From positions 24,853 through 88,852 of the forward strand of contig DJJR01000016.1 of assembly GCA_002434245.1 (NCBI GenBank): 64,000 nt of DNA. Direction: 5' to 3'. The translations under genes and the position numbers were made by a program. Shown here piece after piece: positions 1 through 64,000 of this stretch (position 1 is its first letter; every line of letters starts with the position of its first letter). Below the pieces are notes generated by a model, which did not search any database, was not told the DNA's origin, and saw only the letters and a list, made by a program, of their open reading frames with translations. The stretch is from Pelosinus fermentans. Lineage in GTDB: Bacteria > Bacillota > Negativicutes > DSM-13327.

Positions 1-36
1 TTTCGGCATTTTTTTATTAGTCCTGTAAACTAGAAA

Positions 37-246
37 TTAGTGTTTGTGATCACAGCCGCAAGAACAACCGTGGGCATGGTTAGCGGTTTGCTGTGCATCA
101 CAATGGGTTTTTACATGACCCTTAATCGTATCGATATACAAACGTCGCAACTTGGCTTGTTCTGCTATTTCTTCTTCTGTTAATGTTCCTGCCTTTTGCT
201 TTCGTCCTAGTTCATTAATCCTAGAAATATCTTCTGGTGTTATCAT
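37..246 (-). CDS. DUF896 (YnzC/UPF0291-like) small protein with His/Cys tail
   Basis: This is a 69-residue protein. Its first ~45 residues match the DUF896 pattern: a start reading [20 protein letters not shown] followed by a helix with LRRLYID. DUF896 proteins are small cytoplasmic helical-hairpin proteins of Firmicutes whose molecular role is poorly defined. The last ~20 residues are unusual: [13 protein letters not shown] is dense in His and Cys and looks able to bind a metal ion. The gene is divergent from the flavoprotein at 372, with a shared intergenic region. The family call is firm. Metal binding is my inference. Confidence 0.85.
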
Positions 247-307
247 AATAATGAAGACCTCACTTCCTATTTATGTTATTATTTAGATAAGAGAAGAATA
301 ATAACAT

Positions 308-344
308 TTTACAAAATTTTATTATTATATTTGCATTTTGTAAA
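308..344. promoter_or_regulatory. Inverted repeat in divergent intergenic region (operator candidate)
   Basis: TTTACAAAAT at 308-317 is the exact reverse complement of ATTTTGTAAA at 335-344, with a 17-nt spacer. It lies between two divergent genes and just upstream of the ribosome site of the flavoprotein gene. It could be a repressor or redox-regulator operator, or an RNA hairpin. I do not recognise it as a known box. Confidence 0.35.
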
Positions 345-371
345 GTAAAAAAACGTAAAGGATGAAAATAT

Positions 372-1283
372 ATGTATGATTTGATTATTATAGGCGGTGG
401 ACCCGCCGGACTGACTGCCGCAGTGTATGCAGCTCGCAAAAAAATGAATACGCTGCTACTGACAAAAGAATTTGGTGGACAACTCATGTGGACAAAGGAA
501 ATAGAAAATTACATGGGATATCAATTTATTAGTGGTCCAGAACTAATGGAGAAATTTGAAGAACAGGTGAAACGTTTTGCCGTTGCCATTCAATACGAAG
601 AAGTAAATGGTTTTGTAGTGAATCAAGATGGTACATTTTTGGTTAAGACAGAAGAGAAGGAATATAAAAGTAAAACTGTGATACTAGCCACAGGTAAAAG
701 ACCTAGGGGGCTAGACATACCAGGTGAAAAGGAATTCACCGGACGGGGAGTTAGCTATTGCGCCACTTGTGATGGTCCCTTTTTTGACAATAAAGCGGTA
801 GCTGTCATAGGGGGCGGCAACTCAGCAGTTCAAGCAGCTCTCGAACTTAGCAAAATTGCACATAACGTATACTTAGTAGTACGAAATGATCATTACATTG
901 CTGATCCGATTATTCTTGAAAAAATGAATGCTGCTACCAATATTATTGAAAAGATCGGTTACGAATCAGAAGGAATTTACGGTAATGAGGTAGTGGAAAA
1001 GATTACGATCCGTGAGATTACGACGGGAAAACTTCAAGATCTGGCTATCGATGGGGTTTTTGTAGAAATTGGCTTAGAACCCAATTCTGAGTATGTAGAA
1101 GATATCGTTAGGATGAATAAGAGAAAAGAATTAATGGTCGATTGCCGCTCTAGAACCAATATTCCAGGAGTGTATGCAGCTGGAGATATTACAGATGGTC
1201 CTGATAAACAAATCGTAATCGCGGCAGGAGATGGTGCTAAAGCTGCTTTGATGGCTTATGATTATTTGTTGCATAAGGAATAA
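372..1283 (+). CDS. Thioredoxin reductase / AhpF C-terminal-like FAD disulfide oxidoreductase
   Basis: This 303-residue two-dinucleotide-fold flavoprotein has an FAD motif GGGPAG at residues ~8-13, a redox-active CATC at Cys130 and Cys133, a second nucleotide motif GGGNSA near residue 148, and a C-terminal FAD loop AAGDITDG. The family passes electrons from a pyridine nucleotide or ferredoxin through FAD to a disulfide in thioredoxin or AhpC-type partners in the cytoplasm. The usual NADPH signature HRRxxxR of classical TrxB is not visible after the second Rossmann motif. The phrase VEIGLEPNSEYVED resembles AhpF more than TrxB, so the electron donor is uncertain. The start is an ATG after AAAGGATG. 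A terminator follows. Confidence 0.88.
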   Translation: MYDLIIIGGGPAGLTAAVYAARKKMNTLLLTKEFGGQLMWTKEIENYMGYQFISGPELMEKFEEQVKRFAVAIQYEEVNGFVVNQDGTFLVKTEEKEYKSKTVILATGKRPRGLDIPGEKEFTGRGVSYCATCDGPFFDNKAVAVIGGGNSAVQAALELSKIAHNVYLVVRNDHYIADPIILEKMNAATNIIEKIGYESEGIYGNEVVEKITIREITTGKLQDLAIDGVFVEIGLEPNSEYVEDIVRMNKRKELMVDCRSRTNIPGVYAAGDITDGPDKQIVIAAGDGAKAALMAYDYLLHKE

Positions 1284-1314
1284 TTAATCTGATCAAAAAA
1301 ATATTAAAGGATTT

Positions 1315-1342
1315 AAAGGTAGAGAAAAACTCTACCTTTTTT
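1315..1342 (+). terminator. Rho-independent terminator after the flavoprotein gene
   Basis: A 10-bp perfect stem (AAAGGTAGAG with CTCTACCTTT) has an A5 loop and is followed by a T-run. It ends the 372-1283 transcript and isolates it from the tail module that follows. Confidence 0.9.
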
Positions 1343-1541
1343 CTGTTTATTTTACATTTTATATTATATTTAGGATTTTATGTCATATTTATGTCAGTTA
1401 CAAAGCTATTTCAAAGGTGTATGTTTAAATAGTGGAAAGCATTACCAATATTACTGTAGCCTTATGATGAATAACGGAGGAATTTGAATTTGAAGAAATG
1501 TGATTAAGTAAAGTCATAAATAGAATCAGGGAGAGAAGTTT

Positions 1542-1982
1542 ATGATAAATGAAGGCAATATGCTTAGTTATGAGAGATTTAAGGGCCTGATGGGCAGAAC
1601 CTCATATGATAATAAATTAGCTAATACTAATCAATTTACTAGAAAGGTAGAAGCGGCTTTGTATGATTATCCTATGTGGAAAGTCAATTCAGAACTACTT
1701 CAATCTCAATATAAAGGGAATCCGACACTAGCGAAGGATATACTGGAATCTCCGACAGAAAGACTAGGTATACGACGTCTTGATTATGTTTCGCATATTA
1801 AGCTTATAGAAGCCACTATGGCGGTTTTAAGTCCCCTACAGCAAGCCTTTGTCCAACAAAGATATTTCAGAAGAACTCCTTTTAAGATTATTGCTGAAGA
1901 GTTGGCAGTAACGGAACGTCATTTATATCGTATTCGGCAAGAGATTATTCGGTTGTTTCAAATATCTTTTGGTTGGCTTTGA
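1542..1982 (+). CDS. ArpU/sigma-70 region 4-like phage late transcription regulator
   Basis: This 146-residue protein has a C-terminal helix-turn-helix of sigma region 4 type: LSPLQQAFVQQRYF, then a second helix ending TERHLYRIRQEIIRLF. This layout is typical of ArpU/RinA-like late-gene activators of Firmicute phages. The ATG follows a GGGAGAG ribosome site. It is the first gene of the tail module and is transcribed with it, so I infer that it switches the module on. No integrase, CI or Cro-like gene accompanies it. A sigma-like factor acting directly with RNA polymerase is an alternative. Confidence 0.75.
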   Translation: MINEGNMLSYERFKGLMGRTSYDNKLANTNQFTRKVEAALYDYPMWKVNSELLQSQYKGNPTLAKDILESPTERLGIRRLDYVSHIKLIEATMAVLSPLQQAFVQQRYFRRTPFKIIAEELAVTERHLYRIRQEIIRLFQISFGWL

Positions 1983-2010
1983 AATGATGTCAATTTGACA
2001 GTGAAAAATA

Positions 2011-2057
2011 TACCTATCTAAATTCAAGAAGATTTGTACGGATAAAGAAATGAGGGA
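2011..2057. repeat. Imperfect direct repeat, copy 1
   Basis: TACCTATCTAAATTC (2011-2025), 9 variable bases, TGTACGGATA (2035-2044), then an ATGAGGG block. The same arrangement recurs at 2598-2642. This copy is downstream of the ArpU-like gene and outside any convincing gene. Confidence 0.8.
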
Positions 2058-2361
2058 CAATATCAAAAGTAGGATTGATGAGAATTATACGATGCACGGA
2101 AGCACGCATATGAGAAAAAATACAATAGTTTTAAAAACATACTATAAGGGGGTTCATAGTCGGTTTTGATAAGCGAGATTTTTCTGTATATAGTATATCC
2201 TAACGAGTATGCCACATTCATGTAAGTTAGAATTTCAATATAAAGTAGTATATTGATAAAATCGAAAAATATATAAGGGGTGTGATAGTATCGACTACAC
2301 ACAAAAACAAATAAGACGAACTATTGAACGATATCAAGAACTTCGAAGTCTCGCGGAAGTT

Positions 2362-2619
2362 GTGTCTTCAAATTTAGAAGATGTAGGGACTAGTGATTTT
2401 GTTAAGTGCAAAAGATTTGATCGTATCGTCTGTATATTGGTAGACTTAGATAAATCGATTTTAATGCTTACTCCACGTCAGCGAGAAGTAGTGACTTTTA
2501 TTCAAGATGGTTATTCTACTGCAATGATCGGCCGTAAACTTAATCTTAGTGTAGCGACAATAAAATTTCACTTTAATGCAGCAATTTTTAAAATTAGTAC
2601 CTATCTAAATTCTGGCTGA
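2362..2619 (+). CDS. LuxR/sigma-like HTH regulator, phage module (start uncertain)
   Basis: This protein of at least 85 residues has a C-terminal helix-turn-helix: LTPRQREVVTFIQDGYS, then a recognition helix near LNLSVATIKFHF. It resembles the LuxR/sigma region 4 fold seen in small phage regulators. The first ordinary start is GTG at 2362, but it has no good ribosome site. The same frame stays open back to 2260, and an AAGGGG at 2275-2280 precedes an ATC codon at 2290. Reading from there adds 24 residues containing TIERYQELRSLAEVV, which looks like real coding sequence. The true start may therefore be a rare ATC/ATA codon or a mutated ATG. It probably helps control the tail genes. Confidence 0.65.
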   Translation: MSSNLEDVGTSDFVKCKRFDRIVCILVDLDKSILMLTPRQREVVTFIQDGYSTAMIGRKLNLSVATIKFHFNAAIFKISTYLNSG

Positions 2620-2642
2620 TATGTACGGATAGAGAATGAGGG
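2598..2642. repeat. Imperfect direct repeat, copy 2
   Basis: TACCTATCTAAATTC (2598-2612), a 9-nt spacer and TGTACGGATA (2622-2631), followed by GAGAATGAGGGG. It covers the 3' end of the HTH gene and the ribosome site of the next gene. The two conserved blocks and their 9-nt spacing match copy 1. Confidence 0.8.
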
Positions 2643-2649
2643 GAGATAT

Positions 2650-2829
2650 ATGAAATATTATACTATTAATATACTTGAAGCTATGTATCGAGAGAAGTAT
2701 CCTGAATTAGCAGCAACGATAATACACGAAAAGGCAAAGCTGTTGCATAGTCAGCTTAATACACTAGACGTTCGTTGGAAACGTAGTAATCGTTTGTTCT
2801 ATAGTAAGATTGATCTATATGGAATGTAA
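2650..2829 (+). CDS. Small hypothetical phage-module protein (59 aa)
   Basis: This 59-residue ORF begins MKYYTINILEAMYREKYPEL and ends IDLYGM. It starts at an ATG behind a strong GAGGGGAGAT ribosome site. It is basic and helical in appearance, with no signal peptide or membrane segment. It follows the HTH gene by 30 nt in the same direction, as expected for an operon member. I do not recognise the family. A small DNA-binding accessory role is possible but unsupported. Confidence 0.6.
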   Translation: MKYYTINILEAMYREKYPELAATIIHEKAKLLHSQLNTLDVRWKRSNRLFYSKIDLYGM

Positions 2830-3052
2830 TAAGATTGTTTTACTTATAAGGCAATTTTGGACAAACAATTAGAATTTCGAATAGTAATGATAAGAAGATG
2901 AATTATTTTAGATAATAGGAACCGCCAAAGAATTTGAGTTGATCTTTTTAGCACATGCGGGTGTGTAGTATAAAAAATGGTAGTGGAGGTGCGGGGTATT
3001 GAAGTAATAGTAATACAAGTTTTTATGTAAAGTGACAAGGAGGGAGTTGCAA

Positions 3053-3262
3053 ATGAAGAAGAATTTGATGATGCAGCAAAGTAATGCCAAATTACAAACT
3101 TTATTAGAGACGGCATTGGACTTTGCAATGTTAATTACCAATGGAGATCAAGGAAAATTTGAGGTGTTTCGTCGTGTTATGCTTAACAAATATAATGCTC
3201 TAAAAAAAATCAATAGTGAATTCAATGAAGAGTGCAAGCAACAAGAAATTAGTAATATGTAA
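3053..3262 (+). CDS. Small hypothetical phage-module protein (69 aa)
   Basis: This 69-residue, mostly helical, charged protein begins MKKNLMMQQSNAKLQTLLE. I chose the ATG at 3053 because AAGGAGGG lies at the right distance upstream. A GTG at 3032 would precede that ribosome site. It sits immediately before the tail tube gene. In siphophages the slot before the tube often holds a tail terminator or completion gene, but this protein is much shorter than those and shows no similarity I can recognise. Confidence 0.6.
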   Translation: MKKNLMMQQSNAKLQTLLETALDFAMLITNGDQGKFEVFRRVMLNKYNALKKINSEFNEECKQQEISNM

Positions 3263-3310
3263 GTATCTAATGATTATTAAAAAGTACAGAAATATTAGGA
3301 GGAAATATAT

Positions 3311-4258
3311 ATGACTCAGGCACAAGGTGCACAAGGAAGGTTAGTATTTGATTATGAATCCAGTTTTGGACAGAACCCAACTAATAAAGCGGGGAAAATT
3401 TTACCATTCAACACATTAGATGTGAAATCAAAACAAAATTTAAAAGACTTGGCCACTATTACTGGTACGCGAAATCCTGTAGCACCTGCTCCTGGTAATA
3501 TCAGCGTAGACGGAAATATTGTTGTACCTATGGATGAGGCAGGCATTGGATATTGGTTAACAGGATTATTTGGTATTCCTGTAACTACAGGCAGTGATGA
3601 TCCTTATCAGCATGTGTTTAAAATTGGTGCAACGCAGCCTTCTATGGTATTGGAAAAAGGATTTACGGATATTGGACAGTATGTACTGTTAAATAGCTGC
3701 AAAATTAGTTCTTTTAAAGTAGCTTTTGGCGGCGAAGATGAGTTAACGGCATCTATGACAATTATGGGAGCAAAAGAAGTTCTTACATCTACTCCTTATA
3801 TGACTAACCCTTCCAATATGGTCTTATCTCGCTTTACCAACTTACAAGCCAGTATTGAGGAAGGTGGAGCAGCAATTGCTACTATTACTAAAGGTGATTT
3901 TACCATTGATGCAGGGTTGGATGGGACTCAGTATACTATAGGAAATGGTGGTCTCCGCAGCGACATTCCTGCGGGCATCTATAAGATATCTGGCAGTATT
4001 ACAGCTCTATTTGATGGAGCTGCATTATTGGAAAAAGCTCTTGCGGGAACAAAATCAAGTTTAAAAGTGAAGTTTTCAGATGAGAGCCACAGCCTAGAAT
4101 TTTCATTCCCAGAAATTACATATGAACGTAGCACCCCAAGTATAACAGGTCCTGCAGGTGTTTTAATTACACTGCCCTTCCATGCTTTTTATGAATCAAA
4201 TGCTGATAATTCAGCAGTGAAAGTTACCTTGGTTAACGGTGTTGCCAGTTACCTATAA
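3311..4258 (+). CDS. Phage tail tube protein
   Basis: This 315-residue protein has a long beta-rich sequence and the N-terminal pattern of the phage tail-tube family found in long-tailed phages: an FDYESSFG segment, then alternating Gly/Thr-rich strands with FKIGATQPSMVLEKGF in the middle. The tube protein polymerises around the tape measure to form the non-contractile tail shaft. No sheath gene follows, so the tail is not contractile. The start is an ATG after AGGAGGAAAT. It is followed closely by the tail chaperone gene, which is the usual order. Confidence 0.8.
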   Translation: MTQAQGAQGRLVFDYESSFGQNPTNKAGKILPFNTLDVKSKQNLKDLATITGTRNPVAPAPGNISVDGNIVVPMDEAGIGYWLTGLFGIPVTTGSDDPYQHVFKIGATQPSMVLEKGFTDIGQYVLLNSCKISSFKVAFGGEDELTASMTIMGAKEVLTSTPYMTNPSNMVLSRFTNLQASIEEGGAAIATITKGDFTIDAGLDGTQYTIGNGGLRSDIPAGIYKISGSITALFDGAALLEKALAGTKSSLKVKFSDESHSLEFSFPEITYERSTPSITGPAGVLITLPFHAFYESNADNSAVKVTLVNGVASYL

Positions 4259-4280
4259 TTATAGAAAAGGGAGATTACCT

Positions 4281-4547
4281 ATGATGATATTACCGCAAGC
4301 AAGGGCTATGAGCCGCAATGAATTGAAATCTTTTCGTGCTGCTGGTTTGGATCCAGTATTTTTTGACTCTACAAGTGATAATCAATTATCATTTTTAAAA
4401 TTAACAGTCTTAGGAAATGATTGGATTTTGGATAACATTTATAAAGATCATGATTTTGATGACGTACCCAATAATCAACTTGTAGAATTGGCAGAGAAAA
4501 CTTTTCGTTTGACGTATGGGCTGGAGAAAGAAGTAAAAAACTCCTAG
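4281..4547 (+). CDS. Tail assembly chaperone (lambda G-like)
   Basis: This 88-residue acidic protein lies between the tube and tape measure genes, where lambda-like phages encode the tail assembly chaperone G. The ATG at 4281 follows AAGGGAG. Its last codons read GTA AAA AAC TCC TAG, so the canonical slippery heptamer A AAA AAC (4535-4541) lies two codons before the stop. A -1 slip there would join it to the next ORF, as lambda G is joined to T. The chaperone would coat the tape measure protein before the tube polymerises. The call rests mainly on position and the slippery site. Confidence 0.7.
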   Translation: MMILPQARAMSRNELKSFRAAGLDPVFFDSTSDNQLSFLKLTVLGNDWILDNIYKDHDFDDVPNNQLVELAEKTFRLTYGLEKEVKNS

Positions 4548-4598
4548 CGGTCTGGAAATGGGTGGTAGGCAGGCGACAGGAATATTGCGAAGCCTGCC
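4535..4598 (+). promoter_or_regulatory. Candidate programmed -1 ribosomal frameshift element
   Basis: The heptamer A AAA AAC at 4535-4541 is in register with the chaperone frame (AAA at 4536, AAC at 4539). After a -1 slip the ribosome reads CTC CTA GCG GTC TGG and runs without a stop into the DUF1799 ORF. Downstream, GGCAGGC (4568-4574) pairs perfectly with GCCTGCC (4592-4598) as a possible stimulatory stem. The 26-nt spacing to the stem is longer than usual, so the stem's role is uncertain. Confidence 0.65.
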
Positions 4599-4864
4599 GT
4601 AAAACCCAAAATCAGGCCGATAATAAAATTAAATGCAGGACTTGTGAAGCACGTTGTCCTGAAATAATGCTGGAAAATCGTGAGATATGGCAGCTATGGA
4701 TCTATGTGAATACTCAATGGCGTGTAAGTAATGGTGGAATAGTTGGCTTAGACTATACCGCTGTTTTTGCCATAGCAGAAGTTTATGGTATTGAGCTAAC
4801 TCCAGCGTTATGTAGAAAAATAAAAGCATTGGAAATATATGAAATACGGAGACAGGAGGTGTAA
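4562..4864 (+). CDS. DUF1799 tail protein, probable C-terminal part of a G-T-like fusion
   Basis: The C-terminal two thirds match the DUF1799 phage family, around WIYVNTQWRVSNGGIVGLDY and a following helical region. This family usually sits between the tail chaperone and the tape measure. The N-terminal part carries CEAC and CRTCEARC, a four- to five-cysteine cluster that could bind zinc. The listed start is a GTG with only a weak ribosome site. The frame is continuous with the -1 frame of the chaperone gene, so the natural product may be the frameshift fusion, with little or no independent initiation. It ends 3 nt before the tape measure gene. Confidence 0.7.
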   Translation: MVGRRQEYCEACRKTQNQADNKIKCRTCEARCPEIMLENREIWQLWIYVNTQWRVSNGGIVGLDYTAVFAIAEVYGIELTPALCRKIKALEIYEIRRQEV

Positions 4865-4866
4865 GA

Positions 4867-6126
4867 ATGTATCAGATACTTTCGGATGAAGGGTTTGCCG
4901 ATATTTTAATAGCTAAGTTGGTAGGCAGTGATTTTGGGCAAAAGATTGCCGCAGCATGTGAAATGGAACAACAATTATTAGAAAAGTTGAATTCTCTGGC
5001 AGATAACGTTCAGAAAGTTGGGCAGCAGCCAGCTAATGGATTGGGCTCATCAAAGGCAGCAGCTCAAGATAGTAAAAATAAGAGCGATGCTATTCCAAAT
5101 GAATTTGATAAGCTAGTGCAAGCTTCGTTAGAACGATTGAAAAATTATGCGCAGGAACAGTTAAAAAGTGTTATAGCTCATAAAGAATCATTGTCAGAAG
5201 GTCTAAAAAATATATTTAAAAATATATCAGCAGAAATTCCTGGACTATTAACTGCATTACTTGGTAGAAAAATGTTAGATTTATTTGATGGATGGTGGCC
5301 TAAAATCAGCAAATCATTTGAGGAAAAGCTAGCTAAAATATTTAAGATTGATAAAAATAAGGACAATAGTCAATCTTTCAGTGCGGATAAAAATAAGTCT
5401 GTTAATAATGCCTCAAATAATAACGCAAATGGTTCACAATCGGGACAACAAAAAACAAATGAAAAGCTAAGTGACATGCAGATAAATTCTGATTCATACA
5501 AGACAGATACGGCTGTTAAGGTATTTAAAAAAGATATGAGTGAGAAGAAAACGAATTATACGCAGATTATGGAAGAGTCTTTCAATCGTATAAACAGTAG
5601 TACTGAGCAACATTTTAACAAAATGCTTACAGGTGCAGAATCTTTTAGTAAAGGCTTTAAAGGTATTTTCAAGGATATGACAACAGAGATCAGTAAGATG
5701 CTGCTTGAGATATTCTATAAGAAGGTTATAGAAAAACAATTGGGTAAGTGGTTTGGAAATTTCTTAGGTGCGATATTTAAAGCAGATGGTGGACCGGTAT
5801 CATCACAAACATCCTATATCGTAGGGGAAAGAGGACCAGAATTATTCGTTCCTGATCAGTCGGGAACCATTATTCCAAATCATCGCTTGGATGAAACACT
5901 TTCTATGGCAAAACAGCAAGTTACAAGTGGTGTAAAGTATACTTCGTCAATAACAGGAGCCCAAGCACCACCTGTTATTGTTAATGTTGTCAATAAGTCT
6001 GGAGTAAAGGCCAATACAAAGCAGGAGACAAGTTGGGACGGGCAGCAGTATGTTATTAATGTTGTCATGGATGCTTATGCACGTAATGTGAATGGTATGC
6101 GTGATGTACTGGGAGTAAGGAGGTAA
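4867..6126 (+). CDS. Short phage tail tape measure protein
   Basis: This 419-residue protein has long charged helices (residues ~20-270), amphipathic stretches near ISAEIPGLLTALLG and MTTEISKMLLEIFYKK, and a typical tape-measure C-terminal signature: KADGGPVSSQTSYIVGERGP, then ELFVPDQSGTIIPN. It would fix tail length and occupy the tube lumen. It is about half the length of lambda H, implying a short tail (roughly 60 nm at 1.5 angstrom per residue, my estimate). The last ~45 residues, with VNVVNKSGV and SWDGQQYVINVV, are echoed in the lipase at 14820. AGGAGGTG precedes the ATG. Confidence 0.85.
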   Translation: MYQILSDEGFADILIAKLVGSDFGQKIAAACEMEQQLLEKLNSLADNVQKVGQQPANGLGSSKAAAQDSKNKSDAIPNEFDKLVQASLERLKNYAQEQLKSVIAHKESLSEGLKNIFKNISAEIPGLLTALLGRKMLDLFDGWWPKISKSFEEKLAKIFKIDKNKDNSQSFSADKNKSVNNASNNNANGSQSGQQKTNEKLSDMQINSDSYKTDTAVKVFKKDMSEKKTNYTQIMEESFNRINSSTEQHFNKMLTGAESFSKGFKGIFKDMTTEISKMLLEIFYKKVIEKQLGKWFGNFLGAIFKADGGPVSSQTSYIVGERGPELFVPDQSGTIIPNHRLDETLSMAKQQVTSGVKYTSSITGAQAPPVIVNVVNKSGVKANTKQETSWDGQQYVINVVMDAYARNVNGMRDVLGVRR

Positions 6127-6134
6127 TAATCAAT

Positions 6135-6479
6135 ATGACATTGTCAGTATTTCCGAATGTAGCAAATCCTGTATATCCGCTTGATGAAGGGCGGGAGAAT
6201 CCTGCGATATCTTCCCAAATGGAAAATGGAATGGTGATTTCCAGATCAAGGTTTACGCGTATTCGTAAAAAATGGATATTAAAATGGACTGCTCTTAAAA
6301 ATAATGAATATCAACTTCTCATGAATTTTTGGGAACAAATGTGTGGCGGTAGCCAAGAATTTCAATGGGTCAATCCTGTCACTGGTGTTAGCTATATTGT
6401 ACGCTTCACAGGTGAAATAAATTTTCATTTAACTTCTCATGATATGTGGGAAGGAGAGATTACCTTGCAGGAGGTCTGA
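6135..6479 (+). CDS. Minor tail protein, lambda M-like
   Basis: This 114-residue beta-rich protein lies directly after the tape measure and before the L homologue, the position of lambda M. Its sequence (SRSRFTRIRKKWILKW, NFWEQMCGG, EFQWVNPVTG, then RFTGEINFHL) fits the compact distal tail fold of this family. It should form part of the tail tip complex that nucleates tube growth. It starts 8 nt after the tape measure stop. The call uses gene order as well as sequence. Confidence 0.75.
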   Translation: MTLSVFPNVANPVYPLDEGRENPAISSQMENGMVISRSRFTRIRKKWILKWTALKNNEYQLLMNFWEQMCGGSQEFQWVNPVTGVSYIVRFTGEINFHLTSHDMWEGEITLQEV

Positions 6480-6481
6480 TT

Positions 6482-7102
6482 ATGGCACTAAGTTTATCTA
6501 ATATTTCAATTATAGAAAAAAATAAATTAACTTCCGATGGGGCATGGCTGGTTCTACTGGAAATTCAAATAACAAAAGATCTAATTATTAGGATTGTACG
6601 TAATACAGAAGATATTGTATGGAATGGTTATACATGGGTGGCATTTCCTTTTGAGTTAGATGAGATTAAAGAAACTTCCCAAGGTGAACTTCCGCAAATT
6701 CCGGTACGTGTTTCTAATATCTCTCGGAGTATTCAGCAATATATTGAACAGGCCAATGGTGGCGTTGGAGCTACTGTAATGTTACGTGTAGTTCATTCGC
6801 AGCATCTTGATATAGCAGCTGCTGATATAGAAGAAACTTTTACAGTACAGCAAGTTAGTTCAGACAGTATGTGGGTGACATTTAATTTAGGCGGCGATAT
6901 GCCTACGATGCTTCGTTTTCCATTTCGAAGAGTTTTGAAAGATTATTGCCCGTTTATGTATAAAGGGATTGAGTGTGGAGCACAATCCTATCAAGAAACT
7001 TGCAATAAGACATTAGGTGATTGTCGAGAGCGGGGGAATGCAACACGTTTTGGGGGCGAACCCAGTATTCCCCAGGGAGGTATTTATGCATCAAATCGAT
7101 AA
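6482..7102 (+). CDS. Minor tail protein, lambda L-like, four-cysteine C-terminus
   Basis: This 206-residue homologue of lambda L has a beta-rich N-terminal domain and a C-terminal domain ending CRERGNATRFGGEPSIPQGG. Four cysteines (about Cys156, 165, 174 and 181) are spaced as in the lambda L C-terminal domain, which is known to hold an iron-sulfur cluster. The cluster here is inferred from conservation. The ATG at 6482 follows AGGAGGT and is preferred over an upstream ATG at 6446 that lies inside the M-like gene. Its 3' end overlaps the K-like gene by 17 nt, suggesting coupled translation. Confidence 0.85.
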   Translation: MALSLSNISIIEKNKLTSDGAWLVLLEIQITKDLIIRIVRNTEDIVWNGYTWVAFPFELDEIKETSQGELPQIPVRVSNISRSIQQYIEQANGGVGATVMLRVVHSQHLDIAAADIEETFTVQQVSSDSMWVTFNLGGDMPTMLRFPFRRVLKDYCPFMYKGIECGAQSYQETCNKTLGDCRERGNATRFGGEPSIPQGGIYASNR

Positions 7103-7484
7103 ATTGATAGGTAAGCCATTTGTGAATGGTGGCAGAGGCCCCGACAATTATGATTGTTGGGGTCTTGTTTGTGAAGTTTTTAAGATGTATGGGATCAAAT
7201 TACCCGATTATAAAATCAGTTGTGAGGATGTTAGCCGTATAGACGGTGAAATCGATGAACAGAGAAATCAATGGTGCAGGTGTGATGGGGAAATCCCCGT
7301 ACCTGCTCTTGTTGTTATGAGGTTCAATCAGGCTATATTTTGTAACCATACTGGAGTTTACATAGGTGATGGAAGATTTATTCATACTGCTGAGAAAATG
7401 GGCGTTCATATTGATCATATTGATAGTCCAGCATGGCGACGCAAAATTGAGGGCCTTTACGTGCCGGGGTGGCTAAATGGCTGA
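7086..7484 (+). CDS. NlpC/P60 tail tip peptidase, lambda K-like
   Basis: This 132-residue single-domain NlpC/P60 cysteine peptidase has its catalytic Cys24 in NYDCWGLVCEV, its catalytic His88 in CNHTGVYIGDG, and a third His near residue 100. Lambda K-type proteins sit in the tail tip and can cut peptidoglycan peptide cross-links during entry. It lacks the N-terminal Mov34/JAB domain of full-length lambda K and is close to the minimal domain. The ATG at 7086 follows GGGAGG and lies within the end of the L-like gene. Its 3' end overlaps the J-like gene by 8 nt. Confidence 0.85.
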   Translation: MHQIDKLIGKPFVNGGRGPDNYDCWGLVCEVFKMYGIKLPDYKISCEDVSRIDGEIDEQRNQWCRCDGEIPVPALVVMRFNQAIFCNHTGVYIGDGRFIHTAEKMGVHIDHIDSPAWRRKIEGLYVPGWLNG

Positions 7485-10400
7485 TATAACATTAACAATA
7501 CTAAGAAACCCTTTTAACCTTAGTGATAGGGAGATAAAAAAGATAGCCTATATACCAGGAAAAACGATAGGGGAATATATTCAACCCATTATGATGGGGA
7601 TTGATTTAGACGAAATGGTATTAAGCCGTAATGGCACTATCGAAGACAAAGGAAAGATTGCTTCCATACTTGTTGAAAGTGAAGATAATCTAGTAATATG
7701 CCCCCTCGTAGGTAAAGGGGGAGGGAAAAATATTCTAAGAACGATTGCTTCTATAGCACTCATGGCGTACACCGGGAATATAGCGGCTGGTCATGGTTGG
7801 GGAGCAACGTTAGGTGGCGCTGGCTCTTGGGGGGCTTCATTGGCAGCAGGAGCAATTAGCGCGATTGGCGGTATGCTCATTAATCACATGTTCCCACAGC
7901 CTACAGCAGATATGCCAGCAATGGACATGGCAACATCTACGCCAACCTATTCATGGGGAAATTTACAGTCCCTCTCTGGTCAGGGAAATGCCTTGGCTGT
8001 CACTTATGGAACGATGCGGACAGCAGGACAAATTTTGTCTCAGCATATTACCAATGGTGATGGGGATAAACAATACCTAAATATCTTGTTATGTGGTGGT
8101 GAAGGACCAGCCGATAGTATTACAGATATAAAAATTAACGATAATCCAATAGATAATTATCATGATGTTTCAGTGGATATACGTTTAGGAACGAATGACC
8201 AGACAGCAATTTCTAATTTCAATGATATATATGCTGATCAAATACTAAGCTATGAACTGGATAATGATGATACCTGGTCAACTCATCAAACTGAAGGAAA
8301 CGGTGGAGAAGGTCTTGAGATTACCTTTGAATTACCTGGGGGACTGTATCATGTAAATGATAATGGTGATTTAGAAAATGCTACTGTTAAACTTAATGCA
8401 CAATATAAACAAATCGGGCTGTCAGAATGGAACGATTGGTTGGAAACACATATTTACAAGGTATCTTCTTCTGTTAAAGAAAGAATTGGAAGTGTTCAAT
8501 CTTTAAGTGTTGGGAAAAATCCTATTGCTGAAACATGGACATTAAGTAGTATAGGGGGGAATTTGTTTTCAGTTGTAGGATCCGTTTCAGGGCGAAAAGC
8601 AGATGCTAAGGTTGGAGTTGGTTATAATAATGGTTTAATTGGTTTTACGATTATAGGAAATTTATTGGGTCTTTTAGGGGAAGTTTATAACGCGAAGTTT
8701 ACATTAGTTGTTAAGATTAATGAATTAGTAATAACGGCGGCAAAAAATAGCCCAGTACGTAAGGTATATCGTATTGATAATCTACCTGCTGGACACTATG
8801 AAGTTCGTGCGAAATGCAGCTATAAATCAGGTACGACGACAAGAGACAGCACTCGACTGTGTTGGACGCAGCTCAGTCATATCAGCTATGATGATTTCTG
8901 CCGTTCCGGTAAAATCCTCGTAGGTATCAAAGCCTTAGCGACTGATCAGTTAAGTGGCAGTATGCCGACAGTGACCTGGTTACAGACAGTTAGCGATATT
9001 AACGTGTATAATCCTAATATTGAAAAATATGAGCAAAAATCGGCTCGCAATCCGGCGTGGGTCACATATGATCTGTTACATCGCTGTAAAATCATAAAAA
9101 ATATTAAAACAGGGATAGTTGAAAATGTAGTTTTTGGTATTTCGGCGAATCGAATTGACTATCAAGCTTTCGTCGATTGGGCTGCATTTTGTACGGAACG
9201 GAAGTTAGAGTTTGAGTATATATTTGATACTGCTTTTGATTTGTGGAGTTCCTTGCAAAAACCAGAAAGTGTGGGAAGGGGGAAAGTCATATTAAAAGGA
9301 ACTCGCTATTCCTGTGTTTGTGATAGACCGACTCAGCCCGTACAACTTTTCACTATGGGCAATATGGTGCAGGATAAATTCCAAGAAGACTTTTTGGGGA
9401 TGAAGGATAGAGCAAATGCTGTTGAAATATCCTTTATAAATAAAGATAAAGGATATCAAAAGGACGCGCTTACCATATATGGAGATGATTGGGATAATGG
9501 CCAGACAATTCAAAATTCAACTCAGATTACTTTGTATGGTTGCACATCTTATCAGCAAGCTTATCGTGAAGGCAAATATCGCCTGAGATTAAATAAATAT
9601 TTGCGGCGAACTATATCCTTTGATGCTGATATTGATGCTATTGCCTGCCAAGTAGGAGATGTGATTTTAGTCCAGCATGATATACCACAGTGGGGTTATG
9701 GCGGTAGGGTACTAGCTGCAACAGAAGATACCATTCAATTTGATCGTAGTGTTACGATGGAACCGGGTAAACAATATTCTGTTATGGTGCGATTTGCTGA
9801 TGATACTCTTATAGAGAGACAGGTCCTTGGTGTTGTAGAAGAAACAGATACCGTGACAGTAGCAAGCTCATTTTCATCTATTCCGCAAAAATGGGATATT
9901 TTTAGTTTCGGTGAAACCCACAAGGTAACTAAACCCTTTAGAGTTTTGAATATTAGCCGTTCCCAGGAATTTAAACGCAGTATTACAGCACTGGAATATG
10001 TTGAAGGTGTATATACAGAAGCAGATACTATTCCAGTAATTGATTACAGTGATTTGGACGATCATATTCCAGAGGTAGGAAACTTGAACTTAACACAGCA
10101 AACCTATAGGCAGAAGGACGGAACGATCATATCTGAAATAGATTGCTCATGGGTAGTACCTAAAGAACATATCAAGAATTCAATTGTCTGGTACAGTAGA
10201 GATGAGGGGCAATCATGGATTTTATGGGGAAATACTACGAATAATTTAGCAGTAATTACAGGAGTTAAATCTCAAGAAACATATTTAGTTAAAGTATGTA
10301 CTCTGAATAATTCCGGTGTAATTTCACCAGGGATAATATCGAAAGAAATTTATATTACGGGTAAAGATCAGCCTCCGTCTAATATTGAGAGTATGGTAGC

Positions 10401-12711
10401 AGAGGTTAATCCCAGTGATAGTACCAAATTAATTCTTAAATGGTCCGCTGTTACCGATATTGATTTAAAAGGGTATCAACTATCAGAAGGTAATACGGTA
10501 GTAACTCTAACACCAATCAATGATAATCAATATATTTTTACAGCTACAAGCAGTAGGCAATACAATTTTAGCGTCGTAGCTATTGATAACAGCGGTAACC
10601 CATCTTCTATACCAGCAAAAATATCTATAAATATTACTATCGAACCAGCTCAAGTGGCTGGTTTTGTTGCGGTGATTCAAGATACTGACCGTAGTCGTGT
10701 GATTTTTTCTTGGGACGCTAACCAGGAGAAAGATCTTGCATATTATGAAATTAGGGTAGGAGACGATTGGTCAACAGCAACGCTCATAACTACACAGCTA
10801 AAAGCTACAAATTATACTCATGCATTGACTGCAGAGGGGAGTCAAAACTTTATGATAAAGGCAATTAGTATTGCAGGATATGAAAGCCTACAAGCGGCGA
10901 AAAAACGCTTACAAATTATCTTACGTCCTGATGCTCCTACAAATTTGCAAGGGTATTCAGATATTAGTGATCGCAGCAAGTTAATCCTGTCTTGGACAGC
11001 TCCTGCGGGTCATGATATTGCAGGCTATGTTATCACTTGTGGCTCACAAGTGTATTTTACTAAAGAGACTACCTATGTTTATGCAATCCCCGAAAGTGAT
11101 ACCTATGAATTTACATTTAAAGCTAGGACAGTGGCAGGATATGAATCAAATGCCGCAAACATAGCTGTAACTGTTATGACTGAGCCAGGAGATGTTACAG
11201 GCTTTGCCATTAGCCAGGACATGAGTGACCACAGCTTACTACATCTAAAATGGAATAATGCACTATATGCGGATCTCGCATTTTTTGAGATTCGAGAGGG
11301 GGGAAGTTGGGATTTTGGGATGTTAGTCGCTACAGGTGTTACAGGGTTGGAATACAATGTTAGAATTAATCAAGAGCGCGAATATAGCTATTGGATTAAA
11401 GCGGTTAGTCGCGCAGGAAAATATAGCCAGTATCCTGCAAATAGTAAGGCAATATATGATCTAAACCCTGCTCCAGTGACCAACATAATAGTTTCCCAGG
11501 ATATAAATGATAGGTCTTTGATTAATGTAGAATGGACAGGTATATCCGAATTAGATTTTGCTTACTATGATGTGCGATATGGGTGGACTTGGGAAGAGGC
11601 TATAAAGCTAACGCAGACTAAAGAAACAAAATATCAATTTCGTCCCACAGATGGTGGAAATGTAAAAATATTGATTAAAGCAATTAGCACTGCAGGATTT
11701 TATTCAGATGAAGCATCTGGGAGTCTGTACGCCCTTATGGAGCCTCAGAATGTAGAAAATTTCATTGTACAGCAAAATGGTGAGTATGTGGAACTATATT
11801 GGGATAGGGCGGTTGAGCATGATGTTGTTGGGTTTGAAATCAGAGAAGGCTGGACGTTTGAATATGGGCAGCTAATTGCTACAAATATAACCGGTAACAG
11901 CTATAAATACAAGGTTGATTTCGATGGTATCTATCATTATTGGATTAAGGCTATAAATCGAAGCAATCGGTACTCTCTCTCAGCTGTAGATCAGCAGTTG
12001 GCAGTAGTTGACCTGCCGCCTAAAAATGTCATTCAGTCATTTGACGAAATCGTCATGCAGAGTGGATTACATAATAAAACCGAATTTGGTGTGAGTGATA
12101 TAAACTGGCAAACAATCGGAGGGCGGTGGAGTGATTACTCAACGACTAAATTTGAGGAAGTCGGCGGCAGACAAGTACTAAGACTCAAAAAAGATGTAAA
12201 CGGAAATTATCCTACATCTGGCACCTATATGTGTGAGCAAATAGACGTAGGCAGGATAATCACAGCTAATATAGCTATAAAATTCCTTTCTACTGTGAAA
12301 TTTCTTGGGGATACGTCGGCTGTACTACAAATGCGTACATCGAAAGATAATAGCGAATGGAGTGTTTGGAAAGACTTCCTGCCTGCTAAATTTGTATTTC
12401 GGTATATCGAGCTAAGAGTTATCTTAACAACTTCTAATCCTACCAAAACTCCTGAAGTAAATAGGTTTGATGTTATGGTAGACTTACCGGATATTGAAAA
12501 AGCAGGAACCATAGATGTCCCTATAGGTGGTATTCGTATTACTTATAATACAGATTTTTTTATTGTTCCTATCGTGACCCCTTATGCAATTGGTGAGGCG
12601 GTACATGTAGAGACTACAAATCGTGATAAAACAGGGTTTACTGCAAGAATATTAAATTTAAGCAACCAGGACGTAGGTGGTACTATGGACTGGCGAGCAA
12701 GGGGGTATTAA
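7477..12711 (+). CDS. Lambda J-like central tail tip / host-specificity protein
   Basis: This 1744-residue protein should form the central trimeric tip and carry host receptor recognition. Residues ~1-150 include a Gly-rich hydrophobic segment like the I/J junction region (ASIALMAYTGNIAAGHG). Residues ~160-860 carry the conserved J core with LSGQGNALAVTYG and LLCGGEGPADSITDI. Residues ~862-1512 hold about seven fibronectin type III repeats of ~92 residues. The last ~230 residues, from PPKNVIQSF to the end, form a beta-rich terminal domain, probably the receptor-binding part. It is longer than lambda J (1132 residues) because of the FN3 array. J proteins normally target outer membrane proteins, which fits a diderm host. 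Confidence 0.9.
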   Translation: MADITLTILRNPFNLSDREIKKIAYIPGKTIGEYIQPIMMGIDLDEMVLSRNGTIEDKGKIASILVESEDNLVICPLVGKGGGKNILRTIASIALMAYTGNIAAGHGWGATLGGAGSWGASLAAGAISAIGGMLINHMFPQPTADMPAMDMATSTPTYSWGNLQSLSGQGNALAVTYGTMRTAGQILSQHITNGDGDKQYLNILLCGGEGPADSITDIKINDNPIDNYHDVSVDIRLGTNDQTAISNFNDIYADQILSYELDNDDTWSTHQTEGNGGEGLEITFELPGGLYHVNDNGDLENATVKLNAQYKQIGLSEWNDWLETHIYKVSSSVKERIGSVQSLSVGKNPIAETWTLSSIGGNLFSVVGSVSGRKADAKVGVGYNNGLIGFTIIGNLLGLLGEVYNAKFTLVVKINELVITAAKNSPVRKVYRIDNLPAGHYEVRAKCSYKSGTTTRDSTRLCWTQLSHISYDDFCRSGKILVGIKALATDQLSGSMPTVTWLQTVSDINVYNPNIEKYEQKSARNPAWVTYDLLHRCKIIKNIKTGIVENVVFGISANRIDYQAFVDWAAFCTERKLEFEYIFDTAFDLWSSLQKPESVGRGKVILKGTRYSCVCDRPTQPVQLFTMGNMVQDKFQEDFLGMKDRANAVEISFINKDKGYQKDALTIYGDDWDNGQTIQNSTQITLYGCTSYQQAYREGKYRLRLNKYLRRTISFDADIDAIACQVGDVILVQHDIPQWGYGGRVLAATEDTIQFDRSVTMEPGKQYSVMVRFADDTLIERQVLGVVEETDTVTVASSFSSIPQKWDIFSFGETHKVTKPFRVLNISRSQEFKRSITALEYVEGVYTEADTIPVIDYSDLDDHIPEVGNLNLTQQTYRQKDGTIISEIDCSWVVPKEHIKNSIVWYSRDEGQSWILWGNTTNNLAVITGVKSQETYLVKVCTLNNSGVISPGIISKEIYITGKDQPPSNIESMVAEVNPSDSTKLILKWSAVTDIDLKGYQLSEGNTVVTLTPINDNQYIFTATSSRQYNFSVVAIDNSGNPSSIPAKISINITIEPAQVAGFVAVIQDTDRSRVIFSWDANQEKDLAYYEIRVGDDWSTATLITTQLKATNYTHALTAEGSQNFMIKAISIAGYESLQAAKKRLQIILRPDAPTNLQGYSDISDRSKLILSWTAPAGHDIAGYVITCGSQVYFTKETTYVYAIPESDTYEFTFKARTVAGYESNAANIAVTVMTEPGDVTGFAISQDMSDHSLLHLKWNNALYADLAFFEIREGGSWDFGMLVATGVTGLEYNVRINQEREYSYWIKAVSRAGKYSQYPANSKAIYDLNPAPVTNIIVSQDINDRSLINVEWTGISELDFAYYDVRYGWTWEEAIKLTQTKETKYQFRPTDGGNVKILIKAISTAGFYSDEASGSLYALMEPQNVENFIVQQNGEYVELYWDRAVEHDVVGFEIREGWTFEYGQLIATNITGNSYKYKVDFDGIYHYWIKAINRSNRYSLSAVDQQLAVVDLPPKNVIQSFDEIVMQSGLHNKTEFGVSDINWQTIGGRWSDYSTTKFEEVGGRQVLRLKKDVNGNYPTSGTYMCEQIDVGRIITANIAIKFLSTVKFLGDTSAVLQMRTSKDNSEWSVWKDFLPAKFVFRYIELRVILTTSNPTKTPEVNRFDVMVDLPDIEKAGTIDVPIGGIRITYNTDFFIVPIVTPYAIGEAVHVETTNRDKTGFTARILNLSNQDVGGTMDWRARGY
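10063..12012 (+). repeat. Tandem fibronectin type III repeats within the J-like protein
   Basis: Repeat units start near 10063, 10369, 10643, 10924, 11182, 11464 and 11740, spaced about 275-305 nt. Each has a Pro-rich start (such as EPGDVTGFA or NPAPVTNI), a mid W strand (LKW, FSW, LSW, VEW or LYW) and a terminal IKA-type strand. Several carry the phrase DLAYYEIR or a close variant, which suggests internal duplication. They probably act as a stalk that extends the receptor-binding end. Confidence 0.8.
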
Positions 12712-12713
12712 TA

Positions 12714-14060
12714 ATGGCATACGATGCAACAAAGCCAGAGGATACGGGATTTCTGTCAGAAGCTCCAAATGAGTTAAGGAATAATTTCAAAGGACTAAAA
12801 GAAGACCAAATTGTTGATGCCGCACTATTGAAAGGATTGGTTCCAGGGAATGGAAATGGACAAATTCCTGTAAACAATGGAACGGAATGCGAGAACTTAA
12901 ACGCTGCTATGCTTAGCGGAAAAACACCAAGTGACTTTGCACCGAAAGTACACACACATAATACTGTAACTGCAAGTTCTGATGGTTTCATGACCTCTAC
13001 ACAAAATAATAAGCTTGCAGGTATTGCAGCAAACGCGGAAGTCAACCAAGTGGCATTTAGTAATGTACTTGTAGGAAGTACAACGATCCAAGCGGATAGC
13101 AAAACAGACACATTAGAAATGGTTGCAGGAACCAATATAGCTATTACTCCAGATGCGACTAATGATAGGGTTACCATTGCAGTTAGTGGCAAAGTTGGTA
13201 GTGCAGCAACTGCTGATAATTGCATAGGAAACTCGGCTACAGCAACTAAGCTAACTACAGCTAGAACCATAGCAACATCGGGAGATGCCATTGGAGTGGC
13301 TGTAGCCTTTGATGGAACGGCAAATGTTACGATCCCCCTCACACTAGCCGCAAGCGGAGTGGTGGCAGGTACCTATAAAAGCGTTACTGTTGATGCAAAA
13401 GGTAGAACGATTGCAGGGACTAACCCGGCGACATTGGCGGAATATGGAATTACTGATGCTTATAGTAAGACAGAAGCAAATATTAATTTTGCACCTTCTG
13501 GTGCTGGACTTGGAACATTAGCAAAAGATATATCGGGGCAAAATATATTAGTTGTAAAAGGGAAAAGTGGGTTTTATAGAGGTAATAATGTAGGTGCAGC
13601 ACCTAATTCAAGTTGGTGGTATTTTGTCGTAGTTGCACATGACCTTAATTCTTACACCACTGTTGAGGCAATCAACTTTTTTGGAACAGAGAGATATACA
13701 GCACGAATCGATAACGGAATATGGTCTGGATGGATGCAAATAGTAACAGCAAATATGATACCAGAAAATACACTTGGAGATGCAGGACACTACTTTGTAC
13801 AAAATGGCTTTCAAAAATTATCAAATGGATTAATAATACAATGGGGAATAGCAAAAGGTAAAACTGTATCTTATTTTCCCATTGCTTTTCCAAGCGCATG
13901 TTTTAGTGCAGTTGGTTCGATGAATATTGGAGGAGATAGCGCTCGTGGTGTTACTAGCATTGTTACAACAGCAACTAGTATAACAATATATGAGCATGAA
14001 TCCGATGGTGGAGAATCAAGAAGTGGCGATTCAATACGATATATTGCAATAGGATGTTAG
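12714..14060 (+). CDS. Tail fibre protein with fibre repeats and a pyocin-knob-like domain
   Basis: This 448-residue fibre has an N-terminal attachment region, then repeats of phage-fibre type (TARTIATSGDAIGVAVAFDG, then GVVAGTYKSVTVDAKGR). Residues ~275-345 resemble a pyocin knob (GKSGFYRGNN, TARIDNGIWSGWMQI). A C-terminal domain opens with QKLSNGLIIQWG, a signature of gp53-like fibre tips. It should be a trimeric side or terminal fibre that binds a surface polysaccharide. It starts 2 nt after the J-like gene. The knob fold is known from R-type pyocin fibres and many phages, so it does not by itself prove a bacteriocin. Confidence 0.85.
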   Translation: MAYDATKPEDTGFLSEAPNELRNNFKGLKEDQIVDAALLKGLVPGNGNGQIPVNNGTECENLNAAMLSGKTPSDFAPKVHTHNTVTASSDGFMTSTQNNKLAGIAANAEVNQVAFSNVLVGSTTIQADSKTDTLEMVAGTNIAITPDATNDRVTIAVSGKVGSAATADNCIGNSATATKLTTARTIATSGDAIGVAVAFDGTANVTIPLTLAASGVVAGTYKSVTVDAKGRTIAGTNPATLAEYGITDAYSKTEANINFAPSGAGLGTLAKDISGQNILVVKGKSGFYRGNNVGAAPNSSWWYFVVVAHDLNSYTTVEAINFFGTERYTARIDNGIWSGWMQIVTANMIPENTLGDAGHYFVQNGFQKLSNGLIIQWGIAKGKTVSYFPIAFPSACFSAVGSMNIGGDSARGVTSIVTTATSITIYEHESDGGESRSGDSIRYIAIGC

Positions 14061-14070
14061 GGGGAGAAAT

Positions 14071-14442
14071 ATGTATTTTGGTAATTACGACATTACTGGG
14101 AAATATATAGGATTTTACACTAAGGAGATTAATGGAGACAATATTCCAATACCAAATATTGAATTATCAGAAAAAGAATGGCAGGAAGCGTTAATAGGTA
14201 ACTATAAGGTGATAAACGACAAGCACACTTATTGTGAACCGATACCATTAACAGCAGAAGAAATAAAACGCCAAGATTTATCTGCATTAGATGAAAAATA
14301 TCAACCGCAATTCGCCGAGCTGTCTCGGGCTCTAAACATGGCAGCACTAGCTGAGAATAGTATTTTAATCACCAGCATCAAGATTGATTATATGACATTA
14401 AAAACTGAGTACGATACAAAGCGAGGTGAGATAGATGGCTAA
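14071..14442 (+). CDS. Tail fibre assembly-like protein
   Basis: This 123-residue protein lies directly after the fibre gene, the usual place for a fibre chaperone. The N-terminal half is compact (MYFGNYDITGKYIGFY). The C-terminal half has the helical pattern PLTAEEIKRQDLSALDEKY seen in proteins that follow tail fibres. Such proteins assist folding or trimerisation of the fibre tip. It starts after GGGGGAGAAAT and ends overlapping the next tiny ORF by 8 nt. A small structural tail protein is an alternative. Confidence 0.65.
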   Translation: MYFGNYDITGKYIGFYTKEINGDNIPIPNIELSEKEWQEALIGNYKVINDKHTYCEPIPLTAEEIKRQDLSALDEKYQPQFAELSRALNMAALAENSILITSIKIDYMTLKTEYDTKRGEIDG

Positions 14443-14515
14443 AAGGTGTTTTGTATGTGGTGCAAAAGAGCAAGACAGTAAATGTACAAATCAAAATTGC
14501 AGTCGTAGCAAGTAG
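14435..14515 (+). CDS. 26-residue Cys4 mini-protein (zinc-ribbon-like)
   Basis: This ORF of 26 codons encodes CFVCGAKEQDSKCTNQNC flanked by basic residues. The two cysteine pairs (CxxC and CxxxxC) look like a minimal zinc knuckle. It has a strong GAGGTGAG ribosome site five bases before its ATG, and it overlaps the end of the fibre-assembly gene, so translation is likely coupled. It is the last small gene of the tail operon before a 300-nt gap. I know no function for it. Confidence 0.5.
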   Translation: MAKRCFVCGAKEQDSKCTNQNCSRSK

Positions 14516-14588
14516 GAACCATTTGGCTCTACCTTTTATACTAATCTTAAAATTCTTTGTTGAAGTCTCTAAAGAATTAGATATCACT

Positions 14589-14638
14589 TTTTGTATCTTG
14601 GGCGTTTGGCTTTATGCCTAAACTCTCAAGATACAAAA
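14589..14638. repeat. Strong inverted repeat in the gap before the lipase gene
   Basis: TTTTGTATCTTG (14589-14600) is the perfect reverse complement of CAAGATACAAAA (14627-14638), with a 26-nt loop. It has no T-run placed like a terminator on either strand. It lies in a gene-free stretch (14516-14819) where I see nothing else apart from a GGAAGGAG ribosome site at the end for the lipase. It may be an RNA processing or attenuation hairpin, or a scar of recombination. Confidence 0.6.
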
Positions 14639-14819
14639 TTTAAGTTGCCATTCTTTTTGGGCAGAAGTTGATGAAATAAGCTAGCGGAAGTAGTGAGCTT
14701 AAATATTGGACAGATTCTGAGCATAATAATCCCGCAAGCGAAATACCTATTAAGGGTACGTGTAAGGGGAAGTTTGAAAATAGATTGATAAATAAATTAG
14801 TAAATAAGGAAGGAGTACC

Positions 14820-16163
14820 ATGTCAAAAGTATCTACTCAAGATTACATAGCGTTAAGTTCATGTGTATATGATCATGGACTTATTCCACAAGGTTTCGAT
14901 TTAATAGAATACTGTGAAGAAGCAGGCTTTTATGGAGCTGCATATGCTTGGCTAGACACTAACGAGATAGTTATTGCATTTCGTGGAACTACATTTACTG
15001 ATATTTATGATATTGTGAATGATATTGCAATTTTATTTCAGAAGGTAGTGTTCCAAACAAGATACGCATATTCACTGTATAAACATGTTAAAAAAATATA
15101 TCCAAAAGCAACGATTTCTTTAACAGGACATTCTCTTGGTGGTGCGTTGGCAGAATTAGTAGCTGTACTAGTCGCCCGGGACGAAGGAATCGGAATTCAT
15201 ACCGAAACTTTTAATGCACCCGGAGTGAGTGAAATTGCCTTAGTTTCATGGGAGAATTTTCAGGAGTTTGAGCAGTTTGATATTATAAACTACTATAATC
15301 CTTGTGACGCGATTGGCACATATGGTCAACATGTTGGTATTGAATTGCCAATACTACCAGGGGAATTATATAAAAGAAAACTGAACGAAGAGGGATGGGA
15401 AAATGAAAATCCGGCAGACTATCTAATAAAATTTACAAATGAGCCAGGAGCTCATTTCATAGCGTTCTTTATAGAATATTATAGAGTTGATGAAAATAGC
15501 TTTAGTAAAGAAGAGGGTGTTATAGATCGTGTGACCCAAATTGTACCAGATGATGAAGTCTGGCCTTATAATAACCAAATTAGTTATGGGGCTGTTCCTT
15601 ATTTTAATATAGAGGGAATTGTAATCTTCTCAAATAAAATGGAGGAAATACATACAGAGAAACAACAAGAATCCTATGCTAATAACTACTTTCTAATATG
15701 GAAAGAGAAATTTTGGACCACTAATAGTTTAACAAGTCAGTTACAGCAGCAAAACAATAAATTTACATTTAAGCAACAATGGTTTTATGAGAATTATGAC
15801 GAGAAATTCAAAGGATTATCTCAAAATTTAAATCTAATAGCTGCTGATATGTACCAGCAATCTGATATGTTAATGTTTAAAATGAGTAGGAGCTTATTTG
15901 ATAGCTTTACACAAGAGCAGAAAGGTAAAGAAGAGAATACGAGTTTTCCGGAGCAAACTAACAAAGGGATGCCAAATGCTGATTTTGCATCTCAGTATCG
16001 TTATAAGTATGACAGTAATAAGTTTTCTTTAAAAAATAGAACATCAGCACAGCAGGCAACTGTGAATATTGTAAATAATTTGGGTGTCAATCTTTCAGCA
16101 ATATCGAATACCAGCTGGAATGGACGTCAGTGTGTAGTGGATGTAGCATTAAGTGAGCAGTAG
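14820..16163 (+). CDS. Class 3 lipase-domain protein with tape-measure-like C-terminus
   Basis: This 447-residue protein has a class 3 (fungal-type) alpha/beta-hydrolase lipase domain at residues ~5-210. The nucleophile elbow is GHSLGGALAEL with Ser105, preceded by FRGTTFTDIYD. An Asp is visible in NPCDAIG and a His in GAHFIAF, giving a plausible triad. Residues ~270-400 are Gln-rich and helical. The last ~35 residues, with VNIVNNLGVN and TSWNGRQCVVDVAL, resemble the C-terminal end of the tape measure protein at 4867. There is no signal peptide. It lies in the tail module, ahead of a terminator. It could be a tail-borne or lytic lipase acting on membrane lipids. That role is inferred. Confidence 0.8.
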   Translation: MSKVSTQDYIALSSCVYDHGLIPQGFDLIEYCEEAGFYGAAYAWLDTNEIVIAFRGTTFTDIYDIVNDIAILFQKVVFQTRYAYSLYKHVKKIYPKATISLTGHSLGGALAELVAVLVARDEGIGIHTETFNAPGVSEIALVSWENFQEFEQFDIINYYNPCDAIGTYGQHVGIELPILPGELYKRKLNEEGWENENPADYLIKFTNEPGAHFIAFFIEYYRVDENSFSKEEGVIDRVTQIVPDDEVWPYNNQISYGAVPYFNIEGIVIFSNKMEEIHTEKQQESYANNYFLIWKEKFWTTNSLTSQLQQQNNKFTFKQQWFYENYDEKFKGLSQNLNLIAADMYQQSDMLMFKMSRSLFDSFTQEQKGKEENTSFPEQTNKGMPNADFASQYRYKYDSNKFSLKNRTSAQQATVNIVNNLGVNLSAISNTSWNGRQCVVDVALSEQ

Positions 16164-16220
16164 CGGCATTTTAGTGAAGCATATAAAGTAAAGAGAATTA
16201 AATAAAACAGAATGAATAAC

Positions 16221-16269
16221 ATCCGCGATTGCAAGGTATTGTAAAATCATTGCACGCGGATATTTTTTT
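16221..16269 (+). terminator. Terminator at the end of the tail module
   Basis: ATCCGCG (16221-16227) pairs with CGCGGAT (16255-16261), extended inside by GCAA with TTGC, and is followed by a T7 run. It closes the lipase transcript. Confidence 0.85.
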
Positions 16270-16329
16270 ATTTTATAACTAACAAAACAAAATACTAATA
16301 TCAGAATATAAAAACTTTTTCACAGAACC

Positions 16330-16357
16330 TTGGCTTTTCTATTTATTCTCGTATAAT
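16330..16357 (+). promoter_or_regulatory. SigA-type promoter for the ACT/UPF0210 operon
   Basis: TTGGCT at 16330-16335, a 16-nt spacer and TATAAT at 16352-16357. It lies between the tail-module terminator and the ACT gene, leaving a leader of about 100 nt. With the terminator this accounts for the gene-free stretch 16164-16465. Confidence 0.65.
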
Positions 16358-16465
16358 AGATATAAAGTAACATCTTTAGTAGTGTTACAAATGTATTTTT
16401 ATAATAGACAGGGGTTAATGCAGGTATTATAATAAAAAGATCTACAAAAAATGGAGAGTGAAAAA

Positions 16466-16735
16466 ATGAAAGCAGTAATTACAATTGTGGGACAGGATAG
16501 AGTAGGAATTGTAGCAATGGTTAGTGAAATTTTGGCAGTTAACAGTGTAAATATCTTAAATATTAATCAAAATATTTTAGATGGATTTTTTAACATGGTA
16601 ATGATTGTAGATATGGCAAGCAGCAAAGTAAGTCTTAAAGATATGCAGCAGATTTTAAAGGGAAAAGGCGATGAACTTGGCTTGGATATAAAAGCACAGC
16701 ATGAAGACATTTTTCAAATCATGCACCGGATATAA
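16466..16735 (+). CDS. ACT domain protein (UPF0237 family)
   Basis: This 89-residue single ACT domain begins MKAVITIVGQDRVGIVAMVS, the standard first strand-turn-helix of regulatory ACT domains, and matches UPF0237 in length. The family is thought to bind a small ligand and is often encoded with UPF0210, as here (17 nt apart). The ATG at 16466 follows GGAGAGTG and is preferred to an ATG at 16451 that lies before that site. Ligand and target are unknown. Confidence 0.88.
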   Translation: MKAVITIVGQDRVGIVAMVSEILAVNSVNILNINQNILDGFFNMVMIVDMASSKVSLKDMQQILKGKGDELGLDIKAQHEDIFQIMHRI

Positions 16736-16752
16736 AGTAAGGAGGAACGTTG

Positions 16753-18111
16753 ATGTTAACAATTCAGGAAATATTAGAAACAAATCGGATGATTGAGCAA
16801 AACAATTTTGATGTTCGTACCATTACATTAGGCATTAGTTTACGAGATTGCTGTCATTCTGATATAAAAATCTTCTGTCAGAACATTTATGAGAAGATTA
16901 CGCGGGCAGGAGAGCATTTGGTTCGTACGGGGGAAGATATTGAAGCAGAATACGGTATACCTATTATTAATAAACGTATTTCCGTGACGCCCATTGCCAT
17001 AGTTGCTGAGAGTTGTCATGCTGATAGTTATGTTCCTGTGGCTCAGGCTCTAGATGCTGCAGCCAAAACCGTTGGTGTTAACTTTATTGGCGGTTTTTCG
17101 GCTTTAGTTGAAAAAGGATATACAAAAGGGGATCGGATTTTGATCCAATCGATTCCAGAAGCTTTGGCACAAACGGAAAGAGTCTGTTCTTCCATTAATC
17201 TGGCCTCTACCAAGGCAGGAATTAATATGGACTGTGTACGAGAAATGGGGCAAATTATTAAACGAACTGCTGAACTTACTAGTGACCGTGATGCTCTAGG
17301 GTGTGCAAAGTTAGTAGTTTTTGCAAACGTTCCTGAAGACAATCCTTTTATGGCTGGTGCTTTTCATGGCGTAGGAGAAGCGGAAAAGGTAATCAGTGTA
17401 GGAGTCAGTGGTCCTGGTGTGGTAAAACGCGCTTTGGAAGAGGTAAGAGGACAAGATTTTAGCGCTGTTGCAGAAACCATCAAGAAAACTGCCTTTAAAA
17501 TTACGCGAGTAGGACAACTTGTTGCCCAAGAGGCTTCCAGGCGGATGGGTGTGCCTTTTGGTATTATTGATTTGTCATTGGCACCTACACCAGCGGTCGG
17601 TGATAGTGTTGCACATATTCTAGAAGAGATGGGTTTGGAAAGCTGCGGTGCACCTGGTACTACTGCAGCGTTAGCAATATTGAATGATGCAGTGAAAAAG
17701 GGCGGGTTAATGGCTTCATCTCATGTTGGCGGGTTGAGCGGAGCCTTTATTCCTGTAAGCGAAGATGCAGGAATGATTGCAGCAGTAGAACGCGGCAGTT
17801 TGACATTGGAAAAATTAGAAGCGATGACTTGTGTCTGCTCAGTAGGGCTTGATATGATTGCTGTAGCAGGAGACACATCTGCTGCTACGATTTCAGGTAT
17901 TATTGCAGATGAAGCAGCAATTGGCATGATTAATAACAAGACGACAGCGGTACGTATTATCCCTGTGCCAGGTAAAAAAGTTGGTGACAGTGTAGAATTT
18001 GGCGGTCTTTTAGGATATAGTCCGATTATCCCTGTGAACACTTTTAAATCCGATGACTTTATTGCTCGGGGTGGCAGAATTCCTGCGCCGATACGCAGTT
18101 TGACAAATTAG
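16753..18111 (+). CDS. UPF0210 (DUF711, PFL family) protein
   Basis: This 452-residue protein covers the full length of the UPF0210/DUF711 family. Conserved stretches include [16 protein letters not shown] near the N-terminus, [17 protein letters not shown], and a C-terminal region with [14 protein letters not shown]. The fold is related to glycyl-radical (PFL/RNR-like) barrels, but the biochemical function is not established. AAGGAGG lies 8 nt before the ATG at 16753, and a TTG three bases upstream is less likely. It is paired with the ACT gene, so it may be regulated by that partner's ligand. A terminator follows. Confidence 0.9.
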
Positions 18112-18128
18112 TCAGATTGTTTTACATT

Positions 18129-18169
18129 AAAGATAACCCTTTCATTAAGTAAGAAAGGGTTATCTTTTT
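18129..18169. terminator. Terminator after the UPF0210 gene
   Basis: A perfect 15-bp stem (AAAGATAACCCTTTC with GAAAGGGTTATCTTT) has a 9-nt loop and ends in T-rich sequence on the + strand. Confidence 0.92.
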
Positions 18170-18230
18170 GCTTTTTTACAAAAGTAATTATAGTGATATT
18201 TTTATTAGTCTACTTTTTTAGGAGGAATAT

Positions 18231-18863
18231 ATGCGTATTACTAAAGCTGTCAAACAAGAAATGTTATCTATATTAGAAGAACGCTATCAAGGTACTGCCA
18301 CAGCCCTGGATTATTCTTCCCCATTTGAATTATTAATCGCTGTAGTTTTATCCGCTCAATGTACGGATGTACGGGTTAATATTATAACGAAACGTTTGTT
18401 TCCTGAATATAATACGCCCACAAAGATTAAAGAGATGGGGTTGGAAAAGTTAGAAGCATATATTCGGGATTGTGGATTATATCACAGTAAGGCTCGCAAT
18501 ATTATGGCGACTTGTGATATTTTATGCCGAGAATATGATGAAAAGGTTCCAGAAACCTTTGAGGAATTAATTACCCTGCCAGGTGTTGGCAGAAAAACGG
18601 CAAATGTCGTACTAAGTCAATTATTTAACATTCCGGCAATTGCTGTAGATACTCATGTATTTCGAGTGTCCAATCGACTGGGATTAGCTAAAGGAGATAC
18701 CCCTTTAACTGTAGAAGAAGGGCTGATGAAAGCGATACCTCGCAATAAATGGAGTGATGCGCATCATTGGCTGATTTGGCATGGACGAAAAATTTGTAAG
18801 GCGCGGAAACCAGAATGTAATACCTGTCCTTTAGTCGTGTTATGCCCAAGTAAGATTCTCTAA
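18231..18863 (+). CDS. nth: Endonuclease III (DNA glycosylase / AP lyase)
   Basis: This 210-residue base-excision repair enzyme removes oxidised pyrimidines and nicks abasic sites. The helix-hairpin-helix LPGVGRKTANVVL includes the catalytic Lys. The catalytic Asp lies in VDTHVFRVSNRLG. The C-terminal [4Fe-4S] loop has the pattern C-x6-C-x2-C-x5-C (CKARKPECNTCPLVVLC). Length and all key residues match functional Nth. The ATG follows a GGAGGAAT site. Confidence 0.97.
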   Translation: MRITKAVKQEMLSILEERYQGTATALDYSSPFELLIAVVLSAQCTDVRVNIITKRLFPEYNTPTKIKEMGLEKLEAYIRDCGLYHSKARNIMATCDILCREYDEKVPETFEELITLPGVGRKTANVVLSQLFNIPAIAVDTHVFRVSNRLGLAKGDTPLTVEEGLMKAIPRNKWSDAHHWLIWHGRKICKARKPECNTCPLVVLCPSKIL

Positions 18864-18866
18864 AGT

Positions 18867-18894
18867 TTGTGATTTTCTGTAGTGATGATATAAT
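18867..18894 (+). promoter_or_regulatory. SigA-type promoter before the cyclophilin gene
   Basis: TTGTGA (18867-18872), a 16-nt spacer and TATAAT (18889-18894) lie just after nth, about 30 nt upstream of the lipoprotein cyclophilin start. The -35 matches four of six consensus bases. Confidence 0.5.
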
Positions 18895-18926
18895 AAGAAG
18901 GTAATTTAAACTTCGGGAGGAATATC

Positions 18927-19532
18927 ATGTCAAAGAAGATTGTAAGTATGCTGCTTGTTTTATTTGTACAAGTATTTTTGATTGCCGGGTGTTCTGGTAA
19001 TACTGGCAATACAGCTAGTCAGGCAGCTCCAGAGAGCACACCGAAACAAACAACGACTGCAAAAAAGAATAGTATAGCCAAATTTGAGACTTCAAAAGGT
19101 GACTTTAAAATAGAATTATTTGAAGATAAAGCACCTGTCACGACTAAGAATTTTATTGATCTGGTAAATAAAAAGTTCTATGATGGATTGATCTTTCATC
19201 GGGTTATCGATGGATTTATGATTCAAGGCGGTGATCCTAAAGGAAACGGCACAGGGGGACCTGGGTATACGATTAAAGATGAGTTTCACCCCGACTTAAA
19301 GCATGACAGTGCTGGCGTCCTTTCGATGGCCAATGCAGGACCGAATACAGGTGGATCACAGTTTTTCATTACATTAGCACCTACATCTTGGTTAGATAAA
19401 AAACACGCGGTTTTTGGTAAAGTTACGACTGGTTTAGAGGTTGTCCAAGCAATTGGCAAAGTTAAAGTCGGGGCGAACGACAAGCCGGCAGAAGATGTTA
19501 TAATCAAAAAAATTACCATTGAGCAGCCGTAA
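18927..19532 (+). CDS. Lipoprotein cyclophilin-type peptidyl-prolyl isomerase
   Basis: This 201-residue protein has an N-terminal lipoprotein signal ending LIAGCSG, where Cys22 would be lipidated, then a Ser/Thr/Gln-rich linker to about residue 50. The cyclophilin domain follows, with [19 protein letters not shown] (catalytic Arg in the FHRV segment) and GGSQFFI. It isomerises prolyl bonds and probably helps fold exported proteins on the outer face of the inner membrane. A good GGGAGGAAT ribosome site precedes the ATG. Confidence 0.95.
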
Positions 19533-19542
19533 TGGAATAAAC

Positions 19543-19794
19543 ATGCCATATACATATATTGTTCAATGTGCTGATGGTACTTTATATACTGGTTGGACAG
19601 TGGATTTGGAGAAACGGCTTGCTGCCCACAATGAGGGAATTGGTGCTAAATATACCAGCAGCCGTGTACCGGTAACCCTTGTGTATTGGGAATCCCAAGA
19701 AAATCAAAGTGCTGCACAAAAACGTGAAGCAAGAATAAAAAAAATGCCTCGATGTAAAAAGTTGGATTTAATTCGTGAATTTGTCAATCGTTAG
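19543..19794 (+). CDS. GIY-YIG nuclease-like protein (UPF0213/YhbQ family)
   Basis: This is an 83-residue stand-alone GIY-YIG domain. The paired motif appears as YTYIVQCADGTLYTGWT, with the second tyrosine in LYTGWT, followed by the conserved Arg/His helix (EKRLAAHNEG) and a Lys-rich C-terminus. YhbQ-like proteins are small putative DNA endonucleases or repair factors. The ATG at 19543 lies 10 nt after the cyclophilin stop, so the two are probably co-transcribed. The ribosome site is weak. Confidence 0.9.
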   Translation: MPYTYIVQCADGTLYTGWTVDLEKRLAAHNEGIGAKYTSSRVPVTLVYWESQENQSAAQKREARIKKMPRCKKLDLIREFVNR

Positions 19795-19821
19795 CCGATG
19801 AGAAAACTATGAATGACAAGG

Positions 19822-19860
19822 ACGCAAAGGTATGTAAACATTGCATGCCGTTGCGTTTTT
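19822..19860 (+). terminator. Terminator after the GIY-YIG gene
   Basis: ACGCAA and GGTATG pair with CATGCC and TTGCGT, with a one-base bulge, then a T5 run. Confidence 0.75.
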
Positions 19861-19967
19861 GTGGTTGAAGGGATTATCGATTTTGACACATTAGGTTTTA
19901 CAAGCTACAATAATAAAACATATCGAAAAAAGTTAAAAGAAAAATTTAAACAATGCAGGTGAATAGA

Positions 19968-21524
19968 TTGAGCGTATTAACAGTAGAAAATGTAACCCAT
20001 GGCTTTGGCGGCAGACAAATACTAGAAAATGCATCTTTTCGATTATTAAAAGGAGAACATGTTGGTCTAATTGGAGCAAATGGTGAAGGAAAATCGACCT
20101 TTTTAAATATTATTACAGGGCAATTAATGCCTGATGAAGGTAAGGTAGAATGGTCCAATCGAGTAACAGTCGGTTATTTAGATCAGCACACAGTATTGAG
20201 CAAAGGAAAAACTATCCGGGAAGCACTGCGGGAAGCTTTTCAAGGCATGTTTGATCTGGAAGCTGAAATGCTGGCGATTTATGATACCATGGGGGATGCA
20301 TCACCTGCAGAGCTAGATAAAATGATGGAAGATGTAGGCGAGATTCAGACCATTTTAGAGACAAACGGTTTTTACATGATTGATGCCAAAATCCTTGAAG
20401 TAGCTAATGGTTTAGGATTGGCTGAAATCGGTCTTGATAGGGATGTCGCTGATTTAAGTGGCGGGCAAAGAACAAAGGTATTATTAACTAAACTATTATT
20501 GCAGAATCCAACTATTTTACTCTTAGATGAGCCTACGAACTATTTGGATGTAGAGCATATTGAATGGTTAAAGCGGTATTTAAAAGAATATGAGAATAGC
20601 TTTATCTTAGTCTCTCATGATATTCCTTTCTTAAATGAGGTTGTAAATGTCATTTATCATGTGGAAAATACGATATTGACACGCTATACGGGAGATTATG
20701 AGCAATTTCAGCAACTATACAATATACGTAAAGGGCAAGAGTCAAAAGCTTATGAACGGCAGCAGCAAGAAATTGATCGATTAGAAGACTTTATTTCCCG
20801 TAATAAAGCTCGTATCTCTACTACTGGACGGGCAAAAAGTCGTCAGAAGCAATTAGATAAAATGGAAGTATTGGAAAAGCCGCGGGAGAAACCAAAAGCA
20901 ACCTTTCGTTTTAAAGAAGCAAGAACGCCAAGCCGCATGATTGTTGAGGCTGAGGATTTAGTATTGGGCTATGATGAACCGTTAACGAGACCTGTTACAT
21001 TTCAATTAGAGCGGGGCCAGAAGGTAGCCATTCGTGGTGTCAATGGCTTAGGAAAAACTACGCTTTTAAAAACGATCTTAGGGAAAATTCAGCCAGTCGC
21101 AGGCAAGGTGGAACTTGGTGATAATCTGTACCCAAGTTATTTTGAACAAGAATCCAATCGACATAATAACAATACCGCCATGGAAGAAGTATGGCAGGAA
21201 TATCCTGGTCTAAGCCACTTTGAAGTACGTCAGGCATTAGCTCGTTGTGGATTGACAAATGATCATATCACCAGCCAGATGATGGTATTAAGCGGTGGTG
21301 AAAATGCGAAAGTACGATTATGTAAATTAATGCTGACAGAGGCAAACTGGCTCGTATTAGATGAACCTACCAATCACTTGGATGTAGATGCCAAAGCAGA
21401 GCTGAAAAAAGCTCTCGCTGAATTTAAAGGAACGGTTCTTTTGGTATCTCATGAACCAGACTTCTATGAAGATTGGGTAACACATATCTGGAACGTCGAA
21501 GATTGGACAACAAAAGTTATATAA
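19968..21524 (+). CDS. ABC-F family ATPase (translation factor type)
   Basis: This protein of about 518 residues has two ABC ATPase cassettes in one chain and no membrane domain, as in ABC-F factors that act on the ribosome E site. First cassette: Walker A GANGEGKST, signature LSGGQRTK, Walker B ILLLDEPTNYLD. Second: Walker A GVNGLGKTT, signature LSGGENAKV, Walker B WLVLDEPTNHLD. The charged helical linker lies between them (residues ~240-320). I prefer TTG at 19968, which follows AGGTGA and gives the common family start SVLTVENVTH. ATG at 19953 has no ribosome site. Confidence 0.92.
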   Translation: MSVLTVENVTHGFGGRQILENASFRLLKGEHVGLIGANGEGKSTFLNIITGQLMPDEGKVEWSNRVTVGYLDQHTVLSKGKTIREALREAFQGMFDLEAEMLAIYDTMGDASPAELDKMMEDVGEIQTILETNGFYMIDAKILEVANGLGLAEIGLDRDVADLSGGQRTKVLLTKLLLQNPTILLLDEPTNYLDVEHIEWLKRYLKEYENSFILVSHDIPFLNEVVNVIYHVENTILTRYTGDYEQFQQLYNIRKGQESKAYERQQQEIDRLEDFISRNKARISTTGRAKSRQKQLDKMEVLEKPREKPKATFRFKEARTPSRMIVEAEDLVLGYDEPLTRPVTFQLERGQKVAIRGVNGLGKTTLLKTILGKIQPVAGKVELGDNLYPSYFEQESNRHNNNTAMEEVWQEYPGLSHFEVRQALARCGLTNDHITSQMMVLSGGENAKVRLCKLMLTEANWLVLDEPTNHLDVDAKAELKKALAEFKGTVLLVSHEPDFYEDWVTHIWNVEDWTTKVI

Positions 21525-21529
21525 TGCAT

Positions 21530-21567
21530 AACAAAAATCGCTTTTGCTGTGAGGAGCGATTTTTGTT
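21530..21567. terminator. Terminator after the ABC-F gene
   Basis: AACAAAAATCGC (21530-21541) pairs perfectly with GCGATTTTTGTT (21556-21567). The T-run lies inside the 3' arm. Confidence 0.8.
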
Positions 21568-21733
21568 ATGTTTAGAAAGATAATATATGGTTTACGAAAG
21601 CAATAAACTGGGAAGATTCGAAAAAATACAAAGAGCAGGTCGGATTTTATGGTTATTTCATATTCTCTTCGTAACCTTCGCGTCTTCGCGGTTCAAAATG
21701 TTTTATTTTTTTAGACACCAAATCACTTTTTTA

Positions 21734-22405
21734 TTAAAATAAAGTGATTTCTTCCCCGGGATTTATGATATGTACAGGAATATTAAAACGCTCTTCCACG
21801 TCTTTTTTGTAGGCTGATGGATCCTGAGCAATGAGAGGCCAAGTGTTATAGTGCATAGGTATGACATTGCAAGGCTTTAATAAATTAGCGGCTTCGGCAG
21901 CATCTGATGGCCCCATGGTGTAATTGTCACCAATTGGCAGAAAGGCATAATCAATTTTTTCTAAACGCCCCAGTAGTGCCATGTCGCCAAAGATACCTGT
22001 ATCACCAGCAAAATAGATTGTCTTACCGAAAAAGTTGACAATAAAGCCACAGGCATGACCTCCTGGTATACCTGAGCCGTGGAAGGCAAGGGTGATTCGC
22101 ACATAACCGAAATTAAAGGAATGTTTGCCGCCAATATGCATGGCATGAGTAGTACAGCCTTGTTCATTGCAAAACTTAGCGATCTCAGCCGTGGCAATGA
22201 CAGTTGCACCTGTGCGTTGGGCAATAGAGACAGTATCACCTAAATGATCATCGTGACCGTGGGAAGTTAGAATATAGTTGCAGTTTATTTCTTCTGGTGA
22301 TAGAGTTGCCTTTGGATTACCGGTAAAAAAGGGATCAAATACAATAGAAATTTGATTGTAGGTAAGCTGAAAGCAAGCGTGACCGTGAAATTTTAATGTA
22401 ATCAT
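21734..22405 (-). CDS. UPF0173 metal-dependent hydrolase (metallo-beta-lactamase fold)
   Basis: This 223-residue protein belongs to the UPF0173 branch of the metallo-beta-lactamase superfamily. Metal ligands are visible as HGHACFQL at the N-terminus, TSHGHDDHLGD, a later His in LAFHGSGIPGGHACG, FAGDTGIF, and a terminal PMHYNTWP. The family is a probable cytoplasmic hydrolase with no established substrate. AGGAGG precedes the ATG on the minus strand. It is transcribed convergently with the ABC-F gene. Confidence 0.93.
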   Translation of the reverse strand: MITLKFHGHACFQLTYNQISIVFDPFFTGNPKATLSPEEINCNYILTSHGHDDHLGDTVSIAQRTGATVIATAEIAKFCNEQGCTTHAMHIGGKHSFNFGYVRITLAFHGSGIPGGHACGFIVNFFGKTIYFAGDTGIFGDMALLGRLEKIDYAFLPIGDNYTMGPSDAAEAANLLKPCNVIPMHYNTWPLIAQDPSAYKKDVEERFNIPVHIINPGEEITLF

Positions 22406-22574
22406 AGTAGCCTCCTGTTATTTTCTCTTATTGATAGTATACAAGGAACTTTCCAGGGAAATCAATATGAAGGTTTAATATATTAAAAATTACTGAATAG
22501 GGATGCAATTGCAGGATTTTGGCAGTATTTAACGAAATATGTGAGTAATTGGAAAGAAACGGGGGAATGCCTAA

Positions 22575-23243
22575 GTGGGAGTTATGGCAAGAGGATTATT
22601 ATTAGGTCTTTTATTTTCCATAATGCCGTTATTTGTATATGCTGCTGACACTCAATTCAAAGAAGGTGACCAAGGGAGTGAAATTGCAGCAATACAAATG
22701 AAGCTAAAGGAAAAAGGCTATAAAATTACCAGGATTAATGGCAAATTTACAGCGGAAACAACGAAGGCTGTTCGCAGTTTTCAAAAGCGGCAAAAGCTCA
22801 AATCTGACGGGATTGTTGAGAATAGAACCTATTATATATTAATGGGAAAAAATTTAGAAATAGGTAATGAAAAGATACAGAATAAGGCAAAACAAATAAC
22901 AGATACAGCTAAAACCTATGTAGGGGTACCTTATAAGTTTGGGGGTACTAATCCCAAAGGATTTGATTGTTCTGGTTTTGTTCAATATGTATTTAATCAA
23001 AGCAAAATATCCTTGCCGCGGGCTGCGGATGCTCAGTATAAGGCGGGGAAAGCAATCAAGCAAAAAGAGCTTAAGCAAGGGGATTTAGTTTTTTTTAGTA
23101 CCTATGAAAAAGGCGCTTCCCATTGTGGCATTTATGTAGAGCAGGGTAAATTTATTCATGCATCCAGCCATGGTGTCATGATCAGTCACTTGGACGAAAG
23201 TTACTGGAAGATGCGGTATCTTGGTGCGAGGCGAATGATTTGA
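22575..23243 (+). CDS. Secreted NlpC/P60 hydrolase with peptidoglycan-binding domain
   Basis: This 222-residue exported enzyme has a signal peptide ending near FVYAADT (residue ~23), a PG_binding_1 domain at residues ~30-85 (QMKLKEKGYKITRINGKFTA) and an NlpC/P60 domain from ~105. The catalytic Cys is in FDCSGFVQYVF and the His in SHCGIYVEQGKFIHAS. It cuts peptide bonds in peptidoglycan stems during wall turnover. The start is GTG at 22575, 9 nt after GGGGGA. The ATG at 22584 would be too far from that site. Confidence 0.92.
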   Translation: MGVMARGLLLGLLFSIMPLFVYAADTQFKEGDQGSEIAAIQMKLKEKGYKITRINGKFTAETTKAVRSFQKRQKLKSDGIVENRTYYILMGKNLEIGNEKIQNKAKQITDTAKTYVGVPYKFGGTNPKGFDCSGFVQYVFNQSKISLPRAADAQYKAGKAIKQKELKQGDLVFFSTYEKGASHCGIYVEQGKFIHASSHGVMISHLDESYWKMRYLGARRMI

Positions 23244-23276
23244 TAATAAACAATAAATAAAAATGTCCTTGAATGC

Positions 23277-23305
23277 TTGACAGTAGTGTAAAGTTTTGTT
23301 ATATT
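23277..23305 (+). promoter_or_regulatory. SigA promoter of the aroF-tyrA leader
   Basis: TTGACA (23277-23282), a 17-nt spacer and TATATT (23300-23305). This is a near-consensus promoter placed directly upstream of the T-box leader. Confidence 0.85.
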
Positions 23306-23319
23306 ATCATTAAATCAAA

Positions 23320-23597
23320 TAAAGAGTTGTAAATATGATGAATAGGATAAGTAAATCGGCAGCATTTTCAGAGAGCCAGGGGGCGGTGTGACCTGGTAAA
23401 TGTACTGATTGAAATACACCTAGGAGTAGCAGGTTGAAAGGTAACAAGTAGACCGTGCCGGAATGCCACCGTTATTAAAGGCTAGAGTATCGGGTTAACT
23501 GCCTCGTACTCGAAATGTAATCGGCTTGCAATGCAAGCAGGGTGGTACAACGAGTAATAACATCTCGTCCCTGTATAGGGGATGAGGTGTTTTTTTA
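23320..23597 (+). promoter_or_regulatory. T-box riboswitch, tyrosine specifier (UAC)
   Basis: The leader contains the AGAGAG element of stem I. The specifier stretch GAAATACACC has TAC at 23415-23417, aligned to the position where B. subtilis glyQS carries GGC (GAAAGGCA). The T-box AGGGTGGTACAACG is at 23539-23552, and a terminator stem at 23561-23588 is followed by T7. The T-box bulge TGGT would pair with a tRNA ending ACCA, consistent with the A discriminator of tRNA-Tyr. Uncharged tRNA-Tyr would favour antitermination and turn on aroF-tyrA. With the promoter this fills the gap 23244-23710. Confidence 0.9.
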
Positions 23598-23710
23598 TTT
23601 ATATAAATAAGGAAGTGGTTAAGCTAATTTATATAAACAAATTTCAATCTGCTATTTATTAAATTGGTGTTTTAAATTTTAAAATAAAAAATGTAGAGGA
23701 GATACAGATT

Positions 23711-24727
23711 ATGATTATTGTAATGGGACCAGAAGCAACACAAGAGCAAGTACATGTAATAATGAATAAGTTAACGGCTTTAGGTTTAAAGGTGCATTTG
23801 TCAGAAGGGGCGACTCGTACGATCATTGGAATTATTGGTAATAAACAGTTGATTGCTCAATTACCGATAGAGGCGATGGATGGTGTAGAAAAAACAGTAT
23901 CTGTAACTGTTGATTACAAATTAGTTAGTCGTGAATTTAAGCAGGATGATACGATTGTGGACGTTGGCGGTATTTTAATTGGTGGGAATCATTTGGCAGT
24001 TATGGCCGGACCCTGTGCAGTTGAAAGCCGGGAACAGCTATTGCAGTCCGCCTTTATTGTCAAAGAAGCAGGTGCACAATTTTTACGTGGAGGAGCCTAT
24101 AAACCCCGAACCTCTCCTTATGCTTTTCAAGGATTAGAGGAAAAGGGACTGGAAATGCTGGCGGAAGCAAGAGCGAAAACGGGACTGAAAATAGTGACTG
24201 AAGTTGTGGATGTTGAATCAGTACCTGTGGTCAGTTCTTATGCTGATATGCTGCAAATCGGCTCACGCAATATGCAAAATTTCCAGTTGCTCAAAACAGT
24301 AGGAAAAACCAATAAGCCTGTATTATTAAAGCGTGGCTTATCAGCAACTATTAATGAATGGTTGAATGCCGCGGAATATATTATGAGTGAAGGAAATTAC
24401 AATGTAGTATTGTGCGAACGCGGTATTCGAACCTATGAAGAATACACGCGAAATACATTGGACTTAAGTGCAGTGGCTGCAGTGAAAAATATTAGTCATC
24501 TACCGATTATCGTAGATCCTAGTCATGGTACAGGTCGCTGGAAATTAGTGCGTCCTATGGCCAGAGCTGGTATCGCTGCTGGTGCTGATGGACTTATGAT
24601 TGAGGTTCACCCAAATCCTGCGGAAGCTTTATCCGATGGCAAGCAATCTTTAACTCCGGAGAATTTTGAACTGACGATGCAAGAAGTAAAAACAATTGCC
24701 AAGGTCATGGGGAAGGATATGGCATGA
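23711..24727 (+). CDS. aroF: 3-deoxy-7-phosphoheptulonate (DAHP) synthase
   Basis: This 338-residue type I-beta DAHP synthase joins PEP and erythrose-4-phosphate in the first step of the shikimate pathway. Residues 1-~70 form a ferredoxin-like regulatory domain of the T. maritima type, usually used for Tyr/Phe feedback. The barrel begins at MAGPCAVES and includes [28 protein letters not shown] and VDPSHGTGR. It lies behind the Tyr T-box and overlaps tyrA by 4 nt (ATGA), so it is dedicated to tyrosine supply. Confidence 0.96.
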
Positions 24728-25605
24728 AGGTGAAGCATATTACAATCATTGGTTTAGGGCTGATTGGTGGCTCTCTTGGTTTAGCATTGAAAAAGCAGTG
24801 TGGAGAAACGTTAAAAGTAACAGGGGTTGATCATGATCAGGAAACGCTAGAACTTGCTGTGCAGCGTGGTGCTGTAGATTATAGTACGAATGATTGGAAA
24901 AGGGGCGTAGAACAAGCTGATATTATCTTCTTATGTACTCCTGTACTTCAAATCATACAAATTGTAGAACAAATTTTGCCCTATGTAAAAGTTGGCGGCA
25001 TTTTAACAGATGTAGGCAGTACGAAAGGGTTCCTAGCAGAAAAACTGCTGTACATGATGCCTTCTGGTGTTCATTATGTAAGTGGGCATCCTATGACGGG
25101 GGTCGAGAGAAGTGGTATTATGGCAGCGGATCGAGAATTATTTAAAGATAAATGGTATATTCTAATTCCAGAAGCATCTACCTCTCCTGAAGCTGTTGAA
25201 ATCATCTCTCAGACACTTACTTTGACTGGAGCTAGAATTACTACAATGGATTTATACGATCATGATCAATGTGCGGCAATCATTAGCCATATTCCACATG
25301 TAGTAGCTGCTGCTCTTGTGAACCTCTTAGGCAAATATCCAGCTTTGGAGGAAAGTTTTAAATTAGTAGGTGGCGGGTTTCGTGATACTACCCGTATTGC
25401 TTCTTCTAATGCCGATATGTGGGCAGATATCTGTTTGACAAATTCTCAGCCTATTACCCAAAGCCTATTGCAGGTAAAAGAGTTGCTGGATGAAATGATT
25501 CAAGCTGTAGAAAAAGCTGATCGTCCAGCCATACATCATTTTTTCAAGAGAGCAAAAGTTCGAAGGGATATTTTAATAGAAGAAACAGACTCCCACGTCG
25601 TCTAA
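24724..25605 (+). CDS. tyrA: Prephenate dehydrogenase
   Basis: This 293-residue enzyme converts prephenate to 4-hydroxyphenylpyruvate with NAD(P)+, the committed step to tyrosine. The Rossmann motif is [13 protein letters not shown]. The catalytic region shows [12 protein letters not shown] and an H in [12 protein letters not shown]. It ends without the C-terminal ACT domain found in the longer B. subtilis enzyme, so feedback control may rest on AroF and on the T-box. It is translationally coupled to aroF. Its last codons lie within the terminator stem. Confidence 0.95.
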
Positions 25606-25629
25606 GAGGCGTGGGAGCCTGTTTTTTTA
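25585..25629. terminator. Terminator at the end of aroF-tyrA
   Basis: ACAGACTCCCACG pairs with CGTGGGAGCCTGT (one mismatch) and is followed by T7 on the + strand. The stem overlaps the tyrA stop codon. It also faces the convergent SGNH hydrolase gene. Confidence 0.9.
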
Positions 25630-25648
25630 GTAGGCAGTAGTTTTTAAA

Positions 25649-27247
25649 TTATTGCGTTACTGCAGCCCAGTTAGCGTTAATGATTTGTGCCATTAGCTTT
25701 TTGCCTTCTATATCTAAATGCAACCCATCCGTAGCATAGCGGAGGGGCAATGTCTGATTTCCATCTGCAAAATAAGGCTCAAGGTCAATGTAATACCGCT
25801 GCTGACGAATAAAGTGATTTACGACAGCAAATTCTTTTTTCCATTCGGGTACGGTGTCTTCATTAAATACCTGCTGAATAGCCTGAGGGTTAATCGGCGG
25901 CAATGTTAGAAAAATTGGCCGAATGCCATGGACTAAGCATTTATCGCGAATCGCACTTAGTTCTTTGATGACTTGGCTGCCGGGTACACCTCCCCGCAAG
26001 CTATTGGTTCCGCCCATAATAATTAGAAACATAGGATGATACGGCAGTACATCTGCCTCAAAGCGACTTAACATAGAAGCAGAAGTATCGCCGCTTCTGC
26101 CTAAATTCATAGTGGGAAAGGATAAATAATTTTGAAAACTATATTCAATATCGGCAGGTGAATAAGAAACTGCACCACCGCCATGGGTGATGCTGTCACC
26201 CAAAGTAGCTGCATAGTTGCCTAGGGAGCGGTCGACGACAAAGGATTCTGCATTCGAATAAACACCAACGGCGGCGCCGCTTTCATCTAAGCCGCGAACA
26301 CGCCAGTAATAGGTGCCAGGGGTGCTTAATGGCGTTTCATCATAGTAATCTGAACCTATAGAAATAATTTGTTGTCTAAGGCGATGACGAGACGGTTGTA
26401 CTCCATTGGGATTTTCGGGCGGTGCTGAGGTTAACTCAAATTCATAGGAGGTAGCCCCGGCAATGGGAATCCATGAATATACAGGGTAGAGAGGTACTGG
26501 TATATTGCCAGTCTTATAGCCAGTGTTTGATAGAGGCTTTAGATTTGGGCGCAATGTATGATCAATACGAACTTCAACAGCATCGGAAAAAACGCCGACT
26601 GGATTTCCGGTATAATCCAAAGCCCGAACTCGCCAATAGAAGTGGTCATTGGGATAGCTAGTTAGATTAATGCTATAACCATTCGTAAATACTTCTCGTG
26701 AAGAAAGTATCTGAAAGTGGGAAGGAAGTATATCGTTTGGATTTTCAGGAGGAGAGTTTAGTAATTCGATTTCATAATAAACAGCACCTGGGAGGGGAGT
26801 CCACATCAACAGCGGAAAATTAGAAGCAGGTGCATGAATTGGATAATCTATCAAAGAATGGGGTTTATTGTGCACTGCATCTTCTTGATTCGTGTCAGTC
26901 GTTGTTATGGGGGTAAAGTCAGAATAGGAACCTAAAGGATGATGAAATAAGCTATGTGCTGATACTCTAAGATAGGCGCTTTCTGGAAAGTTCTGATTGA
27001 TCGTAATTGAATTTTCAAAAGTACGATATTTGATAATGAGGTGTTCTTTCTCTTGAATTTGGTTTACGATTTCTACCTCGTAGTAAGCAAAATATGATAT
27101 CGGCGACCAGGTTAACCTATATGTATCTTCTAGATTGGTGATTTCTATAGCTGGTTTATAATTCGTTAAACCAATCCTATCGCTGCCTTCAATAAAAAAT
27201 AATAGAACAGTCAGTAGTATTAGTATTAAAAATAAAAATCGTCTCAT
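25649..27247 (-). CDS. Membrane-anchored SGNH/GDSL hydrolase with FN3-like repeats
   Basis: This 532-residue protein has an N-terminal membrane anchor (LFLILILLTVLLFF), then at least two FN3-like modules, each with a PPENPN phrase and a YWRVR strand ending VGVFS or VGVYS. A C-terminal SGNH hydrolase domain starts at ATLGDSITHGGG (Ser nucleophile), with GGTNS (block III) and DGLHLD (block V Asp and His). It is probably an extracytoplasmic esterase that removes acyl groups from glycans or lipids. The substrate is unknown. The ATG at 27247 follows GCAGGTG. An in-frame GTG at 27256 lies inside that ribosome site. Confidence 0.85.
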   Translation of the reverse strand: MRRFLFLILILLTVLLFFIEGSDRIGLTNYKPAIEITNLEDTYRLTWSPISYFAYYEVEIVNQIQEKEHLIIKYRTFENSITINQNFPESAYLRVSAHSLFHHPLGSYSDFTPITTTDTNQEDAVHNKPHSLIDYPIHAPASNFPLLMWTPLPGAVYYEIELLNSPPENPNDILPSHFQILSSREVFTNGYSINLTSYPNDHFYWRVRALDYTGNPVGVFSDAVEVRIDHTLRPNLKPLSNTGYKTGNIPVPLYPVYSWIPIAGATSYEFELTSAPPENPNGVQPSRHRLRQQIISIGSDYYDETPLSTPGTYYWRVRGLDESGAAVGVYSNAESFVVDRSLGNYAATLGDSITHGGGAVSYSPADIEYSFQNYLSFPTMNLGRSGDTSASMLSRFEADVLPYHPMFLIIMGGTNSLRGGVPGSQVIKELSAIRDKCLVHGIRPIFLTLPPINPQAIQQVFNEDTVPEWKKEFAVVNHFIRQQRYYIDLEPYFADGNQTLPLRYATDGLHLDIEGKKLMAQIINANWAAVTQ

Positions 27248-27456
27248 GTTAAACACCTGCTTATTTATCTATACAATGTATTAAAACTTTGTATATTGAT
27301 TGTCTGCCAAGAATGAATGTTTGGATTTCATTCGGTAATGGATGGTGCCTTATATATATACTGATGTCAATTCTACCATAAATGTTGATTCATGGCTAAT
27401 TATGATGATTTTGGAAGGATTCGCAGAAAATTATGCGAATTGTATTGTAGATTGAA

Positions 27457-28244
27457 ATGTTTGAAATTAGAAGAAAGCTGGGTGAGATATTTATAAAAAA
27501 TAGTCTTAGTTTACGATTTATGTTGAGTATAGCTGCTGTAGTAACAGTGCTGATGACAATAAATTTATTATGGAATATTCATCAATACAGCCTACAAGCT
27601 GAGGAAGAAATGCGTGAGAAAGCAGCAGTAGTCGCCAGACAGCTTATTGCTACTCGCTCTGTTATTGCTCTCAGGCAAGATAACATCAATTCGGATTCAC
27701 AGGGACATTATGAATTTAAACATCTAAACCCCGCGGCAGTGGGGAAGGAGGTTGGTGATTTTTTCAATCAATCTTCTGGTTATAAAATTAAACAAACTCG
27801 TTTTTCTGTACGTGCTCCAGAAAATACTCCTGATAGTTTTGAAATAGAAAAGATGAAAGTATTGGCCGCCAATTCAGATCTTCCAGCAGTGTGGATGCCT
27901 CTTGTTCTCCATGCCGCAGTCAAGGAACAAAATGGTTATCCGGAAGAGTTAAGACAATCCAAGATCAAACCTTCTTGCTGCAGCATACTGCAGGCTTAAA
28001 TGTAGCTAAAGCTCATGAAGCGATACGAAAAGCTGGTGATACGCCAAATGTCAATCAGGCTGAACTTGCCAAAGCTAGAGAATTGGTGCGTAAAGCCCAG
28101 TGGATGTGGGATATTGTGTCAGCTGAAAATAGTATGGGCTTTCATAATACCGATCAGACGATGACGACTCTTGGTCAAGCTAATGAATTAGCTCATCAGG
28201 CCATTGAATCAGCCAATTTAGCAGCAGGGATCAATGTGCTATAA
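27457..28244 (+). pseudogene. Frame-broken fusion: DUF3365 sensor N-terminus + NrfA C-terminus remnant
   Basis: From 27457 one frame encodes a membrane segment (FMLSIAAVVTVLMTINLLW) and the start of a DUF3365 (Tll0287-like) haem-sensor domain through ~27890. It runs out of frame at 27999. From about 27950, in another frame to 28244, the sequence reads like the C-terminal helices of cytochrome c nitrite reductase NrfA: KAQWMWDIVSAENSMGFHN, then LGQANELAHQAI. No haem-binding CxxCH motif remains. I read this as a deletion that joined two genes out of frame. There is no good ribosome site. The NrfA assignment rests on the ENSMGFHN motif. Confidence 0.7.
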
Positions 28245-28249
28245 ATAAG

Positions 28250-28298
28250 AAAAAGGTTAGGGGAGACTTCCGTTTGGTAGTCTCTCCTAACCTTTTTT
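28250..28298. terminator. Bidirectional terminator between the pseudogene and hydG
   Basis: A long stem (AAAAAGGTTAGGGGAGACT with AGTCTCTCCTAACCTTTTTT) has T-runs on both strands. It serves the convergent genes on each side. Confidence 0.93.
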
Positions 28299-28313
28299 GA
28301 AAATGGTCGTGAT

Positions 28314-29741
28314 CTAGAAGTATAAATCGCGAGCACCATTTTCAATTTCTTTTAGGCGTTTGATGGTTTTAGTGCGGACACTTTCCTGTGGTATCGAAGC
28401 AAGGTTTTTAGTAATCATAGTTTCGCCTACTTTTTTTAGCGCATTATCACCATAGTCAAGCAGATACTCTTTAAAAGTCAATAAAGCATTAGGCAAACAA
28501 ACATTTTGTATTTCACCACTTTTAGCAAGACTCATAAAGCGGTCACCTGTACGTCCCTGACGATAACAAGCTGTACAATAGCTGGGTATATAGTTTTTTT
28601 CGCATAGCATAGAGATAATTTCATCTGGAGAACGATTGTCCCCTGTTTCAAACTGCATGGCTCCCTTTGCTGTGACAGAATCTTCTTGGGTTTCTTGATA
28701 ACCGCCTACACCTGTACAGGAACCGGCACTAATTTGTGAAACACCATACGTAAGAAGCTTGTCTCTTAACTCAGGATGCTCTCTGGTTGATAAAATGATC
28801 CCTGTATAAGGTACTGCTAAGCGAATGATAGCAATGATTTTTTTAAAGTCTTCATCATTTACAAGATGGGGAAAGGTTTCAAGGTTAATACTGTCAGCTG
28901 GTCTGAGGCGGGGTACTGAGATAGTATGAGGTCCGACACCAAAAGCATTTTCTAAGTGCTCGGCATGTAAAAACATAGCAATCGTGTCATATTTATAATC
29001 ATAGAGTCCATAAAGTACCCCGATACCAACGTCATCAATGCCTGCCTGCATGGCTCTATCCATGGCAGTGGTATGCCAGTTATAATCTTTTTTGGGTCCA
29101 GAAGGATGCAGCATCCCATAGGTTGGACGGTGGTAGGTTTCTTGAAATAATATATAAGTGCCAATCTGGGCTTGTTGTAATTTTTTGTATTCGTCAATGG
29201 TGGTAGCGGCAACGTTAATATTAACACGGCGTATGCTGCCGTTTTTATTTTTCACATTATAAATTTCTTTAATGGTATCGACAACATAGTCGATGGAACA
29301 GTTATCTTGATCTTCGCCAGCTTCCAGCACTAAGCGCTTGTGACCTAAGGATTGAATGATCTCTACCTCTTGCTTTACTTCAGCCATGGATAGATGACGG
29401 CGTACTTGGCTTGGATTGCCGCTGCGGTAGCCGCAATACGAACAATCGTTGATGCAGTGGCTGGAGATATAAAGTGGTGCAAATAATACAATACGTGTGC
29501 CATAAATTTTTTGTTTTATAACAGCCGCAGCAGCGTACATGGATTCCAATATGTCTGGATCAGTCACTTCTAAAAGAATGGCAACTTCAGATGCTGATAA
29601 ACCTTGGTACTGGTTAGCTTTCGCAATAATACTATTAACGAGTTTTTTATCCTGAGATTTTGTTTTCGCTTCGTGAAGTAACTGAAGAATTACCTCGTCA
29701 TTAATAAAATCATCGGGTGTTCGTTCCTTGTTAGAAATCAA
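28314..29741 (-). CDS. hydG: [FeFe]-hydrogenase maturase HydG
   Basis: This 475-residue radical SAM tyrosine lyase makes CO and cyanide for the H-cluster of [FeFe]-hydrogenase. The radical SAM cluster motif is CINDCSYCGYR (Cx3Cx2C). The C-terminal auxiliary cluster shows CTACYRQGRTGDR followed by a third Cys in IQNVCLPN. Length and motifs fit HydG rather than the related tyrosine lyase ThiH. HydE and HydF are not in the window. An AAGGAGG site precedes the start. It indicates hydrogen metabolism in an anaerobe. Confidence 0.96.
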   Translation of the reverse strand: MISNKERTPDDFINDEVILQLLHEAKTKSQDKKLVNSIIAKANQYQGLSASEVAILLEVTDPDILESMYAAAAVIKQKIYGTRIVLFAPLYISSHCINDCSYCGYRSGNPSQVRRHLSMAEVKQEVEIIQSLGHKRLVLEAGEDQDNCSIDYVVDTIKEIYNVKNKNGSIRRVNINVAATTIDEYKKLQQAQIGTYILFQETYHRPTYGMLHPSGPKKDYNWHTTAMDRAMQAGIDDVGIGVLYGLYDYKYDTIAMFLHAEHLENAFGVGPHTISVPRLRPADSINLETFPHLVNDEDFKKIIAIIRLAVPYTGIILSTREHPELRDKLLTYGVSQISAGSCTGVGGYQETQEDSVTAKGAMQFETGDNRSPDEIISMLCEKNYIPSYCTACYRQGRTGDRFMSLAKSGEIQNVCLPNALLTFKEYLLDYGDNALKKVGETMITKNLASIPQESVRTKTIKRLKEIENGARDLYF

Positions 29742-30064
29742 TTAAATGGCCTCCTTGTAATACGATACATCAGTCGTTATCTTTTGCAGATGACAAATTC
29801 TACTTTGTTCATCGGCTTTACATGAATATATGTTTTTAATTTAACTACCATTATATAATACTTTTCAGCAAGAATATATAGTTTTAAAGAAAAGTTATTG
29901 TTATTATAGGAGGAAATAGCATCTAAGCAATTCTTCTTGGAGGCTTCACACTACGAGAACCTAACATATTGACAGATCATTTTTATATGGAAGAGCTCTT
30001 AGAGAGCACAAATAAAAATATTCCGCATATAATACTATGGATACTTATAGGAGGTGTGGGGAGA
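29742..30064. other. Gene-free divergent interval between hydG and the YmaF gene
   Basis: The stretch is AT-rich. A TATAAT-like element around 29853 and a strong ribosome site before 30065 are the only signals I can name. An in-frame TTG at 29969 would extend the YmaF protein but lacks a ribosome site. No RNA gene or hairpin stood out. Confidence 0.4.
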
Positions 30065-30517
30065 ATGCTTAATGATGAAGAGCGAAAATATATGGTGGAC
30101 CATGACAAATATATAACAGGCAGCAATGAAGATACTATGGATAATGTTCATGTACATGTGTATACTACGGAAACAGATGTTTCAGATGACCATCAGCATA
30201 TGTTTTTAGGTGTTACTGAACCTGCTAGGGTGGAAGGGCGGTCTCATGTTCATCAAATTCGTACGCGGACATCTTTTGCGGCTGAGAATTCTAGAGGCCA
30301 CTGGCATTGGGTCGATGTTATGACAGACCGGGCAATTGCCATGCCGGATGGTTCTCATACTCATTATTATGAAGGCCGTACAAGCATGAATGATGGTCAT
30401 TGTCATAATTTTTCTGATGTTACTGGTCTAGGACCCAATATATGTGTGGATGATGAGGAAGATAAAAAACCCTGTAAATATAAATATAAACGTCCTGATG
30501 ATGAAGAATATAACTAA
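30065..30517 (+). CDS. YmaF family His-rich protein
   Basis: This 150-residue protein consists of repeated His-x-His units spaced ~20 residues apart: VHVHVYTTE, DDHQHMFLG, RSHVHQIRT, RGHWHWVD, GSHTHYYEG and DGHCHNFSD. This matches the YmaF family, whose regular HxH repeats suggest metal binding in a beta-repeat fold. No signal peptide is visible, so it is probably cytoplasmic. YmaF proteins occur in spore-forming Firmicutes, but their function is unknown. The ATG at 30065 follows AGGAGGTGTGGGGAG. Confidence 0.88.
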   Translation: MLNDEERKYMVDHDKYITGSNEDTMDNVHVHVYTTETDVSDDHQHMFLGVTEPARVEGRSHVHQIRTRTSFAAENSRGHWHWVDVMTDRAIAMPDGSHTHYYEGRTSMNDGHCHNFSDVTGLGPNICVDDEEDKKPCKYKYKRPDDEEYN

Positions 30518-30523
30518 AAAGGA

Positions 30524-30563
30524 ACGAGAAGGTGGCAATCAATTTCCACTTTCTCGTATTTTT
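30524..30563 (+). terminator. Terminator after the YmaF gene
   Basis: A 12-bp stem (ACGAGAAGGTGG with CCACTTTCTCGT, one G-T pair) is followed by a T5 run. Confidence 0.88.
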
Positions 30564-30644
30564 ATTACTGCGAGAAAGTTTTTTAAAGCGGTTCAGTTAT
30601 AATATAGATCTTAAATATACATACTAAATATTGGAGGTGTTACG

Positions 30645-31991
30645 ATGTTATTAAGCTGGATGATGATGAAACTTATGGATCCCTCGATGGATGAAGTAAT
30701 GACAAAGATGCTTACGGAGGATTATAAGGACAACCCCTTCTTAATGGTTACAGTTGCAGAAAAGTTATCACCGCGAGCTATGATGGAAGCTGCGATGCGT
30801 GCCGAGGCTGGCAAAGAATTGGCACGACCCTTAGGCAGTCCGGTGGTTCTATCTCCATGGGATAAACTGCTGCTAAACCCAAAGCAATTGTTTGAATTAC
30901 CTACTTCTGACTATACCGGAATTACCATGAAAACGATTATTGGACCAAAGGCTAAAAAGCCTCTGCAGCTTGAACTGCCTATCATGATTACAGGAATGTC
31001 TTATGGTGGGTCGCTAAGTTTACCGATAAAAATTGCCCTAGCTAAGGGAGCAACGATAGTCGGAACCTCAACGAATACAGGAGAGTCTGCTGTTACTGAG
31101 GAAGAACGGGGAGCAGCTCGATTCTTAATTGGACAATACCATCGTGGAGGTCAATTGAGTGGTCAGGAGCAGCTAAAGCAGCTGGATGCGATTGAAATTC
31201 AATTAGGTCAGGGAGCTTGGGGTGGTGCGGTTGATTCTACAATGAAGGCTGAAGATATTGATGAGCATCTGCGCAATGCATGGGGGCTGAAAAAAGGTGA
31301 AGATGCCACTGTATATGCGCGCATGCCTGGGAAAAATTCGACACAAGATTATATTAAGATGATCGATGATATGAAAGCGCAGTATGATGTTCCCATAGGA
31401 GTCAAAATAGCTGGTACTGACTATATTGAATATGAACTGGCGGTTATTGCTCAGACAAAAGCAGATTATATTGTCGTAGATGGTTCTGAGGGCGGGACAG
31501 CAGTTGCGAATCCAACTTTACAAGACAATGTGGGGCTGCCGACCTTTTATACCCTTGTACGAACGATCGATTGGCTCGTAAAAAATAATTTACGTGAGCG
31601 TTTTAGTGTGATTATTGCCGGTGGATTAACGACTCCAGGGCACTTTCTAAAAGCCCTGGCTCTAGGAGCGGATGCGGTTTATATTGGAACGATTGCTTTA
31701 CTGGCTGCTCTACATACCCAAATGACAAAAGCACTGCCCCAGGCGCCCCCTTCGCAAATGTTATTATATACAGGTAAGTTAACGGATAAACTTCACATCG
31801 ATGCAGCTGCCAATCATCTGGCAAACTTTCTATCTTCTTGTAAGAGTGAAATGCAGCTAGCTGTACAAGCCGTGGGAAAAAGAAGTATTAAAGAGCTAAA
31901 TCGCAATGATTTGGTAACTATAGAAAAAGACCTGGCAGAATTTGCTGCCATTCGCTATGCAGGCAGCCATCGGGAAAGCACAGAAAAGTGA
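30645..31991 (+). CDS. FMN-binding glutamate synthase-like protein
   Basis: This 448-residue protein has the FMN barrel of the glutamate synthase large subunit without the glutaminase and C-terminal domains. Conserved barrel segments are MITGMSYGGSLSLPIKIAL, GTSTNTGESAV, IQLGQGAWGG, a VDGSEGGTAVANP loop and IIAGGLTTPGHFLKALALGAD. Stand-alone versions are common in anaerobes and archaea, where they may work with separate partner subunits or act on other substrates. No gltD-like partner is adjacent. GGAGGTG precedes the ATG. Confidence 0.92.
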   Translation: MLLSWMMMKLMDPSMDEVMTKMLTEDYKDNPFLMVTVAEKLSPRAMMEAAMRAEAGKELARPLGSPVVLSPWDKLLLNPKQLFELPTSDYTGITMKTIIGPKAKKPLQLELPIMITGMSYGGSLSLPIKIALAKGATIVGTSTNTGESAVTEEERGAARFLIGQYHRGGQLSGQEQLKQLDAIEIQLGQGAWGGAVDSTMKAEDIDEHLRNAWGLKKGEDATVYARMPGKNSTQDYIKMIDDMKAQYDVPIGVKIAGTDYIEYELAVIAQTKADYIVVDGSEGGTAVANPTLQDNVGLPTFYTLVRTIDWLVKNNLRERFSVIIAGGLTTPGHFLKALALGADAVYIGTIALLAALHTQMTKALPQAPPSQMLLYTGKLTDKLHIDAAANHLANFLSSCKSEMQLAVQAVGKRSIKELNRNDLVTIEKDLAEFAAIRYAGSHRESTEK

Positions 31992-31997
31992 GCAGTA

Positions 31998-32033
31998 ATT
32001 AACCCCTCTTAAATAAACAGAGGGGTTAATTTT
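31998..32033. terminator. Terminator after the glutamate synthase-like gene
   Basis: A perfect stem (TTAACCCCTCT with AGAGGGGTTAA) has a 9-nt loop, then TTTTAT. Confidence 0.88.
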
Positions 32034-32196
32034 ATAATGTCATTAAATGATAATATAATAAAAAATTTATAGCGATTATCATATATTAAGTTGGTCTTAG
32101 CATAGAGAGTAATTTTATAATTTACCTAAAATGGTATTTTTCAATGTATTGTTTAATAGTGTAGTAGTATTAAAAATACCAATTGGTGGTGATTAT

Positions 32197-33243
32197 ATGG
32201 TGAAGCCTACAATACAGGCCATCGGCACAGCAGTACCTCATTATGCTTTAGAGCAAAAAGAGATAAAAGAATTTGTTGCGAGTATGTTTCGTTCCCATGT
32301 AGAACATATTGATAAGCTGCTTCCCATTTTTGAGAATAGCTGCGTCAAAGTACGGTACTTATCTCGGCCGCTGGAATGGTATGCGGCTCCTCATTCTTTT
32401 TCAGAAGCGAATCAAATATTTAAAGAAGTAGCCCTTGAACTTGCAGAAAAGGCAGCATTGCAGGCAATGACGAGAGGGAATGTAGGGCCGACGGATATCG
32501 GTATGGTTATCTTTGTGACTTCTACTGGTATTGCGACTCCTACCTTAGATGCTAAGCTAATTGATCGGCTGGGATTATCACCTCATACAAGACGGCTGCC
32601 TATTTGGGGACTCGGCTGCGGGGGAGGAGCTGCTGGATTAGCACGAGCTAATGAACTTGCTTATAGTATGCCGGGCAAATCAATATTGCTGGTAGCTGTA
32701 GAACTTTGCAGTCTTACTTTTCAAAGGAATGATTTCTCTAAATCCAATATAGTTGGTACCAGCATTTTTGCTGATGGGGCGGCTGCGGTATTAATAACCA
32801 TGGATGGTGAAGGACCCGCTATTTTAGGAAATCATAGTACCTTGTTTCCCAATTCAGAAGACATTATGGGATGGGAACTAGTTGAGACAGGTCTTAAGGT
32901 ACGGTTTTCTCGAGATATTCCTAGCATTGTACGCCGCTATTTACCTGATTTATTACAAGAGGCTTGCGGCAAATGGGGAATCGAGCAAGAAAAAATAGCT
33001 CATTATGTTGTTCATCCTGGTGGAGCAAAGGTACTGGATGCATATTCGGGTAGTTTGAATATCAGTAAAGATCAGCTATCTCAAGCATATAAGATACTAA
33101 TTGATTATGGCAATATGTCTAGTGCTTCCATTTTATTTGTATTAGAAAAATTTATGGCTGAAACACCAGCAAAAGATGAATATGGAATTATGTTAGCATT
33201 AGGACCTGGTTTTAGTGCGGAACAGGTACTATTCAAATGGTGA
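32197..33243 (+). CDS. Type III polyketide synthase (chalcone synthase-like)
   Basis: This 348-residue thiolase-fold enzyme condenses acyl-CoA starters with malonyl-CoA. The catalytic triad is visible: Cys141 in WGLGCGGGAAG, His273 in VVHPGGAK and Asn306 in YGNMSSAS. It resembles the bacterial BcsA/BpsA group, which makes alkylpyrones or alkylresorcinols that may be inserted into membranes. The next gene, overlapping by 7 nt, encodes an isoprenylcysteine-methyltransferase-like membrane enzyme, the same pairing as bpsA-bpsB of B. subtilis. The ATG at 32197 follows GGTGGTGAT. Earlier in-frame starts lack a ribosome site. Confidence 0.92.
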   Translation: MVKPTIQAIGTAVPHYALEQKEIKEFVASMFRSHVEHIDKLLPIFENSCVKVRYLSRPLEWYAAPHSFSEANQIFKEVALELAEKAALQAMTRGNVGPTDIGMVIFVTSTGIATPTLDAKLIDRLGLSPHTRRLPIWGLGCGGGAAGLARANELAYSMPGKSILLVAVELCSLTFQRNDFSKSNIVGTSIFADGAAAVLITMDGEGPAILGNHSTLFPNSEDIMGWELVETGLKVRFSRDIPSIVRRYLPDLLQEACGKWGIEQEKIAHYVVHPGGAKVLDAYSGSLNISKDQLSQAYKILIDYGNMSSASILFVLEKFMAETPAKDEYGIMLALGPGFSAEQVLFKW

Positions 33244-33770
33244 GCCTATGGGTTTTGATAATGGCATGTATTCTAATCAGTCAGCGTCTTTTAGAGCTAT
33301 ACATAGCTAAAAATAATTATAAGTGGTCAGTGGCAGCTGGAGCACAAGAGTTTGGCAAGGAGCATTACCCTTTATTTTTTATTTTACATGGTTGCTGGTT
33401 TATCGGTTGGATCGTAGAGAGCGGCATAGGTAACGTTGTCATAAGTGAGTTATGGTATGTATGGCTAAGTTTATTTGTTATTGCTCAAGCAGTGAGATAT
33501 TGGTGTATTGCTAGTCTGGGGAAGGCTTGGAACACTCGGGTTCTAGTCATTCCTGGCCGAAAACTTATTTCTAAAGGACCATACCAATATATAAAACATC
33601 CCAATTATGTAGCTGTAGCCATAGAATTGCTAGTTGTGCCCTTACTATTTGGAGCTGCAATCACAGCAATTCTCGCGACTCTATGTAATGCTTGGTTAAT
33701 TCTCGGTATTCGAATTCCAGTGGAGGAAAAGGCATTAAGTGAAGGGATTATTGAAAAAAGTAGTTGCTAG
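33237..33770 (+). CDS. Isoprenylcysteine carboxyl methyltransferase-like (BpsB-type) membrane protein
   Basis: This 177-residue protein has about five hydrophobic segments. The C-terminal half carries the ICMT/PEMT-like SAM-binding pattern: GPYQYIKHPNYVAVAIELL, then a conserved EEKAL. In B. subtilis the partner of the type III synthase methylates the alkylpyrone product, and I infer the same here. Its ATG overlaps the synthase stop, so translation is coupled. A terminator follows within 50 nt. Confidence 0.88.
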   Translation: MVSLWVLIMACILISQRLLELYIAKNNYKWSVAAGAQEFGKEHYPLFFILHGCWFIGWIVESGIGNVVISELWYVWLSLFVIAQAVRYWCIASLGKAWNTRVLVIPGRKLISKGPYQYIKHPNYVAVAIELLVVPLLFGAAITAILATLCNAWLILGIRIPVEEKALSEGIIEKSSC

Positions 33771-33815
33771 AAAGGATGTATTTTACGTTTGCATAACAGA
33801 TTAAATGAATAAATG

Positions 33816-33846
33816 ATAAGGGGGCAGTCATTTACTACCCCCTTAT
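33816..33846. terminator. Bidirectional terminator after the polyketide operon
   Basis: ATAAGGGGG pairs with CCCCCTTAT around a 13-nt loop. It lies between convergent genes. Confidence 0.8.
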
Positions 33847-33862
33847 TTGTTAGTCTGCTTGA

Positions 33863-34057
33863 CTAATTAAGTTGATTTTGTTCGGTGACATTAAGGCGGC
33901 TATTGAGTTGGCTGATATGTTGATCCATATCCTGTGACATTTGTGTAAATAGTTGTTTGGCTGTTTGATCGTCAGTTGATTGGGCGAAGGTTGCGTAGGT
34001 TCCTTTTGCTGATTCAGCTGCAGCGACAGCTTTTTGCAAGTCCTTTTGTACAGTCAT
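33863..34057 (-). CDS. DUF1657 small protein
   Basis: This 64-residue helical protein matches DUF1657 over its whole length: TVQKDLQKAVAAAESAKGTY, then TDDQTAKQLFTQMSQDMD. DUF1657 proteins occur in spore-forming Firmicutes, often near SpoVA-type genes, though none is adjacent here. There is no membrane segment. AAGGAGGAATTGTT precedes the ATG on the minus strand. A spore role is a family association and cannot be seen in the sequence. Confidence 0.9.
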   Translation of the reverse strand: MTVQKDLQKAVAAAESAKGTYATFAQSTDDQTAKQLFTQMSQDMDQHISQLNSRLNVTEQNQLN

Positions 34058-34244
34058 AACAATTCCTCCTTATGATAAGATGTTACTTACATAGGTATTA
34101 TTCTATTGTTCTATTGTTTTTATGATTATTTTTAAGATGAAGTAGATAAAAACAAATTTAATGTGTATGATAAATGCCAGCATTATAGGGATACAATGTT
34201 GATTTGTATGAAATAATATAGTATATTTATTGCAGTTCATAATG

Positions 34245-34285
34245 CCTAAAGTTTTGATTGTATAGTTGGTAATCAAAGCTTTAGG
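34245..34285 (+). promoter_or_regulatory. Leader hairpin before the symporter gene
   Basis: CCTAAAGTTTTGATT pairs with AATCAAAGCTTTAGG (one mismatch) around an 11-nt loop, ending 13 nt upstream of the AAAAGGAG ribosome site. No strong T-run follows. It could be a transcription-attenuation or translation-control hairpin, or a weak terminator. Confidence 0.5.
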
Positions 34286-34314
34286 TATTTGTTATTGAAA
34301 AGGAGAATGTAAAC

Positions 34315-35748
34315 ATGAACCCGTATTTAATTGCTATTATCGTATATGCATGTATTTTAGTTGCTGTAGGTTTTATTGCTACTAAGGGAGTTAGAGGTGC
34401 ATCTGATTTTTTTGTCGCCGGCAGAAGGCTAGGACCTGCTCTTTTATTTACTACCTTAATTGCACCTAATATTGGTGCTGGATCTACCGTTGGCGTAGCT
34501 GGCGTTGGCTATAAATTTGGTATTTCTGCTTGGTGGTGGATTGCTTCTTCGGCTGTAGGTTCTGTCATATTAGCCTTTATTGTTGGCCCTGCGATTTGGC
34601 GAGTGGCAAAAGAGTATAACTTGTATACATTGGGAGATTATCTGGATCATCGTTATAATCGAAATTTTCGAGGCTTCATATCATTGATGATGGCTATAGG
34701 CACCCTGGCTATTTTTGCGGGACAGTTAATGGGAATTGCCTGGATTTTGACCGCTGTAGCTGGTACTGGTAAAACAGCGGGGATTTTGGTTGGTTCTATT
34801 GTAGTGATCTTATATTTTGGTGCTGGAGGGCTGCTCGCCGCGACATTTGTAAATAGCATTCAAATTATAGTAAAGTTTGTTGGATTCTTATTAGCCGTTC
34901 CCTTTGCATTAAATTATATAGGCGGTTGGGAAGGGCTTACTGCACTAATCGGACAAAACATAGCAGATGTCAATAAGGCTGAAGCCTATATGAGTTTTGA
35001 CGGCATTGGAATTACCATGATTATTGGTTATTTTTTAATGCTAACGCCATCTTTTTTTATTTCTCCAGGTTTAATTGGGAAGGTATATGGAGCTCGTGAT
35101 GTAGCTACAGTAAGAATTGGCACAGCTCTTAATGCTTTGGTGCAGTTTGCTTTTGCCATTGTCCCTGTTATACTAGGAATGTGTGCGTTTGCAGCATTTC
35201 CAAACTTGTCGCAGAGTGAATTGGCATTACCGATTGTTATGAAAGAATTCATGCCATTTTGGGCTTCTGCATTTGCTTTGGCAGCCATCTTCTCAGCCGA
35301 GGTTAGTGCTGCAGACGCAGTATTATATATGATAACAACATCTTTTACGAAAGATTTGTACAAAACCTTTATAAAACCTGAAACCTCAGATGAGGAATTA
35401 CTGAAAATGAGCCGCATCGTTACCGTGGCAGCTGGAATTCTCGGTATCAGCATTGCTTTACTATTGCCTAATATCATTACGGCATTGTCTATCTTTTATT
35501 CATTAATGTCCGTGTCATTAACAGCTCCTTTATTATTTGGTCTGTTTTCAAGGCGACCATCTACTAAAGCTGCCTTTATATGCGCAATTGCTGGAGTTTT
35601 GACTACTGTGGTCCTGCAATTTGGTAATGATGGAAAGGGAATTGGAATACTAAATGCTCAATCTACCGGGATTGTTTTAACCATTATCATTATGGTATTT
35701 ATGATGGTTGTGTTTCCTGCAAAAGAAAAAGGTGTAATGGCTAAATGA
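34315..35748 (+). CDS. Sodium:solute symporter (SSS family)
   Basis: This 477-residue protein has about 13 predicted membrane helices. Family features include a short periplasmic N-terminus, DFFVAGRRLGPALLFTTLIA (helix 1, sodium-site region), GAGSTVGVAGVGYKFG, and a later SAEVSAADAVLYMITTS segment with the small residues typical of the second sodium site. It imports a solute with sodium across the inner membrane. The substrate cannot be told and no catabolic genes are adjacent. A GGAG site precedes the ATG. Confidence 0.93.
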   Translation: MNPYLIAIIVYACILVAVGFIATKGVRGASDFFVAGRRLGPALLFTTLIAPNIGAGSTVGVAGVGYKFGISAWWWIASSAVGSVILAFIVGPAIWRVAKEYNLYTLGDYLDHRYNRNFRGFISLMMAIGTLAIFAGQLMGIAWILTAVAGTGKTAGILVGSIVVILYFGAGGLLAATFVNSIQIIVKFVGFLLAVPFALNYIGGWEGLTALIGQNIADVNKAEAYMSFDGIGITMIIGYFLMLTPSFFISPGLIGKVYGARDVATVRIGTALNALVQFAFAIVPVILGMCAFAAFPNLSQSELALPIVMKEFMPFWASAFALAAIFSAEVSAADAVLYMITTSFTKDLYKTFIKPETSDEELLKMSRIVTVAAGILGISIALLLPNIITALSIFYSLMSVSLTAPLLFGLFSRRPSTKAAFICAIAGVLTTVVLQFGNDGKGIGILNAQSTGIVLTIIIMVFMMVVFPAKEKGVMAK

Positions 35749-35823
35749 AATTCTTTATTTTAAATTGTGAAAGTATATGTAATAATTAAGTATTTGGAAA
35801 TGATATAAAAATGAGGTGTTATC

Positions 35824-36282
35824 ATGCATATTGTATTAGTTGAGCCTGAAATTCCTGGAAATACAGGTAATATAGCGCGATTGTGTGCAGCAACAGATAC
35901 GGAGCTTCATTTAGTAAAACCTTTAGGATTCTCGATTGAAGATAAGTATTTGAAAAGGGCTGGCCTGGATTATTGGAATTTAGTGAAAGTACATAGTCAT
36001 GAAAATTTTGCTGAAGTGATAGAATTATATAAAGGGCATAATTTTTACTTTAACACAACAAAAGCTGACCAGCATTATAGTCAAATTCAGTTTAAAGCAG
36101 ATGATTTCTTAGTGTTTGGCAAGGAAACGGCTGGTTTGCCTGAACAGTTACTAACAGAACATGAAGAAAACTGCATTCGTATTCCTATGGTTAGTGACGC
36201 CAGATCCCTTAATCTATCAAATTCTGCTGCAATCGTGATATACGAGGCTCTACGACAGCAGCAATTTATAGGTTTAAAATAA
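35824..36282 (+). CDS. trmL: tRNA (cytidine(34)-2'-O)-methyltransferase
   Basis: This 152-residue SPOUT methyltransferase 2'-O-methylates the wobble base of tRNA-Leu isoacceptors. Signature segments are VEPEIPGNTGNIARLCAAT near the N-terminus, LVFGKETAGLPEQLL, and the trefoil knot region RIPMVSDARSLNLSNSAAIV. Length is normal for TrmL. It is followed 33 nt later by the endonuclease IV-like gene in the same direction. Confidence 0.95.
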   Translation: MHIVLVEPEIPGNTGNIARLCAATDTELHLVKPLGFSIEDKYLKRAGLDYWNLVKVHSHENFAEVIELYKGHNFYFNTTKADQHYSQIQFKADDFLVFGKETAGLPEQLLTEHEENCIRIPMVSDARSLNLSNSAAIVIYEALRQQQFIGLK

Positions 36283-36315
36283 AAATCTATAATATTGAAA
36301 AGATGGTGAAACATA

Positions 36316-37173
36316 ATGCGCGCACAATTTGGACCAGGAGGCAATCCAGATGCTTTCTATGCAGCTGGCTATAAAGCATCGGTGGAGGTACCAGCATGGC
36401 TGGATATGCTGAAACTGACGGCTTATGAATACCAATGTACTCGCGGCGTGAATATAAAAGAGGAGACAGCCATAAAAATTGGGCAGCAAGCGGCAAAGTA
36501 TGGAGTGAAACTAAGTATACATGCTCCGTATTATATTAGCTTGTCCACAGACGATGTAAAAATTATTGGAAATACACAAAATCATTTTTTGAAATCCCTA
36601 GAAGTAGCTCGCTGGATGGGAGCTGACCGCATTGTTTTCCATATGGGAGGGTTAGGTAAGCAAGATCGGAAAGTAGCAATGGAAAATGTAAAACGCGCCC
36701 TTTTTACCCTATTGGAATTAGTTGATAAGCGGGGACTAACTGGCATCTATCTTTGTCCAGAGACCATGGGCAAAAAAAATCAATTGGGTTCATTAGATGA
36801 AGTTCTTGCTGTATGTGCTTTATCCGAATGGCTTATACCTACTGTAGACTTTGGACATTTGCATGCGGTAACAGGGGGAAAATATACAACAGAAGAGGAA
36901 TTTGAAGCTGTTTTTGATAAGGTGGGAGAAATTTTAGGAAAGGAAGTAGCGAAAAATCTGCATATTCACTTTAGTCCCATTGAGTTTACAAAAGGGGGCG
37001 AAAAACGTCATTGGACTTTTGCAGATGAATTTGGTCCTCCCTATGAGCCTTTTGTTGCTGTTTGTGCTAGACGTGGTTTTACACCTCGAGTGATTTGTGA
37101 GTCTGCTGGTACGCAGGCAGCAGATGCAAAAGCGATGCAAGATCTTTATGTATCCTTAATAGAGCAAAAATAA
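36316..37173 (+). CDS. nfo: Deoxyribonuclease IV-like AP endonuclease (TIM barrel)
   Basis: This 285-residue xylose-isomerase-like barrel has the endonuclease IV metal ligands in order: His in SIHAPYYISL, His in IVFHMGG, Glu in CPETMGK, Asp and His in VDFGHLHA, His in HIHFSP, and Glu in VICESAG. The family cleaves DNA at abasic sites during base-excision repair. The N-terminus (MRAQFGPGGNP) differs from E. coli Nfo, so it belongs to a divergent branch. The symbol is by family. Confidence 0.82.
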   Translation: MRAQFGPGGNPDAFYAAGYKASVEVPAWLDMLKLTAYEYQCTRGVNIKEETAIKIGQQAAKYGVKLSIHAPYYISLSTDDVKIIGNTQNHFLKSLEVARWMGADRIVFHMGGLGKQDRKVAMENVKRALFTLLELVDKRGLTGIYLCPETMGKKNQLGSLDEVLAVCALSEWLIPTVDFGHLHAVTGGKYTTEEEFEAVFDKVGEILGKEVAKNLHIHFSPIEFTKGGEKRHWTFADEFGPPYEPFVAVCARRGFTPRVICESAGTQAADAKAMQDLYVSLIEQK

Positions 37174-37264
37174 GGCATCAACTATTCAGATCTATACGAT
37201 TATGGATAGAATATTGTATAATGTATTGGGTGTATTTAGTAGATTGTAAACGAGGAGGAGTAAA

Positions 37265-37615
37265 ATGAATATTTACGATAAAACCCATGACTTAGTACGA
37301 GCAATTAAAGAATCTCCAGAATATAGAGAATTTATGGAAGTTAAGAAGGTCATTGAAACAGATGAACAAGCGAAGAAAATGGTAAAAGATTTTATTGCCA
37401 AGCAGATGGAATTAGAATACGACATGATGGGCGGTAAGAGGGAAGACAAAGCAAAGACAGAACAAATACAGCAAATGTATCAACTGATCCTTGGAAATAG
37501 TAAAGCTTCTGCATTTATGCAGTCATATATGAAATTTCAACGTCTAGTGGCGGATATTTATAAAATTTTGGGTGATTCTGTAGCTGAAGGAATGGATTTC
37601 TTTGAAAAGAAATAA
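37265..37615 (+). CDS. YlbF/YmcA family protein
   Basis: This 116-residue helical protein matches the YlbF/YmcA family: an N-terminal helix with DLVRAIKESPEYREFMEVKK, then DEQAKKMVKDF. In Bacillus these proteins form a complex with YaaT that steers RNase Y and affects competence, biofilm and sporulation. Here it is a single member of the family, overlapping murB by 14 nt. AGGAGGAG precedes the ATG. Confidence 0.9.
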   Translation: MNIYDKTHDLVRAIKESPEYREFMEVKKVIETDEQAKKMVKDFIAKQMELEYDMMGGKREDKAKTEQIQQMYQLILGNSKASAFMQSYMKFQRLVADIYKILGDSVAEGMDFFEKK

Positions 37616-38528
37616 TCTGTCTGATGAACTTTTACTAAAGTTAAAGCAAGTGATCCCTGAGTGCCGTCTTTTGATCAATGAGCCCTTATCCAAGCATACG
37701 ACTTTCAAAATTGGCGGTCCAGCCGATTACTTAGTCTTTCCTGCTTCCATGGATGAAATATCTGCCATCATGATTATTACTAAGCAGTATGGGATACCAG
37801 TTACCGTACTCGGCAATGGCTCAAATATTTTAGTACGTGATAAAGGTATTAAGGGTTTAGTCTTAAAATTTGGCAGTGAAATGTCATTTATCCGGCACAC
37901 TGGGGCTTTAGTCACTGCCGGTGCAGGGGCTATGCTGGCAGATGTTTCTTGCTATGCTGCTAAACATGGATTAAGTGGAATGGAGTTTGCGATTGGCATT
38001 CCTGGCAGTATTGGCGGTGCTGTATTTATGAACGCGGGTGCTTACTCAGGTGAAATGTGTCAAGTGGTTACGGCAGTATCTGGTGTTTGCCGAAATGGTA
38101 CTATCCAACGTTTTTTACCGGCAGAAATTAAGTTTGGCTACCGCCATAGTATTTTCCAGGACAATGACTGCATTGTTTGTGAAGTAGAATTAACACTGCA
38201 AAAACAAGAAAAGCCGGCAATTTCGCAAAAAATGGATGAGTATACATTCAGGCGGGAAAGCAAGCAGCCCTTAGAAATGCCTAGTGCTGGCAGTACCTTT
38301 AAACGTCCGCCGGGAAATTTTGCAGGGACCCTTATCGAAAAAGCTGGTTTAAAGGGACTCCAAGTTGGAGGAGCCCAGGTGTCGATGAAGCATGCCGGCT
38401 TTGTAATTAATGCTGGCGGGGCAACGGCAGAAGATGTATTATTACTGATTGAAGAAGTACAACGTCGTGTCTATGAGGATTCAGGCATCATGCTGCATCC
38501 AGAAGTACGTGTCATCGGCGAAGAATAG
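37602..38528 (+). CDS. murB: UDP-N-acetylenolpyruvoylglucosamine reductase
   Basis: This 308-residue FAD enzyme reduces the enolpyruvyl group to make UDP-MurNAc for peptidoglycan. Seen features are NEPLSKHTTFKIGGPADYLV, the FAD loop VLGNGSNILV, GIPGSIGGAVFMNAGAY, the active-site Ser in SAGSTFKRP, and a C-terminal LHPEVRVIGE carrying the catalytic Glu. It is a type II-like MurB by length. The start appears to be TTG at 37602, inside the end of the YlbF gene, with AAGGAA upstream. Confidence 0.95.
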   Translation: MKRNNLSDELLLKLKQVIPECRLLINEPLSKHTTFKIGGPADYLVFPASMDEISAIMIITKQYGIPVTVLGNGSNILVRDKGIKGLVLKFGSEMSFIRHTGALVTAGAGAMLADVSCYAAKHGLSGMEFAIGIPGSIGGAVFMNAGAYSGEMCQVVTAVSGVCRNGTIQRFLPAEIKFGYRHSIFQDNDCIVCEVELTLQKQEKPAISQKMDEYTFRRESKQPLEMPSAGSTFKRPPGNFAGTLIEKAGLKGLQVGGAQVSMKHAGFVINAGGATAEDVLLLIEEVQRRVYEDSGIMLHPEVRVIGEE

Positions 38529-38531
38529 TAA

Positions 38532-38567
38532 GCAGAAAAGACTTGGCTTTGTCTAAGTCTTTTCTGC
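38532..38567. terminator. Hairpin after murB (possible terminator)
   Basis: GCAGAAAAGACTT pairs perfectly with AAGTCTTTTCTGC around a 10-nt loop. No long T-run follows, so termination may be partial. Confidence 0.6.
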
Positions 38568-38641
38568 GTTATGCAAAGGAAGGATTTTTATATTAATTGT
38601 CGAAATATACAGATAGTAAGCAATGAGAGGAGAGGAGTCTT

Positions 38642-40243
38642 ATGAAATTAACTTTCTTAGGTGCAGCAAAAATTGTAACTGGCTCGTCTTATTTATTAGA
38701 AGTGGATACACAAAAGATTTTAATCGATTGTGGAATGTTCCAAGGTTCAAAAACGATTACAGCCTTCAATCGGCGTGATTTTCTATATGATCCAACAGCA
38801 ATTGATTGCGTGTTGCTAACTCATGCGCATATTGACCACAGCGGACTATTGCCTAAACTATGCAAATCTGGCTTCAAAGGCCCAATTTATGCCACCAGAG
38901 TAACACACGAGCTTTGTGGGATTATGCTGCCTGATAGTGCTCATATTCAAGGCTTTGATGCTGAAATTGCTAATCGTAAAGGGAAGCGTGCAGGCAAGAA
39001 ACCTGTAGAGCCTTTATATACGATTGAGGATGCCTATGCTACCCTAGAGCATTTCTCGCCAGTCGATTATGACAAAGAATTGATCTTATCACCAAATGTT
39101 GTTGTACGTTTTCGGGATGCAGGACATATCTTAGGTTCTGCTATGCTGGAGATCATGGTCAATGAAGACGGGAAAACAACTAAATTGGTATTCTCTGGTG
39201 ACTTAGGGCAACCAAATCAGCCCATCATAAAAGATCCCACCTTTATTGATGAGGCCGATTATGTGATTGTTGAGTCTACCTATGGTAATCGCTTGCACGA
39301 AGAGTATGACAGAGAAGAACATCTAGCAACTATTATTAACGACAGTGTGGCTCGCGGAGGAAACATCATTATTCCTTCTTTTGCTGTAGGTCGTACGCAA
39401 ACCATGCTGTATTATTTGCATAATCTGTTGAAAGCAGGAAAAATCCCCAATATACCAGTGATTATCGATAGTCCACTCGCTATATCTGCTACCGATATTT
39501 TCATGCGCAATACTCAGGATTTTGATGCAGAAGCTAAAGAAATGCTAAAAGGTACTAAGGATAATCCTTTGCAAATGCCTCAACTGCGTTTTACGAGAAC
39601 TGCTGATGAATCCAAAGCACTCAATAGCTTAAATGAACCTGTGATCATTATTTCTGCCAGTGGAATGGCTGATGCTGGTCGGATTCTTCATCACCTAAAA
39701 CATAATTTATGGCGACCAGAATCGAGTATATTGTTTGTCGGTTACCAGGCACAGGGCAGCTTAGGACGACGTTTGGTAGAAGGTGTAAGCAAGGTAAAAA
39801 TCATGGGAGAAGAAATTAGTGTAAGAGCGACCATTTACAGCCTGGACGGTTTTTCTGCACATGCTGATCAAGAACAGCTGTTAACATGGTTAACTTATTA
39901 TAAAAAAAAACCTGTCAATATTTTTTTAGTACATGGAGAGGTGGAAGCATCAGAACCCTTTGCGCAGCTAATTAAAGAGAAGTTAGATGTTTCCACTTAT
40001 ATTCCTAATTTTGGTGATGCAGCACTCTTAAATGGATTAGAGTGGAACATTGAACAGGCTGAAGTGACAGACCCAGCAATAAGACAGCTGCAAGAGCACT
40101 TAGAATTATTGGACAAAGAGTATAACGAATACCGTAAACATCTTGAACAATTAGGCAGTGCTGATAATAATAAGATGGGAGATATTATGCGCAGCTTAGA
40201 TAAAATGCAAGTCTACATTAATAAATTAAAAAAAGGTGTATAG
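38642..40243 (+). CDS. Metallo-beta-lactamase / beta-CASP RNase-like protein
   Basis: This 533-residue protein has an N-terminal metallo-beta-lactamase fold (LTHAHIDHSGLLPKL zinc motif, DAGHILGSAM, FSGDLGQ), a beta-CASP insert (GGNIIIPSFAVGRTQ), and a C-terminal RMMBL motif with DGFSAHADQEQLL and LVHGE. Such proteins are CPSF-like ribonucleases acting on RNA in the cytoplasm. A helical tail of ~60 residues follows the core. AGGAGAGGAG precedes the ATG. Confidence 0.92.
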   Translation: MKLTFLGAAKIVTGSSYLLEVDTQKILIDCGMFQGSKTITAFNRRDFLYDPTAIDCVLLTHAHIDHSGLLPKLCKSGFKGPIYATRVTHELCGIMLPDSAHIQGFDAEIANRKGKRAGKKPVEPLYTIEDAYATLEHFSPVDYDKELILSPNVVVRFRDAGHILGSAMLEIMVNEDGKTTKLVFSGDLGQPNQPIIKDPTFIDEADYVIVESTYGNRLHEEYDREEHLATIINDSVARGGNIIIPSFAVGRTQTMLYYLHNLLKAGKIPNIPVIIDSPLAISATDIFMRNTQDFDAEAKEMLKGTKDNPLQMPQLRFTRTADESKALNSLNEPVIIISASGMADAGRILHHLKHNLWRPESSILFVGYQAQGSLGRRLVEGVSKVKIMGEEISVRATIYSLDGFSAHADQEQLLTWLTYYKKKPVNIFLVHGEVEASEPFAQLIKEKLDVSTYIPNFGDAALLNGLEWNIEQAEVTDPAIRQLQEHLELLDKEYNEYRKHLEQLGSADNNKMGDIMRSLDKMQVYINKLKKGV

Positions 40244-40292
40244 GAAAGAAAAAATCATCCTATAATCTAAAATATATTGGTAATTTTTAATA

Positions 40293-40323
40293 TTTACAAT
40301 TGACAGCAAGACGACAGTATAAT
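40293..40323 (+). promoter_or_regulatory. Candidate promoter for typA
   Basis: TATAAT at 40318-40323 is preceded by TTTACA at 40293-40298 (19-nt spacer) and by a TTGACA at 40300 that would be too close. A weak hairpin follows at 40348-40374. The exact -35 is uncertain. Confidence 0.4.
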
Positions 40324-40402
40324 ATAGTGGTTTGTATGCGAAAATAAAAGGGTGCAGTAAAACGCATCCTTTCTTTGTTGACTTTGTAGGAGGGCTTAAT
40401 TT

Positions 40403-42211
40403 ATGAAACGTACTGATTTACGCAACGTTGCCATTATTGCGCACGTTGACCATGGTAAAACGACTTTGGTAGACGCAATGCTAAGACAAAGCGGAGTATT
40501 CCGTGCTAATGAAACTGTGGCTGAGCGGGTCATGGATTCTAATGATCTTGAACGTGAACGGGGTATTACCATTCTGTCAAAAAATACTGCTATTATGCAT
40601 GATGGTGTAAAAATTAATATTGTGGATACTCCAGGACATGCGGACTTTGGCGGTGAGGTAGAGCGAGTACTCAATATGGTGGATGGCGTTCTATTACTAG
40701 TAGACTCTTTTGAAGGTCCTATGCCTCAGACTAAATATGTTTTGAAAAAGGCCTTAGAGCAAAAATTAAAACCGATTGTTGTTATTAACAAAATTGACCG
40801 TCCAGATCAGCGGGTAAAGGACGTTGCCGATGAAGTGTTTGAATTATTTATGGAACTTGATGCTACAGATGAACAATTAGAATTTAAGATTGTTTATACG
40901 GCAGCCAGAGCTGGTATTGCTAAATTGAATATGGAAGATGACAGTGATAATCTGCAGCCTTTATTCGATTTATTAGTAGCTGAAATTCCTGCTCCTCAAG
41001 GAGAAATTGATGGACCACTGCAAATCATGGTTACCACCCTGGACTATGATGATTATGTAGGACGTATTGCTATCGGACGTGTTATTCGTGGTAAAGCTAC
41101 GAATGGACAACAGGTTTTAGTTTTAAATGGTGAAATTCAAAAGAAGGCGAAACTTGGCCGTTTATATACCTACCAGGGTTTAAAACGTACTGAAGTCCAA
41201 GAGGTGGCATTAGGAGATATCGTTGCGATTACTGGATTGGATGATGTAAATATTGGTGAAACCATTGCCGATACGGAAAATCCAGAAGCATTACCAACCA
41301 TTGATATTGATGAACCAACATTGGCTATGACCTTTAGTGTTAACAATAGCCCTCTTGCTGGACGTGAAGGTCAATTCATTACTACGAGACATTTGCGTGA
41401 TCGACTATTTCGTGAAGTAGAAACCAATGTAAGCCTAAAAGTTCGGGAAACAGAAAGTGCAGATACATTTGAAGTATCTGGTCGTGGTGAATTGCATTTG
41501 TCAATTTTAATTGAAACCATGCGCCGTGAAGGTTTTGAATTTCAGGTTGGTAAGCCAGAAGTTATTTACAAGACCATTAATGGACAGCGGTGTGAGCCAA
41601 TGGAGGCTTTAACCATTGATGTTCCTCAAGAATTTATGGGAGCCGTTATGGAAAAACTGGGTACTCGTAAAGCTGACTTGGTGAATATGACAGAAATCGC
41701 TGGTTATCTTCGTATGGAATTTGTGATTCCTGCTCGTGGATTAATTGGTTTCCGTTCTGAATTCTTGACTAGTACCAAGGGGAATGGCATTATGCATCAC
41801 TTATTCCATGGCTATGCACCATATAAAGGCGATATACCAGGACGCAGCCGCGGTGCTTTAGTTGCTTTTGAAGCAGGTGAAACAACCGGTTATGGTATCT
41901 TTGGTGTGCAAGAAAGAGGAACCTTATTTATTGTGCCAGGACAAACGGTATATGAGGGTAGTATCATTGGTGAAAACACTAGAGAAATGGATATGGATGT
42001 TAATCCATGCAAAAAGAAGAATGTTACCAATATGCGGACAAGTGCTTCTGATGAAGCGTTGCGTTTAACTGCACCTCGAATATTAAGTTTAGAACAAGCA
42101 TTAGAATATATTAATAAAGATGAATTGGTAGAGGTGACTCCTAAGAGCATTCGTCTGCGTAAAGCAATTTTAAGCCGTACATTACGTGGCAGAGAACGTA
42201 AAAATGGCTAA
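40403..42211 (+). CDS. typA: Ribosome-associated GTPase TypA/BipA
   Basis: This 602-residue translational GTPase is of the EF-G-like class. G1 is [14 protein letters not shown], the switch region has ERGITI, G3 is [11 protein letters not shown] and G4 is NKIDRP. Two EF-G-type middle domains follow, and the C-terminal BipA domain contains [18 protein letters not shown]. It binds the ribosome and aids large-subunit assembly, especially under stress or cold. Length is normal. AGGAGGG precedes the ATG. Confidence 0.97.
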
Positions 42212-42223
42212 GGTATAAACATG

Positions 42224-42248
42224 GACGCCCCTTGGGGCGTCTTTTTTT
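42224..42248 (+). terminator. Terminator after typA
   Basis: GACGCCCC pairs with GGGGCGTC around a TT loop and is followed by T7. Confidence 0.95.
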
Positions 42249-42389
42249 CTAATCTTTACGCATAATCTTATAAAAAAATATAAAAAATATGATTGATATG
42301 CAGGGATTTATTAATAACGTGTCGAATGATTAAATTACAATGGAAATATTAGTTAAATTTATTTGGAAAATGTCTGGAGGGCAAGAATA

Positions 42390-42812
42390 ATGGGGCTTAG
42401 TTTAATCGATAAGCTGACAAATTATTTGATGCCACTGGAGGAAGTGGCTGCTGGAGGAAGTGTTGTATCGGAAATGGATGCAGCTCGTGCTCGTAAGTCG
42501 ATGAATTTACAGGTTCATACCAGTGAATCGATGTCTTTAAAAGTAGTAGTAGCTTCACCAGTAACATATGATGATGTGTGCATATATGCAAATCATCTGA
42601 AGGAAAATGTGGCAGTAGTAATTAATTTTTCAGGTGTAGATCTGGATATGCAGCATGCTATAAAAGATTTCATGAATGGAGTATGCTATGTAGTATCTGG
42701 TAATGTACAGCGAATTGCTGATTCTGTATTTATCTATGTTCCAGGACATGTAGATATAGAGAAAGAGCTATATGCGTATTCTGTTCCTGCCTATATAAAA
42801 CCCAAGATATAA
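42390..42812 (+). CDS. sepF: Cell division protein SepF
   Basis: This 140-residue protein has an N-terminal amphipathic membrane-binding helix (MGLSLIDKLTNYLMPLEE), a variable linker, and a C-terminal SepF domain with VVINFSGVDLDMQHAIKDFM and GNVQRIADSVFIYVP. SepF polymerises and anchors FtsZ at the division site. It stands alone here, away from a ylm cluster. The ATG at 42390 follows TGGAGGG. Confidence 0.9.
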   Translation: MGLSLIDKLTNYLMPLEEVAAGGSVVSEMDAARARKSMNLQVHTSESMSLKVVVASPVTYDDVCIYANHLKENVAVVINFSGVDLDMQHAIKDFMNGVCYVVSGNVQRIADSVFIYVPGHVDIEKELYAYSVPAYIKPKI

Positions 42813-42819
42813 GTATAAG

Positions 42820-42870
42820 AATTCCTTTGAAGTTGTTGCTTTTTTTCAAGCAGCAGCTTTAAAGGAATTT
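42820..42870 (+). terminator. Terminator after sepF
   Basis: AATTCCTTT, AAG and TGCTT pair with AAGCA, CTT and AAAGGAATT with small internal mismatches. The loop is T-rich and TTTC follows. Confidence 0.8.
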
Positions 42871-42918
42871 TCTGTATTTCTACCTAAATTTGATGAAAAG
42901 TGAAAGGAGTTTTTATGT

Positions 42919-44934
42919 ATGAAATCTAAAAAAATAGATCAATTAGCAATCAATACAATTCGCAACTTGTCGATTGATGCAGTGGAAAAAGCCAATTCTG
43001 GTCATCCAGGAATGCCTATGGGAGCAGCTTCTATGGCCTATCAACTTTGGACGAAGCATATGCATCACAATCCCAAGAATCCAAAATGGTTTAACAGGGA
43101 TCGTTTTGTACTGTCTGCAGGTCATGGTTCAATCTTGCTGTATAGCTTATTGCATTTATCAGGTTATGATCTTACAATCGAAGATTTGAAAAGATTTCGT
43201 CAATGGCAAAGCAGGACACCTGGACATCCTGAATATGGGCATACACCAGGGGTAGATGCTACTACAGGACCGTTAGGGCAGGGAATCGCTATGGCAGTTG
43301 GTATGGCGATGGCTGAACGGCATCTAGCAGCTCAATATAATAAAGCAGAATACGAAATAGTGGATCACTGCACCTATAGTATTTGTGGCGATGGTGACTT
43401 GATGGAAGGCGTTTCAGCAGAAGCAGCTTCTCTTGCAGGGCATCTTAAATTAGGACGTCTTATTGTTTTATATGATTCCAATAACATTTCTTTAGATGGA
43501 AAACTAAATTTGTCTTTTTCCGAAGATGTACAAAAGCGTTTTAAAGCTTATGGCTGGCAAGTGCTATATGTGGAAGATGGCAATGATTTGGCTATCATTG
43601 ATAAAGCGTTAGTAAAAGCAAAAGCGGATACCCTTCGTCCTACACTAATAGAGGTAAAGACAACAATTGGCTTTGGCTCACCCAATAAGGCGGGATCTTC
43701 TGCTTCTCATGGATCGCCGTTAGGCAAAGAAGAAGTACAACTAACCAAAGCTGCATATAAATGGTCTTATGAAGAAGATTTTTATGTTCCTGATGAAGTG
43801 TATACACATTTTTCTGAGACGGTCATTAAAGAGGGAGCTCGTTTGGAAGAAAAATGGAATACTTTATTGGACAAATATCGCATTGAGTATCCAGAGTTAG
43901 CAAAAAATCTTGAGAGTGCTATCAATGGGCTTTTGCCGGACCATTGGGATAGCAATTTGCCACAATATGAAGACGGCAAAAAAATTGCTTCCCGTTCTTC
44001 TTCTGGTGAAGTGATAAATGCATTTGCTAAAACAGTACCTGCACTTTTTGGTGGATCAGCCGATTTAGCCAGCTCTAACAAAACAACAATAAAAGATGCA
44101 AATCCTTTTTCTTCTGTTGATTACAGTGGACGTAATATTTGGTTTGGTGTGCGAGAGTTTGCCATGGGAGCTGCTTTAAACGGCATGGCTTTACACGGTG
44201 GATTAAAAGTATATGGTGCGACGTTCTTTATATTCTCAGACTATTTACGACCAGCAATTCGCTTGGCGGCCTTAATGAAGCTGCCAGTTACTTATGTGTT
44301 TACTCATGACAGTATTGCAGTTGGAGAAGATGGTCCTACACATGAACCGATTGAACAACTGGCTTCGTTAAGAGCCTTGCCCAATCTAAACCTGATTCGT
44401 CCGGCAGATGGAAATGAAACAGTAGCTGCCTGGAAAATAGCTTTAGAGTCTTTTGATAAACCGACAGCTTTAGTCTTATCAAGGCAAGATCTTATTACAA
44501 TCCCTGGGACGAAAGAATCTGCAGACCAGGGGGTACGGCAAGGGGCATATGTTATTTCAAAAGCAAGGGCAGAAACGCCAGATGCTTTACTATTGGCAAC
44601 TGGATCTGAAGTTCAATTAGCCGTGCAGGCGCAAAGCCAGCTTGCAAGTGAAAATATTTTTGTATCTGTAGTCAGTTTTCCTTCATGGAATTTATTTGCA
44701 GATCAGTCTCGGGAGTATCAAGAAACAGTGCTTCCTTCTAATGTGAAGGTCCGTCTGGCAATTGAAATGGGATCAACATTAGGGTGGGAACGTTATGTTG
44801 GCGATCAGGGATGTGTATTAGGTATTGATACATTCGGTGCCTCAGCGCCGGAATCAATCGTACTTAAAGAATATGGTTTTACTGTAGAGCATGTGGTTGC
44901 CAAAGTCAAAGAACTATTGAAACCTAATAAATAA
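42919..44934 (+). CDS. tkt: Transketolase
   Basis: This 671-residue thiamine-diphosphate enzyme of the pentose phosphate pathway moves two-carbon units between sugar phosphates. The N-terminal domain shows [18 protein letters not shown] and [14 protein letters not shown]. The ThDP motif is [14 protein letters not shown]. The pyrimidine domain has [19 protein letters not shown] and [20 protein letters not shown], with the catalytic His. It is a full-length single chain, not the split form. AAAGGAG precedes the ATG. Confidence 0.97.
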
Positions 44935-44965
44935 AGAAAACGTAAACAATAGAATGAACAAATAG

Positions 44966-45004
44966 AATCCCCTGAATTCAAACTCTATGAATTCAAGGGA
45001 TTTT
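44966..45004. terminator. Bidirectional terminator between tkt and bioY
   Basis: AATCCC and TGAATTC pair with GAATTCA and GGGATT, with one internal mismatch, then TTTATT on the + strand. Confidence 0.85.
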
Positions 45005-45021
45005 ATTGTTGTTGAGAAAGA

Positions 45022-45597
45022 TTATTCTGCATGGCAAGTTGATGTATAATATCCGTTTTTCTTTAGTATTGGTATAACCCGAATGGCAGTGAGTGCAATA
45101 AATAGGCTTAATATTAAGTCGGAAGTAATGTAAGGAAGAAGGCCTACTCCGATAGCTGCTTGCAATGTCATTTGTTTATGTAAGTAAAAATTTATAATGA
45201 GATATAAATATCCTACACCACAAGCATAAACAAAGAATAATCCTAAGAGGACTGCGCTATAAACTTTTATAAAGGTTATAGTAGAAAAGCGTTGAACCAG
45301 TTGGCCAATGGTATAAGAACAGACTATAAAACCCAACAAATAGCCAAAAGTAGGCTGTAGTACATAGGCAGGGCCGCCGCCACTGGCAAAGACGGGAATA
45401 CCGATCAGACCAATCCCAACATAAAGCATCTGAGAGTATAAGCCTTTTCTTCCCCCCAAAAACACACCTGAATAGGCACAAAATAAAAATTGCAATGTGA
45501 AAGGTACAAGGGGAGTAGGAATTCTTATGAATGCACCTACGGCAGTTAATGCCGCAAAAATAGAAATTAGGATCATTTCTCTAAGCGTTAACTTCAT
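45022..45597 (-). CDS. bioY: Biotin transporter BioY (S component)
   Basis: This 191-residue protein has six hydrophobic segments and the BioY pattern: IRIPTPLVPFTLQFLFCAYS at the N-terminus, FLGGRKGLYSQMLYV, and FGYLLGFIVCS. It is the biotin-binding S component of an ECF transporter. The EcfA and EcfT partners are not adjacent, so it would use a shared energising module or work alone. AGGAGGAAACG precedes the ATG. A promoter with a BirA-like site lies upstream. Confidence 0.95.
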   Translation of the reverse strand: MKLTLREMILISIFAALTAVGAFIRIPTPLVPFTLQFLFCAYSGVFLGGRKGLYSQMLYVGIGLIGIPVFASGGGPAYVLQPTFGYLLGFIVCSYTIGQLVQRFSTITFIKVYSAVLLGLFFVYACGVGYLYLIINFYLHKQMTLQAAIGVGLLPYITSDLILSLFIALTAIRVIPILKKNGYYTSTCHAE

Positions 45598-45634
45598 AGT
45601 CGTTTCCTCCTGTGATGTAAAATCTTATATATAG

Positions 45635-45687
45635 TGTATAATAATTTTATCTAGAATGTAAACTTATTTTAAAAAAAGGTTAACGAT
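45635..45687 (-). promoter_or_regulatory. bioY promoter overlapping a BirA-like operator
   Basis: On the minus strand TTTACA (45657-45662) and TATACA (45635-45640) are 16 nt apart. The -35 lies inside an imperfect inverted repeat: ATGTAAACT (45656-45664) and GGTTAACGA (45678-45686). These resemble BirA half-sites (TTGTTAACC / GGTTAACAA), but the 13-nt spacing is a little short. The rest of the stretch 45690-45930 up to mobB holds nothing I can name. Confidence 0.45.
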
Positions 45688-45930
45688 ATAAACAGGAGAA
45701 TCAATTGTGTAGCAGTTATAATTTTCAGAGCTCTTTGGCTTTACTTTTAAATAGAAAATGTGCTAAATTGGTAAGTGAAAATAAACATTGGGTTTGATGG
45801 ATATGGGAGCAGCCAATAAGTAATTCTTCGTTGAAGATCAATGAGATTTGATGAATGGAAGAAAAAATAAAGAGGTATGCATCGTATTAGTGGCTAATGT
45901 AAAGTAATAGTAGAAAGAAGGAAAGCGACT

Positions 45931-46419
45931 ATGATACCTCTTGTCTCCTTTGTAGGTTATTCCAATAGCGGTAAAACGACGCTTTTGACAAAGGTTATTC
46001 GTGAGTTGAAAAATCGTGGTTATCGTATTGCAGTGATTAAACACGATGGTCATGATTTTGAAATAGATCATGCTGGGACGGATACATGGAGGCACCGCCA
46101 AGCTGGTGCTGATGTTGTATGCATTGCCTCCGCACATCAAGTAGCATTCGTGCAGACCCTTACCCAGCCACTTGCGCTGGATGATATCATTCAAGGGATT
46201 AGCAATGTGGATTTAATTTTGACAGAGGGGTTTAAACTGGAAGAAAAACCACAAATTGAGGTACATCGGCAGGGACGAGAATATATTGGCCTAAAAAAGA
46301 ATCGGATCGCCTTAGTTGCAGATCAGCAAATTTATACTGGTGTCCCTTATTTTAAGCTGGAAGAGGTTAAAGAGGTTGCTGATTTTTTAGAAAATAGAAT
46401 TCGGTTATCAAAGGTATAG
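45931..46419 (+). CDS. mobB: Molybdopterin-guanine dinucleotide biosynthesis protein MobB
   Basis: This 162-residue P-loop GTPase has Walker A GYSNSGKTTLLTKV, the conserved VIKHDGHDFEIDHAGTDT region, and a LILTEGFKLEEKPQIEVHR segment. It assists MobA in attaching GMP to molybdopterin to form the bis-MGD cofactor. It opens a molybdenum block with moaC, the MOSC-MogA fusion and a molybdopterin oxidoreductase, which would use the cofactor. Confidence 0.95.
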   Translation: MIPLVSFVGYSNSGKTTLLTKVIRELKNRGYRIAVIKHDGHDFEIDHAGTDTWRHRQAGADVVCIASAHQVAFVQTLTQPLALDDIIQGISNVDLILTEGFKLEEKPQIEVHRQGREYIGLKKNRIALVADQQIYTGVPYFKLEEVKEVADFLENRIRLSKV

Positions 46420-46443
46420 CTGGCAAATTGCTAGAAGAGAGAC

Positions 46444-46487
46444 GCTGCGGTGTCGCAGCTGTGAAGGTGAGTTCAATATCTTCACAG
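46444..46487 (+). promoter_or_regulatory. Twin adjacent hairpins between mobB and moaC
   Basis: GCTGCG/CGCAGC with a GTGT loop (46444-46459) directly abuts CTGTGAAG/CTTCACAG (46459-46487), sharing base 46459. No T-run follows, so they are not an obvious terminator. They sit 13 nt upstream of the moaC ribosome site. I do not recognise the Moco riboswitch consensus here. Confidence 0.5.
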
Positions 46488-46519
46488 TTCATTTATAAAG
46501 GGAGGATTTGTGCATAATT

Positions 46520-47011
46520 ATGGCAGAATTTACTCATTTTAATGCTCAGGGCGAAAGCCACATGGTAGATGTCAGTGTTAAACATATAACGCAAAGACAA
46601 GCAGTAGCTCGCGGACAAATTTTTATGGAAAAAGAAACACTAGAAAAAATATATGACAGTCAAATTGCCAAAGGAAATGTGTTAGAAGTAGCACGTTTAG
46701 CAGGTATCATGGCTGCAAAGCAAACCCAGCACCTTATACCTCTTTGTCACCCTCTATTAATTAGTTCGGTTGAGATCCGTTTTACCAGAGAGCAGCGATC
46801 CATCATGATAGAAGCTGCTGTTAGGGTGAGCGGGCAAACAGGTGTAGAGATGGAGGCCATGACCGCCGTTAGCGTTACAGCTCTGACAATATATGATATG
46901 TGTAAGGCAATTGATCGTTCTATGGTAATAACAAACATTTGTTTAATGAAAAAAGAAGGCGGTAAGAGCGGCCTGTTTGAAAGGAAGGATGATTCATGTC
47001 TGCCAAAATAG
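46520..47011 (+). CDS. moaC: Cyclic pyranopterin monophosphate synthase
   Basis: This 163-residue enzyme acts in the second half of the first step of molybdopterin synthesis, turning the MoaA product into cPMP. Conserved MoaC stretches are MVDVSVKHITQRQAVARG, LIPLCHPLLISSVEI and GVEMEAMTAVSVTALTIYDM, with DRSMVI later. The ATG at 46520 is 13 nt after GGAGGA. A nearer TTG at 46508 is too close to it. It overlaps the next gene by 16 nt. Confidence 0.96.
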   Translation: MAEFTHFNAQGESHMVDVSVKHITQRQAVARGQIFMEKETLEKIYDSQIAKGNVLEVARLAGIMAAKQTQHLIPLCHPLLISSVEIRFTREQRSIMIEAAVRVSGQTGVEMEAMTAVSVTALTIYDMCKAIDRSMVITNICLMKKEGGKSGLFERKDDSCLPK

Positions 47012-47943
47012 CCGCTGTTTGTATCAGCAAAGAAAAAGGGGTTCGCAAAGAAAATATAGGTGAGGCTAAATTGAGAGCAAATTGGGGGATGGAAGGCGAT
47101 GCTCACGCAGGAAAATGGCATCGGCAGATCAGCTTGCTTAGTGTAGATAGTATTGAAAAAATGAAGGAAATTGGCAGAAAAAAAGGTTTGGATCTCGTTC
47201 CGGGAGACTTTGCTGAAAATCTCACGACAGAAGGATTAGAGCTTTTCAAACTACCTGTTGGAACCTATTTGAAGACGGGAGAAACCTTACTGGAAGTAAC
47301 TCAAATCGGCAAGAGTTGCCATCATCATTGCGAGATTTTCAAGCAGGTTGGTCAATGCGTTATGCCGAAAGAAGGCATTTTCACCCGAGTGCTAGTTGGC
47401 GGCAGGGTAAAAGCAGAGGATGGGATTGAAGTCTGGCATGGTATACCAGTAGGTATTATTACGGCTAGTGACAAAGGAGCAATTGGAGAAAGAGAAGATA
47501 CCAGTGCCAAAGAAATTGAAAAAATTGTGCCGAATATAAACGGGCAGGTGATTGATTATCGTATACTGCCTGATGACCAGGATGTATTAGTGGAAGCCAT
47601 AATAGAAATGGTAGATCAACTTGGTGTGGGGCTTTTACTTACCACAGGAGGGACTGGATTTTCACCAAGGGACGTAACCCCTGAAGCTACATTGCGTGTT
47701 ATTGAAAGGGCTGTTCCTGGTTTACCGGAAGCCATGAGGCGAGAGAGTGCTGCGATATCTCCAAGAGCGATGTTAAGCCGAGCGGTAGCAGGTATTCGCG
47801 GCAAATGTTTGATTGTAAATCTACCGGGTAGTCCCAAAGCAGTGCGGGAATGTTTGGAAATTATTTTACCTGTACTGCCTCATGCTCTTGAGATTCTTCG
47901 TGGTGTGGGCGGTGAGTGTGGAGCAGAAAAGGGCTGTAAGTAA
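46996..47943 (+). CDS. MOSC domain - MogA/MoaB fusion protein
   Basis: This 315-residue protein has two domains. Residues 1-~147 form a MOSC domain (GMEGDAHAGKWHRQISLLS, VPGDFAENLTTEGL, and the conserved Cys in GKSCHHHCEIF). Residues ~150-315 form a MogA/MoaB molybdopterin adenylyltransferase domain (GIITASDKGAIGEREDTS, LLTTGGTGFSPRDVTPEAT, NLPGSPKAVREC). MogA domains adenylylate molybdopterin before metal insertion. The MOSC part may handle sulfur on the cofactor. It overlaps moaC and lies next to a molybdopterin enzyme. Confidence 0.94.
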   Translation: MSAKIAAVCISKEKGVRKENIGEAKLRANWGMEGDAHAGKWHRQISLLSVDSIEKMKEIGRKKGLDLVPGDFAENLTTEGLELFKLPVGTYLKTGETLLEVTQIGKSCHHHCEIFKQVGQCVMPKEGIFTRVLVGGRVKAEDGIEVWHGIPVGIITASDKGAIGEREDTSAKEIEKIVPNINGQVIDYRILPDDQDVLVEAIIEMVDQLGVGLLLTTGGTGFSPRDVTPEATLRVIERAVPGLPEAMRRESAAISPRAMLSRAVAGIRGKCLIVNLPGSPKAVRECLEIILPVLPHALEILRGVGGECGAEKGCK

Positions 47944-47982
47944 GATAAATAGATGATTAAACATTCAATAGGAGGTTACGTA

Positions 47983-49998
47983 GTGAATCCTAAAATCGAA
48001 GTAAAGCGATCGGTTTGTCCCTATGACTGTCCTGACACCTGCGGACTTATGGTGGAAACGGTGAAGGGGAAAGCCGTAAGAGTTACAGGAGATCCAGATC
48101 ATCCTCATACGAGAGGAACTTTATGCTCTAAAATGAATCATTATGAGAAAACAGTGCATTCCCCAGAGAGGCTGACGAAACCCTTATTACGGACTGGACC
48201 AAAAGGTACAGGAGAATTTAAAGAGATTTCCTGGGAAGAGGCAATTTTTCATATTAAAGAACGCTGGCAAGGAATTATTGCTGAGTATGGCTCGCAGGCG
48301 ATATTACCTTACTCCTATGCAGGAACAATGGGCGTGGTGCAGCGTAATATTGGTGAGGCTTTTTTTCATCGTTTAGGGGCATCGCGTTTAGAACGGACAA
48401 TTTGTTCTTCAGCCAAGGGGTATGGCTGGTCAGCAGTTATGGGTTCGAGTCTAGCGCCCCATCCCCAAGAAGTATCAGCAAGTGATTTAATTATTCTTTG
48501 GGGGACGAATATTCTAGCGACGAATATTCATTTGCTGTATCAGATACGGGAGGCTAAGAAGGCAGGAGCAGTGGTTTGGCTGATTGAGACCTATCAATCA
48601 TCAGCAGCTCAATTTGCTGATAAGGTAATCATGGTGCGACCTGGCAGCGATGGTGCATTGGCTTTGGGTATGATGCGTGTCTTAGTTGACAAAAAGTTAA
48701 TCGATGAAGAGTTTGTTGCTCGGTATGTACAAGGCTTTGAGGCCTTCGAGAAAGAATCTTTGCCCAAATATTCATTAGAGGCAGTAAATAAAATAACCGG
48801 AATTGATGCTGCTAGTATCGAGGAGATAGGGATTCTATATGGAAAGGCACGGGCTCCTTTTATTGTTATGGGCAGTGGCCTATCACGATATGGTAACGGC
48901 GCGATGACAGTCCGTGCCATAACATGTCTCCCGGCTCTTGTAGGAGCTTGGGCAAAAGTGGGCGGCGGGCTATTAGCAAGTATTGGCACAGGAAGTGCTT
49001 TTGCTATGAATTCGATAACCCGGGAGGATTTTTTGCAAGAACCCACCCGAATTGTAAATATGAATCAATTAGGTCATGCTTTGCAGCAGATAGAAAATCC
49101 TCCTATTATGAGTATGTATGTATATCATTCTAATCCTGCTATTGTTGCACCAGATCAGAATGCTGTAGTGAAAGGGCTATTGCGGGAAGATCTGTTTATG
49201 ATTGTTCATGAACGTTTTATGACCGATACAGCTCGTTATGCGGACCTAGTGCTGCCAGCTACCAGTTCTTTAGAGCACTCTGATATTTATCGCTCTTATG
49301 GGCATTATTGTGTTCAACGTGCATATCCGGTGATTCCACCAGTAGGAGAAGCAAAATCCAATTGGGATGTTTTCAGGTTATTAGCAAGTGCTATGGGATT
49401 TGAGGAATCTTTTTTTGAGCAAACAACTGATGAAATCATTCAGCAATTGCTAGAATCTCCTAAGCCATGGCTGGCACAAATTGACATGAACAAGGTCCAG
49501 GAGGGAATGGCAGCAGAATTGCCGTTGCCGCCTGATTACAAAATAACATTTAAAACTCCATCGGGAAAAATCGAGATTTTTAACCCGCGGGAAATAGATC
49601 CCTTCCCTATCTATAAGCCATCTCATGGGGATGATGCACCTTTTTGGCTCATGAATGCTCCAGGTTTATATTCGCTTAACTCCTCTTTTAATGAACGGCC
49701 TGATCTTTTGGAAAAAAGAAAAGCGATGTATTTGATGATGAATCCTCATGATGCTGAAAAGAAGGGATTTAAAAATGGACAGGAGGTTATTGCTTTTAAT
49801 GAACGAGGCGAAGTTGTATTTATTCTTAAAATAGCCTCTGAAGTTCCAAGTGGCATTGTTGTGACAGAAGGGATCTTCTGGATCAAAAATACACCGGGAA
49901 AAAGTTCAGTAAATGCATTAACGTCTCAGCGGCTTACAGATCGTGGAGCAGCGAGTACCTTTTACGATACAAAAGTTGATGTTCGTTCCTTTCACTAG
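47983..49998 (+). CDS. Molybdopterin-dependent oxidoreductase (DMSO reductase family)
   Basis: This 671-residue catalytic subunit has an N-terminal [4Fe-4S] motif CPYDCPDTCGLMVE with a fourth Cys in GTLCSKMNH. Cofactor-binding segments include LPYSYAGTMGVVQRN, LIILWGTNILATNIHL, VMVRPGSDGALALGMM and ATSSLEHSDIYRSYGHY. CSSAKGYGW provides a possible active-site Cys/Ser region. There is no twin-arginine signal, so it is probably cytoplasmic. The substrate is unknown and there are no electron-transfer subunit genes beside it. GTG at 47983 is 7 nt after AGGAGG and preferred over ATG at 47953. Confidence 0.93.
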   Translation: MNPKIEVKRSVCPYDCPDTCGLMVETVKGKAVRVTGDPDHPHTRGTLCSKMNHYEKTVHSPERLTKPLLRTGPKGTGEFKEISWEEAIFHIKERWQGIIAEYGSQAILPYSYAGTMGVVQRNIGEAFFHRLGASRLERTICSSAKGYGWSAVMGSSLAPHPQEVSASDLIILWGTNILATNIHLLYQIREAKKAGAVVWLIETYQSSAAQFADKVIMVRPGSDGALALGMMRVLVDKKLIDEEFVARYVQGFEAFEKESLPKYSLEAVNKITGIDAASIEEIGILYGKARAPFIVMGSGLSRYGNGAMTVRAITCLPALVGAWAKVGGGLLASIGTGSAFAMNSITREDFLQEPTRIVNMNQLGHALQQIENPPIMSMYVYHSNPAIVAPDQNAVVKGLLREDLFMIVHERFMTDTARYADLVLPATSSLEHSDIYRSYGHYCVQRAYPVIPPVGEAKSNWDVFRLLASAMGFEESFFEQTTDEIIQQLLESPKPWLAQIDMNKVQEGMAAELPLPPDYKITFKTPSGKIEIFNPREIDPFPIYKPSHGDDAPFWLMNAPGLYSLNSSFNERPDLLEKRKAMYLMMNPHDAEKKGFKNGQEVIAFNERGEVVFILKIASEVPSGIVVTEGIFWIKNTPGKSSVNALTSQRLTDRGAASTFYDTKVDVRSFH

Positions 49999-50139
49999 CT
50001 AACATTGTGGCAGGATTGAATTTGGTTATATATTTTGTACATAAAATCTAAGATTTTGGTAATAGTTAATTGTAAGTCAGAATAAATTAAACTAGCACAC
50101 TTATTTACAGGCCAATTGACTAAGTAAGGAGTGACTGTT

Positions 50140-50430
50140 ATGAGAACTTTGTTTAAAGAAAAGATAGGTAAATTTGGATCTTTAATAAGCATCTTAGCGT
50201 TAATGACAATGTTGATACTGTTTTCCCTCTTTATACCTGAGCTGATTGCATCATCAGCGGGGCGGGTCTTTGTCGGCTTGTGGGCAATGATAGCAATTGT
50301 AGCCTTTATTGCTCATGCAAGAACGATAAAAGCAGTGAAACGACGCCCGTCACAACTACAAGTTATGCTGAAAAAAGAAGAGCATACCCATAAACGGATA
50401 CGCCCGGAACGCTTAATGCGTGAATTATAG
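50140..50430 (+). CDS. Small membrane protein of unknown function (96 aa)
   Basis: This 96-residue protein has two hydrophobic helices (LISILALMTMLILFSLFIPEL and FVGLWAMIAIVAFIAHA), followed by a Lys/Arg-rich cytoplasmic tail. I do not recognise the family. The ATG at 50140 lies 8 nt after AAGGAG. A GTG at 50131 overlaps that site. It ends at the base next to the convergent aminotransferase stop, so there is no room for a terminator between them. Confidence 0.7.
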   Translation: MRTLFKEKIGKFGSLISILALMTMLILFSLFIPELIASSAGRVFVGLWAMIAIVAFIAHARTIKAVKRRPSQLQVMLKKEEHTHKRIRPERLMREL

Positions 50431-51723
50431 TTAGATCTCTATTAAAGATAGTACATCATCTAAATTATTTAGCAGCCGATGAAGATCTTCAGCAGTAATT
50501 ACTAGTGGTGGTTGAAATGCCAGGACATTACGGTTAGGACCATTCTTACCGACTAAAATACCGCGATTTTTCATTTCTTCCAAAATGAAATCAGTTTCTT
50601 TAATTGCAGGTGTTTTATCGCTGTATACTAATTCCACACCAATCATAAGTCCCAAACCACGTATGTCTCCAATAATGGGATGTTTTTGCTGTAGGACAGT
50701 AAGACCATCCTTTAGTTTCTTGCCTAGTACAGCGGCTTTGCCAGGGAGATCATGTTTGGTAAGATAATGCAGTGTCGCTAGACTTGCGGCAGCTGTTACA
50801 GGATTTCCACCTAAAGTAGATGCCCCAGGACGAGTATAGACATCTGCAATTTCGGCTCTGGCAGTGAAGGCTCCAACAGGCGTACCATTGGCAAGCGCCT
50901 TTGCCATTGTCATGATATCCGCTTCTACGTCATAATGTTCCATGGCAAAAAAAGTACCTGTACGTCCAAAACCAGTTTGGACTTCATCAACGATTAATAA
51001 AATACCATAGGCATCCAGAATGGATTTGACGCGTTTAAAATAATCCAATGGTGGAGTAATCATACCACCATTGCCTTGAATCGGTTCGACAAACATGGCA
51101 GCCACTTTTCCGGAAGTGGCTGTTTTTATTATCGTTTCAATTTCATTTGCACAGGCTAGATCGCATTCGGGATATTTTTTATCTAAGGGACAGCGATAGC
51201 AGTAAGCATTAGGGGCGAAGTTAATGCCGCCAACAGGAGTATTGTCGGTGCGCCACATACTAAGACCAGTAAGGCTCATTCCTAATTTAGTACGCCCATG
51301 CAGCCCTTGCCGTAAACTGATGAATTCAGAACTTCCTGTGTATAAAGAGGCTAACAAAGCAGCGCCTTCATTGGCTTCACTGCCGCTAGAACAAAAGAAT
51401 GTTTTCTGTAACCTTCCAGGTGTGAGCTGGGCTAATTGTTCCGCTAGATTTACAATGTTTTCTGTTAAATAAATCGTACAAGTATGCTGCAATGTGTTTA
51501 CTTGATCACAGATTGCTTTGGTAATTTCGGGATTGCAGTGGCCGCAGTTAACAACGGATACACCAGCGAAACAATCCAGATATTCTTTACCGGTGGAGTC
51601 ATACAAATATTGCATTTCACCCCGGACTAATTGCATAGGCTGATTATAAAAGTGATATGCGCAGGGAATCAAATATTCCTGCTTTTTACGTAAAATTTCT
51701 TCAGGGCCAATATAGTGATTCAA
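50431..51723 (-). CDS. Class III PLP aminotransferase
   Basis: This 430-residue fold-type I aminotransferase shows GAALLASLYTGSSEFI after FFCSSGSEANE (PLP phosphate), the cofactor-binding Asp in LLIVDEVQTGFGRTG, and the catalytic Lys in MTMAKALANGTPVGAF. The arrangement is closest to the 4-aminobutyrate/alanine-glyoxylate (AGXT2-like) group. An internal Cys pattern (CYRCPLDKKYPECDLAC) could bind metal and is common in this subgroup. The amino donor is not predictable. It starts the minus-strand end of a run with the U32 peptidase and the binding protein. Confidence 0.88.
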   Translation of the reverse strand: MNHYIGPEEILRKKQEYLIPCAYHFYNQPMQLVRGEMQYLYDSTGKEYLDCFAGVSVVNCGHCNPEITKAICDQVNTLQHTCTIYLTENIVNLAEQLAQLTPGRLQKTFFCSSGSEANEGAALLASLYTGSSEFISLRQGLHGRTKLGMSLTGLSMWRTDNTPVGGINFAPNAYCYRCPLDKKYPECDLACANEIETIIKTATSGKVAAMFVEPIQGNGGMITPPLDYFKRVKSILDAYGILLIVDEVQTGFGRTGTFFAMEHYDVEADIMTMAKALANGTPVGAFTARAEIADVYTRPGASTLGGNPVTAAASLATLHYLTKHDLPGKAAVLGKKLKDGLTVLQQKHPIIGDIRGLGLMIGVELVYSDKTPAIKETDFILEEMKNRGILVGKNGPNRNVLAFQPPLVITAEDLHRLLNNLDDVLSLIEI

Positions 51724-51768
51724 AACAATCTCACCTTTCGATTTTTTATAGGACGAGGAATTTTTAAA

Positions 51769-53715
51769 TTACTTGGATAAGCGGTAGCGGAAAGTGCCGA
51801 TACCTAATTCTCTGGGACTTGCTGCTGCAATTTTTTCTAGCTGGCTTTCATCGAAGTGATAGGTTGATTGCTCGGCGGCGATTTTATCAAGTTCTTCACG
51901 ATAAATTTTTGTAACCAGTCCAACAAGTTCCGGAGTATAATATTGACCTTCAATGCGATAATTCTGTACAGTCCTTAAGGAGTGCAAATGGGGTAATAAA
52001 CACAAGTCTTTAGCAAAGAGAAGGTTGCTGCGTCCATATTGATCTACCATAATAGGATGCTGCTGGCCTGCTGTATCCAGCAAAGCGTATCGAGTTGTAT
52101 CCACTGCCGGATCATAGTCGCTTTGATACTGGTTAGTAAACACAGCTTCTGGTATGGAATGATCGGTAATCATTGCTGGCAATGACCCATGAACAATGAA
52201 TTCTAAAGGAAGGGGACTATTCTCAACCAATTGCATGATTTGTTCATAAGTGGCTTCGAGAGAAATCGTGGCTTTTTTCACATTGTTATTTTTTAACAAC
52301 TGTGCTGTTACATGGTTGAAAACATTAAAAGAAAACTCAGCTTGTAGTGGAAGAGTAGAATGTTGCTGGGCCAAAGTCAAGGCACCTAAATTTCCGACCA
52401 TTAAGCCATGGGGATTTATTTTTGCAAGGGAACTGAAAAATTGTTCTAATTCACCGCATTCTCGTTCCATTGTAATGCGAGGTGTAGTAATAATAACTTT
52501 TGCATCGTATTTGTCAGCTTCTTCTACGGCTTGTACCATTGTCTGGAGCGTCCAAGGAATACCGGGTTTTGCGACTTCGCCACCGATATAAATCGTATTA
52601 GCACCATTTTGGCAAGCGGCAATCAGGGAAACTAGATCGGCAACGTGAACACTTAATGTAGGATCAAAGAGCTTGTTTGTTGGATTTGGAAGTGATCGTT
52701 TGGCAAGGGTTGCCATATCTGCTTCTCGTACGGCCTGACTGAAGAAGCGTGGTTCACGTTTACCACTATAACCAATCGCTGCTGCTCCAGGATTGCCTAA
52801 GGCATAGCAAGTGGAAAAGTCTCGGGAGCGAGTGTTCTGTAAGTTTTCCCAGTCTTGTAAATCAGGTGTGTATCCCATTGGATCTGCAATATAACGATCA
52901 ATGGCTTTACGGTATGTTTTAACAATGCCACTCACAAAATCCGCAGTACGCATGCGCCCTTCAATTTTGAAAGAGGATACACCTGCTTGGATCAGTTCAG
53001 GCAATTTCATATACAAGCACATATCTTTCATGGCTAATTTGTAAGGACCAGGGGTCTGATCATCGATTGGAAGACCTGTTGCTGCATCTACTAATTGGTA
53101 CGGCCAACGGCACGGTTTTAGACAGCGGCCCCGATTGGAACTTTGTCCAAAAACAACTCCTGATTGTACACATTGGCCACTATGGGAAATGCACATATCA
53201 CCATGAATAAAATACTCTACTTCAATACCAGTACGTTCTTTTAGTAGACTAAGCTGGGATAAGGACATTTCGCGGTTTACGACGACGCGGCTGATTCCAT
53301 AGCCTTGTAATGCACGTACTGCATGTTCATTATGAGTATTCATCATAATTGAAGCATGTAAGGGAACGCTCAGATTCATTTCACGAGCCAATTGTAAAAT
53401 GGACAAATCTTGTACAATAAGTGCATCGGGCTTTAATTCATCAAGAAGCTTAAGGTAGGAGCGCATATTATCCAGCTCACGATCACTAATTAGGTTGTTG
53501 ACAGTGACATGTAAGGCGACATTGTGACGGTGAGCGTATTCAATTGCTTTGCCAAGGGTAGTATCATCAAAATTGGCAGTTGTCTTAAACATACGCATAT
53601 TAAAGCGTTTTCCGCCTAAATATACCGCATTTGCTCCGGCTTCAATCGCGGCTTCCAATACATCCCATGTGCCAACGGGAGCGAGTAATTCTACAGAATC
53701 TCGTGTTAATAACAT
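51769..53715 (-). CDS. U32 family peptidase / RlhA-TrhP-like protein, double-domain
   Basis: This 648-residue U32 protein has an N-terminal U32 barrel (ELLAPVGTWDVLEAAIEAG, AVYLGGKRFNMR) with the family signature region YFIHGDMCISHSGQC. A cluster of Cys follows in GRCLKPCRWPYQL, and then SSFKIEGRMRTADFVSG. The C-terminal half carries a second, more divergent barrel and ends with a U32-like tail. Members include collagenase-like peptidases and, in E. coli, RlhA and TrhP, which hydroxylate RNA with an iron-sulfur cluster. I favour an RNA-modifying role, given the Cys cluster. It lies 45 nt upstream of the aminotransferase. Confidence 0.88.
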   Translation of the reverse strand: MLLTRDSVELLAPVGTWDVLEAAIEAGANAVYLGGKRFNMRMFKTTANFDDTTLGKAIEYAHRHNVALHVTVNNLISDRELDNMRSYLKLLDELKPDALIVQDLSILQLAREMNLSVPLHASIMMNTHNEHAVRALQGYGISRVVVNREMSLSQLSLLKERTGIEVEYFIHGDMCISHSGQCVQSGVVFGQSSNRGRCLKPCRWPYQLVDAATGLPIDDQTPGPYKLAMKDMCLYMKLPELIQAGVSSFKIEGRMRTADFVSGIVKTYRKAIDRYIADPMGYTPDLQDWENLQNTRSRDFSTCYALGNPGAAAIGYSGKREPRFFSQAVREADMATLAKRSLPNPTNKLFDPTLSVHVADLVSLIAACQNGANTIYIGGEVAKPGIPWTLQTMVQAVEEADKYDAKVIITTPRITMERECGELEQFFSSLAKINPHGLMVGNLGALTLAQQHSTLPLQAEFSFNVFNHVTAQLLKNNNVKKATISLEATYEQIMQLVENSPLPLEFIVHGSLPAMITDHSIPEAVFTNQYQSDYDPAVDTTRYALLDTAGQQHPIMVDQYGRSNLLFAKDLCLLPHLHSLRTVQNYRIEGQYYTPELVGLVTKIYREELDKIAAEQSTYHFDESQLEKIAAASPRELGIGTFRYRLSK

Positions 53716-53752
53716 TTTTTCATCTCCAGCAATTTAATTAGATAGGGTAGTT

Positions 53753-54622
53753 TTATTCAAAAACTTCTGTGGCTTCTTCTTTTAAATCTTCGGAAAAAGA
53801 TATCCCTAGATTTTCCGCAGTAAACTGATTCAGCCAAATTTCTGGTGTTTTTACAGTATCGACAGGTATTTGGCTAGGACTAGCACCTTTTAGAATTTGC
53901 GTCGCTTTCACGGCACACTCTTTACCTAACTGATAGTGGTTAGCTACCAAACCAGCCAAGGCACCGTCAGGTATATTGGGGGCATGAGAAGCAATGATAG
54001 GAATTTCAAGGGTATCCGTATAATAAACGATAGTGGCAAAATTATCTTCAATGATTTTGCCGATTGGCAGAAATAAAGCATCTAAATCATTTGGTAATAT
54101 ATCCGGTAAATTGGATAAATCCTCCGCCTCTTTTATAGGAATTTCTATAAATTGCACTTTGGGATTGTTTAATTTACGAAAGTTTGCTACTTCTACAATC
54201 GCATTAGAGTCCTCAGTATGATAAAGCATACCGATTTTTTGGATGGCAGGTAAGAGACGGTTTATAAAGTTTAATTTATCTTCTGCTTTGACCATGCCTG
54301 CAACTCCAGTTGCTTTACCGCCAGGCTCTGCCATGCTAAGTACCAAGTTAGCACCAATAGGATCAAATACAGGTGTAAACACTACTGGAATATCTTGTGT
54401 AAGTTTTACAGCAGCCGCAGCCGCTGGTGTCGAGCAAGCAAAGATGAGATCCACTTCTTTTTCGGCTAATTGATTCGCTAATTTAGCAAGCTGATCTATA
54501 TTGCCATCGGCATTTAAATAATGAAACTCGGCATGAATACCGCGTTCTGTAAGTTCTGCTTTAAAACCATGGACGGCATCATCTAAATTTTGCGTCAATT
54601 GCAGAATGCCTATAGTATACAA
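53753..54622 (-). CDS. ABC-type substrate-binding protein lacking a signal peptide
   Basis: This 289-residue periplasmic-binding-protein fold is of the ABC_sub_bind (TrpX-like) family, with IGILQLTQNLDDAVHGFK at the start, LIFACSTPAAAAAVKLTQD, FTPVFDPIGANLVLSM and a second lobe with IIASHAPNIPDGALAG. The mature domain begins at residue 1. There is no signal peptide or lipobox, and no permease or ATPase gene lies nearby. It may be a cytoplasmic ligand sensor, or the true start may lie upstream, but I see no upstream signal. It lies 37 nt before the U32 gene on the minus strand. Confidence 0.85.
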   Translation of the reverse strand: MYTIGILQLTQNLDDAVHGFKAELTERGIHAEFHYLNADGNIDQLAKLANQLAEKEVDLIFACSTPAAAAAVKLTQDIPVVFTPVFDPIGANLVLSMAEPGGKATGVAGMVKAEDKLNFINRLLPAIQKIGMLYHTEDSNAIVEVANFRKLNNPKVQFIEIPIKEAEDLSNLPDILPNDLDALFLPIGKIIEDNFATIVYYTDTLEIPIIASHAPNIPDGALAGLVANHYQLGKECAVKATQILKGASPSQIPVDTVKTPEIWLNQFTAENLGISFSEDLKEEATEVFE

Positions 54623-54852
54623 TTCACAACACCTCTTTAAACATTTATAACCTCTATATATTCAACTTATTTATGAAAATACCTGCGAAACATAACAAAA
54701 ATATACTGGTCTTACCCATAAAGACATCTGGTATTGTCCATTCAGAAAGAATGAATTACATAGTGGTTCCGTTATTTCTTACTATAAAGTATAATAAAAA
54801 TGAACTTTTCTATAGGAATAAGAATTGTGTCATCTAAAAGGATGTGAAATAG

Positions 54853-57800
54853 ATGGAAAAAGAATTGCAGCACTCTAATGCTAGGTCATTTGTGCATTTG
54901 CATGTACATACAGAATATAGCCTACTTGATGGTGCCAGCCGTATTGGAAGTCTGGTAAAACGAGCAAAAGAACTCAATATGCCAGCAATCGCAATTACCG
55001 ATCATGGTACAATGTATGGCATTGTTGATTTTTATAAACAAGCAAAAAAGCAAGGTATTAAACCCATCATTGGCTGTGAGGTCTATGTGGCTCCCCGTTC
55101 CCGGCGGGAAAGAACTATGGTAGAAGGGGAAGCTTACTATCATTTGGTATTATTGGCTGAAACCGATGAAGGATATCGTAATTTGATTGAGTTGGTATCA
55201 AGAGGAAATACCGAAGGCTTTTATTATAAACCGAGAGTTGATAAAGAATTGCTTAGCCAATATAGTAAGGGACTCATTTGCCTAAGTGCCTGCATTGCAG
55301 GGGAAATCCCTTCCTGGCTGTTAAAAGATAATATCACTGTTGCTGAGACGTTAGTTCAAGAATATATTGATATCTTTGGAAAAGATAATTTTTTTCTTGA
55401 AATCCAGGATCATGGGATACCGGAACAAAAAAAGGTAAATAAGCTTTTGATCGAAATGTCTCGTAAATTTGACGTTGGTTTAGTCGCGACCAATGACTTG
55501 CATTATATTAACAAGCAGGATGCAGAATGTCATGATGTGTTGTTATGCATTCAAATGGGAAAAACCGTAGATGATACTGCTAGAATGAAATTCTTCAGTG
55601 ATGAATTTTATTTGAAAGATTTTGATGAAATGGCACAGTTATTTGGGGCGTATCCAGAAGCCCTTGCAAATACTTGCTGCATTGCAGAGCGTTGTAATGT
55701 GACCTTAGATTTTGGCAATTTATATTTGCCTGAATTTCCTGTACCAGAAGGTCTTACGGCAAATGATTATCTTGAAAAGCTGTGCCGGGATCAGTTGAAA
55801 GAGCGCTACAGTGAAGTCACCTCAGAGATTAATGATCGTTTGGTCTTTGAGCTAGGCGTTATTATGAAGATGGATTATTCAGGGTACTTTTTAATTGTTT
55901 GGGATTTTATTAATTATGCCAGGCAACAGGAAATTCCTGTAGGACCAGGTCGTGGATCGGCTGCGGGTAGTATTGTTGCATACTTATTGGGGATCACTAA
56001 TATTGATCCGATTGCTTATGGCTTGTTGTTTGAACGATTTTTGAATCCTGAACGGGTTACTATGCCCGATATTGATATTGATTTTTGTTATGTGAATCGC
56101 GGCAGGATCATTGAATATGTATCAGAACGTTATGGTGCGGATCGGGTAGCCCAGATTATTACCTTTGGAACGATGGCTGCTAAAGGAGCCATTCGAGATG
56201 TAGGGCGAGCTTTAAATATGCCCTATGGGGAAGTCGATCGAATTGCTAAAATGGTACCGAATGAATTGGGGATTACGCTGCGGCGGGCTTTGGAAATCAG
56301 TTCGGATTTTCGTGCTGCTTATGAAAATGAACCAGCGGTAGGAAAATTGTTAGATTTAGCAATGGCAGTTGAAGGATTGCCGCGACACGCTTCTACTCAT
56401 GCTGCAGGGCTAGTGATCTCTAAAGAACCTTTGACCCATTATGTGCCGCTGCAAAATTCTGCCGAAGGTTTTTTAACGACGCAATATGATAAGGATAAAG
56501 TAGAAGATCTGGGCTTATTAAAGATGGACTTGTTAGGGCTTCGAACACTAACTGTTATTGGTGATACGATTAAGCTTGTACAGAAAAGTCGGGGGATAAA
56601 GATTGATATTGATCATATTCCCTTAGATGATCCTAAAGTAAGTGCTATGTTGACCAATGGCGACACAGCAGGCGTCTTTCAGCTAGAGTCAAGTGGTATC
56701 ACTACGTTAGTGAAGGATCTAAGACCTGAATGTTTTGCCGATTTAATACCCTTAGTGGCGCTATATCGACCAGGTCCTTTAGGAAGTGGCATGGTAGAAG
56801 ACTTTATCAATGGCCGGCATGGTAAAAAAACAGTTACGTATGTACATCCCTTATTAGAGCCAATTTTATGTGATACCTTCGGCGTTATTTTGTATCAGGA
56901 ACAAGTTATGCAGATTGCCTCGGTGATGGCTGGTTTTTCCTTGGGACAAGCGGATTTGCTAAGACGAGCCATGGGAAAAAAGAAACACGATGTACTAGAT
57001 GCCCAACGGGAGAATTTCTTACAGGGGGCTAGTGAACGGGGCATTGAACGGAAGATGGCAGGGGAAATTTTTGATTTGATGGCACACTTTGCCGATTATG
57101 GTTTTAATAAATCCCATAGTGCGGCTTATGCTTTGGTTGCCTATCAAACTGCTTATTTAAAGGCGAATTATCCTCAAGAATTTATGGCAGCTTTATTGTC
57201 AAGCGTCATGGGAACCAATGAGAAAATTGGCTCTTATATTGAGACTTGCCGTCAAATGGGTATTGATGTACTGCCGCCTGATATCAATGCCAGTCAAAGT
57301 AGTTTTAGTGTAGATGGGAATGGGATACGTTTCGGCTTGGCAGCAGTAAAAAACGTCGGTGAGAATGCTATCCAAAATATGGTGGCTGCTCGTGATGCCA
57401 ATGGAAAATTTGAGTCCCTGGTAGACTTATGCACTAAAGTGGATATGCGCTTAATTAATAAACGGGTAATCGAAAGTTTAATTAAATGCGGTGCATTTGA
57501 TTCATTGGGTGCAAAGCGTTCACAGTTATTAGCAGTACTAGAACGAGCAATCGACATGGCTGCAGTGCGTCAGCGGGATAAGGTCAGTGGACAGATCGGC
57601 TTGTTTGGTGAAGAAACTTTAAATGATGCAGATGAGATTAGTCTGCCGGATATTCCCGAGATCCCAAAAGAACAGATGCTGGTATTGGAAAAAGAAATCA
57701 CTGGCTTTTATGTAACGGGACATCCCTTAGATGCGTATAGAGAGAAGATGAACAGCTTCACTCCGCTAATTGAGTTGGTTACTGGTGAATATGGTGACGG

Positions 57801-58281
57801 CAAGAATATTAAAGTAGCGGGACTCATTATTAGTGCAAAGCGAATTACTACAAGGAATGGTGGAATGATGTGCTTTATTGCTCTGGAGGATTTTACAGAG
57901 CAGATAGAAGTCGTGATTTTCCCGAAAACCTTTGATAAAGTTAATAAAATTTTATTACCAGATACGCCTGTTCGGGTATCTGGCAGATTGAGCATGAGTG
58001 AGGATAAGGCGAAAGTAATTGCAGATGATATTCAATTACTTGGTGATCCGCAAAATCTGGAAGTGCGGCTTAAAATTAGTAAAGTGCAAGAAAGCGGAGA
58101 TGTTTTTGAAAAATTAAAACAGACCTTTAGGAAATTTCCTGGTTCTAGTGTTGTCTTTTTGCATCTGACAGATAGTCGGCGTGTGATAAAAACAGAACAG
58201 CAATTTTGGATCAGACCTACTCCCGAGGCGATAGAAGCATTAGAAACTATCATTGGCAAAGGGCAGGTAACAGTTGCATAA
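54853..58281 (+). CDS. dnaE: DNA polymerase III alpha subunit DnaE
   Basis: This 1142-residue replicative polymerase has an N-terminal PHP domain (FVHLHVHTEYSLLDGASR). The palm catalytic region has PDIDIDF near residue 405 and, upstream, GPGRGSAAGSIVAYLLG. The thumb/finger region includes FGVILYQEQVMQIA. A C-terminal HhH and OB-fold domain (IKVAGLIISAKR) follows. It is the dnaE1 type, since no exonuclease domain interrupts the PHP domain. No other replisome gene is adjacent. Length is normal. Confidence 0.97.
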   Translation: MEKELQHSNARSFVHLHVHTEYSLLDGASRIGSLVKRAKELNMPAIAITDHGTMYGIVDFYKQAKKQGIKPIIGCEVYVAPRSRRERTMVEGEAYYHLVLLAETDEGYRNLIELVSRGNTEGFYYKPRVDKELLSQYSKGLICLSACIAGEIPSWLLKDNITVAETLVQEYIDIFGKDNFFLEIQDHGIPEQKKVNKLLIEMSRKFDVGLVATNDLHYINKQDAECHDVLLCIQMGKTVDDTARMKFFSDEFYLKDFDEMAQLFGAYPEALANTCCIAERCNVTLDFGNLYLPEFPVPEGLTANDYLEKLCRDQLKERYSEVTSEINDRLVFELGVIMKMDYSGYFLIVWDFINYARQQEIPVGPGRGSAAGSIVAYLLGITNIDPIAYGLLFERFLNPERVTMPDIDIDFCYVNRGRIIEYVSERYGADRVAQIITFGTMAAKGAIRDVGRALNMPYGEVDRIAKMVPNELGITLRRALEISSDFRAAYENEPAVGKLLDLAMAVEGLPRHASTHAAGLVISKEPLTHYVPLQNSAEGFLTTQYDKDKVEDLGLLKMDLLGLRTLTVIGDTIKLVQKSRGIKIDIDHIPLDDPKVSAMLTNGDTAGVFQLESSGITTLVKDLRPECFADLIPLVALYRPGPLGSGMVEDFINGRHGKKTVTYVHPLLEPILCDTFGVILYQEQVMQIASVMAGFSLGQADLLRRAMGKKKHDVLDAQRENFLQGASERGIERKMAGEIFDLMAHFADYGFNKSHSAAYALVAYQTAYLKANYPQEFMAALLSSVMGTNEKIGSYIETCRQMGIDVLPPDINASQSSFSVDGNGIRFGLAAVKNVGENAIQNMVAARDANGKFESLVDLCTKVDMRLINKRVIESLIKCGAFDSLGAKRSQLLAVLERAIDMAAVRQRDKVSGQIGLFGEETLNDADEISLPDIPEIPKEQMLVLEKEITGFYVTGHPLDAYREKMNSFTPLIELVTGEYGDGKNIKVAGLIISAKRITTRNGGMMCFIALEDFTEQIEVVIFPKTFDKVNKILLPDTPVRVSGRLSMSEDKAKVIADDIQLLGDPQNLEVRLKISKVQESGDVFEKLKQTFRKFPGSSVVFLHLTDSRRVIKTEQQFWIRPTPEAIEALETIIGKGQVTVA

Positions 58282-58346
58282 ATGAGAAAGGACCTGCCCT
58301 CAAAATACAAAAGTATGAGAGACAGTCTTTTTCGTAAAAAATCAAA

Positions 58347-58384
58347 AAACTACCCACGTTTTTATAATGTGCGTAGTTTCTTCC
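58347..58384. terminator. Bidirectional terminator between dnaE and the SymE-like gene
   Basis: AAACTACCCAC pairs with GTGCGTAGTTT (one mismatch). The T-run is modest on the + strand but long on the minus strand (TTTTTTGATTTTTT), so it mainly ends the SymE-like transcript. Confidence 0.75.
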
Positions 58385-58434
58385 CATGTATATTGAATTG
58401 TTCTTTAGAATCAAATGCCCGAATACTTTACGTG

Positions 58435-58641
58435 CTATAAAAGGCCGACCGGTGGTGGTTCTTTTCCAATAGTTTTAATGAACAGATAGCCGATTTTCTG
58501 TTCTATTTCGATTTTGTCACCGCACTGAAAGCCAATTTTACCCAGCCATTTGCCCTGCAGCCGGATATATGGTATCCGTTCACCGTTTTGATACATATAG
58601 TTCACGGCAAGGATACGGACACGTTTTTCTTTTACTAACAT
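58435..58641 (-). CDS. SymE-like small protein
   Basis: This 68-residue protein has the SymE toxin pattern: RILAVNYMYQNGERIPYIRL, then QGKWLGKIGFQCGDKIEIEQ, a compact AbrB-like beta fold. In E. coli SymE is an SOS-induced, nucleic-acid-binding toxin held down by antisense RNA SymR. Here the ATG at 58641 follows GGGGGA. The upstream in-frame ATG at 58656 would precede that site. Whether it is toxic here is not shown. It faces a gene-free structured interval. Confidence 0.75.
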   Translation of the reverse strand: MLVKEKRVRILAVNYMYQNGERIPYIRLQGKWLGKIGFQCGDKIEIEQKIGYLFIKTIGKEPPPVGLL

Positions 58642-58710
58642 TATATATTCCCCCATTCATCCCGCCCAACGGTCGTTGTCCGTGGACAGTCTTTTTTAGG
58701 GGGAATTTAA

Positions 58711-58752
58711 AAGGCGCATATGCAAGGTATTTTTTACCTACACATGCGCCTT
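58711..58752 (-). terminator. Candidate minus-strand terminator upstream of the SymE-like gene
   Basis: AAGGCGCAT (58711-58719) pairs with ATGCGCCTT (58744-58752), with an inner AGGTA/TACCT. A short T-run follows on the minus strand only. It overlaps the stop codon of an unproven minus-strand ORF (58738-58926). Confidence 0.5.
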
Positions 58753-58916
58753 GAGTTCGTCATTTGCATAAAAACGAGTAACCCGGTTTGCTATGAAGCA
58801 ACAAACAACAACAAGCCCTGCTGTTTGGCCGGTTACCTGTACTATGACTTTGATTATGGCATGCAGCCGCTCAGTCATTGCCCTTAACAATCTACTATAC
58901 CCAAACATATGGCTGC

Positions 58917-58945
58917 TTGTATTCAAGGGAATAATTGGGTATAAT
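58917..58945 (+). promoter_or_regulatory. Strong SigA-type promoter in a gene-free region
   Basis: TTGTAT (58917-58922), exactly 17 nt of spacer, and consensus TATAAT (58940-58945). It faces away from the SymE-like gene, towards a structured stretch that ends in a terminator. Confidence 0.65.
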
Positions 58946-58951
58946 ATGAAT

Positions 58952-59157
58952 ATCGTCGTGGACAGTTAACTGTTGCGTGTAGGTGGTGTTTTCACCTGCT
59001 CGTGCCTGAAAGTGCTGTAACACTTTCAGGACACGGCGACTTTTAAATTCCCATCCATTTCTAATTATAGTACTTTCTAGCATAATTACAAGTGGAATGG
59101 GTAAAAATATTTTCGACAAACGAATAACCTTCACTGAGGGGCGGTTATTTCTTTTTT
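58952..59157 (+). ncRNA. Candidate structured ncRNA of about 200 nt
   Basis: The transcript expected from the 58917-58945 promoter runs through several stable hairpins. AGGTG/CACCT is at 58981-58997. A perfect 10-bp CCTGAAAGTG/CACTTTCAGG is at 59005-59030. GTCGTG and CACGGCGAC may close this first domain. A second hairpin has CCCAT/ATGGG outside and AATTAT/ATAATT inside (59050-59101). It ends at AATAACC/GGTTATT with a T-rich tail (59123-59157), which looks like a terminator. No protein-coding frame fits. I do not recognise 6S, SRP, tmRNA or a riboswitch class. It fills most of the gap 58657-59267; the remainder up to ydcF shows only GGGGCGGT/ACCGCCCC near 59138 and 59254. Confidence 0.45.
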
Positions 59158-59267
59158 ATGATTAAAACAACAAGCGCTGCGAATGTAGGGGAAGAATCTT
59201 CCTCTATTTTCGTATACCCATTTTTAAGCCAATTTTAGATCATATCCTTTTTGAGACCGCCCCTTTC

Positions 59268-59849
59268 TTATTTTCCTGTGAGAAACAGTACAGCGACAGC
59301 TGCTCCTTCCCGTACATATTGCTTTGTTGTGAGATAAGGGCTGCTGCTAGCCATTGGTGCAGGACTGCCAGTAGCCTGTATTCCAAGGTTTTGGGCTAAT
59401 AGCAAAGAACGGCGTATGTGTGAGGCATTCGAAACGATAACAGCGGTTCTTAAACTATTTACCTGCATAATTTTATGGGAATTAGCTAAATTTTGATAGG
59501 TATTAAAGGATTGATCTTCGAGTAGGATGCGTTCTGCTGGGATTCCGTGATTAAGAAGATACGCTTTCATACTGGCAGCTTCACTGATACTTTCATCTGG
59601 ACCTTGCGCCCCACTGACAATAATGGTAGGGGCATAGCCAGCTTCATATAGCTTTATAGCTTCATCAAGACGTAAACGTAACATGAGACTCGGATCTTGA
59701 CCAAGTATTTTAGCACCAAGGACAATAATGGTGTCACTCTTTACTGGCTGGGTGAGGTAACCAACAACAATAATGGGGATTTCTATAACCAAAATCAATA
59801 GGAGAACAATATAAAGCATGTAGTTGCGTAGTTTTTTAAAAAAGTTCAT
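59268..59849 (-). CDS. YdcF/SanA-type DUF218 membrane protein
   Basis: This 193-residue protein has an N-terminal membrane anchor (MLYIVLLLILVIEIPIIVVG) and a DUF218 domain: DTIIVLGAKILG, MLRLRLDEAIKLYEAGY, IIVSGAQGPDESISEA, then EDQSFNTYQNLANS. Related proteins (SanA, ElyC, YdcF) affect envelope integrity in E. coli. The biochemical function is not established. Its domain would face the periplasm. The start is followed by a region with no other gene until 60105. Confidence 0.9.
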   Translation of the reverse strand: MNFFKKLRNYMLYIVLLLILVIEIPIIVVGYLTQPVKSDTIIVLGAKILGQDPSLMLRLRLDEAIKLYEAGYAPTIIVSGAQGPDESISEAASMKAYLLNHGIPAERILLEDQSFNTYQNLANSHKIMQVNSLRTAVIVSNASHIRRSLLLAQNLGIQATGSPAPMASSSPYLTTKQYVREGAAVAVLFLTGK

Positions 59850-60104
59850 TTACGATCTCCTTTACGATATACAATCGTCCATATTATTATAATATGGTAG
59901 ACAAGATATTACAAAGCTTCCTTAAATAATAGACGTTAGCTCTAAAGTAGATGAAGAAATTATATATTTTGTCACGCCTAAGAAAAATTAGCAGGAATAC
60001 GCTCTAATATGGAGAAAGCAATGTATAGATTTCATTTTGAAATAGGAATGCTTCATAGATTTATAGACAATTGTTAAAAAATGAAAGAAGTAGCAGGAGG
60101 AAAT

Positions 60105-60305
60105 ATGTGGACTGTAATATATATCGCAAAGAATAAAGCGCAAGCTGACAAGTTAAAGAATTTACTCTGTACAGAAGGAATCTTGGCAAATACTAGACAA
60201 GCTGGAGTTGCGTCTGTTGTCGGTGATGGCTTGTATGAAATATTAGTATTAGAATCAGAAGCAGACGAAGCTCATGCTATTCTTTGCCAACATGCAATAA
60301 AGTAA
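60105..60305 (+). CDS. DUF2007-like small protein
   Basis: This 66-residue protein reads MWTVIYIAKNKAQADKLKNL, then a DGLYEILVLESEADEAHAIL tail. It has the short beta-alpha-beta-beta-alpha pattern of DUF2007-like putative signal-transducing proteins. AGGAGG lies 4 nt before the ATG at 60105. It is 43 nt upstream of pyruvate kinase in the same direction, so probably co-transcribed. Such small proteins are often found next to glycolytic genes in Firmicutes, but no role is known to me. Confidence 0.7.
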   Translation: MWTVIYIAKNKAQADKLKNLLCTEGILANTRQAGVASVVGDGLYEILVLESEADEAHAILCQHAIK

Positions 60306-60348
60306 TGATTCATAGATAATGGCAATGGTAAAACGAGGGGTGTGCAAC

Positions 60349-62103
60349 ATGATAAAAAAGACGAAAATTATCTGTACATTAGGGCCAAGTACTGATAAGC
60401 CGGGTATTTTGGAAAGTTTACTAGAAGCTGGCATGAATATTAGTCGATTTAATTTCTCTCATGGATCTCATGAAGAGCAGGGAAAGCGTATCGGAATGTT
60501 GCGTACAGCCAGTAAACAATTGAATAAGAACATTGCCTTATTGCTAGATACCAAAGGACCAGAAATAAGGCTTGGTAAATTTGTCAACGGGAAAATTCAG
60601 TTAAAAATAGGACAAGCATTCACTTTGACATCAAAGGAGATCTTAGGAACTGTAAAGATGGCGTCTGTAAATTACAAGTCATTGCCGCAAGAAGTAGCTG
60701 CTGGTAATACAATTTTATTATCAGACGGATTAGTCAGTCTTCATGTGGATGATGTAATCGGAGATGAGATTATTACCACTGTACAAAACAGTGGCGAAAT
60801 TAGTGATCGTAAAAGAGTAGCGGTGCCTGGTGTGAGTCTTAATTTGCCTTTTTTGTCAGAAGAGGATAAGGCAGACATTTTATTTGGCGTTAACCAGGAT
60901 ATAGATTTTATTGCTGCGTCCTTTGTCCAGCGTGCAGCGGATATAATAGAGATTCGTAAATTATTAGAAGATGCGAATGGACAAATGGAGATTATTGCTA
61001 AGATCGAAAACGCTGAAGGCGTGAAAAATATTGATGAAATACTAAAAGTCGCTGATGGAATTATGGTAGCTAGAGGCGATTTAGGTGTAGAAATTCCTGC
61101 AGAAGAAGTTCCTATTGTGCAGAAAATCTTAATTGAAAAATGTAATAAGGCGGGGAAACCTGTTATTACCGCTACACAAATGTTAGAATCTATGATGATG
61201 AATCCTCGCCCGACAAGGGCAGAAGCCAGTGATATTGCCAATGCTATTTTAGATGGAACTGATTGTATCATGCTCAGTGGTGAAACCGCGTCAGGATGTT
61301 ATCCTGTTGAGACTCTGCAAACAATGGTGAGGATTGCCATGCGCACGGAAGAGTCTTTGAAATATAATACGCTGCTACTCTCGAAAGGTATGACATTGCA
61401 AAATACAACTACGGACGCGATTAGCCATGCTACGGTACAGATCGCTTATGAATTAAATGCTGCTGCAGTTATTACAGCGACAGAACATGGGCATACAGCT
61501 CGCATGGTCTCGAAATATCGCCCTCAGGCCAACATCATTGCAGTTACACCCCATGAGAAGACCCTGCGTCGTATGATGCTGTTTTGGGGTGTTCAACCTG
61601 TTTTGGGCGTAACTACAAAAAATTCAGATGAAATGGTACAGAATGCTACCGCTAAATCCGTGGAACAAGGTTTAGTTAATGAAGGCGATTTAGTTGTTGT
61701 CACCGCGGGTGTACCTGCAGGAATGTCTGGTACAACCAATATGATTCGCGTTCATGTTGTAGGAAGCGTCTTATTACGAGGAGTTGGAATTGGTCAGAGA
61801 TCGGTATCTGGAAAGATCTGCATTGCTCACTCCATTAAAGAAGTTAAAAGCAAGTTTCGGCCGGGAGATATTTTAGTCGTAACAGGCATCGATGAAGAAA
61901 CCGCTGTTTATGCATCTCAGGCAGCTGCCATTATTGCAGAGGAAGGCGGATTGACTTCTAATGCTGCTATCGTTGGTATTAGCGCTGGAATACCCACTAT
62001 AATCGGGGTAGACGGTGCAGTGAAACGTTTGCAGGATGGAATGCTGGTTACTGTTGATGGAGCAAGAGGGCTCATCTATCAGGGAGAAATTAACGCTAGA
62101 TAG
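60349..62103 (+). CDS. pyk: Pyruvate kinase with C-terminal PEP-utilizing-like domain
   Basis: This 584-residue glycolytic enzyme converts PEP and ADP to pyruvate and ATP. Barrel motifs are IICTLGPSTDKPG, ISRFNFSHGSHEEQ, LLDTKGPEIRLG, IIAKIENAEGV and VITATQMLESM. The allosteric C domain follows, then an extra C-terminal domain from ~residue 475, as in Bacillus, related to the PEP-synthase phosphohistidine domain. In that domain the usual TSHA appears as TSNA, so Asn538 replaces the His. The ATG at 60349 follows GAGGGGTG and is preferred over 60319. Confidence 0.95.
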   Translation: MIKKTKIICTLGPSTDKPGILESLLEAGMNISRFNFSHGSHEEQGKRIGMLRTASKQLNKNIALLLDTKGPEIRLGKFVNGKIQLKIGQAFTLTSKEILGTVKMASVNYKSLPQEVAAGNTILLSDGLVSLHVDDVIGDEIITTVQNSGEISDRKRVAVPGVSLNLPFLSEEDKADILFGVNQDIDFIAASFVQRAADIIEIRKLLEDANGQMEIIAKIENAEGVKNIDEILKVADGIMVARGDLGVEIPAEEVPIVQKILIEKCNKAGKPVITATQMLESMMMNPRPTRAEASDIANAILDGTDCIMLSGETASGCYPVETLQTMVRIAMRTEESLKYNTLLLSKGMTLQNTTTDAISHATVQIAYELNAAAVITATEHGHTARMVSKYRPQANIIAVTPHEKTLRRMMLFWGVQPVLGVTTKNSDEMVQNATAKSVEQGLVNEGDLVVVTAGVPAGMSGTTNMIRVHVVGSVLLRGVGIGQRSVSGKICIAHSIKEVKSKFRPGDILVVTGIDEETAVYASQAAAIIAEEGGLTSNAAIVGISAGIPTIIGVDGAVKRLQDGMLVTVDGARGLIYQGEINAR

Positions 62104-62215
62104 AAAGCGGTATGATTTTTTAAAATTTTGTCACTGCTATAACTCATGAGGCTTCCGCTTAAGGCGGAGCCTTATGGTGCTTTAAAGAATCTAAGATGAG
62201 CGGAGGGTGTTGCTA

Positions 62216-63577
62216 TTGTTCTGGGTGGCATCGATAAGCAGTGTTTTAACGATACTATTAATTCGTTATTACTATCGAAAATGTAATTGGAAATTTAAAA
62301 TATTGACATTTCGTTTGAATACATTGATTCGCAGCTCCCGCAGGGATAAGAAAGTAGCGCAACGATTATTAAAACAAGTGTATGTACTTTTACATAAAAG
62401 TATCGCTAGTAATGATACTGCTATGGCTTATCAAGCGATTGATTTGCTTAAATTGGCTTTCGGCTATGGAATAATGCGTCAGGACGAGACAGTACGGTTA
62501 ATGGCTATTAGTGTAGCAGCATTGAATGAGAAGCAGCCTGATATGGTCAGCTTCATCTTGGATGCGTTTAGACCATTGATTCGTCAGCTATCACCTGAAT
62601 GTATTCCTGGTGCAGCAGAGCAATTAACACTAATCGGTGTTATAGCGTTAAAGCAAAGACAAAATTTTTTAGTTGCGAAAATAACAGAATGCATTTTTTT
62701 AATTATGGACAGGGGAGATGCAGTGAAAGATGAAAAAATCATAACTGCAGCACTTACATCTTTTAAGGCCATGGGTGTTTTAAGCTTGAGGCGCCGTGAT
62801 ATTGCTTTATTTAGAGAAATGAGTACACGCTTATCCGCTTGGTTTACTGCAAACCAGCCTAACGAAGAGGTTGCGAAAGAGCTGATAAGTATGTTAACAG
62901 CTTGGCTTCATCGTATTGTTGGAATCAATAACATGGCATTATTTGCGATGATAGAGGAGTTTACAGATGCTTTAATTCAATCAAAGGTACTCGATAGCCA
63001 GTTGGAATTATTATATGAAGAATGGGGCAATCTTGCAGCATCTGCTTGCCTAAATCCGAATAATTTGTTAGCCGGAAATATCTTGAAATTTTTGTTTTCC
63101 ATTGCTATCTTGAGGCAGGATTACTGCCAGTGGGTAAAGGTAGTAGAGGTTGCGGGAAGAGTAATAAAGTTAACTGTTTCTCGCCATGGGATTTTAGGAG
63201 CTTTCACAGTATTTCATCCTATGCTGGAAGTGGGAAGATCGCTATTATGGTCTGAACTGAGATTTGTTCAGTGTATTGATGAATATAAGCATAAGATGCT
63301 ATTTGCAGTGGTTAAAGAATCCCTGATTATTATTTCTTTTGCTGCCAAACAAGAGTTAGTTGGTTCTTCAGGACAAACCATTGTAGATATTTTTAAGTGC
63401 TGGGTAGAGAACCCTGCCATGGCAGCAAATCATAAATCAATAAAAAAATATTGTCAAATGTTATTACTTTTTTGGTTAAAGGATAAACGGAAAGTAAAAA
63501 AGAATCTGCCTTATACGAATGTGCTTACTGAGCCTATATTATTTACAGATAGTGAGAGACTGCGATTTAAAATGTAA
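62216..63577 (+). CDS. Unknown N-terminally anchored helical protein
   Basis: This protein of about 453 residues has one N-terminal membrane helix (SISSVLTILLIRYYY) followed by an all-helical body with many Leu-rich amphipathic helices, such as LMAISVAALNEKQPDMVSFI, suggestive of a TPR/HEAT-like solenoid. I do not recognise the family. TTG at 62216 is 9 nt after GGAGGG. GTG at 62207 is a possible alternative. It follows pyruvate kinase after a hairpin near 62147-62173. The body probably faces the cytoplasm, given the basic residues after the helix. Confidence 0.7.
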   Translation: MFWVASISSVLTILLIRYYYRKCNWKFKILTFRLNTLIRSSRRDKKVAQRLLKQVYVLLHKSIASNDTAMAYQAIDLLKLAFGYGIMRQDETVRLMAISVAALNEKQPDMVSFILDAFRPLIRQLSPECIPGAAEQLTLIGVIALKQRQNFLVAKITECIFLIMDRGDAVKDEKIITAALTSFKAMGVLSLRRRDIALFREMSTRLSAWFTANQPNEEVAKELISMLTAWLHRIVGINNMALFAMIEEFTDALIQSKVLDSQLELLYEEWGNLAASACLNPNNLLAGNILKFLFSIAILRQDYCQWVKVVEVAGRVIKLTVSRHGILGAFTVFHPMLEVGRSLLWSELRFVQCIDEYKHKMLFAVVKESLIIISFAAKQELVGSSGQTIVDIFKCWVENPAMAANHKSIKKYCQMLLLFWLKDKRKVKKNLPYTNVLTEPILFTDSERLRFKM

Positions 63578-63586
63578 TGAGCAAAA

Positions 63587-63617
63587 AAATCCGGGTATAA
63601 TTATACACCGGATTTTG
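63587..63617. terminator. Bidirectional terminator between convergent genes
   Basis: AAATCCGG (63587-63594) pairs with CCGGATTT (63608-63615), extended by GTATAATTATAC inside. T-rich on both strands. Confidence 0.85.
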
Positions 63618-64000
63618 GTTTTGATAATTTACTGCCTGTTAATAAAATGCTGATAATTGGCAGAAATGTACTTACTAGTTTTACAATAAGAGAAAAGGCC
63701 AGGCTGATAAGGGTTGCTGCTAGATAAAATGCAATGGTGACAAGGGCGGTCATCATTAGGTTTTGTCCAGCGATATAATTGATGAGATAATACATGACCA
63801 AAGGATGGACAAGGTAAACTACATAGGAATGTTCACCAAACCTGGAAAGGATACTTTTGATTCCAAGGGGGAGCTTTTCCTTGCTGAATATCATGAACAA
63901 AAATAATGTGGTGGATAAGGTGTAGAGTACTCCAACAGGGCTAAGTTGATGGGCGGTATTGACAGCGGCTTCTGGTGTGTAGTGCAGCCTATATAGCAAA
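63601..64000 (-). CDS. Acyltransferase 3 family membrane protein, C-terminal part only
   Basis: This is the C-terminal ~132 residues of a multi-pass protein whose start lies beyond the window edge. It has at least three hydrophobic helices (VLYTLSTTLFLFMIFS, MTALVTIAFYLAATLISLAF, and a middle one with VVYLVHPLVMYYLINY). FGEHSYVVYLVHPLVMYYL is the usual late motif of acyltransferase 3 (OafA/YrhL-type) enzymes that O-acylate sugars of the cell surface. Its donor and acceptor cannot be told from this part. Confidence 0.75.
   Translation of the reverse strand, partial: LLYRLHYTPEAAVNTAHQLSPVGVLYTLSTTLFLFMIFSKEKLPLGIKSILSRFGEHSYVVYLVHPLVMYYLINYIAGQNLMMTALVTIAFYLAATLISLAFSLIVKLVSTFLPIISILLTGSKLSKPKSGV

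Follow-up and report, generated by a model that had tools for sequence, protein, structure and literature searches.

A tail gene module without head genes in Pelosinus fermentans, followed by a lipase gene, raises the question of whether such a locus is the remnant of a phage, a tailocin, or a tail that delivers a protein. We examined it in a 64,000-nucleotide stretch of DNA (the window; its genome is G000) and in related genomes.

A bounded insert holds lambda-type tail genes

The tail module, spanning positions 1542-16163, follows the lambda order, as determined from the ORF list and from Pfam and PHROG family matches (Table 1). All tail genes named in the original prediction were present as ORFs, the short tape measure among them, and most had family matches; M, G, and the fibre chaperone were weak by family. 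This gene set is the lambda-like non-contractile one of F-type tailocins. A phage-record search with the tube gave a best match of 31% and no near relative, and the gpI-like stretch of J was located at residues 68-195. Comparison with the close empty site of G002 set the edges of the insert, the right one approximately, between trxR and an ACT-domain gene, which agrees with the housekeeping flanks described earlier.

Table 1. Features of the insert in window coordinates
Feature	Position	Strand	Basis
Whole insert between trxR and ACT-domain gene	1284..16329, right edge approximate	no strand	Comparison with empty site of G002
Transcriptional activator, presumably ArpU-like	1542..1982	+	phrog_248 'transcriptional activator' 4e-9; homologue in same place in G005
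LuxR/GerE-type regulator, found with tail-only loci	2362..2619	+	PF00196 3e-9
59-aa protein 'C9', associated with tail-only loci	2650..2829	+	Clustering
76-aa ORF at relatives' tail-terminator position, candidate only	3032..3262	+	Homologue in G005; no family of note
Tail tube	3311..4258	+	PF18906 1e-49; phrog_290
G-like tape-measure chaperone	4239..4547	+	Place, relatives; unnamed phrog_33144 and phrog_27248
T-like protein	4562..4864	+	DUF1799 4e-10; phrog_680
Short tape measure, 419 aa	4867..6126	+	phrog_5062 'tail length tape measure protein' 2e-7; unnamed phrog_22443 2e-21
M-like tail tip protein	6135..6479	+	Place, relatives; phrog_384 'virion structural protein' 2e-11
L tail tip protein	6446..7102	+	PF05100 1e-15
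K tail tip peptidase, NlpC/P60	7017..7484	+	PF00877 3e-15
J central fibre, gpI-like stretch near N-terminus	7477..12711	+	phrog_31 'central tail fiber J' 1e-180; phrog_32 4e-9
Side fibre	12714..14060	+	PF21882 (Gp53-like_C) 3e-15; in G380, C-terminal part exchanged beyond residue 156
Probable fibre assembly protein	14071..14442	+	phrog_188 0.08; weak homologues after G005 fibres
Non-coding stretch matching G005 DNA inside the G005 lysis region, 71%	14582..14756	no strand	DNA comparison
Effector: class 3 lipase domain and conserved C-terminal tag	14820..16163	+	PF01764 1e-8; tag kept in G005 and P0002
Tape-measure-like end of lipase, about residues 406-447	16035..16160	+	Tape-measure-end profile 25.5 bits, 3e-7

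None of the ORFs listed in the insert is a head, packaging, or integration gene, and lambda-family portal and GpA terminase had no match in G000 (83.5% complete). The earlier claim that such genes are absent thus stands within the insert and, for portal and terminase, in the genome as assembled, so the locus does not have the gene content of a prophage. The contractile sheath of G005 likewise had no match in G000, and the part defining an R-type tailocin or contractile injection system was therefore not found. A headless locus might still supply tails to heads from another element, and lambda-family portal and terminase genes do occur in G005, G041, and G328, far from their tail-only loci. However, G026 and G333, like G000, gave none, and the window carries no tail terminator for head joining, so that we give such tail donation hardly any credence.

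The module is maintained at one site and accompanied by regulators found with tail-only loci

The original prediction proposed a search for the same tail-only locus at the same site and a comparison of substitution rates. Pelosinus sp. IPA-1 (G005) and the metagenome contig G380 both carry the module at this site, neither with head genes, whereas the trxR-ACT site was empty in six other genus genomes. The G005 site also holds a contractile tail cluster with a sheath, another J cassette, and genes resembling lysis genes. Between the window and G380, its closest relative, the core was 94-99% identical, the fibre and the effector being the divergent parts; the tail frames were intact, and dN/dS was 0.05-0.19 from tube to J. 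Content, site, and dN/dS thus support a module that is tail-only and maintained, as a tailocin kept as a functional unit would be, though it is absent from six of the eight genus genomes.

A LuxR/GerE-type regulator and the 59-aa ORF C9, both absent from the original prediction, precede the tail genes. One or the other was found in 15 headless loci and in none of the 26 loci with head genes; in the initial comparison of loci, clustering placed C9 homologues in eight. The activator at the start of the module, which we take to be ArpU-like, has its name from the original prediction, the family match giving phrog_248 only. SOS boxes gave 16 matches at ≤1 mismatch, against 15.65 expected by chance.

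These data bear on what had been named the main alternative, a decayed prophage whose tail part is the remnant of a lambda-type phage. Such decay could explain the patchy presence in the genus and the missing lysis genes and tail terminator, but not why one headless gene content recurs at one site in three lineages. Since the tail frames are unbroken and the dN/dS values indicate purifying selection, and since the regulators common to tail-only loci are unseen in the 26 loci with head genes, we regard decay as highly improbable.

The lipase carries a tape-measure-like tag

The C-terminal end of the lipase resembled that of tape measures. Using a profile built from nine tape-measure ends, none of them from Pelosinus, the lipase scored 25.5 bits (3e-7) and other effectors 26.4-28.4, whereas the next non-tape-measure among 843 sequences reached 5.7 and 10,000 shuffles gave at most 12.1. 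In the reverse search of 100 genomes with the effector tag, all matches were effectors or tape measures. Three unrelated N-termini, those of the window lipase, the G005 effector, and P0002, sit on one C-terminal tag, and a tagged effector stands at the same place of the tail cluster in the window, G005, and G380. The lipase therefore combines tape-measure homology with encoding in a tail cluster, as tape-measure-related effectors do, and has the exchangeable domain on a conserved delivery part that is typical of polymorphic toxins. No ORF of at least 60 aa lies between the lipase and the ACT gene, so the adjoining immunity gene of a polymorphic toxin was not found there. For the G005 effector, Pfam did not name the N-terminal domain, which the related P0021 and P0022 combine with other C-termini; in P0022, a type IV secretion tag (XVIPCD) was hinted at below threshold (E 0.068).

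The tape measure itself matched Pfam Tape_meas_lam_C at 0.018, below that family's cut-off, and is without the strongly hydrophobic segments that twelve compared phage tape measures have. Its shortness and the lack of these segments favour cargo over a tape-measure pore.

We lean towards the view that the locus encodes an F-type-tailocin-like, headless lambda-type particle delivering a tagged, exchangeable effector. Some Pelosinus would retain the module at a single chromosomal site, with exchange from strain to strain. The tube, the short tape measure, and the M-L-K-J tip would assemble as in lambda, in which the tape-measure C-terminus works at the tip during assembly; because its own C-terminus is a tape-measure end piece, the lipase may be built into the tail as cargo. 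The fibre or J would then bind a diderm target and K open the wall, after which tape measure and lipase would pass into the envelope and the lipase could attack phospholipid there, presumably killing the target. Several points count against cargo: no immunity gene was found beside the lipase, we know of no loading function of a tape-measure end in F-type tails, the tag carriers so far are only four effectors plus that of G380, and AlphaFold modelling of the lipase from a three-row alignment gave a mean pLDDT of 29.6. A solved-structure search with the lipase returned nothing at 0.01.

Alternatively, the locus could be a plain F-type tailocin that kills by binding and membrane damage, as described for other tailocins, the lipase being an undelivered accessory gene. 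The same family matches, site, and G380 comparison that establish a tail-only module suit this explanation, as does the lack of an immunity gene adjoining the lipase. However, it does not explain why the lipase tag is homologous to tape measures or why effector domains are exchanged on it, and a tape measure without the hydrophobic segments of the compared phages also argues against it; we consider it rather unlikely.

Lysis genes and tail terminator are missing

The missing tail terminator and lysis genes noted in the original prediction were sought again with the genes of relatives. The three lysis-like genes of G005 had no homologue in the two window gaps searched, the relatives' tail terminator had none in the IMG/VR record identical to the window, and G380 has no lysis genes. 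Own lysis genes are usual in F-type tailocins but not strictly defining; the window has none, whereas G005 has a glucosaminidase. These gaps, together with the patchy presence in the genus, count against cargo delivery as well. Since the window and G380 lack lysis genes, we use "tailocin" for the window locus as a presumptive name, for a predicted particle with putative killing activity.

Given the gaps, could the lipase be a release factor that stands in for the missing holin/endolysin and lyses the producer? Its position is that of the G005 lysis region, and G000 and G380, both without lysis genes, each have a lipase. Nevertheless, G005 has the glucosaminidase and a tagged protein together, and a tape-measure-like end would have no role in lysis, which makes such a function quite improbable.

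Toxin genes occupy the tape-measure position in class relatives

In related tail-only loci across the class, a polymorphic-toxin-like gene lies between tube and M and replaces the tape measure and chaperones; in Sporomusa, the toxin genes of this interval form a tandem array. Like polymorphic toxins, these proteins have a common N-terminal part and a variable C-terminal toxin, often accompanied by an immunity gene, and thus qualify as such; unlike those, they are encoded between tail tube and tip, where a tape measure is expected. Several of them, and some neighbours, belong to no named family, and NCBIfam at 0.01 named none of ten tail toxins. The toxin core domain occurred at 18 places in 12 of 380 genomes, with 13 in or beside tail loci and five elsewhere (G020, G017, two in G090, and G025, where it is part of a 2521-aa ORF). 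Two of the five, the one in G017 and one of those in G090, are within 1.5 kb of a contig end. The original prediction had missed this cargo side, that is, the lipase tag and the toxins at the tape-measure position.

Toxin genes at the ruler-gene position in distant relatives suggest that non-contracting tails have been turned into toxin injectors. More broadly, and with doubt and confidence evenly balanced, we propose that Negativicutes carry an undescribed class of lambda-derived, non-contractile, toxin-injecting tails. Its Pelosinus branch would combine a shortened tape measure without hydrophobic segments with exchangeable effectors bearing its C-terminal docking piece; in a sister branch (Sporomusa silvacetica, Lucifera butyrica, and others), a polymorphic toxin with an immunity gene would replace tape measure and chaperones, the ruler itself being the toxin.

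Relation to known systems

As in the R/F pyocin locus of Pseudomonas aeruginosa, contractile and non-contractile tail clusters stand side by side in Pelosinus sp. IPA-1, but site, regulators, and effector differ, and the window holds the non-contractile part only. With F-type tailocins (F-pyocin, Listeria monocin, and rhizoviticin), as presented in PMC10811719, the window shares a phage-like order of non-contractile tail genes without a head, flanking housekeeping genes, and a divergent fibre. In contrast to those systems, it has an effector with a tape-measure-like tag and no lysis genes, shares no known regulator or SOS box with them, comes from a Negativicute, and has a presumptive killing activity only. 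Tme (PMC11126660) and Sle1 (PMC13277306) are effectors that derive from or are related to tape measures; they belong to contractile injection systems, their functional domain is exchangeable, and one Sle1-type pair has an immunity protein (PMC13277306). The window effector is likewise related to tape measures and exchangeable in its functional domain; however, Tme and Sle1 belong to contractile systems and have a C-terminal toxin part (PMC11126660, PMC13277306), whereas the window has no sheath and its effector carries the tag C-terminally with the enzyme in front.

Searches of the open-licence literature, mostly without full text, turned up neither toxins carried by non-contractile tails nor tailocins from Negativicutes. 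To our knowledge, every known toxin-loaded phage tail is contractile. Should non-contractile tails carry protein toxins as well, sheath contraction would be dispensable for protein delivery. A killing mechanism of F-type tailocins could then be tested, and so, directly, could the function of the tape-measure C-terminus, for example as a loading tag.

Gene content and chromosomal site of the module

Open reading frames and family matches bore out the predicted lambda-order set of tail genes, namely tube, G, T, tape measure, M, L, K, J, fibre and a probable fibre chaperone, of which G, M and the chaperone had weak family support and were assigned from position and relatives; J contains a gpI-like stretch (phrog_32). 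Upstream lie an ArpU-like gene, a LuxR-type regulator and the 59-aa protein C9; the original prediction had correctly listed the tail set and the ArpU-like gene and left the latter two unmentioned. It had also stated that no recognisable tail terminator or holin/endolysin pair was found, and homologue searches of the window module indeed found neither a terminator nor lysis genes. One copy of a repeat of approximately 55 bp follows the ArpU-like gene and another lies at the 3′ terminus of the LuxR-type gene; the repeat recurs across strains and is either a shared element or a remnant of a second LuxR-type gene.

The window's genome comprises 4.55 Mb in 82 contigs and is 83.5% complete. In the proposed search for the locus at the same site in relatives, the site was occupied in Pelosinus sp. 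IPA-1 (G005) and, from trxR to ACT, in a metagenome contig (G380; IMG/VR 3300048928_000665, locus L192, 15,690 bases); IMG/VR 3300013935_000022, identical to the window, was left out as an independent case. In the six other same-genus genomes covered (G001, G002, G003, G004, G006 and G007), trxR and DUF711 are about 480-530 bp apart with the ACT gene alone between them, indicating an empty site. Compared with G002, whose trxR is 98.7% identical, the insert starts directly after the trxR stop. Both G005 flanks are colinear with the window (trxR and eleven more genes upstream; ACT, DUF711, nth and five more downstream), and between them lie an ArpU-like gene, a contractile tail cluster (sheath PF04984, spike PF04717, baseplate PF04865), a LuxR-type gene, C9 and a window-like tail module with two J-fibre cassettes (L022, L023), followed by a holin-like ORF (our reading, without a family match), a glucosaminidase (PF01832) and a tagged effector. 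The N-terminal part of the window J is nearer to the first cassette, and the full length of the window J matches the second. Another contractile sheath gene of G005, 62% identical, sits far from the tail site.

Coordinates of features and families of tail toxins
Feature	Location	Remark
Tail module	window 1542-16163	
55 bp repeat	window 2004-2056; 2590-2649	
C9	window 2650-2829	59 aa
Lipase (effector)	window 14820-16163	class 3 lipase domain
Right end of insert	window near 16329	
G005 effector, N-terminal domain	L086:854-2419	
G005 second sheath gene	C7:312694-314097	L135
Toxin core domain off tail loci	G020 C5:125779	
Toxin core domain off tail loci	G017 contig C9:1408	
Toxin core domain off tail loci	G090 C25:668; C49:35623	
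Toxin core domain off tail loci	G025 C1:2036145	in a 2521-aa ORF
EndoU nuclease	in/beside tail toxins	4e-11; then CdiI_4-like gene slightly below cut-off
CdiI_ImmP	in/beside tail toxins	2e-46
Imm42	in/beside tail toxins	3e-33
Tdi1_C, two cases	in/beside tail toxins	4e-9, 2e-9
Tox-REase-3	contig start	7e-21; then Imm7 (1e-40); that contig's tube downstream of the pair

Selection and exchange

The suggested substitution-rate comparison (NG86; few pairs) pointed to purifying selection. Between the window and G380, dN/dS was 0.05 for M, 0.07 for tube, 0.08 for L, 0.13 for G, 0.16 for K, 0.17 for J, 0.18 for T and 0.19 for the tape measure, with 0.06 for trxR, 0.27 for the ArpU-like gene, 0.29 for the lipase, 0.40 for the LuxR-type gene and 0.54 for the fibre. 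Since the 235 bp fibre-lipase gap of G380 likewise leaves no space for lysis genes, the module has remained under selection in their absence. Against G005, the genes from tube to K gave dN/dS of 0.05-0.18 and J gave 0.32; dS was 0.30-0.91 from tube to J but 1.3 for the ArpU-like gene and 1.2-3.7 in the four computable flank genes (trxR being saturated). The lower dS of the tail indicates that this part was exchanged between lineages. The divergent parts of the module are the fibre and the effector: 156 residues of the G380 fibre match that of the window before diverging, and the lipases share 51-53% identity, compared with 94-99% from tube to J. We consider it very likely that the window locus is a tail-only module maintained by selection.

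A tape-measure-like end on the effectors

Open frames of the window-type tape measures (n=4, three from Pelosinus and hence not independent) run to 357-427 residues, with hydrophobicity maxima of 0.74-1.13; tape measures in loci with head genes (n=12 distinct, found by profile, which missed those of prophages G006 and G008) have 794-1573 residues and maxima of 1.46-2.27. Two contigs without head matches (L138, L169) carry frames of 629 and 621 with low maxima of 0.75 and 1.22.

The final 35-40 residues of the lipase resemble a tape-measure C-terminus. Against a profile built from nine tape-measure ends, all from outside this genus, the lipase scored 25.5 bits (3e-7) and three further effectors 26.4-28.4; the next non-tape-measure among 843 sequences reached 5.7 bits, and 10,000 shuffles gave at most 12.1. 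A reverse search of 100 genomes with the effector tag hit five places in three genomes, namely the two effectors supplying the query and three tape measures, one from another family (G026). Likeness between the G005 effector and the lipase is confined to the C-terminal 190 residues (46%), and the metagenome protein P0002 bears a third N-terminus on the tag. The tag is a putative loading element. The N-terminal domain of the G005 effector, which has no family name, recurs in P0021 and P0022 with other C-termini and looks like a mobile effector domain.

Toxins in the tape-measure place

Tube matches occurred in 15 of 100 relatives, 28 of 380 class genomes (1e-10) and 53 viral-contig loci; prophages among these carry lambda-family portal and GpA terminase. 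Among 42 intervals with tube and M in order on one contig, 16 (12 distinct, the tubes of L154, L157, L159 and L163 being identical to those of strains already counted) hold a toxin-like gene and lack G, T and tape measure alike, 25 have one or more of these three genes but no toxin, and one (G048) holds neither. The Fisher value for this exclusion is inflated by these repeated strains and by toxin queries taken partly from the same loci. In the 15 toxin-bearing loci, several of which are short fragments, no relatives of these prophages' head genes were found. In the tube tree, toxin-type (21 rows, support 100/99) and window-type tubes (4 rows, 100/100) each group, both inside one 32-row branch (95/92) along with one prophage, G324. 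LuxR or C9 is present in 15 headless loci but in none of the 26 that have head genes; neither a head match nor a regulator is present in 28 loci, many of them fragments.

Toxin and immunity genes occupy the tape-measure place of tail-only loci L029, L031, L032, L034, L037 and L067-L071 (from G015, G010, G034, G041, G074, G328 and G333) and are a system of their own. Sporomusa silvacetica (G328) has three consecutive tube-toxin-M units, with toxins that are alike over about 120 N-terminal residues and diverge beyond; in Lucifera butyrica (G333) the gene order is rearranged and two toxins are present. Family searches named no family for most tail toxins. Of 18 places with the toxin core domain, 5 lie outside tail loci.

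Relation to known systems

The nearest known kind to the window module is the F-type tailocin, for which the rhizoviticin authors list F-pyocin and monocin as the sole other cases (PMC10811719). Tape-measure-related effectors are described for the contractile systems of Streptomyces and its relatives (PMC11126660; PMC13277306), whereas the window effector accompanies a non-contractile tail; no report of such effectors in non-contractile tails was found among the open-licence papers listed. Lysis, terminator and immunity genes are missing, the module is patchily distributed and toxin core domains also occur off tails, all of which weighs against loading and delivery. On balance, we consider somewhat more likely than not a reading in which the tape-measure-like end would load the effector into the tail, which would then deliver it into diderm targets.
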